IMG/VR virus record: IMGVR_UViG_3300035181_001685
Location: 1 to 34,281 of that record
Origin: a virus
Direction: 5' to 3' (one strand)
DNA length: 34,281 nt
Part shown: positions 1-34,281 of the stretch, in pieces
Layout: each line of letters starts with the position of its first letter
Numbering within the stretch: the stretch's first letter is position 1
Notes under the pieces: generated by a model
What the model was told of the DNA's origin: nothing
The model's database searches: none
Seen by the model: the letters and a program-made list of their open reading frames with translations, nothing else
Made by a program: the position numbers and the translations under genes

Positions 1-99
1 GATAAGCTAAAAATTGTAAAAGAGTTAGGGATAAAAACTTGTTTATATACTGGAGAAGAATCAATTTCTGACAAGATCTTATCAGAACTTACTTTTTAG
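1..99 (+). CDS. C-terminal end of a possible NrdG-like radical SAM activase (partial)
   Basis: An open frame enters from the left edge and stops at a TAG at 97-99, giving 32 residues that include KELGIKTCLYTGEES. An 'ELGIK-x-C-L-Y-T-G' strand followed by an acidic helix is typical of the C-terminal half of anaerobic ribonucleotide reductase activating proteins (NrdG), which use a radical SAM 4Fe-4S cluster to make the glycyl radical. Known NrdG proteins continue for several tens of residues past this point, so the gene may be cut short by the endonuclease gene that follows on the other strand (their 3' ends overlap by 4 nt). The start and the CxxxCxxC cluster are outside the window, so the call is tentative. 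Confidence 0.38.
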   Translation, partial: DKLKIVKELGIKTCLYTGEESISDKILSELTF

Positions 100-1214
100 A
101 TGTTAATGATCTCAAAGATACAATTATTAATAGGATCCCAGATAATTATGATGTGGTGAAATCCAGCATCTTTACTAGCTAAATGTTTAGCAATATTTTT
201 CTCAACTTCTTTATAATATGTATAGGTACTTTTAACCTCAATTAACATGTTCTTAGATTTAATAAAAACGTCTGGATAATATCTTCTAATTTTACCGTCA
301 AAGAAATAAGAGATTGTTGGTATATTAGTACGTTCTAGCTCAACATCATCTTCAGAGATATCATTCTTTAGAAGATAGTTGATCACATAATTTTCATAAC
401 CTTGGTACTTAATTACTTTTCCAGAAGGCAACATCATCTCTTTACCCTTGGATCTACTTTTGAGTTGGTTTCTCATGCACTTATCAAAAATTGTTTGGTC
501 TTGTGTTATGTGTTCAACTCCATATCTCTGTAGATTAGTAGCTTTTATCTTAGCACGAATATTTTTTGATTTTAGAGGATTGTCTACACCGTAACGTTCT
601 AAGTTTGTTAATTTTGTTTGAACTGGATTCCATCCATTTTGTCCATATAGTCTAATCTTTGTTGTTTTGATTTTATCATTTATCTCTTTTACTTGACACG
701 GATTATCTACTCCATAACGTTTTTGAAATGTTACTTTTATCTTTTGTTTAATCTCAGGTGCTTGAAATATATTATCAACCCCATATTTTTCTTTGATTGC
801 TTTCTTATGTTCAACAGATCCAAAACTTCCAGGTTTGACTGGGTATAATTTTCTGATCTTGTTCTTAAATTCTTCATTTTTTGTGTGTGGTCCACCATAT
901 CTTTTTAATTCAGTTTTTTTGATCTTTTCATTTCTTTCTGGATCATTTGCTGCACATTTTTGACTGCAAGTTTTGTTAAATCCAGAAATTGTGTTAATAA
1001 AACTAACAGGTTTACCACAGACAGAACATACTGGTCTTGTAGAAAGGTTATGTTTAACTGAATAAAAAAGTTCTTTGTATGTTTTAAAAATACTTTGGCA
1101 GTTAGCTATTCTAGTTAATTCTATTTCATTTATTTTTGATGTTCTCTTATTAAAATTTATTTTTTTAAGTTCAATAAATTGATGAAATTCAAGTTGAACA
1201 TCAATTAAATTCAT
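96..1214 (-). CDS. Homing endonuclease, zinc finger plus RYGV repeats plus PD-(D/E)xK-like nuclease
   Basis: This 372-residue protein matches the modular phage mobile endonucleases. It has a Cys4-type zinc site near residues 63-86 (CSVCGK ... CSQKC) and then about six repeats of ~25 residues built on (K/R)YGV(D/E)N-x-Q...I, which in related enzymes are DNA-contacting modules. The C-terminal domain has YYPDVFIK near 312-319 and LIEVKST near 324-330, the PD...ExK arrangement of a Vsr/PD-(D/E)xK nuclease. It lies opposite to its neighbours, between an nrdG-like 3' end and the tail sheath, a normal place for a free-standing homing endonuclease. A CATAAATA box about 37 nt upstream of its start, on its own strand, suggests late expression. 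It is related to the gene at 17979-19595. The recognition site is not visible. Confidence 0.8.
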   Translation of the reverse strand: MNLIDVQLEFHQFIELKKINFNKRTSKINEIELTRIANCQSIFKTYKELFYSVKHNLSTRPVCSVCGKPVSFINTISGFNKTCSQKCAANDPERNEKIKKTELKRYGGPHTKNEEFKNKIRKLYPVKPGSFGSVEHKKAIKEKYGVDNIFQAPEIKQKIKVTFQKRYGVDNPCQVKEINDKIKTTKIRLYGQNGWNPVQTKLTNLERYGVDNPLKSKNIRAKIKATNLQRYGVEHITQDQTIFDKCMRNQLKSRSKGKEMMLPSGKVIKYQGYENYVINYLLKNDISEDDVELERTNIPTISYFFDGKIRRYYPDVFIKSKNMLIEVKSTYTYYKEVEKNIAKHLASKDAGFHHIIIIWDPINNCIFEIINI

Positions 1215-1250
1215 TTTAGTATCTCCATTGGTATAGTTTAATAGATAAAA

Positions 1251-1258
1251 TATTTATG
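1251..1258 (-). promoter_or_regulatory. Late promoter box CATAAATA (minus strand)
   Basis: The plus strand reads TATTTATG, so the minus strand reads CATAAATA, close to the T4 late consensus TATAAATA used by the gp55 sigma factor. It is about 37 nt upstream of the ATG of the endonuclease gene. Confidence 0.5.
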
Positions 1259-1323
1259 AAATAGTATGATGAGATGATTGAATTTCTTAAATAATCAAAA
1301 CAAATTCTTAAAGGAGAATTATT

Positions 1324-2895
1324 ATGGTTTTGGTTAGCCCTGGAGTTTCCGTAACAATTATTGATGACAGTTTCTACATCCCAGCTTCTGCACCTACTGT
1401 GCCTTTATTCTTTATTGCTACCCGTGGTGATAAAAAACAAACTGATGGGATTACTGATGCACCTGGTTGCAAAGAACACAGCATTGTACGCACAATTACG
1501 TCATTAAATCAATCAGTACAAACATACGGAATTCCTTACTTTAGAAGTGATTCTAGCGGTGCAGCATTACACGGAGATTGCCGTAACGAATATGGTTTGT
1601 TTGCGCTAAATCAATATCTTGCTGTAGGTAACCGTGCATACGTTGTACGTGCAAACGTTGATACCTCAGATAACGACATAATTACTTTTAGTTCAAGCAC
1701 TCCGATTTTTGCTGGAGCAGGTAATGGAAATCTTGTTAATATTGGAATTAACCAGTTTAATGCTGTAACTGAGCTTTGGACTGCTACTGCTACAAGCCCA
1801 ACTACCTTTGCGATCTCTGGTTTCTCTTCAGGAACTCAAGGACACGCTTCAGTCGGAGTTCCTTATAACAATGGAATCGTTTCATTTACGATCAATAACG
1901 GTACTACCCCGTTTGCTGCAGGTGATACTTTTACGTTTAACGTCTTGAGCACTACGATTTCTAATCCGTTAGGTGCTAATGATGCTGCAAAGCGTGTTTC
2001 AATAGTTACTGCACTTCAAGGTGAAATTAACTTGAATCAAGATGTGCGTTCAGAGATCTATGAATACAATCTGATCATTTGCCCTGGATATCATGAAGTT
2101 GTAGATGAGCTGTTAAACTTAAACCAGTCAATCAATGAAGAAGCCTTTGTGATTGCTGACACTCCGTTTGACAAGACTCCAGAAGATACTGCAGTATGGT
2201 CAATGACCGTTGCTCGCTATCGTAGTCAAAGCGTTGCTTATTACTACCCACATGCACTTGCATCTAATCTTGACGGTAAAGATGTAGTTGTAGCAGCTTC
2301 GGGTGTAGCTCTTAAGACATACTCTTACTCTGATAATGTTTCAGAAGTTTGGTTCCCACCTGCTGGATTTAGACGTGGTGTAGTTACAGGTGTTTCAAAT
2401 GTTGGGTATGTGTCAGGTACTTTGGGAACTGCTACCACATTTGTACAAACACCTTTGAATCAAGGTCAACGTGACGTGCTGTATGAGTTCCAAAAGAACA
2501 TAAACATCATCCCGTTCTTCCCTGGACGTGGTATTGTGGTGTTTGGACAAAAAACTTCTTACAGTCTTACTTCAGCTCTTGATCGTGTAAACGTTATGCG
2601 TATGCTGGTTAAGATCAAGCGTGACATTCGTAAAGCTTCACTTGCTTACTTGTTTGAATTGAACGATCGTATTACACGTGAATCAATCAAGCAAATGATT
2701 GATGGATACTTAAACGACATCATGTTACGTCGTGGTCTATATGATTATGTTGTTATTTGTGACGATAGTAATAACACACCCACTCGAATTGATCGAAATG
2801 AACTGTGGATCGATATCGCGCTGAAACCAACAAAAGCCGTGGAATTTATCTACATTCCAATCCGTGTTGTAAGTACTGGTGCTTCTTTGCAATAA
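1324..2895 (+). CDS. Tail sheath protein (T4 gp18-like)
   Basis: This is the contractile sheath subunit that polymerises around the tail tube and shortens at infection. The N-terminus (MVLVSPGVSVTIIDDS) and the next strands (PLFFIATRGD) are typical of T4-type sheaths, where the first residues form the handshake strands between subunits. The C-terminal half contains the conserved FFPGRGIVVFGQ region and a helix with RVNVMRMLVKIKRDI. It has 523 residues, shorter than T4 gp18 (659), mostly in the outer domains. A strong Shine-Dalgarno (AAAGGAG) sits 8 nt before the ATG. A strong hairpin terminator follows, so it looks like a single-gene transcript. Codon use is typical of the structural genes here. 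Confidence 0.95.
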   Translation: MVLVSPGVSVTIIDDSFYIPASAPTVPLFFIATRGDKKQTDGITDAPGCKEHSIVRTITSLNQSVQTYGIPYFRSDSSGAALHGDCRNEYGLFALNQYLAVGNRAYVVRANVDTSDNDIITFSSSTPIFAGAGNGNLVNIGINQFNAVTELWTATATSPTTFAISGFSSGTQGHASVGVPYNNGIVSFTINNGTTPFAAGDTFTFNVLSTTISNPLGANDAAKRVSIVTALQGEINLNQDVRSEIYEYNLIICPGYHEVVDELLNLNQSINEEAFVIADTPFDKTPEDTAVWSMTVARYRSQSVAYYYPHALASNLDGKDVVVAASGVALKTYSYSDNVSEVWFPPAGFRRGVVTGVSNVGYVSGTLGTATTFVQTPLNQGQRDVLYEFQKNINIIPFFPGRGIVVFGQKTSYSLTSALDRVNVMRMLVKIKRDIRKASLAYLFELNDRITRESIKQMIDGYLNDIMLRRGLYDYVVICDDSNNTPTRIDRNELWIDIALKPTKAVEFIYIPIRVVSTGASLQ

Positions 2896-2909
2896 TTAAC
2901 TGAAGTTCT

Positions 2910-2949
2910 AAATAAAGCCGTAAAATGTTATGTTTTACGGCTTTTATTT
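2910..2949 (+). terminator. Rho-independent terminator after the sheath gene
   Basis: Arms of 16 nt (2910-2925 and 2933-2949, one extra T in the right arm) carry the core AAGCCGTAAAA/TTTTACGGCTT around a 7-nt loop. T-rich sequence is on the right and A-rich on the left, so it could work on both strands. Confidence 0.85.
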
Positions 2950-3002
2950 ACAATATCATTTTGGTTATAAGTAATATTGTTAAGTTTAATAGGAACCCAA
3001 AA

Positions 3003-3494
3003 ATGATTGAATGCTTAATTTGTAACCGAGCTTTTGAAAAGATGATCTCAAGTACTCACTTGAAGACACATGGAATAACTTCTAAGCAATATAAAGAACA
3101 ATTTCCTGGTGCTTCTCTCGTGTCTGAAGAAGAAAAGCTAAGAGCGTCTGAACATGCGAAGAGAATTAATGTAAAAGGTATAAAACGAGATCCAGCTATT
3201 GGATGTAAACAATCTGAAACAAAGAAGAGAAAATTTGCATTAGGAGAGCTTCAAGCTTGTAATAAAGGGTTGGAGATGTCAGAAGAACAAGGAATGATTG
3301 GAAAATTACATTCTGAAGAAACTAAAATTGGAATTTCAGAAACAATGAAATCTAAAAGAGATTCAATTCGAGCTGTAATGGAAGATATTCAAGCTGTAAT
3401 TGAAGATAAAGGTAGATGGATCCCATTTGATCAACTTGATGACTTTTCATTAATACTAACCATCAAAAGGAATGATTGGAAAATTACATTCTGA
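3003..3494 (+). CDS. Degenerate homing endonuclease, N-terminal part
   Basis: The start at 3003 is preferred because upstream in-frame ATGs lie in the terminator hairpin. The 163-residue product begins with a C2H2-like MucR/Ros-type finger (CLICNRAF ... HLKTHG) often found at the front of phage GIY-YIG and HNH endonucleases. A NUMOD-like basic stretch follows (NKGLEMSEEQ, KLHSEETKIGISETMK). The expected catalytic domain is missing: after GRWIPFDQLDDFS the frame runs into a duplicated segment and stops. HNH-type remnants (AVWFETNQN ... YDVTKRGRN) occur in another frame from 3617. This is probably a dead endonuclease; the small zinc protein may still be made. Confidence 0.55.
   Translation: MIECLICNRAFEKMISSTHLKTHGITSKQYKEQFPGASLVSEEEKLRASEHAKRINVKGIKRDPAIGCKQSETKKRKFALGELQACNKGLEMSEEQGMIGKLHSEETKIGISETMKSKRDSIRAVMEDIQAVIEDKGRWIPFDQLDDFSLILTIKRNDWKITF
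3291..3450 (+). repeat. Tandem duplication, copy 1 (160 bp)
   Basis: From GGAATGATTGG to GACTTTTCAT this copy matches 3469-3607 with a few substitutions. It carries one extra 21-bp unit (AGCTGTAAT-GAAGAT type), so there is a smaller tandem repeat inside the larger one. Confidence 0.9.
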
Positions 3495-3607
3495 AGAAAC
3501 TAAAATTAGAATTTCAGCAACAATAAAATCTAAAAGAGATTCAATTCGAGCTGTAATGGAAGCTAAAGGTAGATGGATCCCATTTGATCAACTTGACGAC
3601 TTTTCAT
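3469..3607 (+). repeat. Tandem duplication, copy 2 (139 bp)
   Basis: This is the second copy of 3291-3450, lacking the internal 21-bp unit. The duplication moves the rest of the endonuclease into a different frame and so explains the loss of the C-terminal domain. Confidence 0.9.
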
Positions 3608-3616
3608 TCTATAAAT

Positions 3617-3983
3617 GAGCAGTCTGGTTTGAAACAAATCAAAATTTGCACTTAATTCCTGAGTATGACGTGACTAAACGTGGCCGAAATCAACTTGATA
3701 CTAAAAGCCCAGCAAAAGTACTTGGTACTATCATTAATGGAGTATTTGAAAAGATAGACGAGTTTCATTATGATGCTATAATATTTGCTGCTGCAAATAA
3801 CATAGAAAACCGCATGTCATTTTACAATAAACTTGCAGACCGATTCAAAAAACGCTTTTCAAGAGTGATTACTGACGTAAAAAGTAAAATGGTAAGTTTA
3901 CAGTGTTGATTACCAATACTGTTAAGAAATCATATATTGATGATTTTGTAGAGCACTTAAAGATGACTTCAAATAAACAATGA
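3617..3983 (+). pseudogene. Chimeric remnant: endonuclease piece joined to a broken copy of the next gene
   Basis: After a TGA at 3614-3616 the frame reads AVWFETNQNLHLIPEYDVTK, which resembles the lead-in of phage HNH endonucleases. From about 3700 it becomes KVLGTIINGVFEKIDEFHYD, clearly homologous to KVLGAVINGVSKKIEEYHAD in the gene at 3992-4495. A frameshift near 3895-3900 moves the remaining homology (TVLITNTVKKSYIDDFVEHL) to another frame that ends at TGA 3981-3983, overlapping the ATG at 3980. The N-terminal half of the paralogue is missing. A TTG at 3646 could start an 87-residue product, but there is no good ribosome site, so I treat it as debris. Confidence 0.6.
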
Positions 3984-3991
3984 GAAAGTCT

Positions 3992-4495
3992 ATGAAATTA
4001 AACGAAATATTTGATTCAACCATAAAATTAAACTGGAAACAAGAGTCAAAAGATCTAACGTTTGCTGAGTTTGAAGTAGACAATATTCAATATGAGTGTT
4101 TTATTGAAGCTGGAACATATGAGTTCGAAGGACATGAACTTTCTTTCTTAAACACAGGTTTTTCTAGAGTCAGTGGAAGTGATAAAATATTTGACTTAAC
4201 GTTAGAAACAAAAGATTCTATTAAAGTGTTGGGTGCAGTGATAAATGGAGTTTCTAAAAAGATAGAAGAGTATCATGCTGATGCTGTGATGTTAAGTGCT
4301 GTAGATAACGTTGAAAAACGAATGAGAATTTATCAATGGATTGCAAGAAAGTTCTCTACTAAGTTTGGAATTTGGATAAAATCAATTACAGTTCCTAACG
4401 GTAAAGTAACACTTCTAATTAGTTCAAAGTTAGATAAAGCTTTAATTAATAAATTTGAAGAGCATGTAAAGCAACAAAACATTAAGAAATTGTAA
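3992..4495 (+). CDS. Unknown protein with capsid-targeting-like N-terminus and a widespread phage C-terminal domain
   Basis: I do not recognise a function. I prefer the ATG at 3992 (MKLNEIFDS) to the one at 3980 because it gives the N-terminal peptide shared by many proteins in this window; GAGAAAG just upstream can act as a ribosome site. The C-terminal half, KVLGAVINGVSKKIEEYHAD then a polar stretch and VEKRMRIYQWIARKF, shares its pattern (KV-F/L...V, I-EY, hydrophobic-x-(S/T)A, R-x-R-x-Y) with the protein at 24235-24729 and with the broken copy just upstream. That domain may have a GNAT-like alpha/beta fold, but this is a guess. The closing helix (LDKALINKFEEHVKQQ) is charged. Confidence 0.7.
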   Translation: MKLNEIFDSTIKLNWKQESKDLTFAEFEVDNIQYECFIEAGTYEFEGHELSFLNTGFSRVSGSDKIFDLTLETKDSIKVLGAVINGVSKKIEEYHADAVMLSAVDNVEKRMRIYQWIARKFSTKFGIWIKSITVPNGKVTLLISSKLDKALINKFEEHVKQQNIKKL

Positions 4496-4500
4496 TTGTT

Positions 4501-4530
4501 GGTTACATTTCAATAGATCTATGATATAAT
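4501..4530 (+). promoter_or_regulatory. Possible early promoter (GGTTAC - 18 - TATAAT)
   Basis: GGTTAC at 4501-4506 and TATAAT at 4525-4530 are 18 nt apart; a second TATAAT lies at 4535-4540. The layout resembles T4 early promoters and sits 28 nt before the ATG at 4559. Confidence 0.5.
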
Positions 4531-4558
4531 TTATTATAATTCAAATAGAGCACCTATT

Positions 4559-5665
4559 ATGAAAATCCATGAAATCTTAACCGAAGAAACAGATGAAGTG
4601 AAAGACATGCTTCTAAAGCTTCGGAAAGATAGTACTGGTTTTCTAAATCCAGCTAAGCTCGTGAAGATCATCGCTACCCTTAAAGGTTGGTCTATTGAAA
4701 AACAAACGTTTGTATCAGATACCAATAAGATTGATATTGATGCTCAAAAAGAACTGGGTGGTTACCCTAACCTAAATTTCAGGGATGGACTGACTGTAGA
4801 TGGTAAAATTGACTGTTCATTTACTTTATTTGATAGCAACAAGTCAGGTAAGAATTACAGCGACTTGGTAGATAAAGCTTACACTGAAATGTCTTCCCTT
4901 GCAAAACATCCGATTCCAGCTAAGCCAAAATCTGGAACTTTTTACTTTTCTGATGTGACTGAACCTAAAATTGAAAAGGGTCATAGTTGGGAAACTTATG
5001 GTTTTAACTTCAAAGCTAAATACGCAAGCTCTGGTTTTTTGGTAACTGCACCGAACGGTAAGACATTTGAATTGAAAAAGGAACCTGGATATAATGGTAT
5101 TGAGATGGGTGGCTTCATTCGTTGGTATAAAACGGAAACGTCTTTTACTCAAGACGTCTTAGACGCTCTTGGTATGGAATCACATGAAACATCAAAACAG
5201 GTAGCTAGAACCCGTGAAAATACTGGTACATGTCCATGTTGCTTTAAAGAATACAAGCTTATTAGCAATAAGATGGTTCATCATGGTTATCAACGTCCTG
5301 GACATGGTTACATTGTAGGAGATTGCTTCGGTGTTGGTTACAAACCGTTCGAAAAATCTCCAGATGGAACTAAAGATTACAAGAAGGAACTTGAGAAACT
5401 TCTTACAAAAGAAGAAACTCACCTTAAAGCTCTTAAGAGCGGTAAAATAGTGCAGTTACATCATAGTACTAGCTTCCGTGGTATTAGGAAGGTTGAAATG
5501 ATTACCCAAACACATGAAGAGTGGGATAAAACTTTAAAGATTGCTATTACAAATTCTGAAACTCAAGTTAAGTATATCAAGCAGGATATTGGAACATTAG
5601 ACAAGAAGCTTGACGGTTGGAAAGAAGAAAATCTTCCTTGGGAACGGATCAATAAATCAAAGTGA
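4559..5665 (+). CDS. Zinc-binding-domain protein with capsid-targeting-like N-terminus
   Basis: The 368-residue protein starts MKIHEILTEE, matching the shared N-terminal peptide and offering an L-T-E/E cleavage site. The N-terminal half is an unrecognised alpha/beta region. Around residues 222-265 it has a metal-site-like motif: TGTCPCC, then MVHHGYQRPGHGYIVG and DCFGV. A C-x2-C pair followed by HHGYxRPG-x-G-x4-G-x-C occurs in phage and plasmid proteins of unknown role. A basic, coiled C-terminal tail (LLTKEETHLKALK ... IKQDIGTLDKKL) follows. The mix of an early-type promoter and a possible head-targeting peptide is unusual. No enzymatic activity can be assigned. Confidence 0.72.
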   Translation: MKIHEILTEETDEVKDMLLKLRKDSTGFLNPAKLVKIIATLKGWSIEKQTFVSDTNKIDIDAQKELGGYPNLNFRDGLTVDGKIDCSFTLFDSNKSGKNYSDLVDKAYTEMSSLAKHPIPAKPKSGTFYFSDVTEPKIEKGHSWETYGFNFKAKYASSGFLVTAPNGKTFELKKEPGYNGIEMGGFIRWYKTETSFTQDVLDALGMESHETSKQVARTRENTGTCPCCFKEYKLISNKMVHHGYQRPGHGYIVGDCFGVGYKPFEKSPDGTKDYKKELEKLLTKEETHLKALKSGKIVQLHHSTSFRGIRKVEMITQTHEEWDKTLKIAITNSETQVKYIKQDIGTLDKKLDGWKEENLPWERINKSK

Positions 5666-5679
5666 TAGGATCTTAGAAG

Positions 5680-5874
5680 ATGGGATATTCTTTAAGTGAA
5701 GGTAAGTCAATAGAAGAGTTAGAGATTGAATTAAGAGAAGTCTTTATTGATTATCCAGAATACTGTGCTCCAATTTATGGTCCTGGTTCGTTTGATGCTA
5801 TGGTTAAGAAATTTGCAAATGATAACTTTTTTAAGCTACACCTAGTAGCTAAAGCTTATTTAGAAAAATGCTAA
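5680..5874 (+). CDS. Small hypothetical protein, 64 residues
   Basis: The short acidic helical protein MGYSLSEGKSIEELEIELRE... follows the previous gene after 14 nt and overlaps the next start by 7 nt, which suggests translational coupling. It has no recognised domain. The repeated I-E-E-L-E-I-E-L pattern suggests an amphipathic helix. Same strand and tight spacing support it as a real gene. Confidence 0.55.
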   Translation: MGYSLSEGKSIEELEIELREVFIDYPEYCAPIYGPGSFDAMVKKFANDNFFKLHLVAKAYLEKC

Positions 5875-6053
5875 AAGAAATATTTTTGTTGATTATTCAT
5901 TCAATTCGTTTATGGTTTGAACCTAGCTCTTGTATAGAAGAAAAAAAGTGGCGCGTAAAGCGCCACGATAGGTATTCAATCCCAATGGCATATGACGTAG
6001 CATGTGATTACGCTAGGATGATTAACGGTACGATTGAAAGAGTTAAGAAGTAA
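5868..6053 (+). CDS. Small hypothetical protein, 61 residues
   Basis: It starts inside the end of the preceding gene and has a hydrophobic N-terminus (MLKEIFLLIIHSIRLWF) that might be a membrane helix. It ends YDVACDYARMINGTIERVKK, a small amphipathic segment common in tiny phage proteins. A strong GC-rich hairpin lies inside the frame at 5948-5966. The assignment rests on spacing and frame only. Confidence 0.45.
   Translation: MLKEIFLLIIHSIRLWFEPSSCIEEKKWRVKRHDRYSIPMAYDVACDYARMINGTIERVKK
5941..5966 (-). terminator. Minus-strand intrinsic terminator inside a plus-strand gene
   Basis: On the minus strand GTGGCGC - TTTAC - GCGCCAC is followed by seven T (plus-strand A-run 5941-5947). This is a strong 7-bp GC-rich terminator pointing left, and there is no obvious minus-strand gene feeding it. 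On the plus strand it lacks a T-tract. Confidence 0.5.
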
Positions 6054-6062
6054 TTCACTAAA

Positions 6063-6070
6063 GATAAATA
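6063..6070 (+). promoter_or_regulatory. Late promoter box GATAAATA
   Basis: This T4-late-type -10 box is 19 nt upstream of the ATG at 6090. Its predicted start site falls in the left arm of the hairpin at 6070-6089. Confidence 0.6.
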
Positions 6071-6089
6071 TGTCTTTAGGTAAAGACAT
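6070..6089 (+). promoter_or_regulatory. Hairpin covering the ribosome site of the PRTase-like gene
   Basis: ATGTCTTTA (6070-6078), a GG loop, and TAAAGACAT (6081-6089) form a perfect 9-bp inverted repeat that ends next to the ATG at 6090. The only plausible ribosome site (TAGGTAAAG) lies within it. A read-through transcript would hide the site. A late transcript starting around 6076-6078 would lack most of the left arm and leave it open. T4 genes such as e and soc use this arrangement to block early translation. Confidence 0.6.
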
Positions 6090-6887
6090 ATGAAAAAGAA
6101 TTTTAAGAAATTTTTAGATGAAGATATTACTATCAATGGTAAGTCTCTTCAAATTACAGTGTCTCACGATCCTACAACTTCTACCAAAGATCGAATTTCA
6201 ACTTACATCAAGCGTTTGCCTTACACCACAACTATCAAGGGGGTGTCAATAAAGATCTTTTCTTTATTGAACTACGTTTCATCTGATGATGTGACTGATA
6301 TGTTGACCTCAATTAAGGGAAAGGGTCCTTATGAACTTCATAAAAAGCAGTTTGAAGTTCTAATGAAACAGCTTCGTGACGGAACTGAAAAGATCTTAAA
6401 GCAGACAAGACCTGACGTTCTTGTTTATCCAAAATCAGGATCTCCTTTCTTAAAACAGTACATTGACTCGATTAGAAATCTTGATCCTGATCTAAAGATT
6501 ATTGATAATGCTTTCTTAAAGAAACAACTTGATGGTACTGAGATTGAACCCTTGATTAACACTTCTCACCCTGACTGGGAAAAGTTTGCAAGTGAAAATC
6601 CAAAAGAAGTAGTAAAGCTAAAACGTTCTATAGCAACAAACATCCACAATGGTGTGATTGAGCTCAAGAAACTGTATAAACCGTATGTAAAGTTTATCAA
6701 GAATTTTATTGAGATGCGTGATGCATATGAACTTCTTGACAGTGTTTTAGGAAAGAAAGTTATCGTAATTGATGACATCCTTTCTTCAGGTGCTACTATG
6801 GCTGAAATGGTTAGGCAGCTTGAAGAACTAGAACCTTCTGAAATTTATGGTCTGACAGTGTTTAAACATACAACTTCTCAAAAATAA
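6090..6887 (+). CDS. Phosphoribosyltransferase-like protein with capsid-targeting-like N-terminus
   Basis: The 265-residue product begins MKKNFKKFLDEDIT, matching the shared N-terminal peptide with an L-D-E/D site. Near the C-terminus (about 225-245) it has GKKVIVIDDILSSGATM, the PRPP-binding loop of type I phosphoribosyltransferases (hydrophobic strand, D-D, then S-S-G-x-T). The region before it contains PDVLVYPKSGSPF, which may be the second strand of the fold. Known PRTases make or salvage nucleotides; the substrate here cannot be told. A late promoter and a ribosome-site hairpin suggest late-only expression, which fits a virion protein better than a nucleotide-metabolism enzyme. Confidence 0.75.
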   Translation: MKKNFKKFLDEDITINGKSLQITVSHDPTTSTKDRISTYIKRLPYTTTIKGVSIKIFSLLNYVSSDDVTDMLTSIKGKGPYELHKKQFEVLMKQLRDGTEKILKQTRPDVLVYPKSGSPFLKQYIDSIRNLDPDLKIIDNAFLKKQLDGTEIEPLINTSHPDWEKFASENPKEVVKLKRSIATNIHNGVIELKKLYKPYVKFIKNFIEMRDAYELLDSVLGKKVIVIDDILSSGATMAEMVRQLEELEPSEIYGLTVFKHTTSQK

Positions 6888-6898
6888 TCATCATTCTT

Positions 6899-6926
6899 GT
6901 TTACTTTTTAAGTCAGCTATGATAAA
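6899..6926 (+). promoter_or_regulatory. Early promoter (GTTTAC - 16 - GATAAA)
   Basis: CTTGTTTACTTTTTA at 6897-6911 is identical to 8171-8185 upstream of the RNA ligase gene and matches the -35 region of T4 early promoters. The -10 is weaker: GATAAA at 6921-6926, or ATAAAA one base later at 17-nt spacing. Confidence 0.6.
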
Positions 6927-6957
6927 ATTATCATATCTTATATTGATATGGATAATT
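6926..6957 (+). repeat. Inverted repeat at the start of the SprT-like transcript
   Basis: AATTATCATATC (6926-6937) pairs with GATATGGATAATT (6945-6957) apart from one bulged G. It overlaps the likely transcription start and sits just before the ATG at 6962, so it could be an operator or a 5' hairpin. Confidence 0.5.
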
Positions 6958-6961
6958 CATC

Positions 6962-7387
6962 ATGGCGTTCTCTGATGAGTCACTTATTGATGCTGCACAA
7001 CGAGTTGCAAACGTTTATGCTCGTATTGCAAACAAGAAATTTGGATGCAATCTTCCTATCCCAGTTCCACTAAATTTTGATTTAGCAGATAGATGCCCAT
7101 CAGCCGCAGGTACTGCTAACCACAAGATGATGATTGAGATCAATATGGTTCTCTTTCGAGATAATATTGATCACATTCTAAATGAGACAATCCCACATGA
7201 GATAGCTCATCTAATTCACTATGATAAATTTGATCGAGAAGGTGCTTTAGCTCACGGTCACGGTGCTGAATGGCGAGAAGTGATGCGGTTGTTGGGAAAA
7301 GTTCCGAATAAGTTTCATAATCTAGACGTGAGCAAAGCAATTAAACACTTCAAGCTTTGCTCACGTATAGTTGATAAGATTGAGTGA
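6962..7387 (+). CDS. SprT-like zinc metalloprotease
   Basis: The 141-residue protein has the SprT/Spartan signature: ETIPHEIAHLIHYD (HExxH, near residues 79-83) and a downstream histidine region HGHGAEWREVM that supplies the third ligand. Members of the family cleave DNA-bound proteins or are of unknown role in bacteria and phages. The C-terminal zinc ribbon of larger family members is absent (only one Cys, in LCSRIVDK), so it is a minimal catalytic domain. It is driven by a strong early-type promoter with an inverted repeat at its start, which suggests it acts on the host soon after infection. Confidence 0.82.
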   Translation: MAFSDESLIDAAQRVANVYARIANKKFGCNLPIPVPLNFDLADRCPSAAGTANHKMMIEINMVLFRDNIDHILNETIPHEIAHLIHYDKFDREGALAHGHGAEWREVMRLLGKVPNKFHNLDVSKAIKHFKLCSRIVDKIE

Positions 7388-7452
7388 CATTGAGTAATGT
7401 ATTAGACTGATCTATCTTGTGATGTCCATTTCAATAAACATAGGAGTATATG

Positions 7453-7812
7453 ATGTCAGCGAACAATCTTGTTGAATTTCTAGAGAGCTCTCTTAGAACA
7501 ACTTGGATATCTTACCCGAACATGGACATATACGTTCGTAAAAGTTCTCGTATCCATCCAATTTTAGAGAAGAAAATCACTTGTCTTGATATTGCAAGCG
7601 TAAATGTTTTTGAACCTGGGAATGGGATTTTTACAAAATGGTTAGCTGATACAGTAGATGAAGCATCAAGCAGAGGGGTTGATGCTATCTATATTGAAAA
7701 CGTTCTCACAGAACGATTTGCTAACTTTTTCCGTAAAAATGGATGGATTGAAAAGACAAATAAGACGACATCTGATCTTCCATCATTCTTCATAGTGTTA
7801 AAAAAACCGTAA
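7453..7812 (+). CDS. GNAT-like acetyltransferase-type protein
   Basis: The ATG at 7453 has better spacing from AGGAG (6 nt) than the one at 7450. The 119-residue product has a pattern seen in small phage proteins annotated as N-acetyltransferase: NMDIYVRKSSR, then CLDIASVNVFEPGNGIFTKWL (G-x-G turn at the putative acetyl-CoA loop), then AIYIENVLTERFANFFRKNG, ending with a C-terminal strand. Substrate unknown. The N-terminus MSANNLVEFLES only loosely resembles the shared targeting peptide. The 3' end abuts the IS remnant. Confidence 0.62.
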   Translation: MSANNLVEFLESSLRTTWISYPNMDIYVRKSSRIHPILEKKITCLDIASVNVFEPGNGIFTKWLADTVDEASSRGVDAIYIENVLTERFANFFRKNGWIEKTNKTTSDLPSFFIVLKKP

Positions 7813-7857
7813 AACATGTAATCTTCAAATTTATTAATTAAAGCTTTAAAAGCAGTC

Positions 7858-8127
7858 AAATCAGTTATCCATAGGGAAATCCCAGAAGGTTCTGTTATCA
7901 AGTCGACAATGATTTCAAAGAACCCAGACAGAAGATATTACGCATCAATTCTAGTTGAAACAGAAGTAGCATTGCAGCCAATGGACTGCTATGGAGAAGC
8001 AACAAAGTCACATGCAATAGGTGACTTGGAAGAAATCCCAGTGGCCCTACAGAAAATGACTAGTAAAATTGAAAGATCCAGTACAATGATGGTTGGTCCA
8101 TGGGAGTGGGCAAGCTACGTCCTTTAG
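7858..8127 (+). pseudogene. TnpB fragment lacking the RuvC core
   Basis: The frame reads KSVIHREIPEGSVIKS, then SKNPDRRYYASILVETE, the pre-RuvC segment of TnpB/OrfB, and then jumps to the extreme C-terminus (YGEATKSHA ... KMTSKIERSS). The DxG...E...D catalytic residues and the zinc ribbon that should lie between are deleted, as is the N-terminal part. An ATG at 7909 could give a 72-residue product, but it cannot be a nuclease. The 3' part overlaps the region where TnpB elements encode their omega RNA. Confidence 0.72.
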
Positions 8128-8142
8128 GGCGTGGTAGTTGAC
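7858..8142 (+). mobile_element. IS200/IS605-type remnant A (tnpB fragment plus right end)
   Basis: This is the leftover of an IS605-family element: a tnpB fragment followed by a right end closing with GTAGTTGAC. The last 120 bp (8023-8142) match remnant B at 25867-25985 in inverted orientation at about 90 percent identity by eye. The shared sequence stops exactly after TTGAC, which fits the TTGAC right-end cleavage site known for ISDra2-type elements. No left end, tnpA or catalytic core remains. Confidence 0.68.
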
Positions 8143-8172
8143 ATCATAGAACTGGAAGCTTTATTCAAACTT

Positions 8173-8202
8173 GTTTACTTTTTACGTAATTTTGTTTATA
8201 AT
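8173..8202 (+). promoter_or_regulatory. Early promoter (GTTTAC - 18 - TATAAT)
   Basis: GTTTAC at 8173-8178 and a perfect TATAAT at 8197-8202, inside the 15-bp block shared with the promoter at 6897. It lies 35 nt upstream of the RNA ligase ATG. Confidence 0.75.
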
Positions 8203-8237
8203 AACTTCAATATTCTTTAAGTGTGTAAAAGGATTGT

Positions 8238-9320
8238 ATGTCTACTCATATTAGTTTTCCGTCAATTAATCAATTTAGAAACACCATAAAAGTAGTACAA
8301 GATCGTGCAAAATATCATGAAGTACCTATACCTAAATTGAAATTCAAAGGTTCGGTAAAACTTCACGGTATGAACGTAGGTATAGTTCGTGACACTTATG
8401 CAAATGAAACTTGGTGTCAATCACGTGAACAGATCATCACTCCTGAAGCCGATAGCACAGGGTTTGCTGTATTTGCGCTTGCTAAGAAAGATTATATCCA
8501 ACTATTGCTTAATTTGATTGCTGGGGTCTATGGAAACAATAAGATTCAACCAGGTGACCTTATTGCTGTTTATGGTGAGTGGTGTGGTAAGGGGATTCAA
8601 AAAGGTGTCGCAATCAACCAACTTCAAAAGATGTTTGTAGTGTTCGGTGCTGCGATTGTTAAGCCCGTAATAAATGATGATGGTAGTCACAACCGGGTTT
8701 GGCTAACATCAGACCAACTTATTGATGTCGCTGACGGCTTTGGAGCACAAGAGAGCAAAGATTCTGGAATCTACCATATCCAAAAATTCCCAACTTGGGA
8801 AATAGAAATTGATTTTGCCCACCCTGAGCTAGCTCAAAATGAGTTGGTAGCTCTTACACAAGAGGTTGAAAATCTTTGTCCTGTAGGTAAAGCATTTGGG
8901 GTTGAGGGTGTAGGTGAAGGGATTGTGTGGGAGTGTGTTTCAATTTGGAACTTTCCAGTTGTACCTGATGAACTTGATGTGAAGATCAAAACATCTGATC
9001 TGAGATTTAAAGTGAAGGGTGCCAAGCACAGTGACACCAAGGTCAAGAAGCTGGCTAGCGTTGATATTGAAAAGATAAATTCTATTAATGAGTTTGCTAA
9101 GAATGTTGTTACTGATCATCGTCTTGAAAAGATGCTTGAAAAGTTGATCGCTGCTGGTTTTGAACTTGAATCTAAGAATACGGGTGAGTTCTTGAAACTC
9201 GTAGGAGCCGACGTGATTAAAGAAGAGGCTGACACACTTGAAGCTAATGGTCTAGATCGTAAAGCTGTAATGACAAGTGTCAATTTGTTAGCTCGTCAAT
9301 GGTTCTTGAAAAAATGTTAA
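8238..9320 (+). CDS. RNA ligase, T4 Rnl2 type
   Basis: This 360-residue enzyme has the nucleotidyltransferase motifs in order: motif I KLHGMN near residues 43-48 (lysine adenylated by ATP), SREQIITPE, motif III YGEWCGKGIQ near 113-122, motif IV GEGIVWE near 227-233, and motif V FKVKGAKHS near 252-260. The KxHG form and overall layout fit the Rnl2 family, which seals nicks in double-stranded RNA and, in phages, can repair tRNAs cut by host defences. The C-terminal ~90 residues are helical, as in Rnl2. It follows a strong early promoter. Its 3' end marks the boundary to the GC-richer island. Confidence 0.9.
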   Translation: MSTHISFPSINQFRNTIKVVQDRAKYHEVPIPKLKFKGSVKLHGMNVGIVRDTYANETWCQSREQIITPEADSTGFAVFALAKKDYIQLLLNLIAGVYGNNKIQPGDLIAVYGEWCGKGIQKGVAINQLQKMFVVFGAAIVKPVINDDGSHNRVWLTSDQLIDVADGFGAQESKDSGIYHIQKFPTWEIEIDFAHPELAQNELVALTQEVENLCPVGKAFGVEGVGEGIVWECVSIWNFPVVPDELDVKIKTSDLRFKVKGAKHSDTKVKKLASVDIEKINSINEFAKNVVTDHRLEKMLEKLIAAGFELESKNTGEFLKLVGADVIKEEADTLEANGLDRKAVMTSVNLLARQWFLKKC

Positions 9321-9343
9321 CGCTATACGGTGAGTTATTGACC

Positions 9344-9607
9344 ATGATGAATAACGAAAAAGATACCAGATCGCTGTCCTTATCGGAGAACCAGTTGAAA
9401 GACTGGGTTGAATGCCGGGCTAGGTTGCTTGTGGTGGTGCAGAAGGTGTGGGTACAAGTATCTGCTGACTACGACGCGTCCGAAAGAACTAGAATACTCG
9501 CCGTTACGCCAGAAACGACTGTTGGTGAAGTGATGCGATGGGCTGCAGCAGGGAGTGTACTTGGGCGCGGTGACGTTGTGCTCACAGAGCAGGACCATGC
9601 GGCCTAA
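9344..9607 (+). CDS. Hypothetical protein in a GC-rich island
   Basis: I use the ATG at 9344 because the frame upstream overlaps the ligase gene. The 87-residue product (MMNNEKDTRSLSLSENQLKD...) is helical, with a hydrophobic LLVVVQKVWVQV segment and no recognised domain. Base and codon use differ from the neighbours (many GCG, CGC, CGG and GTG codons), which suggests DNA from a less AT-rich source. No clear ribosome site is present at 9344, so the start is uncertain. Confidence 0.45.
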   Translation: MMNNEKDTRSLSLSENQLKDWVECRARLLVVVQKVWVQVSADYDASERTRILAVTPETTVGEVMRWAAAGSVLGRGDVVLTEQDHAA

Positions 9608-9637
9608 AGTGGAATAGTCACTGACAAGGAGAATGAA

Positions 9638-9847
9638 ATGGACATACAACGACTGCGTAACCTGACAACATGACGGTTACACACCGAAATGGAACATGTC
9701 TACGAGGACATTGCGTTGATCACTGGAGAAGGCGGCGTGATGACGCACCAACTGCCGAATGCCCTCCGAGCAATCCAGCCGTACTTGTGTGAGAAGATTA
9801 CGGACGCGAGATTTTGGGATGGGGAAAAAAGTAAGTCTTTAAACTAA
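9638..9847 (+). pseudogene. Small phage protein gene with a TGA at codon 12
   Basis: A good ribosome site (AAGGAG) precedes MDIQRLRNLTT, then an in-frame TGA (9671-9673), then RLHTEMEHVYEDIALITGE ... VTHQ-type sequence ending DARFWDGEKSKSLN. The N-terminus and the RLHTE, TGE and ARFWDG blocks recall a small protein family I have seen in many phages of Gammaproteobacteria, in which glycine (GGA) usually stands where TGA is found here. One base change explains the stop. Translation could restart at the ATG at 9689, or the stop could be read through. The stop codon overlaps the next ATG (TAATG). Confidence 0.62.
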
Positions 9848-10368
9848 TGAGAAATAAAATGGAAAAAGTATTCACAGCGCGCGACATCGCAATTGCTTTT
9901 GAGGAAAGGGGCATCTCCCCAGATAACTTTTTTACTGCAGTTGCCGGGGCCGACTACGGCCACGTGGCCGTGTGGGAAATCAGTAGTGGATTTAACGTTG
10001 TTGTCTACGGCAATGCCGGGCAAACCGACTATGCTGTAGCTATCGAGGTCGAAGACCCAGCCGAATGGTTGGAACATACAAATTTGAGCGCGATTGACGC
10101 GCTTGTGGAGCGCGCCAATGTGAGGGGTGCCTCCTCGATCAAAGAGGCATCACCTGACGACGATGGCCCATTTTTCATCCTGGTGACCCGTAACTATTAT
10201 GGGCCGATTGAGAGGAGCGAAATTCTTGTTGGAGAGAATATTTATTCTCCTAAGGAGTTTTTGTCCTACGCTGACGCCGAAAAGTGTGTGTCGTCTTTGC
10301 TCAAAGGTCCGTATTGTCTTGACCATGGCGAGTCAGGGAGACCTGACTATAGAATAGTTGTTGAATAA
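9847..10368 (+). CDS. Hypothetical protein in the GC-rich island
   Basis: The 173-residue acidic protein shares a base with the stop of the preceding gene, so the two were probably translated together. It has no recognised domain. The N-terminal half (FTARDIAIAFEERGISPDNF, YGHVAVWEISSGFNVVVYG) alternates short strands and helices; the C-terminal half contains YYGPIERSEILVGENIYSP and ends with GRPDYRIVVE. Codon use is markedly GC-rich (GCC, GAC, GGC), unlike the phage core, which suggests recent acquisition with the two genes before it. An alternative start is the ATG at 9859. Confidence 0.65.
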   Translation: MRNKMEKVFTARDIAIAFEERGISPDNFFTAVAGADYGHVAVWEISSGFNVVVYGNAGQTDYAVAIEVEDPAEWLEHTNLSAIDALVERANVRGASSIKEASPDDDGPFFILVTRNYYGPIERSEILVGENIYSPKEFLSYADAEKCVSSLLKGPYCLDHGESGRPDYRIVVE

Positions 10369-10425
10369 ATGATGGTGTTATTCTGGGGCACCTCAAAAAA
10401 CCGGAAATTTAGCGTGGAGAAAGAA

Positions 10426-11007
10426 ATGATGTTTCATAAAAAGATGACGATGGTTGTTGTAACTTTTATGTTTTTGATCGGTACACTTCATGCAGAAGCA
10501 GCCTCATTTGGGAAAAGTAGTTTCAGTTCAAGTAGTTCAAGTTTTGGCTCTACCAGTTCTAAACGTAATTCTATAACCACTAATCCTGCTCCTGTCAATA
10601 GAACGACAGGAGCTTGCAGTAATCCAGGTGGATGCTACAATAACTCTAACAACTCTAACAACTTTACAGATCGTAATTATAGCAATACCGATTATAACGC
10701 TAGTACAGTGGTAGGTACTGCTGCCGCAAGTGGGTTGACAGGATATGCATTATCAGGATATGTTATGCAAAGTCATAACAATCATAATGGAACTACTGTT
10801 GTTCATAATGGTAGTGGAACAGTTCAGGGGAACTATAACGGTAATCCTGTTGTGGTAGATGATGAGGATGCTGCTCCTACTCCATGTGATGGGTTTGGCT
10901 GTATCTGGCTCTTTGGTGCTATAATTATATTTTTCTTCCTTTTGTGGGTTTTTGATCGATTTCAACGACGTAAGGAGTTAAAAATACTAGATAGGATGAA
11001 AGTATGA
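10426..11007 (+). CDS. Secreted or membrane-anchored Ser/Asn-rich protein
   Basis: The ATG at 10426 follows GGAG by 8 nt and gives a 193-residue protein with a clear signal peptide: MMFHKKMTM, hydrophobic VVVTFMFLIGTL, then HAEA/A as a signal peptidase I site. The mature part is rich in Ser, Asn and Gly (SSFSSSSSSFGSTSSKR). A small-residue hydrophobic stretch follows (VVGTAAASGLTGYALSGYVM), then a C-terminal transmembrane helix (CIWLFGAIIIFFFLLWVF) and a basic tail (DRFQRRKELK). This predicts an inner-membrane protein with a periplasmic domain. A role in the envelope, such as superinfection exclusion or lysis, is possible but nothing points to one. Confidence 0.7.
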   Translation: MMFHKKMTMVVVTFMFLIGTLHAEAASFGKSSFSSSSSSFGSTSSKRNSITTNPAPVNRTTGACSNPGGCYNNSNNSNNFTDRNYSNTDYNASTVVGTAAASGLTGYALSGYVMQSHNNHNGTTVVHNGSGTVQGNYNGNPVVVDDEDAAPTPCDGFGCIWLFGAIIIFFFLLWVFDRFQRRKELKILDRMKV

Positions 11008-11070
11008 AGACATTTTAGGGTACTCTAGGTTGACAGATTTTATTGATATTGAACTAGAGCTAAAAATGGT

Positions 11071-11144
11071 GGGCCTGTAGCTCAGTTGGTTAGAGCAACC
11101 GACTCATAATCGGCAGGTCGGGGGTTCAAGTCCCTCCAGGCCCA
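11071..11144 (+). tRNA. tRNA with anticodon CAU (elongator Met or Ile2)
   Basis: The 74-nt cloverleaf has acceptor GGGCCTG/CAGGCCC, D-arm GCTC...GAGC with AGTTGGTTA loop, anticodon loop CTCATAA and T-arm GGGGG-TTCAAGT-CCCTC. CAU is read as Met, or as Ile (AUA) if lysidine-modified; an Ile2 role would suit an AT-rich phage, but the sequence alone does not settle it. The first anticodon-stem pair is A-C rather than a match. Only CC of the 3' CCA is encoded after discriminator A (11145-11146), so the end would need host CCA-adding enzyme. A TTGACA lies ~35 nt upstream without a convincing -10. Confidence 0.93.
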
Positions 11145-11163
11145 CCTTTATTAGGAATGCGGA

Positions 11164-11400
11164 ATGAATGAGAAAATTAAACAAATTGCCATCCAGTCTG
11201 GATACACTCCTCTACAAGGGTTTGATTTCCATAACAGTTTGCAAGAAACTTTTTTGGAAAAGTTTGCTAAATTAATTATCAGTGAATGTATTGACATTGC
11301 GAATGAATACGATGCGCCCAAATTGTCTGGGCCCGGTATGATCATTGGTACCAAAATTGAAGAACATTTCGGAGTTGAAAATGATTTTCATCAATGTTAG
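11164..11400 (+). CDS. Small conserved phage hypothetical protein
   Basis: The 78-residue protein MNEKIKQIAIQSGY ... EKFAKLIISECIDIAN ... IGTKIEEHFGV matches a very common pattern of small phage proteins, where MNE+IK..A..AG is followed by FA+LIV+EC and a terminal I+EHFG. Their function is unknown. It starts 20 nt after the tRNA. Confidence 0.7.
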   Translation: MNEKIKQIAIQSGYTPLQGFDFHNSLQETFLEKFAKLIISECIDIANEYDAPKLSGPGMIIGTKIEEHFGVENDFHQC

Positions 11401-11443
11401 CAAAATGTCTGAGATCATTTAAAGAAAGAATTGGAGACTGGTA

Positions 11444-11536
11444 ATGGGTAAGAATACATTTGGTTCAACACCAACAGCAATGTACTTGGCTGATCATTTA
11501 ACTAAAAGGAGAACATCACATGAATCAAACGCTTAA
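11444..11536 (+). CDS. Possible tiny protein, 30 residues
   Basis: MGKNTFGSTPTAMYLADHLT... is preceded by GGAG at 7-nt spacing and overlaps the next gene's start by 17 nt. Only the ribosome site and spacing support it. Confidence 0.35.
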   Translation: MGKNTFGSTPTAMYLADHLTKRRTSHESNA

Positions 11537-11828
11537 ACCTACATGTCAGCCTATAGAGATAACAGAATTCTCAGATAAACTTACACGTCAGCCTATCTCT
11601 ATAGAGATAGTAAACTTCTCAGAGAAATTGGCGAATCAAGCACTGTTACTCGCACATCAAGTAAATGTTAAGCTTCAACCTGTTATGGTCGGTGAAACCC
11701 AACAAGTTAGAGCAGATGAACTCATGACAGAATATCCTTCATTGTTCAATGAACTTCGCCGTAATTTCCTTTCAATACAAGAGGCATTGGAATCCATAGA
11801 GAATGCGATGTCACGAACAGAATTGTAA
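11520..11828 (+). CDS. Hypothetical protein with an internal duplication
   Basis: A strong AAAGGAG precedes the ATG. The 102-residue product repeats a block: CQPIEITEFSDKLT then RQPISIEIVNFSEKLA, encoded by a degenerate tandem DNA repeat (11544-11582 and 11586-11630). The second DNA copy contains a perfect 18-bp palindrome (11593-11610). The C-terminal part is an acidic helix (LRRNFLSIQEALESIENAM). No known family. It is the last plus-strand gene before a two-way terminator. Confidence 0.6.
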   Translation: MNQTLKPTCQPIEITEFSDKLTRQPISIEIVNFSEKLANQALLLAHQVNVKLQPVMVGETQQVRADELMTEYPSLFNELRRNFLSIQEALESIENAMSRTEL

Positions 11829-11862
11829 TAGTGGAAACGTCATGGTTAGATAACAGAAGTTA

Positions 11863-11890
11863 AAAAAGCCGGGAAATTTCCCGGCTTTTT
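11863..11890. terminator. Bidirectional terminator between converging genes
   Basis: A perfect GCCGGGAAA/TTTCCCGGC palindrome (11868-11885) is flanked by A5 on the left and T5 on the right. It serves both the gene ending at 11828 (+) and the one ending at 11905 (-). Confidence 0.92.
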
Positions 11891-11904
11891 CTAATTCAAA
11901 GCTT

Positions 11905-13095
11905 TTAGTACATCCAAGCTTGTTCTTTTCCGATTAAGATCTTTTCTGGAACAATTTTACCTCCATCAAGTTTCAAGATAACCTTGAATCCTCTTGGTGG
12001 TACTAATTCTTTTCTCTTAGCATAGTATTCTTCAGTCGTTTGGTCAACTTCTTCTTTTGATCTTAAAGATCTATATTTAAGCAACTCGTCTTCTAGATTC
12101 TTATATTCTGCTGAGCTTTCATCAATTTGATATTCAATGTAAGTTGAGCTATAATTATCATCCTTACCCTTTGCTTTGTCTGTTAAATCTCTAAAGCTTA
12201 CACGGTCTTGGTAGAATTTATAAGTAAAGCCCATGAACTTTACCTTTTCAAAGTAACCTTCATTGATCAATGCTGTTAATAGATCATTTGAATTATCAAA
12301 TGATTTAGCTTTGCTTGCTTTAAATGAATCAAGTTTACTTCTAAGCTCATATCCTAATGATTTAAAGTGACGTTGAGCAAGAGCTTCATAAGATGAGTAT
12401 TTGTTTGGACCTATCGCGATTCTATTTCCTGTAGGTAGAGGAATTGAACCTTCACGTGCTTTAGAACGTGAAATAGTTTTAGCTGTTCTGTCAGAATCCC
12501 TTGTGATTACCATTGTAGTAAGAGTTGCACCTTCAGTACCCTTTGCTACAGTGTATAGAGCTTTCATTACTTTCTTGATCTTTCCGATGATTGATGTGTC
12601 GGTACCTGACAAGATCTTGCTAGCTTTAAAATCCCACTCAACTTCTTGGTAAGTTTTATCACCTACGCGTTTTGTTTTACTGAAATTATTTTCATAGTCA
12701 GCAGTGGGTACAATATCAAAGAACTTAGGGCTGGCAATCATGGTATAAGAATTTTTTTCATCATATCTGGTGTCAGCGCTTGTGAGTTTATTCTTTGATA
12801 CCACTGCAAGCACTTGTTCATCATTAAACTTCAAGACAATTGCTACATTATCTTTGTCATTAAGATGATCAAATGCTTTATTTTGATCTTTATCAATAAA
12901 AGTTTCAACCTTTGAATTTCTACCGATAGTATCACCTAATTCTGATTTGTTAGTATTAAAGTAGACTTTTTTCTTGAATGCTTGTAAAAGGTGCTTGTCA
13001 ATTAAATTAAGATTTCCAAGCTCTTCTAAAAGAGCCATTTCAAACAAAAAGTTGTTATTGTCAGAGATAGTGAGAAGTTCTTGAAGAAGTTTCAT
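11905..13095 (-). CDS. Unknown 396-residue protein with capsid-targeting-like N-terminus
   Basis: This is the only long minus-strand gene that is not an endonuclease. It begins MKLLQELLTISDNN, which fits the shared N-terminal peptide up to ELL, but there is no neat L-x-E site at the usual place (LLQE is earlier). The body has no motif I recognise. It includes GDKTYQEVEWDFKASKIL, a GTPL-like GSIPLPTGNRIAIGPNKYSSY and a basic C-terminal half (ELVPPRGFKVILKLDGGK). A perfect minus-strand TATAAATA box lies 28 nt upstream of the ATG, so it is a late gene. Late timing and the N-terminus together suggest a virion or internal head protein. Confidence 0.72.
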   Translation of the reverse strand: MKLLQELLTISDNNNFLFEMALLEELGNLNLIDKHLLQAFKKKVYFNTNKSELGDTIGRNSKVETFIDKDQNKAFDHLNDKDNVAIVLKFNDEQVLAVVSKNKLTSADTRYDEKNSYTMIASPKFFDIVPTADYENNFSKTKRVGDKTYQEVEWDFKASKILSGTDTSIIGKIKKVMKALYTVAKGTEGATLTTMVITRDSDRTAKTISRSKAREGSIPLPTGNRIAIGPNKYSSYEALAQRHFKSLGYELRSKLDSFKASKAKSFDNSNDLLTALINEGYFEKVKFMGFTYKFYQDRVSFRDLTDKAKGKDDNYSSTYIEYQIDESSAEYKNLEDELLKYRSLRSKEEVDQTTEEYYAKRKELVPPRGFKVILKLDGGKIVPEKILIGKEQAWMY

Positions 13096-13122
13096 AATTA
13101 AATTCCTAAGTTAAATTTTGTA

Positions 13123-13130
13123 TATTTATA
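13123..13130 (-). promoter_or_regulatory. Late promoter TATAAATA (minus strand)
   Basis: The plus strand reads TATTTATA, an exact T4 late consensus on the minus strand, 28 nt upstream of the minus-strand ATG. It diverges from the box at 13146. Confidence 0.72.
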
Positions 13131-13145
13131 AAGAATTTCTACATA

Positions 13146-13153
13146 CATAAATA
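13146..13153 (+). promoter_or_regulatory. Late promoter CATAAATA
   Basis: This T4-late-type box lies 26 nt before the ATG of the neck-like structural gene. Only 15 nt separate it from the diverging minus-strand box. Confidence 0.6.
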
Positions 13154-13178
13154 CATTAAAGATTTTAGGAGATTAATA

Positions 13179-14684
13179 ATGCCACGTGGAGTTCCTGATG
13201 CTTCAAACTTTTTATGGGTAGAAGGTCAAGCAATTTCTCTTGATTTTACCAGAACTTCTGATACAACAGGAATTCTGACTTGGAATATTCCAAACAATGC
13301 CAAAACGTATGATGGGATTGTGATTGTTGTCTCTTATAAAGAGATAAATCCATCAAACTATCCTACAGATGGAGTTCGTTATCAAGCATCGAGTGACTTA
13401 ACTGCTCCGGCTGATATGATCGGAGCAGGACAAGTTGTAGTTGCTCTGTATGGAGATATGACAACAGTATCTGCTAACGTTTCAGGTCTTGTCCATGATG
13501 TTCCATACTTCTTTTCTGCACATATAGTTTCAAATGTTTATACGTATTACACGATCGGTGTTAGATCTTATCCACAAGAATTGTCATCTCCTGTGTTCGC
13601 TGGAGATATTTTAAAGTCTTATGGACCACCTCAAAATCCTACGTTGGGACAAGTTTATTTTGACGATATACAAAAACTAGTATTCATTTGGGATGGCAGT
13701 ACTTGGGGAACAACGTCCCCAAATAATGTGATAACTGGATCATTTGACCCAGCACCTCCTTTCTTAGGTTTACCTACTGGTTATCCAAAGTTTGGTGACT
13801 TTTTCTACAATACAACACAAAAAGTTTTAAAGGGATGGGATGGTGGATCTTGGAAATCAGTTGAATCAGATCAAGGTGTCCCAACATACCAGAAACAAGA
13901 TGTCGGCACTGATCTCACTTATTCAGCTAGAGCTAACTTAATTGACATTTTAAAGAAGCAGTTGGGTTATCCTGTTGTTTGTGTTGAACTTATTGAAGAT
14001 CACTTTAACGTTGCAATTGATAACGCTCTTCAAGAGCTTAGACGTCGTGTAGATTCTGCATATTTCAAACAATACTTCTTTGTACAGATACAACGATTTC
14101 AAGACACTTATTATCTTAATGATCCAGTATCTGGGACAGATAAGATTGTTGACGTGTTAAAAATTCATCGATTGAACTTGTTAGGTTTAGTTAATTTCTC
14201 ACCTGATAATGTCTATGCACAACAGTTCTTGAATCAGTTTTATGCTCCAGGGGTAGGATATGACTTGGTAGCAATTCATTTAGTGAACTCAATGTCTGAA
14301 ATGTACTCACAGATCTTTGCAGGTGAGATTGGATTTAATTGGCGTGAAGCATCAAGAGAGCTGCGAATCTATAAGAAGATGTCAGCTCCAGAAAGAGTCT
14401 TAATTGAAACGTCTTGTGAAAAGACTGAACAAGAGCTGTTGGTTGATCGTTGGGCACAACAATGGATTCAAGCTTGGGCAGAATCTGAAGCCCTATTAAT
14501 TCTTGCTCACATCCGCGGTAAATTTACATCTCTTGCTGGTCCAGGGGGTGGTTTGCAGTTAAATGCTGACAGTTTGATATCTCAGGCTCAACAGATTCAA
14601 GAAGATTGTTTAAGACAAGTAAGAGATATGGAAGTGGGTCAAAATGGACCTGACAACTTCTTTATGCCGTTTACAATTGGTTAA
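13179..14684 (+). CDS. Neck/structural protein (possible gp13-like) with N-terminal FN3-like region
   Basis: The 501-residue protein heads a run of virion genes. Residues ~20-140 look like a fibronectin III-type beta sandwich (ISLDFTRTSDTTGILTWNIP ... VSGLVHDVPYFFSAHIVS). Two W-D-G repeats follow (LVFIWDGSTWGTT, VLKGWDGGSWKS). From about 250, RANLIDILKKQLGYPVV, then LIEDHFNVAIDNALQELR, is the helical core of a phage neck/head-tail connector family. In T4, genes 13, 14 and 15 are adjacent, and the next two genes here look like 14 and 15. The gp13 name is inferred from order and partial similarity. Confidence 0.7.
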   Translation: MPRGVPDASNFLWVEGQAISLDFTRTSDTTGILTWNIPNNAKTYDGIVIVVSYKEINPSNYPTDGVRYQASSDLTAPADMIGAGQVVVALYGDMTTVSANVSGLVHDVPYFFSAHIVSNVYTYYTIGVRSYPQELSSPVFAGDILKSYGPPQNPTLGQVYFDDIQKLVFIWDGSTWGTTSPNNVITGSFDPAPPFLGLPTGYPKFGDFFYNTTQKVLKGWDGGSWKSVESDQGVPTYQKQDVGTDLTYSARANLIDILKKQLGYPVVCVELIEDHFNVAIDNALQELRRRVDSAYFKQYFFVQIQRFQDTYYLNDPVSGTDKIVDVLKIHRLNLLGLVNFSPDNVYAQQFLNQFYAPGVGYDLVAIHLVNSMSEMYSQIFAGEIGFNWREASRELRIYKKMSAPERVLIETSCEKTEQELLVDRWAQQWIQAWAESEALLILAHIRGKFTSLAGPGGGLQLNADSLISQAQQIQEDCLRQVRDMEVGQNGPDNFFMPFTIG

Positions 14685-14691
14685 ATAAGAT

Positions 14692-16335
14692 ATGGCAAAT
14701 CCTCCTAAAAACATCAATGATTGTCGTGTAGGTGATTCTTCACAACCACCTAATCCTATGTTTGCGTTTAACGGAGTCTTGACAAACAAAAACGTACAAA
14801 ATAACACGTACGTCCCTCCAGAATATTGTCGTGGAACTCTTGATTACTCGACCTCAACTTGTGCTGAGATTGAGTCTAATTACATTGCTGGATTGATGGC
14901 TGAAACTCTACAGTATGCTGGGGGTGCTGTCAATATCTTCCCACTGTTGGGGGTGCACAACCAAGGATCAACACTAGATCAACCTGGAGCTGGTTATCCG
15001 TTAAGCTCAGGAACTCCCTCAGGATATAATGCTCTTGACGGTTTTAATGTCAATCCAGAAAGCTGGAGATCGATCCAAACGGGCACAGCAGTAACGTCAA
15101 CTCCAGCTTTTTTGGGATATGACTTTGGAACAAAGAAGGCATGGGATAAGATCGGGGTTCCACAAGAACGCTATCAACCTGGGGCTCCAGTACGACATAA
15201 TATTGCTACCGTAAAAATTAAACAAGGCAGTGATCCTACGACTAGAGCATTACAGGTCAGGATAGAAGCTTCTGATGACGGAGATACGTGGCATCGTATT
15301 GACGTTGCAAATCTTCCAAACACAGATCAATTAGTTACGATCGGAGTTAGATCTACTGCAGCTTATAACAAGTGGAGAGTGGTTCCTACCTTCTTTGCTG
15401 GGGTAACGTCAAATTCTCCTTGGGAAGTTGTTGAGCTTCACTTCTTAGAATCAACTCAGCTATCTCTAGATAATATTGAAGATTTTGTCTTATTAGAAAA
15501 TCGTGATCGAGCTTACTGTAGATCTTCAATCATGCTTAAGTGCACTTATGATCTTCTTGACGTTCAATCAGAACTTGCAAGGTTTGGAATTTCATTACCT
15601 CAAACGTATATCTTCACCTGTAGCTTTGCTGACATGGTTCTATTACTCGGTCGTCCTGTAGTAGTAGGTGACATTGTTGAGCTCCCAGGTGAAGTTCAGT
15701 ATGATACAAACTTAAAACCTATACGAAAGTGGCTTGAAGTAAACGACACTGGTTGGAGCACTGAGGGTTACACTCAAAACTGGAAACCCAACCTCTTTAG
15801 ATTCTATGCTCAACCGATACTACCTTCAGTTGAACATAAGGATCTCCTGGGTGTTCCTGGACAGGTTAATGCAGAACAATCTGACTCAGACTTCTTACTG
15901 TCAGATCTCTTGCAAAACCAACAAGCATATGAATCTACTGAAGCGATCACTCAGATCTCTGCTGATCTTGTACCTCAGACGGGTGAAGACCCACAAGACA
16001 TTCAGTCAGGTAAACCCTTGATCGGTCCAGCTGGTAATTATGACGGTAAAGATCTATACGCTCAAGATGCGATTCCACCTAACGGTGAGCCGTTTACGAT
16101 CGGTGATGCTTTACCTGATCCTAAGACAATTCTTGATGGACACTATCACCGTCAAACGTACACGAACATTGTTGCATCTCTTCGTCCTCCTGAACGTCTG
16201 TTACGCTGGTTTGCTAACTTACAGCGTTGGAAAGTGATTGAAGTTAATACTCGAAGCGCCCCTGAATCACATAAGAAAACGATGGCTGCAATCTTGTCAT
16301 CGTCTACTAAAACTTCACTTGATAGTAAACTATAA
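14692..16335 (+). CDS. Neck protein (possible gp14-like) with discoidin-like domain
   Basis: The 547-residue protein follows the previous structural gene after 7 nt. Residues ~115-250 resemble a galactose-binding, F5/8-type C (discoidin) fold: FLGYDFGTKKAWDKIGV, VKIKQGSDPTTRALQVRIEA, DDGDTWHRIDV, KWRVVP, WEVVELHFLE. The later half has RPVVVGDIVELPGEV and EGYTQNWKPNLFRFYAQPIL, a pattern I associate with neck proteins of T4-related myoviruses (GDIIELP ... W-P-x-L-(F/Y)-R). It would help close the filled head and join the tail. The inserted carbohydrate-binding-like module is unusual at the neck. Gene order (13, 14, 15) supports the name. Confidence 0.68.
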   Translation: MANPPKNINDCRVGDSSQPPNPMFAFNGVLTNKNVQNNTYVPPEYCRGTLDYSTSTCAEIESNYIAGLMAETLQYAGGAVNIFPLLGVHNQGSTLDQPGAGYPLSSGTPSGYNALDGFNVNPESWRSIQTGTAVTSTPAFLGYDFGTKKAWDKIGVPQERYQPGAPVRHNIATVKIKQGSDPTTRALQVRIEASDDGDTWHRIDVANLPNTDQLVTIGVRSTAAYNKWRVVPTFFAGVTSNSPWEVVELHFLESTQLSLDNIEDFVLLENRDRAYCRSSIMLKCTYDLLDVQSELARFGISLPQTYIFTCSFADMVLLLGRPVVVGDIVELPGEVQYDTNLKPIRKWLEVNDTGWSTEGYTQNWKPNLFRFYAQPILPSVEHKDLLGVPGQVNAEQSDSDFLLSDLLQNQQAYESTEAITQISADLVPQTGEDPQDIQSGKPLIGPAGNYDGKDLYAQDAIPPNGEPFTIGDALPDPKTILDGHYHRQTYTNIVASLRPPERLLRWFANLQRWKVIEVNTRSAPESHKKTMAAILSSSTKTSLDSKL

Positions 16336-16347
16336 AGAACCCACAAG

Positions 16348-17223
16348 ATGATTAGACATTATTGGTACGATCAACAGATTAAAAAGTATATCATTGGATT
16401 TGCAAACATCTTTACAGGGTTGCAAGTTACTACAGGTAAAGATGCTAGCGGAAATATCATCACCCTTGACGTTCCGATCAGGTATGGCTCTACAGATCGA
16501 GTAGTTGCAGCGCTGGCTTCATCAAACACCCAAAATAAGCTACATACTGTACCGATGATGTCATGTTACATGACCGCGTTAGAACTTGCACCTGAACGAA
16601 TGCACGGTGTAAATCAAACTGATCGTCGAACTTATCTAGAGCAGGGTGGAGTATTTCCAGATGATGTAAAGATGATTCGTCGAGTGATGCCGATTCCTTA
16701 CAATATGATCATGGATCTTGCGATCATCGCGTCAAATACTGATCAACTTTATCAAATCTTAGAACAGATCTTGATCTTATTTGACTATGATTTGCAGTTA
16801 CAGTTCAATGATTCTGCTTTTGATTGGACAAAGATCTCAAAGCTAACATTAACCTCACTCAACAATGAAGAAAATTATCCATTGAGCGGAGATCGTCGTG
16901 AGATCATGTGGACTTTAAGTTTTGATTTACCTGTTTGGTTGTCACCACCAGCTGAAATCAGAACTGACTTGATCAAGATGATTAGCATTAGAATCGGTGA
17001 CATTGACGGTCTGTCTCTTGATGAAATTGATCAGAACGGAGATCTTGTACCGTTTATGAACCCTTACTCTGAAATGATAATTACTTCTGATGTTGCAGTG
17101 ACTCCAGTAGATCCGAATCTTGTATCAAGCAGGGTAACTGCAGTGGGTATTGAAATCACGCCTGGAGACCCTGTCTCACCTACACCAAGTGGGACTCCAA
17201 CGAACTTAACACAGTTACCTTAA
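16348..17223 (+). CDS. Tail completion/sheath stabiliser (T4 gp15-like)
   Basis: The 291-residue protein aligns by eye along most of T4 gp15: RHYWYDQQIKKYIIGFANIF with T4 FGYFYNSSFRRYATLMGDLF, VPIRYGSTDR with VPITYASKEH, PIPYNMIMDLAIIASNTDQL with PSPIKMIYELSIFTRYEDDM, then QILEQILILFDYDLQL. gp15 forms the hexameric ring at the tail tip that ends tube and sheath growth and binds the neck. The C-terminal tail is Pro/Thr-rich (GDPVSPTPSGTPTN), as in gp15. It sits between the neck-like gene and the tail tube. Confidence 0.9.
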   Translation: MIRHYWYDQQIKKYIIGFANIFTGLQVTTGKDASGNIITLDVPIRYGSTDRVVAALASSNTQNKLHTVPMMSCYMTALELAPERMHGVNQTDRRTYLEQGGVFPDDVKMIRRVMPIPYNMIMDLAIIASNTDQLYQILEQILILFDYDLQLQFNDSAFDWTKISKLTLTSLNNEENYPLSGDRREIMWTLSFDLPVWLSPPAEIRTDLIKMISIRIGDIDGLSLDEIDQNGDLVPFMNPYSEMIITSDVAVTPVDPNLVSSRVTAVGIEITPGDPVSPTPSGTPTNLTQLP

Positions 17224-17237
17224 ATTTTGAAGATTTT

Positions 17238-17245
17238 GATAAATA
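17238..17245 (+). promoter_or_regulatory. Late promoter GATAAATA
   Basis: A T4-late-type box 39 nt upstream of the tail tube ATG; an AGGAG ribosome site lies between them. Confidence 0.6.
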
Positions 17246-17284
17246 AAATAAATTAGAACTTTATAGGAACCTTAGGAGAATTTT

Positions 17285-17881
17285 ATGGCAACACTTTCAC
17301 AAGTAGGTATTGCTGGGATCGGCAATGGTATTTTGCATCCAAAGCATAAAAATAGATGGCGTGCTTTATTTAGCGGCCTAGGTGGAGTTTTAGGATCTCA
17401 TGCAGGGGTTCCAAACGATCTATCACTTCAAGTTATCACTGCAACTCGTCCTAGCATGTCTTATGAAGAAGTCCAACTTGATCGTTACAACTCAAGAGTT
17501 TATGTGGCCGGTAAACATACATTTGAACCTTGTACATTGACAATTGAAGATGACGTTACTAACCGCGCATCACATGCAATTCAAACACAACTTGAAAGAC
17601 AACAACGCTTGATCGGTGCAACTGGTCCTTGGCTGAATACAGAAGCTACTGCTTTTACATATAAGTTTGGAATGACGCTTGAGATGCTTGATGGTAATGA
17701 AGCTGTAGTTGAATCTTGGAAGTATGAAGGGTGCTTCTTACAATCAGTTGATTGGGGTGATTTAGATTATTCAACCGGTGAAAAAATGACTATTAACCTG
17801 ACGATGCGTTATGATCATGCGCGTCAGATCTTGATTCCAGCTGTTACTGGTTCAGCAATCGGTGGTTTGATCAACGGTTAA
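17285..17881 (+). CDS. Tail tube protein (T4 gp19-like)
   Basis: The 198-residue protein forms the inner tube through which DNA passes. The pattern is that of gp19-type tubes: KNRWRALFSGLGG near residue 22, SLQVITATRPSMSYEEVQLD near 46-65, then YKFGMTLEMLDG, ESWKYEGCFLQSVDWGDLDY and INLTMRYDHARQ at the C-terminus. It has its own late promoter (17238) and a strong terminator right after, giving a monocistronic, highly expressed unit like the sheath gene. Confidence 0.94.
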   Translation: MATLSQVGIAGIGNGILHPKHKNRWRALFSGLGGVLGSHAGVPNDLSLQVITATRPSMSYEEVQLDRYNSRVYVAGKHTFEPCTLTIEDDVTNRASHAIQTQLERQQRLIGATGPWLNTEATAFTYKFGMTLEMLDGNEAVVESWKYEGCFLQSVDWGDLDYSTGEKMTINLTMRYDHARQILIPAVTGSAIGGLING

Positions 17882-17890
17882 TTACAGACT

Positions 17891-17930
17891 ATCCGCTTAA
17901 CGTGAATTCACGTTAAGCGGATTTATTTTG
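17891..17930 (+). terminator. Rho-independent terminator after the tail tube gene
   Basis: A perfect 32-bp palindrome (16-nt arms, 17891-17922, core TAACGTGAATTCACGTTA) is followed by TTATTTTG. It is one of the strongest hairpins in the window. Confidence 0.88.
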
Positions 17931-17939
17931 TCTAAAATT

Positions 17940-17947
17940 TATAAATA
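17940..17947 (+). promoter_or_regulatory. Late promoter TATAAATA
   Basis: An exact T4 late consensus 31 nt upstream of the endonuclease ATG, so the endonuclease brings or uses its own late promoter. Confidence 0.7.
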
Positions 17948-17978
17948 ATTATAATCAACTGATTAGAGAAAATAACCC

Positions 17979-19595
17979 ATGAATCAAGATCAATTAGATC
18001 AGCTTTTATTATCAACTAAATCTGCTAATAGTAAATTTACATTGATAGGTCAAGCCTTGAAGCGTGGTGAACTAAGTTGGTTAGAAAGTCTTTATTCAGA
18101 CATCTCAATACAAGAAAAAGTATTTCTTTACATTAATAAATTAGATTCTCCTAAAAAGTGTGATATCTGTGGTAATAAAACACGTTTTTTAGGCTATTCA
18201 AGAGGATATCGTGAAACTTGTAGTGTAAGCTGTGCTAGAAAAAAATCTTACTTAGAAAATGGAAAGGAGATCTATGCTAAAGCAGTGAACACTTTAACTG
18301 AGCGTTATGGAGTATCTTCACAATTTCAACTTAAATCTGCGATTGAAAATCGAAAGCTTGCTGACGAAAAAAGAAAAGGAAAAAAACTTTCAGATGAACA
18401 TAAAAAATTGATCAAAGAGGGAATGATTAAACGGTATGGAGTTGAAAATCCTTCACAAGCTCCTGAAATTCGTGAAAAGATAAATCAAACTATGAATGAG
18501 AGATATGGTGGTTACTATATAGCTTCTACTGATCTCAGAGAATTAAAGCATGATAAGTGGATTGAGCGAAAGCTATCTCTGTTAGAGTCTGTATACAAAA
18601 CAAAACTATTAGAACCATATACTAGTTCAAAGTTGAAACATCAAGCTAAATGTATAGTATGTTCTACAAACTTTGAAGTAAATTTATCAAACGGACATGT
18701 TAGCAAGTGTCCAAAGTGTTTTTTCATTCCAGCAAATAAATCTTTAAAAGAGCAAGAACTAAGTGAATTTGTACAAAGCTTTGGGTTTACTGTTCTGACA
18801 AACGTTAAGTCAAAAGATCTAATTTATCCTTTAAGTCTTGACATTTGGATTCCTGAGTTACAGATGGCGATTGAATTCAACGGTGATTATTGGTATAGTG
18901 ATAAATTCAAGGATAAATCATACCATCTAACTAAGCTTAGTGCGTGTGAAGCTAAAAATATTCAGTTGATTCAGGTTCTTGAGCATGAATTTGATCAAAA
19001 GAAAGATTTAGTTTATTCTAGAATTTCAAGTATTTTGGGAAAAAATCAAAAGATCGGTGCTAGAAAGTGTACTATTGTTAAGTTATCTGCTAAAGAAGAA
19101 CGAGAGTTCTTAATTGAAAACCACTTACAAGGATATATTCCATCATCTTATAAGTTTGGGTTAAAAGTTGGTGAACGATTAACAATGGTAATGACGCTTG
19201 GGAGACCTAGATTTAATAAAACTGCAGATCTGGAACTCTTAAGAGTTGCTACATTAAAAGGTGTTACAGTAGTAGGTGGTGCAAAAAAACTATTTAATCA
19301 TGTTCTAAAGAACCTTGAATTCAATGAAATTATTTCTTATCGAGATCGTAGGTGGGGTAAAAGTTCGTTCTATGAACAATTAGGATTTGAGCTACAGCAT
19401 ATATCATCTCCGAGTTACTTTTATGTTAAAAAAGATATGGTGATCCAACGGTATGCAGCGCAAAAGAAAAATCTAAAAAAGATCTTAGGTGATAATTTTG
19501 ATGAAGCTCTAACTGAATCTGAAAATATGGAAAAAGAAAGATTCTTAAAGATCTGGGATTGTGGACAAGAAGTTTATTCACTTCATAAGATCTAA
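17979..19595 (+). CDS. Homing endonuclease of the EDxHD/Vsr-like class
   Basis: The 538-residue protein has a Cys4 zinc site (CDICGN ... CSVSC, near 60-85), RYGV repeats (about 108, 150, 176), a second zinc site (CIVCS ... CPKC, near 225-250) and a Vsr-like nuclease domain near 265-350: LDIWIPELQMAIEFNGDYW, YHLTKLSACEAKNIQLIQV, EHEF. This D...E...H pattern is that of EDxHD homing endonucleases such as I-Bth0305I. The last ~150 residues (YIPSSYKFGLKVGERLTMVM, YRDRRWGKSSFYEQLGF) look GNAT-like, a common accessory domain in these proteins. It sits free-standing between the tail tube and the next late gene, and shares its front half with the gene at 96-1214. Confidence 0.86.
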   Translation: MNQDQLDQLLLSTKSANSKFTLIGQALKRGELSWLESLYSDISIQEKVFLYINKLDSPKKCDICGNKTRFLGYSRGYRETCSVSCARKKSYLENGKEIYAKAVNTLTERYGVSSQFQLKSAIENRKLADEKRKGKKLSDEHKKLIKEGMIKRYGVENPSQAPEIREKINQTMNERYGGYYIASTDLRELKHDKWIERKLSLLESVYKTKLLEPYTSSKLKHQAKCIVCSTNFEVNLSNGHVSKCPKCFFIPANKSLKEQELSEFVQSFGFTVLTNVKSKDLIYPLSLDIWIPELQMAIEFNGDYWYSDKFKDKSYHLTKLSACEAKNIQLIQVLEHEFDQKKDLVYSRISSILGKNQKIGARKCTIVKLSAKEEREFLIENHLQGYIPSSYKFGLKVGERLTMVMTLGRPRFNKTADLELLRVATLKGVTVVGGAKKLFNHVLKNLEFNEIISYRDRRWGKSSFYEQLGFELQHISSPSYFYVKKDMVIQRYAAQKKNLKKILGDNFDEALTESENMEKERFLKIWDCGQEVYSLHKI

Positions 19596-19635
19596 TAAAG
19601 AATAGGAGATTTTTATCATGAAGCTGTAAGAATTA
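19594..19635 (+). repeat. Displaced copy of a gene start (copy 1)
   Basis: AATAAAGAATAGGAGATTTT and the following ATCATGAAGCTGTAAGAATTA match 19913-19956, including the ribosome site and start codon. The copy carries a TAA at codon 4. Confidence 0.85.
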
Positions 19636-19752
19636 CATGACTTCCGGAGTTTAATGGCATTCAATCACCGTGATACGCTGTTCGCGTGGGTTGGTAGCAC
19701 TGCAGATGAAACGCTGGTGAATGTAGCTATTTCTCTGTTCTTGACTTATTAA
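19618..19752 (+). pseudogene. Broken short gene: MKL then stop
   Basis: The start has the same leader as the gene at 19939, but codon 4 is TAA where that gene has CAA. In frame it continues ELHDFRSLMAFNHRDTLFAW and VGSTADETLVNVAISLFLTY to a TAA. A second ATG at 19654 after GGAG could give 32 residues. The composition is more GC-rich than its surroundings. No gene is visible from here to 19938: the rest holds a few weak inverted repeats and the late promoter at 19909. Confidence 0.5.
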
Positions 19753-19908
19753 AAATTATCCGTTGCTCGGTCTATGCTGTTTCACCGCTCTAGTTCAACG
19801 GCAAGCTTAGCCTGTGCTGAATAAAAATATCTCTTGTTCGGTATCAGTCATAAGATACATTACTGATTCCGATATTATACTACTAAAAGTAAACTTCTAT
19901 AATATTTG

Positions 19909-19916
19909 CATAAATA
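19909..19916 (+). promoter_or_regulatory. Late promoter CATAAATA
   Basis: T4-late-type box 23 nt upstream of the ATG at 19939. Confidence 0.58.
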
Positions 19917-19956
19917 AAGAATAAAGGAGATTTTTATCATGAAGTTGCAAGAATTA
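19913..19956 (+). repeat. Displaced copy of a gene start (copy 2, intact)
   Basis: The intact partner of 19594-19635, about 320 bp downstream; it contains AAGGAG and the start of the next gene. Confidence 0.85.
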
Positions 19957-20421
19957 TTAGAAGCTGCTAAAGAAAAAGAGATCAAGGTCGAACCGATTGA
20001 CATGATCGCAATTCTTTTATTTGGTAAAAAGTCTGGACCGGTTAAAGATCTAAAGAGAAGCAAGGATGCGATCTTCTTGGGTGTTTCTAGTGAAAAAAGC
20101 AATTTAAAAGATCTTGATGGTAAACCACTAGTACTAACGTTTGACAATAGCACTGATTCAGGTGAGTTTGAGATTGATCCTCTTACTTCACTCAAGATTG
20201 AAAAGGGTACTGAGATAGATAAATCTTTGCGATCTCTTTATCATAAATACTCAATCACTTCTAAGAAAAAGATAGGTTATATCTCAAAGGATGATAAAAT
20301 CTATGTCAGAGAACTTCATTTAGGTAAAGAGCTTACTAAGAGCACTGCTAAGATGGTTCGTGAAGCTCTACAGATTTTAAAAACAGTGGGTATCTCTCAA
20401 GAAGAATCTACTGGAGAGTAA
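19939..20421 (+). CDS. Unknown protein with capsid-targeting-like N-terminus
   Basis: The 160-residue protein starts MKLQELLEAAKEKE, one of the best matches to the shared peptide, with an L-L-E/A site like the I-A-E/A of T4 IPIII. The remainder is basic and charged (DMIAILLFGKKSGPVKDL, SKDAIFLGVSSEKSNLKDL, ELTKSTAKMVREALQIL), as in T4 internal proteins, with no enzyme motif seen. A CATAAATA late promoter and a strong AAGGAG ribosome site point to late expression. It lies between the endonuclease and a structural gene (4 nt before the next start). An internal head protein is the most natural reading. Confidence 0.72.
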   Translation: MKLQELLEAAKEKEIKVEPIDMIAILLFGKKSGPVKDLKRSKDAIFLGVSSEKSNLKDLDGKPLVLTFDNSTDSGEFEIDPLTSLKIEKGTEIDKSLRSLYHKYSITSKKKIGYISKDDKIYVRELHLGKELTKSTAKMVREALQILKTVGISQEESTGE

Positions 20422-20424
20422 ACC

Positions 20425-21699
20425 ATGCCTGACATATTTGATTCTGTGTTAAACAATAATTTCGGTAATTCTGAAGATCTAAGATCTCTTAATTCAGCGA
20501 TCGATCAGTTTAACGTTCAAAACATGTCTCCTTCTGACATTTATAACATGGCTGGACAGATTCCAAGAACGTTAGGTGGGATCCCAGGTGTTAGCGCAGT
20601 ACCGGGACTTAGTAACATCCCGATCCCAGGTCTTTCAAGTGTTGATAAGCTACTAGGACCTTTGAGCTCAATGCGATTTGGAACGAGCGGATCTTGGGAA
20701 AGCGTTCATTATGCTGATGACTTAAATTTTCATCAACCTAAATTTAAGTTCTTGTTCAAGGTTGGATTTTACGGTTTTGCTGGGCAAGATTACTATTATT
20801 ATGTACATCGTTGTGATAAACCAAAGGTTCGTTTCAACCATCAAGACGTGAACTATTACAACTTCAGAACTAGAGTTCTGACAAGTGTAACATTTGAACC
20901 TTTAACAATCACGTTTCTTGATGAGATCGGAAACAGTGTACATGACTTTTTCGTGAACTATTTAAGTCAGCGTTCAGGGACAGGTAGCGGAAACTATGGG
21001 ATTGATCAAGGTTTCGGTGAAGCTACATCATCAAGACCTTATTCAAATGCTTATACTGAAAAGGGTGGACAACGAATCATTGTTGAACAGGTCTTTGCTA
21101 ACGGTACTACTTCTAACCGTTATGTGTTCATTAATCCTAGAATAGAACAGTTTGACTTTGATGAATTGAGCATGGAAGATAGTACTACAGGTAGTACTGC
21201 TCTATTAACGTTTTCATATGATGCAATTGAGTGTTTAACAGTATATGGTTCAACTATTCACTCTTGGGGGAACTTAGATCTTTTAAGAGGTGGGGCAGGA
21301 AGCATTGTTAACGGTGGAGATACTTTTGGTGCAAATAGTAGCTTAGATCCACAGTACAGCGTCGATGGGGGTGGAGTTCAAGGTCACCCAAATCGAATAA
21401 ACCAAATGAATCAAACGTACCAAAATCTACAACAAGGGATGGGAATGATGAATAGTATTCCATCTGCATTGCAAGGTACTCAGCCATATTATCGTCAATA
21501 TGGAAGTGGGATTGATATGATCGGACAAGGGATTCAAGATACTCTTCGTTCAATTACTAGTGGGGCCAACATGAACTTTGCAGGCGGTGCTAACATGTAC
21601 TCGTACCCAATGTATATTCAGCAACCTATACCTTACATGCCGATCTCACCGAATGATTACAATTTAAATACTTATACGAAAAAACCAGGGGTTAAATAA
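20425..21699 (+). CDS. Tail-tube-like/baseplate structural protein (possible gp54- or gp48-like)
   Basis: The 424-residue protein has a central region typical of proteins that continue the tail tube fold at the baseplate: HQPKFKFLFKVGFYGFAG, YYYVHRCDKPKVRFNHQDV, NFRTRVLTSVTFEPLTITF, LDEIGNSVHDFFVNYLSQ, and later FDELSMEDSTTGSTALLTFS. In T4, gp48 and gp54 cap the baseplate and start the tube. The C-terminal ~130 residues are low-complexity Gln/Asn/Gly/Met/Tyr (NQMNQTYQNLQQGMGMMN, PMYIQQPIPYMPISPN). The ends of neighbouring genes overlap (TAATGG at 21697-21702). The exact T4 counterpart is not certain. Confidence 0.65.
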   Translation: MPDIFDSVLNNNFGNSEDLRSLNSAIDQFNVQNMSPSDIYNMAGQIPRTLGGIPGVSAVPGLSNIPIPGLSSVDKLLGPLSSMRFGTSGSWESVHYADDLNFHQPKFKFLFKVGFYGFAGQDYYYYVHRCDKPKVRFNHQDVNYYNFRTRVLTSVTFEPLTITFLDEIGNSVHDFFVNYLSQRSGTGSGNYGIDQGFGEATSSRPYSNAYTEKGGQRIIVEQVFANGTTSNRYVFINPRIEQFDFDELSMEDSTTGSTALLTFSYDAIECLTVYGSTIHSWGNLDLLRGGAGSIVNGGDTFGANSSLDPQYSVDGGGVQGHPNRINQMNQTYQNLQQGMGMMNSIPSALQGTQPYYRQYGSGIDMIGQGIQDTLRSITSGANMNFAGGANMYSYPMYIQQPIPYMPISPNDYNLNTYTKKPGVK

Positions 21700-22112
21700 T
21701 GGCTAAGGGTTTGTATAAACCTATCAATACTGAAAAGTATTTGGGTGATCCAACTAAAATTAGATTCTTGAGCTCTTGGGAACTTCGATTCATGGATTTT
21801 TGTGACAAGAATCCAAACATTATACAGTGGGGTTCTGAAGAATTTAGGGTACCTTACTTTAATCCAATTAAGAACAAGACATGTAATTATATCCCTGATT
21901 TTATCATTAAGTACAAAGATCGAAATGGAATTGTGATAACTGAAGTGATTGAGATCAAACCTTATAAGCAGACAGTACCGGGTAAAAAGATCTCAACTTA
22001 TGATAAAGTTCAATTAGTGATAAATCATGCAAAGTGGACTGCTGCAAAAGCATTTTGTGCAGCTCATAGTATCAAATTCCGTGTTGTAACAGAGAAAGAT
22101 TTATTTCGTTAG
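21699..22112 (+). CDS. Head completion protein (T4 gp4-like, nuclease-fold)
   Basis: The 137-residue protein resembles T4 gp4 throughout: YKPINTEKYLGDPTKIRFLS matches VPKNISKYRGDPKKITYRS, then WELRFMDFCDKNPNIIQWGS, VPYFNPIKNKTCNYIPDFII, EVIEIKPYKQT and WTAAKAFCAAHSIKFRVVTE. The PD...E-x-K residues (IPDF, EIK) match the Vsr-like nuclease fold of this family. In T4 the protein finishes the filled head before tail joining. It overlaps the preceding gene by one base. It is followed directly by the small terminase, a normal packaging neighbourhood. Confidence 0.9.
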   Translation: MAKGLYKPINTEKYLGDPTKIRFLSSWELRFMDFCDKNPNIIQWGSEEFRVPYFNPIKNKTCNYIPDFIIKYKDRNGIVITEVIEIKPYKQTVPGKKISTYDKVQLVINHAKWTAAKAFCAAHSIKFRVVTEKDLFR

Positions 22113-22128
22113 TTTTAAGGGATAAAAG

Positions 22129-22674
22129 ATGAGTACTAAACCACATCCACTTGAAGGTATCTTTGACATTGAACCTGGTAGTACCCCTGTGTTTCATGAC
22201 ATTCACGGTGGTACAGGGCTACCTACTAACGAAAGATCAAGTCAATTGCTTGATCCTACTTCTGGTGAAGTAGTAGAACGTAAAGTTGATGCTACTATAG
22301 ACGAGCTTGAAATAGAAGAACGTTTAGAAGATCTTCATATTGATGGACAACTTGAAACAATTCATAGCAACGCGATCATTGCGTTTGAAAAAAGTTCTAG
22401 GATGGCTGAAGAAGTTGATCCAAAGTTTGCCGCTAGAAATGCTGAAGTTGCAGCACAGTACTTGAACATTGCATTGAACGCAGTGAATTCTAGAGTTGAC
22501 GCAAAGTTTAAACGTCAAAAGGTTCGGATGTCAAAAGACATTTCACCGAAAACTGTAAATAATAACGTAATTATTGCTGATAGAAATTCTTTATTGAAAC
22601 AGATCTTTGGTACGCAAGATCAAAACAATATTGGAGACACCATTGCTGGAGAAAAAGTTAATGAAACTAGCTGA
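22129..22674 (+). CDS. Small terminase subunit (T4 gp16-like)
   Basis: The 181-residue protein has the T4 gp16 layout: an acidic disordered N-terminus (EGIFDIEPGSTPVFHD), a central helical oligomerisation region (AEEVDPKFAARNAEVAAQYL), and a C-terminal segment (VNNNVIIADRNSLLKQIFGT) resembling the NIQNATVFMGSPTELM region of gp16. It would recognise DNA and regulate the large subunit. Its last 14 nt overlap the start of a NUDIX gene. In T4 gene 17 follows at once; here it is 6 kb away. Confidence 0.78.
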   Translation: MSTKPHPLEGIFDIEPGSTPVFHDIHGGTGLPTNERSSQLLDPTSGEVVERKVDATIDELEIEERLEDLHIDGQLETIHSNAIIAFEKSSRMAEEVDPKFAARNAEVAAQYLNIALNAVNSRVDAKFKRQKVRMSKDISPKTVNNNVIIADRNSLLKQIFGTQDQNNIGDTIAGEKVNETS

Positions 22675-23077
22675 TCTATTTGAAAAGAAAAATAAACCTA
22701 ATACATCAAAGATGACTGCTTGGGTGATCCTTTATACTGAAGATAAGTTAATTCTCGGAAAGCGGGCACCTACTGTTAACAATCCAAATCTCTGGAATTT
22801 TTTCGGAGGGGGTATAGATGAAGGAGAGTCTGCTAAAGAAGCTGCTGTCAGGGAGCTTGAAGAAGAAGTAAAATATAAAGCTTCTATCGGAGATCTAAAG
22901 AAGATCACTCAGATCGGTGATGCTACTTATTTTTCTTTGAAATTAACAGGAACTTCAGGTATTAAAACATCTGATGAGATTAGTGGGATCAAAGGATTTA
23001 AGTTAACAGATCTACCTAACAATTTACACTCTAAAACTGCTAATTTCTTTAACAAACTTGATAGCATTTTAAAATAA
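22661..23077 (+). CDS. NUDIX hydrolase with capsid-targeting-like N-terminus
   Basis: The ATG at 22661 is chosen because it gives MKLADLFEKK, the shared peptide with an L-F-E/K site, overlapping the end of the small terminase gene. The 138-residue protein has a Nudix box near residues 46-68: GGGIDEGESAKEAAVRELEE then EV, matching Gx5Ex7REUxEExGU except that the last Gly is Lys. It is preceded by a typical strand pair (MTAWVILYTEDKLILGKRA, NLWNFFGGG). NUDIX enzymes cleave nucleoside diphosphate derivatives, including capped RNA ends, NADH or ADP-ribose; the substrate here is not visible. It is the first of the cargo genes between the two terminases. Confidence 0.85.
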   Translation: MKLADLFEKKNKPNTSKMTAWVILYTEDKLILGKRAPTVNNPNLWNFFGGGIDEGESAKEAAVRELEEEVKYKASIGDLKKITQIGDATYFSLKLTGTSGIKTSDEISGIKGFKLTDLPNNLHSKTANFFNKLDSILK

Positions 23078-23085
23078 AGGATTAT

Positions 23086-23487
23086 ATGAGCTTTAAAGAG
23101 TACATCATAGAAGATACAAATCCAGCTATTAATAAGATGGTGAATAAACTAATTAAGTGGTTTAAAAAAGAATATTCACAAGCGTTCAAGAATGATTATA
23201 AGATTGAATCAAAAGTTATTAGCTCAACCCAAGCTGAAGTTACACTTTACTTTGACCGCTTTTTGTCTGATAACAAGCATGACAAAGCCGAGTTTGAACT
23301 AGCTCAATCTGATTTAGTTTACGGTGGAACTAATATAGCTGAAGCTATTAAGGTTGAAGTAACTGATTCACAGTATAACGGTGAGATCGCTATGTCACTG
23401 ATCAAGCGTGGAAAAACCATTGACTGTGATTCTTTACTGTCTCAATTAACAGTAACGTTAACGTTCCCCATCAATCTTAAGAGATAA
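23086..23487 (+). CDS. Unknown protein with capsid-targeting-like N-terminus
   Basis: The 133-residue protein begins MSFKEYIIEDTNPA, very similar to T4 IPIII (MKTYQEFIAEA), with an I-I-E/D site. The rest is basic near the front (KMVNKLIKWFKKEYSQAFKN) then alternates strands (AEVTLYFDRF, AEAIKVEVTDSQYNGEIAMS). No known domain. Eight nt separate it from the NUDIX gene and 2 nt from the nucleotidyltransferase gene, so it belongs to one transcript. Confidence 0.7.
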   Translation: MSFKEYIIEDTNPAINKMVNKLIKWFKKEYSQAFKNDYKIESKVISSTQAEVTLYFDRFLSDNKHDKAEFELAQSDLVYGGTNIAEAIKVEVTDSQYNGEIAMSLIKRGKTIDCDSLLSQLTVTLTFPINLKR

Positions 23488-23489
23488 GT

Positions 23490-24248
23490 ATGAAGTTCAA
23501 ACAATTTTTAGAAGATTTTGATCCAAAGCTTGCATATCATCAAGAATTAAATCCCAAGATCTGGAAATTAGTAAACGATCAATATCAACTTGATCCTTTA
23601 GTAAAAGAACGTTTATTTACGATTGCACAACAGTTTGCGGAATCTCTTAACTTGGACGGTGGAGTTGTATCAGATTATGTCCTAACAGGTAGCAATGCCA
23701 ATTACAATTGGACAAGCTTGTCAGATCTTGACGTTCACATATTATTAGATCAAGAAAAACTGAATAGCTGTACTAATTGCAACGTTGATCTTGAAGATTG
23801 TTTGCAGGCTAAAAAATCCCTTTGGAACGATCGTCATGATATCATGATCTATGGACATGAAGTTGAAGTTTATGTTACTACTGCAGCTGAAAAACTTATT
23901 GCTGACTCAGGAACTTATTCTCTTTTAAAAGATACTTGGATTCACTTCCCTGAATTGAAGAATATGTCAATTGATACTGAACAGGTTAAAGCTAAAGCTG
24001 AAGTAATTGCTAATGAGATCGATCAAGTGATCAGATCTAAGACAGATGATCGTGAAGATATTCAAGATCTACTTGATAAGCTCTCTAAAATGCGTAGGGC
24101 TGGCCTAGAGAAGGGCGGAGAATTTTCAGTAGAAAATCTTACTTTCAAGGCTTTACGAAATAATGGCTACATTGATAAGATTAGACATTATGCAGTAAAG
24201 GCTCAAGATGATTCTTTAAGTCTCAAAGATGAAGATGAAGTTAACTGA
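23490..24248 (+). CDS. Nucleotidyltransferase with capsid-targeting-like N-terminus
   Basis: The 252-residue protein begins MKFKQFLEDFDP (F-L-E/D). At residues ~65-85 it carries VLTGSNANYNWTSLSDLDVH, the G-S...D-L-D pattern of the polymerase-beta nucleotidyltransferase superfamily (two metal-binding Asp), with the third acidic residue probably in HEVEVYVTT near 130. Members transfer nucleotides to antibiotics, tRNA or proteins; minimal NTases also occur as toxins. The CTNCNVDLEDC segment might bind metal. The C-terminal half is helical (EVIANEIDQVIRSKTDDRED). It overlaps the next gene by 14-20 nt. Confidence 0.78.
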   Translation: MKFKQFLEDFDPKLAYHQELNPKIWKLVNDQYQLDPLVKERLFTIAQQFAESLNLDGGVVSDYVLTGSNANYNWTSLSDLDVHILLDQEKLNSCTNCNVDLEDCLQAKKSLWNDRHDIMIYGHEVEVYVTTAAEKLIADSGTYSLLKDTWIHFPELKNMSIDTEQVKAKAEVIANEIDQVIRSKTDDREDIQDLLDKLSKMRRAGLEKGGEFSVENLTFKALRNNGYIDKIRHYAVKAQDDSLSLKDEDEVN

Positions 24249-24729
24249 TTTACTTGAAGCGACTACCTACATGAGACTAACTGACTTTCTAGAATCACTT
24301 GATTCTAAAGTTGAATATGATGTTATCAGTCATTCACCTTCATTGTATAAGGTGAGATCATTGATCAATGGTCGTGAGATCTTAGTTTACTTTACTTTGT
24401 CAAATCAAAGTCCTGACCATTGGATCTTTGAATTTGCTGAATCTAACGTCAAATCAAGCTCTAAATCATCTACGATCAAATTGACTGGATCGGGTGGTGA
24501 GCTAAAAGTATTTTCACTAGTCAAGACGGTATTGCTAGAGTTCATTGAACTTTACTACCCTGAGGTAATTGAGTTTACTGCAGATAAATCTGAAGGAAAC
24601 CGTGCGCGGTTGTATGCTAGAATGCTTCAGAAGTTAAATGTACCTAAGTATGAGATTGATCATGATGACTCTTACGGTGATGATTCTGTGTTTAGATTAG
24701 TTCGAGAAGACAGGGTGGGAGAACCGTAA
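24235..24729 (+). CDS. Protein with two tandem capsid-targeting-like peptides and a GNAT-like domain
   Basis: From the ATG at 24235 the protein starts MKLTDLLEATTY and then MRLTDFLESLDS: the N-terminal peptide occurs twice in a row, encoded by a diverged 36-bp repeat (24235-24270 and 24271-24306). An earlier ATG (24229) would add MK. The rest (164 residues in all) has ELKVFSLVKTVLLEFIELYY, VIEFTADKSEGNRARLYARM, a domain widespread in phages with the R-x-R-x-Y pattern also found in the gene at 3992. It may be GNAT-like. Unknown activity. It overlaps the nucleotidyltransferase gene and abuts the protease gene. Confidence 0.7.
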   Translation: MKLTDLLEATTYMRLTDFLESLDSKVEYDVISHSPSLYKVRSLINGREILVYFTLSNQSPDHWIFEFAESNVKSSSKSSTIKLTGSGGELKVFSLVKTVLLEFIELYYPEVIEFTADKSEGNRARLYARMLQKLNVPKYEIDHDDSYGDDSVFRLVREDRVGEP

Positions 24730-25578
24730 ATGAAATCATTTAAAGAGTTTTTGATTGAAGGTTTGATAAAGCTTCCCAAGAAGACAACTCAAGAAGTATT
24801 TGAAAGAGTCTTAGCAAATTATCTATCTTATATTAAAGCGAATGCAGATCCGATCAAACAAAAGAAGCACTTAGAAGTAGTTAATAAGCTTGCTACATAC
24901 TATGGTGTAAAACTATCTAGGTTCATTAAAAAGAATTTTGTTTTCTCTGTAAAGCTTGATGTTTCTGATCTTCCGGCTAGCTATAAAGCTTCTCATGATC
25001 TAAAAGATTTGATTGTAGTAGTTGATTGGGAAGGTAAGATCGGACATTTTGAATCAGAAGCAGATGCTGCTTGGTTTGAAAAACAACAGATCTTAGCGTT
25101 TAACCCTGATAGAATAATTGAAACGCTACGTCCGTATACTGATCCAGCTGACATTCAATTTGCAGTTGGAAAGTTCAAAGCAGATCTTGATCATGAGATG
25201 ACTCACGTAGTACAAGATCTAGTGCTGTCAAAACATGACAAGAGCCAGTCTGATACAAACGGTTATCTTGACCCAGACATTGATGATAAAGAGCTAAGAA
25301 AAAGATACTACACTAGTAAGATAGAGTTTGATCCTTCAATCAAGAGTGCCATGATGGAATTCCACCATGACATCTTATTGTCAAAGCACTTTAAGGATAA
25401 AGCCAAGTTAAGAGAAGCAATCGATACTTTTGTTGGGATCAAGAGCCCTAAAGGGTCAAGCTTCTTTAAAACTAACGAACTGTTCAAGACTCTCAAGAAA
25501 GCAGATCACTCAAAGTGGAAGAAAGCAGTGAAGCTTTTATATTTGAACTTAGGAATTGATGTTCAAGGAGAGATCTAG
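24730..25578 (+). CDS. HExxH metalloprotease-like protein with capsid-targeting-like N-terminus
   Basis: The 282-residue protein starts MKSFKEFLIEGLIK, almost a textbook match to the T4 capsid-targeting peptide (MKTYQEFIAEA) with an L-I-E/G site. Near residues 155-165 it has DLDHEMTHVVQDLVLSKHD, an HExxH zinc-binding helix; a third ligand could be in SAMMEFHHDILLSKHF about 50 residues later. This predicts a zinc metalloprotease, but catalysis is not proven. The start directly follows the stop of the preceding gene (TAAATG). A protease bearing a packaging peptide could act on host proteins after injection. Confidence 0.75.
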   Translation: MKSFKEFLIEGLIKLPKKTTQEVFERVLANYLSYIKANADPIKQKKHLEVVNKLATYYGVKLSRFIKKNFVFSVKLDVSDLPASYKASHDLKDLIVVVDWEGKIGHFESEADAAWFEKQQILAFNPDRIIETLRPYTDPADIQFAVGKFKADLDHEMTHVVQDLVLSKHDKSQSDTNGYLDPDIDDKELRKRYYTSKIEFDPSIKSAMMEFHHDILLSKHFKDKAKLREAIDTFVGIKSPKGSSFFKTNELFKTLKKADHSKWKKAVKLLYLNLGIDVQGEI

Positions 25579-25665
25579 TGTACTATAATCAATATTTTAG
25601 TAGTTGGGATGAATATCATGACTACTTGTTACAAGGATATACTCAATTATGCCGTCTCCTTTAAT
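25579..25665 (+). CDS. Possible tiny Tyr-rich protein with GTG start
   Basis: AAGGAG lies 8 nt before a GTG that directly follows the stop of the protease gene. It gives 28 residues (MYYNQYFSSWDEYHDYLLQG...) rich in Tyr, ending inside the next gene. Support is only the ribosome site and the coupling. Confidence 0.35.
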
Positions 25666-25885
25666 TAAGAGCTATGCAGCAAAAACAAAAAAATCTGAAG
25701 CTGAAGTTGAAGCCGCTTGGGAACGAGCAAAGAAAAGTGCTGAAGGAATTCGTCGAAGCACAGTCAAAGATAAAGATTATTGGCGCTTGGTGAACGGTCT
25801 TTTAAAGAAAGAGTTAGGGTTAAATGAAGCAATGACATTTTCTGAATTTTGTCTACTAGATTGTCAGTCAACTACCACGCCCTAA
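25649..25885 (+). CDS. Small conserved phage protein, 3' end overwritten by an IS remnant
   Basis: The first ~60 residues (SPLIKSYAAKTKKSEAEVEA, AWERAKKSAEGI, DYWRLVNGLLKKELGLNEA) match a small helical domain common in phages of the form S-x-A-K-x-x-G-K-S-x-x-E-V-E-x-x-W-x-x-A-K. The last residues QSTTTP are encoded by the right end of IS remnant B (from 25867), so the natural C-terminus has been replaced. The segment MTFSEFCLLD before the junction resembles the packaging peptide, but it lies in the same frame, so I do not call it a separate gene. Confidence 0.65.
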   Translation: MPSPLIKSYAAKTKKSEAEVEAAWERAKKSAEGIRRSTVKDKDYWRLVNGLLKKELGLNEAMTFSEFCLLDCQSTTTP

Positions 25886-26012
25886 AGGACATAGCTTGCC
25901 CGCTCCCATGACCAACCAGCTTGATGCTGGATCTCTCGATTTTACTAGTCATTTTCTGTAGGGCCATTGGGATTTCTTCCAAATCGTCTGTTGATTGCTA
26001 CTATTCTAGTTA

Positions 26013-26036
26013 CTTTGACAATAATTATTGTCAAAG
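26013..26036. repeat. Perfect 24-bp palindrome
   Basis: CTTTGACAATAA and its exact complement TTATTGTCAAAG meet with no spacer. It sits 3 nt upstream of the TTGACA of the next promoter, so it may be an operator, or part of the IS left-end structure. Confidence 0.85.
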
Positions 26037-26039
26037 CAC

Positions 26040-26068
26040 TTGACAAAATTGTTTCACTAATATATACT
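26040..26068 (+). promoter_or_regulatory. Sigma70-type promoter with overlapping operator-like repeat
   Basis: TTGACA (26040-26045), a 17-nt spacer and TATACT (26063-26068) form a near-consensus bacterial promoter. TTGTTTCA (26049-26056) and TGAAACAA (26071-26078) form an 8-bp inverted repeat centred on the -10. A transcript would start near 26075 and meet the hairpin at 26100 within ~50 nt. It may be an IS-borne promoter. Confidence 0.55.
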
Positions 26069-26099
26069 ATTGAAACAAGTTAAAAAGCACGCCTTATAT

Positions 26100-26123
26100 C
26101 CTTGGCCTAAAGGCCAAGGTTTT
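26100..26123 (+). terminator. GC-rich hairpin with TTTT (IS end hairpin or terminator)
   Basis: An 8-bp stem CCTTGGCC/GGCCAAGG with TAAA loop is followed by TTTT. It could terminate the short transcript from 26040 or be the left-end hairpin of the IS remnant; both readings may hold. Confidence 0.55.
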
Positions 26124-26135
26124 ACAGCGCCATTT

Positions 26136-26143
26136 GATAAATA
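26136..26143 (+). promoter_or_regulatory. Late promoter GATAAATA
   Basis: A T4-late-type box 25 nt upstream of the ATG at 26168, just outside the IS remnant. Confidence 0.6.
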
Positions 26144-26167
26144 ACTAGTTAAATTAAGGAATATATT

Positions 26168-26560
26168 ATGAAGTTAAGTGAAATTTTAAATCCTAATGAT
26201 TATCAGCCAGGTGATGAACGTCATCCTGGTTCCCCATACTACAATGAACCGCCTGAAGATGAAAAAACTAAAGATGAGATGGTACTAGATTGGGAAGTTT
26301 TTTCTAAAGACGGTGATAGTTTAGGGATCGGAAAGCTTACAGTTGAAGTTGAAGGATTACTTGAGTGGATTGATGATGAACAGCAATATTTGATCAAAGA
26401 AGTTAAGATTAAAAAGTATGTATTAAATGGTCATACTTACACTGGAAGTCAAGTAAAAACTGAATTTGGTGAAGATAATTTTGATAAAGCATTAATTGAA
26501 GAAACTGTTCTTGATGAAATCGCTGCTAAAAAGATGTACAAGATCAAACAGTTAAGATAG
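26168..26560 (+). CDS. Unknown acidic protein with capsid-targeting-like N-terminus
   Basis: The 130-residue protein starts MKLSEILNPNDYQP: it matches the first seven positions of the shared peptide but lacks the closing L-x-E, so if packaged it may not be cut there. An acidic, Pro-rich stretch follows (PGDERHPGSPYYNEPPEDEK), then a beta-rich part (DWEVFSKDGDSLGIGKLTVE, KKYVLNGHTYTGSQVKTEF). No known domain. It has its own late promoter and precedes the ATPase-like gene by 14 nt with GGAGG between. Confidence 0.68.
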   Translation: MKLSEILNPNDYQPGDERHPGSPYYNEPPEDEKTKDEMVLDWEVFSKDGDSLGIGKLTVEVEGLLEWIDDEQQYLIKEVKIKKYVLNGHTYTGSQVKTEFGEDNFDKALIEETVLDEIAAKKMYKIKQLR

Positions 26561-26574
26561 TATACGGAGGACAT

Positions 26575-27087
26575 ATGATAGAAGATTTGTTTACAGTTCA
26601 AGAGTTTCTTGAGAAGTTTTCAGTGGGTGATAAGTTAACACCACAGCAAGAAGAATGGATCAGCAAATTTCCAAGAATCAATCTTAAGGGGGATCGTGGG
26701 AGTGGTAGAACTTCTATAGGATTAGGTTTAATTCTCTGGACTGCTTTAAAAAGTAAAACTTCTAGCATAGTAGTTGCTGCTACTTCTCAACAAGTTGATG
26801 CTTTAAGAGAACCATTCTTGCAGATGGTTCATGAAGTAGAACAGTATCTAAAGATTGATAATTTAGTTATTCGTTCTTCTAAAGACGTTCAACAGCTATC
26901 TAATCAGAGTAAAATCTTTTTTAGGGTGTCTAATTCTTTTTATTTTCGAGGGATGTCATTTGACTCTATCTTTTTAGATCTAAATTTAAGATCATTCGAT
27001 GATCTTGATGAAGAATTCTTACTTTCGGTTTTACCGACATTGACTTGTACTCAAGGTACTTTGATAATTTCACTGGAGGATAAATGA
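26575..27087 (+). CDS. Stand-alone terminase-ATPase-like P-loop protein
   Basis: The 170-residue protein looks like the N-terminal part of a large terminase motor without a nuclease domain: LTPQQEEWISKFPRINLKGD, then a Walker A-like RGSGRTS near residues 41-47, a strand/helix pair (SIVVAATSQQVDALREPFL), and a Walker B-like SIFLDLN near 140. The usual catalytic Glu after the Walker B Asp is replaced by Leu-Asn, so ATP hydrolysis may be lost. It overlaps the start of the kinase gene (ATGA) and lies 1.6 kb before the true large terminase. It could regulate packaging as a decoy subunit, or be a degenerate duplicate. Confidence 0.62.
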   Translation: MIEDLFTVQEFLEKFSVGDKLTPQQEEWISKFPRINLKGDRGSGRTSIGLGLILWTALKSKTSSIVVAATSQQVDALREPFLQMVHEVEQYLKIDNLVIRSSKDVQQLSNQSKIFFRVSNSFYFRGMSFDSIFLDLNLRSFDDLDEEFLLSVLPTLTCTQGTLIISLEDK

Positions 27088-27818
27088 AACTTACTGAACT
27101 TATTTTATCTGAAAGCCTAAATGACAAAGGGATCTTCAAAGCTGTCTTCTTTGCAGGTACACCTGCCGCTGGAAAGACCTATACGTTAGGAAAAATTACT
27201 GACGGAGCAATTCAGCCCAGGATAGTTAATACTGATAAGTTCTATGAGTTTCTAGGAAACATCACTGGTATTGATCTAGGTGAAACTGGATCAGCTGATG
27301 TTAAAGCAGAATTAGTTGATAAATCAACACAGCTTACCAAAAGTCAATTAAAGCTTTACTTGAATTCAATGCTTCCATTGTTTATTGATGGAACATCATC
27401 AAATATTAATAACATTTTGAGACGTGTAGGTATCTTAGAATCATTAGGGTATGATGTTGCAATGATTTGGATTGACGCTTCTTTAGAGACATCTTTATCA
27501 AGAGCTAAAGAACGAAACCGTCATGTATCACCTGAATTCATCAAGAGAGCTCATGAGCTCTCTGAAGAGAACAAGATATTTTATGAAAGCAAGTTTTCTA
27601 ACTTTTATTCTGTTAAAAATGACGGAGAGCTGAATAATGAAGCAATTGAAAAAGCTTATAAAAAGGTGGCTTCTTTCTTCTCTAGCTCAGTTAAAAATCC
27701 GATAGGACACAGAAATATTGTGAAGCTAAAAGAGCTAAAGCAAAAGTACTTGACTCCAGAGATCTATACTTTAGATCATCTTGAAAAATCATTAAACTCA
27801 TGGTATAGGAGAGGGTAA
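27084..27818 (+). CDS. Zeta-toxin-like P-loop kinase with capsid-targeting-like N-terminus
   Basis: The 244-residue protein starts MKLTELILSESLND, with an L-S-E/S site. FKAVFFAGTPAAGKTYTLGK near residues 18-37 holds a perfect Walker A (GTPAAGKT). PRIVNTDKFYEFLG supplies the Asp that binds substrate in zeta-type kinases, and LETSLSRAKERNRHVSPEFI provides the arginine-rich lid. Zeta toxins phosphorylate UDP-N-acetylglucosamine and block cell-wall synthesis; relatives phosphorylate other small molecules or tRNA. No antitoxin gene is adjacent, which fits delivery rather than a toxin-antitoxin pair. It overlaps both neighbours by a few nt. Confidence 0.8.
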   Translation: MKLTELILSESLNDKGIFKAVFFAGTPAAGKTYTLGKITDGAIQPRIVNTDKFYEFLGNITGIDLGETGSADVKAELVDKSTQLTKSQLKLYLNSMLPLFIDGTSSNINNILRRVGILESLGYDVAMIWIDASLETSLSRAKERNRHVSPEFIKRAHELSEENKIFYESKFSNFYSVKNDGELNNEAIEKAYKKVASFFSSSVKNPIGHRNIVKLKELKQKYLTPEIYTLDHLEKSLNSWYRRG

Positions 27819-28645
27819 TGAAGTTTAAGACATTTTTGCTTGAGTATAAAAAAATGACAGAAACTGATTTCATTGAAGCCGTGATACAAGACTGTAAGCC
27901 AGCTCTATCAGAGATCATGTCAGGTGATGATAAATATCTTTATCGTTCAGTTTCTGATGAATTAGGAGGCAGATCCAATTGGTTTGAAGAAACAGTAAGA
28001 AAAGATCGTCATCCATTAGACACTCCAGAAAGAGTCCATAATGTAATAGACAATTGGTTCTTGAAAAAATTTGGATATAAGTATCGTTCTGCTTCATTAT
28101 TCGTTTCAACTAATTATGAAATGATATTTTCTTTTTCAGATGTTACTTCTAGACCAACAACTAATATTTTTTACATCATTCCTAAAGGTTCATATAAGCT
28201 TTGTTATTCTCAAAAAACAAAAGATCTTTATATAGATTGGTTACTTAATGTTACTAGATGGACTAATTTTCTCTGTGAAAAAAAATCTGAACTTTATTAT
28301 CTAAAGATTCTTTTCGATGATGAAACCTTATCTAAGATTTCATCATCAACATACAAAAAAATTTTACGTGAATTAATTATGTTAGTAAGTCATGGTATTA
28401 TACCAACTCATCCTAAGATTAATAACGGTGATGACATTGACATTGACATTGAATTTGATAAAGATTCTGCTATAAAATTTCAAGAAACTGTGATTATAGA
28501 TCTCCTAGATGAACTTGAGTATATAGAAACAACAAAGTTTCCGAGAAATAACGTAGGTGAGATCATGTTACAATGTGATCAATATTATGCTACGCGCCAT
28601 GAAGGTCCAGATACAATGGGTAAGATCTGCTATAAACTTTCATGA
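27818..28645 (+). CDS. ADP-ribosyltransferase-like protein with capsid-targeting-like N-terminus
   Basis: The 275-residue protein starts MKFKTFLLEYKK (L-L-E/Y). The middle matches a phage family I read as ART-like: KYLYRSV near residue 40 (the Arg of the R-S-E triad), RKDRHPLDTPERVHNVIDNW, FLKKFGYKYRSASLFVST near 83-100 (the S-x-S/T strand), and IFYIIPKGSYKLCYSQKTKD. The catalytic Glu is not obvious, so activity is uncertain. T4 Alt, an ADP-ribosyltransferase, is packaged and injected with a similar N-terminal peptide, which makes this reading attractive. Its 3' end carries a 33-bp repeat that continues over the terminase start. Confidence 0.6.
   Translation: MKFKTFLLEYKKMTETDFIEAVIQDCKPALSEIMSGDDKYLYRSVSDELGGRSNWFEETVRKDRHPLDTPERVHNVIDNWFLKKFGYKYRSASLFVSTNYEMIFSFSDVTSRPTTNIFYIIPKGSYKLCYSQKTKDLYIDWLLNVTRWTNFLCEKKSELYYLKILFDDETLSKISSSTYKKILRELIMLVSHGIIPTHPKINNGDDIDIDIEFDKDSAIKFQETVIIDLLDELEYIETTKFPRNNVGEIMLQCDQYYATRHEGPDTMGKICYKLS
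28466..28498 (+). repeat. 33-bp direct repeat, copy 1
   Basis: TCTGCTATAAAATTTCAAGA and the following AACTGTGATTATA; matches 28626-28658 with two differences. It lies inside the ART-like gene. Confidence 0.85.
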
Positions 28646-28658
28646 AACTGTGATTATA
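28626..28658 (+). repeat. 33-bp direct repeat, copy 2, reaching the terL start
   Basis: Matches 28466-28498 in a different reading frame. It contains the stop of the ART-like gene (28643-28645) and ends on the first base of the large terminase ATG. Confidence 0.85.
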
Positions 28659-30187
28659 TGAAAAATGAATTCATCAAAACAGCACACACTGAATTAGAAT
28701 ATACTCCAGAACAAATCCAAGAGTTAAAAAAATGTGCTGAAGATCCTGTTTACTTTATCAGTCACTACTGTTATGTTCAACACCCTACAAAGGGTAAAGT
28801 TCTATTTAAGCTTCGTCCTTATCAAGAAAAAATTGTAAGAGCGATGCAGCACAATCGCTGGACAATTCTTCTGATCGGACGTCAAGCAGGGAAGTCTGAG
28901 ACGTCTTCTGCTTTTGCTTATTGGTTTGCATGTTTCCATTCTGACAAAAACATCTTACTCGCGTCAAACAAGCAAAAGGGTGCGACAGACTTGATGAATC
29001 GAATCAAGTTCATGTATGAAAACACTGCTAACTTTTTGCGCCCTGGTGTAAAATTTTACAATCGAGGTTCAGTTGAGTTTGATAATGACAGTAAGATCTG
29101 GTCAGAAGCTACTACCGAGACGACAGGTCGTGGTAGATCTATTTCACTGTTCATTAGCGACGAATTAGCTTTCGTAAACAAGCGAATTCAAGAAGAGATG
29201 TGGGCTTCAATTTTCCCTACTTTAGCTACCGGTGGTTCATGCGTCGTGATGTCAACTCCTAACGGTGACAGTGAACTATTTGCAGAGCTTTGGCGTGGGG
29301 CCGAAGCTGGAACTAACGGGTTTGTTCCGATCTTTGTTCCGATCACTGAGATTCCAGAACGTGATCAAGTTTGGATTGACATGATGCGTTCTAAGGTAGG
29401 AGATCTCAGATTTCAGCAAGAGTTTCTTGCTGAATTTCTATCATCTGATCCTCTCTTGATCAAGTCACTCACGTTACAAGGTTTAAAAAGTACAGTTCCA
29501 TTATACATTAACAAAGGTTTTAGCTTCTGGAAAGAGATCAGTCACAAGAAATCTTATATTATAGGTGTTGACGTTGCAGAGGGTGTTAAACAGGACTTTT
29601 CAACTATACAAGTGTTTGAACTTGAAACGTTAGAGCAAGTAGCAGAATTTCGTAATAATGAGATAAATGAAAGTCAACTATACAATGCAATAAAGTGGGT
29701 GATTTCTGAAATTTTATCAAACCGTGATAAGAACACCAACAAAGCCCCCACCGTATACTGGTCATTTGAGAACAATTCTGCTGGTGCAGCGATCGGAACA
29801 TTATATTACAATGATGAAAAGTTCCCTGAAGAAGCTCAACTGATCAATGGAAAGGGTGAGCGACTAGGGATGCGCACAGTAAACAAGCATAAGGTTGAAG
29901 CGTGTAGACAATTAAAAGGTTTGGTAGAAAAAGTCAACAATGGGATCAAGCTTAACTCAACTAAGTTGATCTTTGAACTGAAAAATTTCATCGTGACAGG
30001 AGCATCTTACGCCGCAAAGCGCGGTGCTACAGATGACTTGGTCTCAGCTCTATTGATTGTGATTCGAGTTCTCAAACAATTATCAGAATATGAACCGGAG
30101 ATCTTTGATAAGCTTTATAAGTCTGAAAATGAGTTTTATACTGAAGAGACAAATGATTATGATGAACCGATCGCGTTTTTGGTGTGA
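28658..30187 (+). CDS. Large terminase subunit (T4 gp17-like)
   Basis: The 509-residue packaging motor has Walker A LLIGRQAGKSE near residues 71-81, Walker B LFISDELAF near 164-172 with the catalytic Glu, motif C VVMSTPNGD, and a C-terminal RNase H-type nuclease: IIGVDVAEGVKQDFS near 297-311 (first Asp), YWSFENNSAGAAIG near 365 (Glu), and GATDDLVSALL near 455 (Asp pair). It is shorter than T4 gp17 (610) but has all motifs. It translocates DNA into proheads at the portal and cuts concatemers. No strong ribosome site is seen before the ATG, and the start region lies in a 33-bp repeat. Confidence 0.96.
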   Translation: MKNEFIKTAHTELEYTPEQIQELKKCAEDPVYFISHYCYVQHPTKGKVLFKLRPYQEKIVRAMQHNRWTILLIGRQAGKSETSSAFAYWFACFHSDKNILLASNKQKGATDLMNRIKFMYENTANFLRPGVKFYNRGSVEFDNDSKIWSEATTETTGRGRSISLFISDELAFVNKRIQEEMWASIFPTLATGGSCVVMSTPNGDSELFAELWRGAEAGTNGFVPIFVPITEIPERDQVWIDMMRSKVGDLRFQQEFLAEFLSSDPLLIKSLTLQGLKSTVPLYINKGFSFWKEISHKKSYIIGVDVAEGVKQDFSTIQVFELETLEQVAEFRNNEINESQLYNAIKWVISEILSNRDKNTNKAPTVYWSFENNSAGAAIGTLYYNDEKFPEEAQLINGKGERLGMRTVNKHKVEACRQLKGLVEKVNNGIKLNSTKLIFELKNFIVTGASYAAKRGATDDLVSALLIVIRVLKQLSEYEPEIFDKLYKSENEFYTEETNDYDEPIAFLV

Positions 30188-30193
30188 GATAAA

Positions 30194-30574
30194 ATGTTTA
30201 AAAAATTTCTAGAACTTTCTGAAAGCTTAGATAAGCTTTATCACTTTTCTACCGAGTCTAATTTAGCTGAAATAAAGAAACACGGTTGGAAGTTATCTCC
30301 TAGCGATGCTGTATATGGACGTGGAGTTTATCTAACGTCTGATCCTAATTTTAGAAATTTACCCTACCTAGAAGTAAAGCTTAAAGATCATAAAGCTCTT
30401 GATATTAACCAGAACGCTTCATTTCAAAGTCAAATTTCAAATCTAAGGTTAAATGATGGAGATGTAAGTGAAGCTCTTTTACAAAAGGGGTTTAAGAGCA
30501 TTAAAATACATCGAAATGATGGTACTCTTTGGGTGAACGTTCTTGATCCAAGTATAATTCAGATCTTGAGATAA
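30194..30574 (+). CDS. Small ADP-ribosyltransferase-like protein with capsid-targeting-like N-terminus
   Basis: The 126-residue protein starts MFKKFLELSESLDK, with an L-S-E/S site. The rest is a compact ART/PARP-like fold: KLYHFSTESNLAEIKKHGW (H-F-S strand and helix), GRGVYLTSDPNF (the G-x-G-V-Y-L-T/S-D signature of the NAD-binding strand), then EALLQKGFKSIKIHRNDGTL and VNVLDPSIIQIL. These features resemble short bacterial and phage ART-like proteins; the catalytic Glu cannot be assigned by eye. Starting 6 nt after the terminase gene, it gives a pair of ART-like, possibly packaged proteins on either side of terL. Confidence 0.68.
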   Translation: MFKKFLELSESLDKLYHFSTESNLAEIKKHGWKLSPSDAVYGRGVYLTSDPNFRNLPYLEVKLKDHKALDINQNASFQSQISNLRLNDGDVSEALLQKGFKSIKIHRNDGTLWVNVLDPSIIQILR

Positions 30575-30609
30575 ATGTTCTTTCTGAGCTTTATATGTTA
30601 TGATTCATA

Positions 30610-31086
30610 ATGGACACAAATAGATATATCAAACGACTTTCTCTTGCAACTCTCACAAATGCCCCGATCGGAGTAGGAGCCTTCATTGAAGGTAATGTTC
30701 TCTTGATCGGTGAACAGGCTTCAAACCCGTCAGAAGCTCCAGAACAACAGCCATTTTGTACTAACAAAGGGTGTTCTGGGTGGCTTAATAAGCAGCTTGA
30801 TTCTGAACAGATTCCAGAAGAACGTTTATTTTGGATAAACGCGTTAAATAATGACTCGTCACTTGTTGACTTGAAACAATTAGTTACACAACTTAAACCT
30901 ATAGTAGTAATTGCATTGGGTGAAGTTGCTAAACAAACTTGTAAACAACAAGGGATTGAACATGAAGCTTTTTACCATCCTCAGTACTGGAAACGCTTTA
31001 GAAGTAAAGAGCGCTACGCTCTCTTAGACAAACTAAGTGAGTTAACTGTGAAAAATGTTCAATCATCAGAATTTGAGTTATTATAA
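30610..31086 (+). CDS. Uracil-DNA glycosylase superfamily-like protein
   Basis: The 158-residue protein has the order of motifs seen in the UDG superfamily: GNVLLIGEQASNPSE near residues 28-42 (GExPG-like first motif, lacking the usual Pro-Gly), PFCTNKGCSGWLNKQL, RLFWINALNNDS, IVVIALGEVAKQTC, and a terminal HP motif FYHPQYWKRF near 116-126. Family members excise uracil; this one lacks the standard water-activating residue, so it could bind DNA or nucleotides instead. The paired Cys in the middle might hold an iron-sulfur cluster, but four ligands are not evident. It is followed by the SSB gene. Confidence 0.55.
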   Translation: MDTNRYIKRLSLATLTNAPIGVGAFIEGNVLLIGEQASNPSEAPEQQPFCTNKGCSGWLNKQLDSEQIPEERLFWINALNNDSSLVDLKQLVTQLKPIVVIALGEVAKQTCKQQGIEHEAFYHPQYWKRFRSKERYALLDKLSELTVKNVQSSEFELL

Positions 31087-31089
31087 ATA
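31082..31089 (+). promoter_or_regulatory. Late promoter TATAAATA
   Basis: An exact T4 late consensus overlapping the stop of the preceding gene, 79 nt upstream of the SSB ATG. Confidence 0.62.
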
Positions 31090-31168
31090 AATCAGGTAAT
31101 CATCGAGCGATGTTAATCTGTTAATAAGTAAGCAGCAAATTTAATAAGTGTATAAGGAAATAAGAATC

Positions 31169-32095
31169 ATGGCTTTAGATATTAATCAACTTCGTGCAGC
31201 ATTCTCTAAAAAATCAGATGAAGGCAGTAGTGACAATGCTGGATTTTGGGATCGTTTCTACCCTTTCTACAAGATGGATTTTGACCAAACTTCAGTCTTC
31301 CGTTTTCTCCCTGACCTTGATGATGAAAATCCTCTTGGTTTTATCATGGAAAATAAGTACCATGAACTAATTATCAACGGTAAGAAAAAACGTATTGCTT
31401 GCTTAAAGATGTACGGTGAAGCTTGCCCTTGCTGTGAACAGTCTCAAAAGTACTACAATGAAGGTGATGAAAAGATAGGTAAAGCTTTTTGGCGCAAGAT
31501 TGATTACATTGCTCAAGGTGTGATCATATCTTCTGCGATTGATTATCCAATCAATGACGATGAAAATCCAGTTCGTTTGATCTCAATGGGTCCTAAGCTC
31601 TACAAGACGATTGAAGCGAAGATTGTCAAGGGTGACATGGATGAAATGCCATATGACATGATCAATGGTTATGATTTCAGAATCAACAAGACAAAACAAG
31701 GTGAGTATGCTGATTATACAACATCAGACTTTGCTCGCAAGTCAACCCCGATTCCAGAAGCTCTTTTGTCTCGAATCGAGTTATATGATCTGAAGAACTT
31801 CCGTTACGGTAAGATTGAACGTGAACAAGTTGAGACGATGATTGAAGCTTTCCTCACCGGTAAGTCTTATGAAGATGAAAAGAAAGATACTCCTCCCGAT
31901 CAAGGTTCTTCTTCAACAGGGAGTCCTGTTCTTGATTCAGCATTAGCTTCTCCTAAAGAAACGCTAACAGGTGAAAGTGTTGTTAACGCTATAAATTCAA
32001 CACCTGCTGAAAGCGCTCCTCCCTTTACCGGTGGAAAACTTTCTCCTCAAGAAATTCTAAGAAAGCTTAAAGAGCGTCAAACTGCTTCAGCTTAA
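31169..32095 (+). CDS. Single-stranded DNA-binding protein (T4 gp32-like)
   Basis: The ATG at 31169 gives MALDINQLRAAFSKKSDEGS, matching the basic N-terminal cooperativity domain of gp32. The 308-residue protein keeps the gp32 zinc site: YHELIINGKKKRIACLKMYG with His and Cys, then EACPCCEQSQKYY. The OB-fold continues through FRINKTKQGEYADYTTSDF. The C-terminal tail is Ser/Thr/Pro-rich and ends KLSPQEILRKLKERQTASA, unlike the acidic tail of T4 gp32, so its partner contacts may differ. It has a late promoter and its own terminator. Confidence 0.92.
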   Translation: MALDINQLRAAFSKKSDEGSSDNAGFWDRFYPFYKMDFDQTSVFRFLPDLDDENPLGFIMENKYHELIINGKKKRIACLKMYGEACPCCEQSQKYYNEGDEKIGKAFWRKIDYIAQGVIISSAIDYPINDDENPVRLISMGPKLYKTIEAKIVKGDMDEMPYDMINGYDFRINKTKQGEYADYTTSDFARKSTPIPEALLSRIELYDLKNFRYGKIEREQVETMIEAFLTGKSYEDEKKDTPPDQGSSSTGSPVLDSALASPKETLTGESVVNAINSTPAESAPPFTGGKLSPQEILRKLKERQTASA

Positions 32096-32111
32096 TTAGC
32101 GTAATACCGCA

Positions 32112-32144
32112 GAAGGGTGATCTAAAATAGGTTACCCTTCTTTT
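32112..32144 (+). terminator. Rho-independent terminator after the SSB gene
   Basis: A 12-bp stem (32112-32123 with 32129-32140, two G-U pairs) and a 5-nt loop are followed by TTTTCTTG. It separates the SSB gene from uvsX. Confidence 0.85.
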
Positions 32145-32158
32145 CTTGTGATGGAGAC

Positions 32159-33274
32159 ATGGCTATGTTGCCATTTATCAAAAAGTTTAAAAAAGAAATT
32201 CAAAAGCTTGAGAACGTCTCGACTGAGTTCTCACCCCCTGACATCTGGTATTCTACTGGGAACTATGCTCTCAATCGAATCTTGTCAGGTTCATACTTTA
32301 AAGCTATTCCACAAGGTAGACTGACCGGGATCGTGGGTCCTAGTGCTGCCGGTAAATCATATATAGTTTGTAACATGATCCGTGAAGCACAAGCTACAGG
32401 TGCGATTTGTTTGATTCTTGATTCTGAGAACGCGTTAGATCCAAAATTTATGAATCGTGCAGGAATCAATGTATCTGATGGCTCATTGATCTACACGCAG
32501 ATCGTCACAATTCAAGACGTGACTTCAGTGTTATCAGAGTTCTTGACAGGATATGAGAAAGAGTATGGACGTTTTAACAAAGAAGCTCCTAAGCTGTTCA
32601 TTGTGCTTGACTCTTTGGGTAACTGTTTGACAGATGCTGAAAATGAAAAATTTCAACAGGGACGTCAAACTGGTGATCAAGGTCAGTCTGCAAAGAACAA
32701 AAAGCATCTCTTGCGTACGCTAGTTTCAAGACTTGCTCGTTGCAATTCAACGTTTGTATTTACTGATCAGGTGTACCCAGCTGATCCGATGGCTGGTGAC
32801 GGTGCTTGGGCAGTTACCAACGGTGTTAAATATTCTGCTTCTCAAATCGGTTTGTTGACTAAGTTGAAGTTAAAAGAAGATTCTGAGATCGTCGGAATCA
32901 GAATGCGAGTTGAAACGTATAAGTCGCGCTTTGTGAAACCAGGTACTAAGATTGAACTTGAGATTCCATATTCAACGGGATTAAGCTCAACATCTGGGTT
33001 GATTGATCGTTTGATTGAAGACGGAATTGTAGTTAAAGACGGTTATGGTTTCTTAGTTGATATTGAAGGTAAACAAATCAAGTTCAAGAAAACTGATTTA
33101 AATGATGAGCTTGCGATCAAGATCTTGAACGGTAACGCAAAAGCGATTAAGATTGAAAAAGAGTTCAATGATCTTGAGTCAACCGATCTTTTCTTACCTG
33201 AAACAGATCAAACAGAAGTAATTGATACTGCTACCGGTGAAATTACTTCTACTGAGGCTTTCATTCATGACTGA
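32159..33274 (+). CDS. uvsX: Recombinase UvsX (RecA-like)
   Basis: The 371-residue protein has a RecA core: GRLTGIVGPSAAGKSYIVCN near residues 53-72 (Walker A GPSAAGKS), CLILDSENALDPKFMNRAGI (the RecA/UvsX catalytic Glu region), KLFIVLDSLGNCLTDAENEK (Walker B), and STFVFTDQVYPADP. It builds filaments on single-stranded DNA for strand exchange and recombination-dependent replication. GGAG lies 5 nt upstream of the ATG. It overlaps the co-chaperonin gene by 8 nt and is followed by uvsY, forming one unit. Confidence 0.95.
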   Translation: MAMLPFIKKFKKEIQKLENVSTEFSPPDIWYSTGNYALNRILSGSYFKAIPQGRLTGIVGPSAAGKSYIVCNMIREAQATGAICLILDSENALDPKFMNRAGINVSDGSLIYTQIVTIQDVTSVLSEFLTGYEKEYGRFNKEAPKLFIVLDSLGNCLTDAENEKFQQGRQTGDQGQSAKNKKHLLRTLVSRLARCNSTFVFTDQVYPADPMAGDGAWAVTNGVKYSASQIGLLTKLKLKEDSEIVGIRMRVETYKSRFVKPGTKIELEIPYSTGLSSTSGLIDRLIEDGIVVKDGYGFLVDIEGKQIKFKKTDLNDELAIKILNGNAKAIKIEKEFNDLESTDLFLPETDQTEVIDTATGEITSTEAFIHD

Positions 33275-33593
33275 TACTCCGAAAGCAAATTTTAGACTTC
33301 TTTATGATCTAGTGATGATTTATCCGATCAATTCTAAGCGTCAAGCTGAATCTGGAGTGATCGTTACTAGCATTATTGACAAGACTGCTCCTAGAGAGGG
33401 TTTTGTAGTAGCGATTGGTCCTGGGATTCTTGATAAGACTAATAGTTTAGTAGAAATCCCAGTAGTACCCGGAGATCGTGTCATTTTTTCTACTACTAAC
33501 TGTCGTGAGATCAAGTTTGAGGGTGATATCTTTCAGGTAGTCCCGTCATCTGAAATTCTTTGCAAGCTTGCTCAGCTACCAGAAGTCATTTAA
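33267..33593 (+). CDS. GroES-like co-chaperonin (T4 gp31-type)
   Basis: The ATG at 33267 lies inside the end of uvsX. The 108-residue protein has the Cpn10 pattern: LLYDLVMIYPINSKRQAESG, then a segment matching the GroES mobile loop (IVTSIIDKTAPREGFVVAIG), a G-P-G turn, VVPGDRVIFSTTNCREIKFE and a C-terminal strand. T4 gp31 replaces GroES and lets GroEL fold the major capsid protein. Position between uvsX and uvsY is unusual. The mobile loop lacks the GGI tripeptide of GroES (it reads SGVIVTS), so GroEL contacts may differ. Confidence 0.85.
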   Translation: MTDTPKANFRLLYDLVMIYPINSKRQAESGVIVTSIIDKTAPREGFVVAIGPGILDKTNSLVEIPVVPGDRVIFSTTNCREIKFEGDIFQVVPSSEILCKLAQLPEVI

Positions 33594-34057
33594 TGTCAGT
33601 GATTAAAGAAACTATTGGCGAGCTGGCCTTGAAGAAGGTACCAGCTCGCCTCGCTCTCTATGAACAATTAGTTGAAAATGCCGAATCTTTATTCAAGCTT
33701 GAGGGAAAGAGTCTTGAAGAAGCTTGTAAAGAGCATGCTCAAAACTTAATGATGTATGATCTAATGCTTCAAGAGTGTAAGACAATTGAAGAAACAATCA
33801 AGGTAAAGACTGAAGAGATTGAATCTAATCTTTATCGCAAGTATAATGAAAGCTATCAACGAGCACTTGGAACTACTGAGATCAAACAGTATATCAAGGG
33901 TGACCCTTCTTATATTTCAGCTTATGAAATTTTACTTGAAGTGAACCATATCAAGCGAAAGCTTGAGTCTGTAGTCGAAGCGTTAAAGTCAATGGGGTGG
34001 AGCTTATCACACATTGTAAAATTAAGAGTTGCTCAGCTGGGTGACGATACTTTATAA
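33593..34057 (+). CDS. uvsY: Recombination mediator UvsY
   Basis: The ATG at 33593 shares a base with the co-chaperonin stop (TAATG). The 154-residue helical protein matches T4 UvsY at the C-terminus: ILLEVNHIKRKLESVVEALK followed by SMGWSLSHIVKLRVAQLG, comparable with ILLDFCSGALDAIKSRGFAI and the following KHIQDMRAFEAG of T4. The N-terminal part (YEQLVENAESLFK, EEACKEHAQNLMMYDLML) has the expected long helices. UvsY loads UvsX onto SSB-coated DNA. The three-gene order UvsX, co-chaperonin, UvsY is compact and coupled. Confidence 0.85.
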   Translation: MSVIKETIGELALKKVPARLALYEQLVENAESLFKLEGKSLEEACKEHAQNLMMYDLMLQECKTIEETIKVKTEEIESNLYRKYNESYQRALGTTEIKQYIKGDPSYISAYEILLEVNHIKRKLESVVEALKSMGWSLSHIVKLRVAQLGDDTL

Positions 34058-34061
34058 AATC

Positions 34062-34281
34062 ATGAAAATCATAAACATATTTAAACTAGAAGGTATGCCT
34101 AAAACTGAATCTGATCAGAACTTAGTAGTTGAAAAACTTTTTCTGTACAGTATATACATGTAAAGAATGACATAGATTATTTTTTAGTAAGAGAAACAAT
34201 CTTTGATGAAACGTTGCTTCCAGGTTCTCGTAAGTTAGATCCTGACAAAGATTCTAATCTTTGTTCAACTATTTTATCAGA
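34062..34281 (+). pseudogene. Frameshifted or misread gene running off the right edge
   Basis: The ATG at 34062 gives MKIINIFKLEGMPKTESDQN and stops at TAA 34161-34163 after 33 residues. From about 34136 the -1 frame is open to the end of the window (VQYIHVKNDIDYFLVRETIF, DETLLPGSRKLDPDK). The switch lies at AAAAACTTTTTC, so loss of one base in a homopolymer (mutation or sequencing error) is the simplest explanation. The start loosely fits the shared N-terminal peptide (K-L-E/G). The function is not recognised. Confidence 0.5.

Follow-up and report, generated by a model that had tools for sequence, protein, structure and literature searches.

The start site of the phosphoribosyltransferase (PRTase)-like gene whose ATG lies at 6090 is probably a timing lock of the kind described for the e, soc and I-TevI genes of T4. 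Read-through RNA coming from an upstream early-type promoter would hold both arms of an inverted repeat and fold into a 10-bp hairpin, in which the spacer and the start codon are paired and 30S binding would be impaired. The 5′ arm shares bases with the late promoter GATAAATA, and an RNA initiated from this promoter would begin at about 6076, with the AGGU present and the AUG open for translation. The PRTase-like protein, probably late and head-packaged, would thereby be kept off early RNA.

The window, that is the whole stretch of DNA analysed here, comes from a jumbo myophage related to T4, of which it is a 34-kb fragment encoding a sheath, a tail tube, a gp17-type terminase, gp32 and a RecA/UvsX-like protein. 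Its terminase shares 38–39% identity with those of Xanthomonas phage XacN1 and of the Stenotrophomonas phages CM1 and RAS14, and 72% with that of the 345-kb IMG/VR contig G002; gene starts in G002 and in G014 were taken from a simple ORF rule. The product of the gene appears to fit the type I phosphoribosyltransferase fold. Indeed, PRTase-fold proteins make up nearly all of its top 50 PDB fold matches (best E 2e-3, for a model of pLDDT 68), and it carries a PRPP-binding motif, VIVIDDILSSGAT, whose core is conserved in the orthologues. No homologues were found in annotated phages or in GTDB genomes.

The octamer at 6063–6070 is very probably a gp55-type late promoter, because, with no prior motif, ATAAATA ranks first in enrichment among the 7-mers that precede genes, both in the window and in its relatives (G002, XacN1, RAS14, G014 and PA5oct) and in T4. 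Of the 12 ATAAATA sites on both strands of the window, eight fall wholly within the 9% of non-coding DNA (binomial p 2e-6), with a start on the same strand 26–46 nt downstream; a ninth shares bases with a stop codon. At all nine gene-boundary sites the base preceding the core is G, C or T, so that GATAAATA is ordinary in the window. The informative motif is the exact core ATAAATA in intergenic position only; TATAAATA with one mismatch gave no enrichment over shuffles (63 versus 70), and the reversed-pattern control is useless for a core that reads the same backwards. gp55 homologues were found by phmmer in all five jumbo phages, and the four compared with PHROGs, which are all but the G002 candidate, match late-sigma families; the gp55 evidence thus comes from relatives, the window's own record being a 34-kb fragment. 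Genome-wide motif statistics and these homologues together back the late promoter that a sequence-only reading had placed at this position. In T4 the late promoter motif occupies positions -13 to -6, and the predicted +1 therefore falls near 6076. The late start inside the 5′ arm of the hairpin, also part of that reading, follows from the T4 geometry, in which late promoters lie about one helical turn 5′ of the RNA start (PMC2988020).

Features of the PRTase-like gene start and of the region upstream (window coordinates)
Feature	Position	Strand	Basis or remark
Early/middle-type promoter GTTACA-17-TATAAT, TG before -10, upstream of gene 4559	4502..4530	+	Consensus match 10/12, extended -10
Three co-directional ORFs (4559-5665, 5680-5874, 5868-6053) between promoter and hairpin	4559..6053	+	ORF list
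Alternative 5′ arm CTAAAGA, minor structure	6058..6064	+	RNA folding; pairs with 6073-6079 (UCUUUAG)
Late promoter GATAAATA, gp55-type (very probable)	6063..6070	+	Motif statistics; predicted +1 ~6076 by T4 geometry (PMC2988020)
5′ arm of 11-bp inverted repeat	6068..6078	+	Mostly missing from predicted late RNA
SD-like AGGU, hairpin loop, 8 nt 5′ of ATG	6078..6081	+	Duplex energy with anti-SD -3.7 kcal/mol
3′ arm of inverted repeat	6081..6091	+	Spans spacer and AU of AUG
PRTase-like protein, 265 aa	6090..6887	+	Pfam PF00156, E 2.9e-8; PDB fold matches

The perfect inverted repeat that had been noticed at 6070–6089, with arms of 9 bp, is real, but its arms are 11 bp long: it reads ATATGTCTTTA-GG-TAAAGACATAT over 6068–6091 and includes the last three bases of GATAAATA. 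It had also been said to contain the ribosome site, which is correct, except that the AGGU, a weak SD-like sequence, stands unpaired in the loop while the stem pairs the spacer and the AU of the start codon. In RNA the A/U-rich stem has 10 bp rather than 11, because a 2-nt loop cannot close, and is capped by the tetraloop AGGU, with a folding energy of -8.3 kcal/mol at 37 °C and -11.0 at 25 °C. This is the only repeat of at least 8 bp at any gene start in the window. The window has 13 perfect repeats of at least 9 bp with loops no longer than 8, where Markov sequences have 2.05 ± 1.8; by a scaled estimate about 0.08 would be expected by chance in the DNA surrounding the 45 gene starts, about 1.3 kb in total. 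Elsewhere in the window, a 16-bp perfect palindrome, ATCCGCTTAACGTGAATTCACGTTAAGCGGAT, occupies 17891–17922; the tail tube gene flanks it on one side and, on the other, a DUF7487 gene with a late promoter of its own. The exact hairpin of the PRTase site was found in no other viral contig, and an Rfam scan gave no match at it, returning only a tRNA; a tRNA-Met (CAT) gene lies at 11071–11146.

Computed folding separates the two RNAs clearly. The hairpin has a predicted probability of 0.97–1.00 in RNA starting at 5991 or 6031, at 20–37 °C, and of 0 in RNA starting at 6074 or 6076, and the predicted probability that the AUG is paired falls from 0.70 in the read-through RNA to 0.08–0.28 in the late RNA at 37 °C. 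We expressed this difference as ΔΔG, obtained by subtracting the energy needed to open the start region of the late RNA from that needed for the read-through RNA. The PRTase gene has the highest value among the 8 late promoters of the window, 7.6 kcal/mol, with a shuffle p of 0.041 when only the upstream part is shuffled. Over the whole class, a ΔΔG of at least 5 kcal is reached by 26% of 210 late-promoter/gene pairs as against 9.7% of 2371 other genes (p 9e-11), and 33 of 204 late-promoter genes have a shuffle p of at most 0.05 where 10 would be expected (upstream part shuffled). As a positive control, the top five T4 genes are e, 49, I-TevI, I-TevII and segB, at a predicted 12–15 kcal/mol; the PRTase gene falls between these documented cases and those T4 genes for which no lock is known. 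T4 soc, at 2.2, goes undetected, so a low score does not exclude a lock. The effect on the late-promoter class is firm, and that at the single PRTase site is moderate.

The parallel drawn earlier with T4 is borne out both by the literature (PMC3014915, PMC2988022) and by this recovery of the known cases. T4 e, 49, I-TevI, I-TevII and segB are named as hairpin-controlled (PMC3014915 or PMC2988022). Like them and like Aeh1 mobE, the PRTase gene is predicted to have a read-through hairpin at the initiation region (PMC3014915, PMC2988022), with the late promoter within or adjoining the 5′ arm. However, those genes sequester the SD directly, whereas the PRTase hairpin leaves it in the loop; the hairpins of the five T4 genes, which the calculation covered, are also predicted to be stronger. 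Moreover, the known locks control endonucleases or lysozyme, and not a PRTase-like protein. The closer likeness in geometry is to soc, where the stem (CATGTAAT/ATTACATG) holds the start codon, the loop holds the SD, and part of the 5′ arm is missing from the late RNA. In soc the late promoter is upstream, whereas the PRTase promoter itself overlaps the 5′ arm, and the predicted PRTase leader is shorter (14 nt versus 24 by the same rule). Three traits of such a lock are found or predicted here: a late promoter of gp55 type (TATAAATA-like), immediately 5′ of the gene and in its sense orientation, a helix pairing the SD and/or the AUG in the read-through RNA (here, by prediction, the AUG and the spacer), and a late RNA predicted to lack the 5′ arm. 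Against it stand the modest energy test at the site, the A/U-rich stem, the unpaired SD, the lack of the hairpin in the orthologues and an early promoter that is a consensus match only. With a predicted lock of moderate strength (7.6 versus 12–15 kcal/mol), the proposal that the protein is made only from late RNA is an inference.

Alternatively, the late promoter could be real and alone make the gene late, the hairpin being a weak A/U-rich fold that ribosomes open and that carries no regulatory weight. The shuffle p at the site is just 0.04, the SD is exposed in the loop and the hairpin is missing in the orthologues. We nevertheless regard this explanation as unlikely, since an 11-bp repeat was observed where perfect repeats of at least 9 bp at a gene start are expected only about 0.08 times in the window, since ΔΔG is enriched class-wide, and since soc, which shares the geometry, is listed as an inhibitory structure (PMC3014915).

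The symmetry of the 24-bp palindrome is perfect and overlaps the promoter, and it could instead be a DNA operator for a dimeric protein controlling the late promoter, in the way I-TevI represses its own promoter (PMC2988022). This seems very improbable: the palindrome is single-copy in the window even with up to 3 mismatches allowed, the orthologous promoters have no such palindrome, and the gene product is PRTase-like, with no DNA-binding match among its domain matches. Still less credible is an attenuator or riboswitch-like choice, in which the middle arm would pair either with 6058–6064 or with 6081–6091. Both hairpins are computable, at -6.8 and -8.3 kcal/mol, and the former is preferred in a 61-nt fold; however, its probability is at most 0.02 once the RNA is extended to start at 5991 or 6031, there is neither an Rfam match nor a T-run terminator at the site, and both structures would impair initiation.

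The timing lock would need a source of read-through RNA, and the promoter at 4502–4530 could supply it across 6063. This is the only intergenic TGnTATAAT on the + strand of the window, and its core is identical to the second enriched upstream motif of G002, TGTG(A/T)TATAAT, which is present at 27 genes and is probably an early/middle extended -10 promoter. A + strand terminator was looked for from there to 6063 and not found. On the minus strand, a strong terminator-like hairpin lies at 5948–5966 inside the small ORF 5868–6053, with no minus-strand gene nearby. In two of the orthologous loci, L018 and L042, the PRTase gene comes directly after the sheath gene and a terminator-like repeat, and the extra genes of the window (2925–6053) may have brought early read-through, and hence the hairpin. 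A 12-bp terminator-like repeat is also present 3′ of the window's sheath gene, at 2914–2944; it overlaps the listed ATG of ORF 2925–3494, the true start of which probably lies further inside the ORF.

The PRTase-like protein begins with MKKNFKKFLDE, which is similar to the capsid targeting sequence of T4, MKTYQEFIAE, and fits the pattern MKxxxxF(I/L)xE, although this is a resemblance only. Such N-termini are found in 20% of the window genes, as compared to 1.3% of internal methionines, and are associated with late promoters across genomes (odds ratio 3.0, p 2e-5); the window by itself does not show this association (2 of 9). Nine window proteins begin in this MKxFKxFLxE-like manner (6090, 19939, 22661, 23086, 23490, 24229, 24730, 27084 and 27818) and are probably head-packaged, which suggests that the PRTase-like protein is late, packaged in the head and delivered with the DNA.

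The hairpin was not found in the five PRTase orthologues (L017, L018, L019, L042 and L148); as it is missing in all those examined, no covariation can be demonstrated. In L018, L042 and L148 the late-promoter motif ends exactly 5 nt before the ATG and there is no SD. With the T4 spacing, this places +1 on the A of the AUG, and the late mRNAs of these genes are predicted to be leaderless. The promoter of the window gene ends 19 nt from the ATG, outside the 4–7 nt taken as the leaderless arrangement. Close relatives therefore seem to time the PRTase gene differently, with a late RNA beginning exactly at the start codon.

This arrangement extends to other genes. The motif-to-ATG distances in G002 are either 4–7 nt (10 genes) or at least 15 nt, with none in between. 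Promoters 4–7 nt before the ATG number 12 in XacN1, 6 in RAS14 (all at 5), 3 in G014, 1 in PA5oct and none in T4, which gives 32 genes in the five jumbo phages, one XacN1 gene being counted twice because of the terminal repeat. The excess is not seen with other 7-mers composed of these letters in G002, XacN1 and RAS14, the numbers in G014 and PA5oct being too small for this control. The SDs of the 4–7 nt genes are weak or missing: their median anti-SD energy in G002 is 0.5 kcal/mol versus -5.7 for the other late genes (p 2e-5), with smaller differences in XacN1 and RAS14. The arrangement is common to XacN1/RAS14 orthologues that align from residue 1, and the deposited gene starts match those used here in all 6 cases checked. 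Several GIY-YIG endonucleases and capsid-targeting-like proteins are encoded by these genes (L043–L060 in G002; XacN1, RAS14, G014, PA5oct). In a separate case, the apparent orthologues RAS14 208261 and XacN1 118455 (ATG positions) have a terminator-like hairpin, AAAGTTCCTCAATAAATAGGTTATTGAGGAACTTTTTTT, whose loop contains the late promoter, an arrangement in which the upstream RNA might be stopped while the late RNA starts inside the hairpin.

In the 4–7 nt promoters of XacN1, RAS14 and G002, as in the proposed PRTase lock, the position of the late RNA end would decide translation, but with no hairpin, no SD and a predicted leaderless mRNA. We lean slightly towards the view that, in this branch of T4-related jumbo phages, two interchangeable devices serve one orthologous gene to keep a late protein off early RNA: either the start site folds into a hairpin that is opened when transcription begins within it, or a gp55 promoter gives a leaderless late mRNA while the read-through RNA lacks an SD. 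We found no description of leaderless late mRNAs from gp55 promoters in the literature searched. In AR9, a different jumbo phage, leaders are 26–491 nt long, although according to its authors leaderless transcripts are frequent in phages (PMC5312081).

In conclusion, the proposed lock would mean that a timing device known from T4 textbooks also operates in uncultured jumbo phages, and the opening-energy approach offers a general, calibrated way of finding such locks. From the comparison of orthologues, leaderless mRNAs are also predicted to arise from gp55 promoters in this clade and, if this is true, these mRNAs would constitute a distinct regulatory class.

Follow-up and report, generated by a model that had tools for sequence, protein, structure and literature searches.

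The window, the whole stretch of DNA analysed here, is a 34,281-nt fragment (IMG/VR virus record IMGVR_UViG_3300035181_001685, positions 1 to 34,281), in which the open reading frames (ORFs) described by an earlier note are present at the coordinates it gave. Its source is a bacterial virus of the T4 supergroup, probably a jumbo phage. A tail sheath gene and a large terminase (TerL) gene tie the window to relatives, and a nucleotide search of phage records with positions 20001-34281 gave no match. A short N-terminal peptide, here called the tag, is shared by the products of a series of genes (Table 1). These genes extend beyond the interval 22661-30574, with those at 3992, 4559, 6090, 11905-13095 and 19939 lying outside it, and the interval itself includes untagged genes, namely 25649, a TerL-like fragment at 26575 and TerL at 28658. 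A SprT-like gene at 6962 also carries no tag.

Table 1. Tagged genes and two untagged marker genes of the window, with N-terminal residues and PSSM scores in bits.
Feature	Coordinates	Strand	N-terminus	PSSM	Remarks
Tail sheath	1324..2895	+			untagged; phrog_10581 1.6e-156
Tagged ORF	3992..4495	+	MKLNEIFDST	9.0	
Tagged ORF	4559..5665	+	MKIHEILTEE	9.3	LTE site
Tagged phosphoribosyltransferase-like protein	6090..6887	+	MKKNFKKFLDED	11.9	Pfam Pribosyltran 2.9e-8; score with 3-residue leader
Tagged ORF (weaker)	11905..13095	-	MKLLQELLTIS	7.2	
Tagged ORF	19939..20421	+	MKLQELLEAA	13.5	
Tagged NUDIX hydrolase	22661..23077	+	MKLADLFEKK	8.7	Pfam NUDIX 1.6e-14
Tagged ORF	23086..23487	+	MSFKEYIIED	10.3	IIE site
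Tagged nucleotidyltransferase-like protein	23490..24248	+	MKFKQFLEDF	14.2	
Tagged ORF	24235..24729	+	MKLTDLLEATTYMRLTDFLESL	8.0	two tag-like peptides in tandem
Tagged putative metalloprotease	24730..25578	+	MKSFKEFLIEG	14.7	DHEMTH motif
Possible tagged ORF	26168..26560	+	MKLSEILNPN	4.1	no cleavage Glu after core
Tagged zeta-toxin/AAA_33-like kinase	27084..27818	+	MKLTELILSES	4.3	Pfam Zeta_toxin 7.5e-8
Tagged member of large phage-only family	27818..28645	+	MKFKTFLLEY	9.2	
Large terminase (TerL)	28658..30187	+			untagged; phrog_36964 1.4e-66
Probable tagged ORF	30194..30574	+	MFKKFLELSES	5.5	FLE site

A loose regular expression served for the initial motif search, but was too permissive to tell starts from internal sites and was therefore dropped, being superseded by a PSSM with controls. 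This PSSM was trained only on the N-termini of 29 relatives, with the window sequence excluded, and then applied to the window. Scores of at least 8 bits were obtained for 9 of the 15 starts listed in the earlier note (3992, 4559, 19939, 22661, 23086, 23490, 24235, 24730 and 27818), and start 6090 becomes a tenth strong member if the PSSM is permitted a 3-residue leader, which goes beyond the model as trained. Start 34062 (PSSM 1.3) was rejected because of its low score and because its frame ends shortly afterwards, near the contig end; the "about fifteen" tagged proteins first counted thus become ten strong and four weaker ones. All 25 other tested window genes score 2.2 or less. When the same PSSM is placed 55 residues further inward, 4 of 988 genes reach 8, and against this shifted control the eight automatically called window genes scoring at least 8 have a binomial P of ~2e-11; controls at internal Met residues are likewise near zero. 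The tag occurs far more often than chance would give, and the remaining window genes lack it, which bears out the claim that unrelated proteins here have a common tag-like N-terminus. A hydrophobic-x-Glu motif lies within or just after the core in 11 of the 15 starts, the exceptions being 3992, 11905-13095, 26168 and 34062. The T4 late promoter TATAAATA is not enriched upstream of tagged genes in the window.

The enzymes predicted among the tagged proteins fared differently. Pfam matches support the NUDIX hydrolase, the phosphoribosyltransferase (PRTase)-like protein and the zeta-like kinase (Table 1), the last with 32.5 bits against a cut-off of 22.3. The nucleotidyltransferase at 23490 stands in part, since it matches NTP_transf_2, but with an E of 0.0019 that falls slightly under the cut-off; it also matches phrog_36119 (3e-54), a family without assigned function, and has cyanophage homologues at 36-42% identity. 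Likewise, the HExxH protease at 24730 has its motif but no Pfam match. The proposal of two ART-like proteins was not confirmed. At 30194, the stretch YHFS...YGRGVYLT resembles ADP-ribosyltransferases, a likeness that is unproven, with a PARP match below cut-off (E 0.029) and a structure model too poor to use (pLDDT 36.5). For 27818, an ART fold was rejected on an AlphaFold model (pLDDT 82.7) without a PDB match at E<=0.001, and on the lack of any sequence match to PDB chains or T4 Alt. As for the remaining ORFs, 3992 is DUF6934-like below cut-off (Pfam E 0.0064), the PHROGs matches of 4559 are phage families without assigned function, and 11905-13095 has no family above cut-off in Pfam or PHROGs.

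Diverged homologues across phages retain a tag. The 3992 counterpart in the near-identical strain L017 starts MKLNETFDST. Homologues of 6090 in relatives begin MITFKQFLSET, MTTFKEFLLDE and MTTFKQYLSEE; those of 19939 in four relatives begin MKVQELFET, MKICELFEE, MKVHELFEA and MKICDLFEE; and those of 22661 begin MKLEELFEKK and VKLVDIFEAP. Homologues of 24235 also have tag-like starts, the XacN1 homologue of 24730 (26% identical) begins MKTSFRQFLAES, and an ORF in the relative G001, which bears on 26168, begins MKLTEILNPNHY. The tag of the 27084 kinase, weak in the window, is strong in its homologues (MKTFKEFLNEG, MKTFRQFLDES and MITFKQFMSES, with MKTFAELQEG in Melnitz). The 27818 family has ~60 matches in related contigs and Agrobacterium phage Atu_ph07, almost all tagged, and BFVD matches in Atu_ph07 and others. 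Viral contig scans found no relatives of 24730 or 6090, and for 30194 returned only the same phage's contig. Tags within a phage are no more similar than tags between phages (the observed value was equalled or passed in 185 of 300 permutations), and a match of tags to a receptor particular to each phage is therefore not apparent.

The tag follows the T4 capsid-targeting sequence (CTS). In T4 IPIII, residues 4 and 7 govern targeting and residues 8 and 10 processing, with the cut made after L/I-x-E (PMC9026906). The conserved tag positions here are those same IPIII positions, with P1, P4 and P5 of the PSSM corresponding to the hydrophobic residues at 4, 7 and 8. Applied to the T4 genome, the T4-free PSSM places IPI, Alt, IPII, IPIII, gp24, gp22 and gp21 at ranks 2, 3, 5, 6, 7, 10 and 11 of 275 ORFs (AUROC 0.86, P 1e-4 for T4's packaged or gp21-processed proteins); the gp21 substrates gp23 and gp68 were not recovered by the profile. 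The resemblance to the T4 sequence pointed out in the earlier note is supported by this blind test. The shared features extend to unrelated mature domains that are accessory and variable among phages, and to the gp21-type protease, scaffold and major capsid protein (MCP) cassette, here seen in relatives. The S77 prohead protease gene was not found within the 34 kb window, which is a fragment, but relatives whose sequence extends far enough do encode a T4 gp21-type S77 protease, which scores over cut-off in G001, G006, G008, G009, G010 and G011. In relatives this protease carries GELNHP and GVS(S/T)RG motifs and adjoins portal, scaffold and MCP in a T4-type cassette. The L017 contig carries scaffold and MCP, and L-x-E|TA is conserved in the MCP of L017 and relatives at the expected end of the delta domain. 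The window differs from T4 in holding 10-14 tagged genes in 34 kb, several of them predicted enzymes, against three IPs and Alt in T4, and in that some of its tags deviate in length by one or two residues and lack the Glu. The system would be the known T4 delivery device at a bigger and more enzymatic scale, and the sequence agrees with the suggestion that the predicted cargo greatly exceeds that of T4 in number and in enzymes.

Because the tagged proteins share T4's head-loading tag, they are probably internal head cargo, loaded into the prohead, cut, and delivered with the DNA into the host (probability roughly 0.84). We infer their packaging, cleavage, ejection and targets as follows. The tag (M, 1-3 residues, hydrophobic-x-(E/Q/D/K)-hydrophobic-hydrophobic, mostly with a hydrophobic-x-Glu cleavage site) would, in the infected cell, form a short amphipathic helix and attach to the scaffold core of the prohead as this assembles. 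Cleavage after Glu by the gp21-type S77 protease would then remove the tag and leave the cargo amid the packaged DNA. In the following round of infection, this cargo, made up of NUDIX hydrolase, nucleotidyltransferase-like, PRTase-like, zeta-like kinase, putative metalloprotease and several unknown families, would enter with the DNA and act on host defence or metabolism ahead of phage gene expression.

The same tag and cleavage could instead mark proteins that are mostly head-assembly or core parts, which remain in the head or exit it and are not effectors injected into the host, a reading that draws on the scores of gp22 and gp21, both core proteins of T4, and of its vertex protein gp24, and on similar N-termini in relatives' scaffold, MCP and small ORFs next to the protease. 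We regard it as unlikely, since most of the cargo is accessory, enzyme-like and swapped between phages, and in this resembles the injected proteins of T4, its IPs and Alt (PMC9026906, PMC12373910). Less probable still is that the shared N-terminus reflects chance or the composition of AT-rich phage genes, with Lys-rich amphipathic starts and no targeting role; phiKZ does show occasional similar starts, but hardly any hits arise in the shifted or internal-Met controls, T4 CTS proteins are recovered blind, and the pattern is kept in relatives while other residues vary. Many tagged genes are located among tail and neck genes, as might be expected if the tag addressed its proteins to the tail, baseplate or replication compartment; the agreement with T4 CTS positions and the hydrophobic-x-Glu cleavage rule, together with tail proteins that lack the tag, makes such a destination very improbable.

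Further support for delivery as internal head cargo comes from Atu_ph07, whose gp053-gp063 form eleven consecutive tagged genes, an array homologous to window genes 27818 and 27084 that lies inside CDS 31-76, a cluster with 29 proteins found in virions. It differs in using mainly a Trp-form tag, M(K/R)Wx(Q/D)L(T/N/I)E, and in fusing two of the window's cargo domains in one gene: gp053 joins a kinase and a 27818-type domain behind one tag, the internal kinase having none of its own. Against it, in PA5oct the loose motif is not enriched among proteins detected in per-gene MS notes (P 0.26), and a PSSM cut picked afterwards gives only 6 of 89 versus 2 of 133 (P 0.047), so that enrichment there is equivocal. 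Also on the opposing side are the four listed starts that score weakly or fail, the four lacking hydrophobic-x-Glu after the core, the position of the protease gene beyond the window, the two gp21 substrates that the profile misses in T4, and tags that are no more alike within a phage than between phages. In phiKZ and SPN3US, many head proteins, the ejection (inner body) proteins, are packaged and, after cleavage by a distantly related prohead protease, ejected (PMC9026906, PMC13282480), a fate like that predicted for the tagged proteins of the window. However, phiKZ cleavage occurs at S/A-x-E, no PF03420 match was obtained for this phage, and its starts are rarely tag-like (2 of 152 genes at PSSM >=8). 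Injected polyvalent proteins, of the phage P1 DarB and N4 virion RNA polymerase type (PMC5512222), are also packaged effectors that enter with the DNA, but are large and multidomain, unlike the many small, separately tagged proteins predicted here.

For T4-like jumbo phages more widely, it is reasonably likely that a modular, portable head tag delivers at least 12 different enzymes and effectors per virion, drawn from ~50 tagged cargo families in the group. Among these, the 27818 family, large, uncharacterised and phage-only, often has a zeta-like kinase as its neighbour, and in Atu_ph07 the two are fused, which implies that the two may form an injected two-part effector. Most virion proteins of large T4-like phages are without known function, as are 102 of 131 in Atu_ph07 (PMC6102473). 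The tag flags candidates among them and, being readable from sequence alone, can be used to list candidate injected proteins in these phages. The tagged proteins of T4 itself include inhibitors of restriction enzymes and modifiers of RNA polymerase, and the candidates are therefore plausible early anti-defence or take-over factors. Many genes now called "hypothetical" thereby become directly testable.

The ORFs at the 15 starts where the earlier note placed a short capsid-targeting-like N-terminal peptide (the tag) all exist in the window. We scored the tag, in bits, with a position-specific matrix trained on 29 N-termini from relatives, leaving window sequences out and permitting a spacer of zero to two residues after the Met, before the first hydrophobic position. 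Of the 15 starts, nine reach 8 or more, the cut for strong members, as does 6090 once a longer leader is permitted; the ORF at 11905-13095 and the starts at 30194, 27084 and 26168 (between 4.1 and 5.5) are weaker, and 34062 scores in the range of the untagged genes, all remaining window genes scoring 2.2 or less. When the score was taken 55 residues downstream as a control, 4 of 988 genes reached 8. When the matrix was trained on the full set of sequences, to which the window contributes, 12 of 48 window genes did so but none of 36 shifted positions and none of 123 internal Met; in phiKZ this score selected 2 of 152 starts. A simple pattern matched 9 of 80 near-start Met in the window and none of 134 internal Met. 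A hydrophobic-x-Glu occupies the predicted tag cleavage position at 11 of the 15 starts, and tagged proteins lacking it might be packaged yet left uncut. The tandem tag-like peptides listed in the table reflect either duplication of the tag or a start called in the wrong place. A sequencing frameshift may explain why the frame of the last ORF, close to the end of the contig, closes early.

Features discussed, with tags and tag scores
Genome	Position	Feature	Tag or score
Window	96-1214 (-)	Homing-endonuclease-looking ORF	
Window	2925-3494	Homing-endonuclease-looking ORF	
Window	6090	PRTase-like protein	MKKNFKKFLDED; 11.9 with longer leader; relatives MITFKQFLSET, MTTFKEFLLDE, MTTFKQYLSEE
Window	11905-13095 (-)	Tagged ORF	7.2
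Window	17979-19595	Homing-endonuclease-looking ORF	
Window	24229-24306	Tandem tag-like peptides, second Met at 24271	MKLTDLLEATTYMRLTDFLESL
Window	26575-27087	Terminase-ATPase-like fragment just upstream of large terminase	
Window	27084	Zeta-like kinase	MKLTELILSES; relatives MKTFKEFLNEG, MKTFRQFLDES, MITFKQFMSES; phage Melnitz MKTFAELQEG
Window	34062-34281	Last ORF	MKIINIF; 1.3
T4	18966-19130	Gene 61.1 (L145)	MKTFKEFIKED
Atu_ph07	311302-316390	Run of small ORFs (L135, L164)	MELRDYL, MELRDLL, MDFFDFI etc.

In homologues from relatives, the tag is kept with its cargo as a pattern rather than as exact letters, for the PRTase-like protein and zeta-like kinase and likewise for the NUDIX, 19939-type and nucleotidyltransferase-like proteins. 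The XacN1 homologue of 24730 is only 26% identical and begins MKTSFRQFLAES. In the window and related contigs taken together, a score of at least 8 is reached by 103 ORFs, which fall into about 50 cargo families. Tags within a phage are no more alike than tags between phages, a point against the packaging reading. The SprT-like gene at 6962 and the structural genes lack the tag.

The score, built without any T4 data, was run on all 275 ORFs called in T4, where its AUROC for the known packaged or gp21-processed proteins was 0.86 (P = 1e-4). IPI ranked 2, Alt 3, IPII 5, IPIII 6, gp24 7, scaffold gp22 10 and protease gp21 11, with gp23 (rank 109) and gp68 (rank 225) not recovered. Mutants of IPIII show that residues 4 and 7 mainly govern targeting and residues 8 and 10 processing; cleavage follows L/I-x-E, and Asp at residue 10 stops processing but not targeting (PMC9026906). 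These targeting and processing positions are the conserved positions of the window and relative tags. The top T4 match is gp61.1, a short hypothetical protein that, judged by its sequence, may be an unrecognised packaged protein.

The 27818 family has about 60 profile-search matches in related contigs and Atu_ph07, some counted in overlapping contigs, and nearly all start with the tag. Atu_ph07 encodes 12 members, 11 of them consecutive (gp053-gp063), of which ten carry M(K/R)Wx(Q/D)L(T/N/I)E; the exception, gp063, has MRLFQLLET. These lie within CDS 31-76, where 29 virion proteins were found, only two predicted to be structural (PMC6102473). Assuming random detection within the cluster, the probability that none of gp053-gp063 was among the virion proteins detected is ~1e-6, as computed from the cluster-level count. 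In gp053 a 27818-type domain (1-235) is fused to a zeta-like kinase (250-462) whose match starts at residue 8 of the window kinase; the internal kinase is thus untagged, leaving one tag per chain, as a delivery tag predicts. The ART-like label previously given to this family was dropped because an AlphaFold model of good quality (mean pLDDT 82.7, though less confident over residues 1-10) has no PDB match and matches only phage proteins, several from Atu_ph07. Elsewhere in Atu_ph07, the run of small ORFs, some unannotated in the record, scores partially with the tag profile and may carry a form of the tag.

A tail sheath, neck protein, sheath-terminator and tube proteins, head-closure protein and UvsX-like recombinase, together with small- and large-terminase genes, place the window phage by gene content in the T4 supergroup. 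By large terminase its closest named phages (XacN1, Stenotrophomonas CM1/RAS14, Phosso, PA5oct-like phages and Atu_ph07) are all ~37-40% identical; terminase and sheath also identify longer environmental relatives, including G001 (345 kb) and G006 (239 kb). The terminase-ATPase-like fragment (Terminase_6N, E = 8e-4) is kept in several relatives. In some relatives (L006-L008, L012-L014) the large-terminase gene contains extra DNA or is split near residue 258, which suggests an intron, intein or homing-endonuclease insertion. Several homing-endonuclease-looking ORFs, recognised by eye only from zinc-finger-like segments, interrupt the window structural genes. No PF03420 (gp21-type prohead) protease was found in the window, a 34,281-base fragment; the family scores above its cut-off in six related contigs (G001, G006, G008-G011), with GELNHP and GVS(S/T)RG motifs in the aligned proteases and portal, scaffold and major capsid protein (MCP) genes nearby. 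In the MCP, L-x-E|TA is conserved ~40 residues from the start, at the expected end of a T4-like delta domain. Because the strain contig L017, whose sheath protein is identical to that of the window, carries scaffold and MCP genes, the window phage very probably has the complete protease-scaffold-capsid cassette.

The PA5oct record, which marks proteins detected by mass spectrometry, weighs against packaging of the tagged proteins. It holds few tags of the window type, and although detected proteins include the tag-like starts MKINDIITEG, VKIKDILVES and MKSFRDYYDAS, neither a loose motif (P = 0.26) nor a post hoc score cut (P = 0.047) shows clear enrichment among them. Packaging directed by a capsid-targeting sequence is already published, as is the idea that T4-like phages load various proteins in this way (PMC9026906, PMC12373910); an expanded, enzyme-rich tagged set was not found described in the literature covered, which includes a 2026 jumbo-phage review and excludes most subscription journals and preprints. 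We infer that the tagged proteins of the window phage are packaged and injected; very probably, the known packaging-tag device of T4 is at work in this phage, with a cargo that is larger than in T4 and richer in enzymes.
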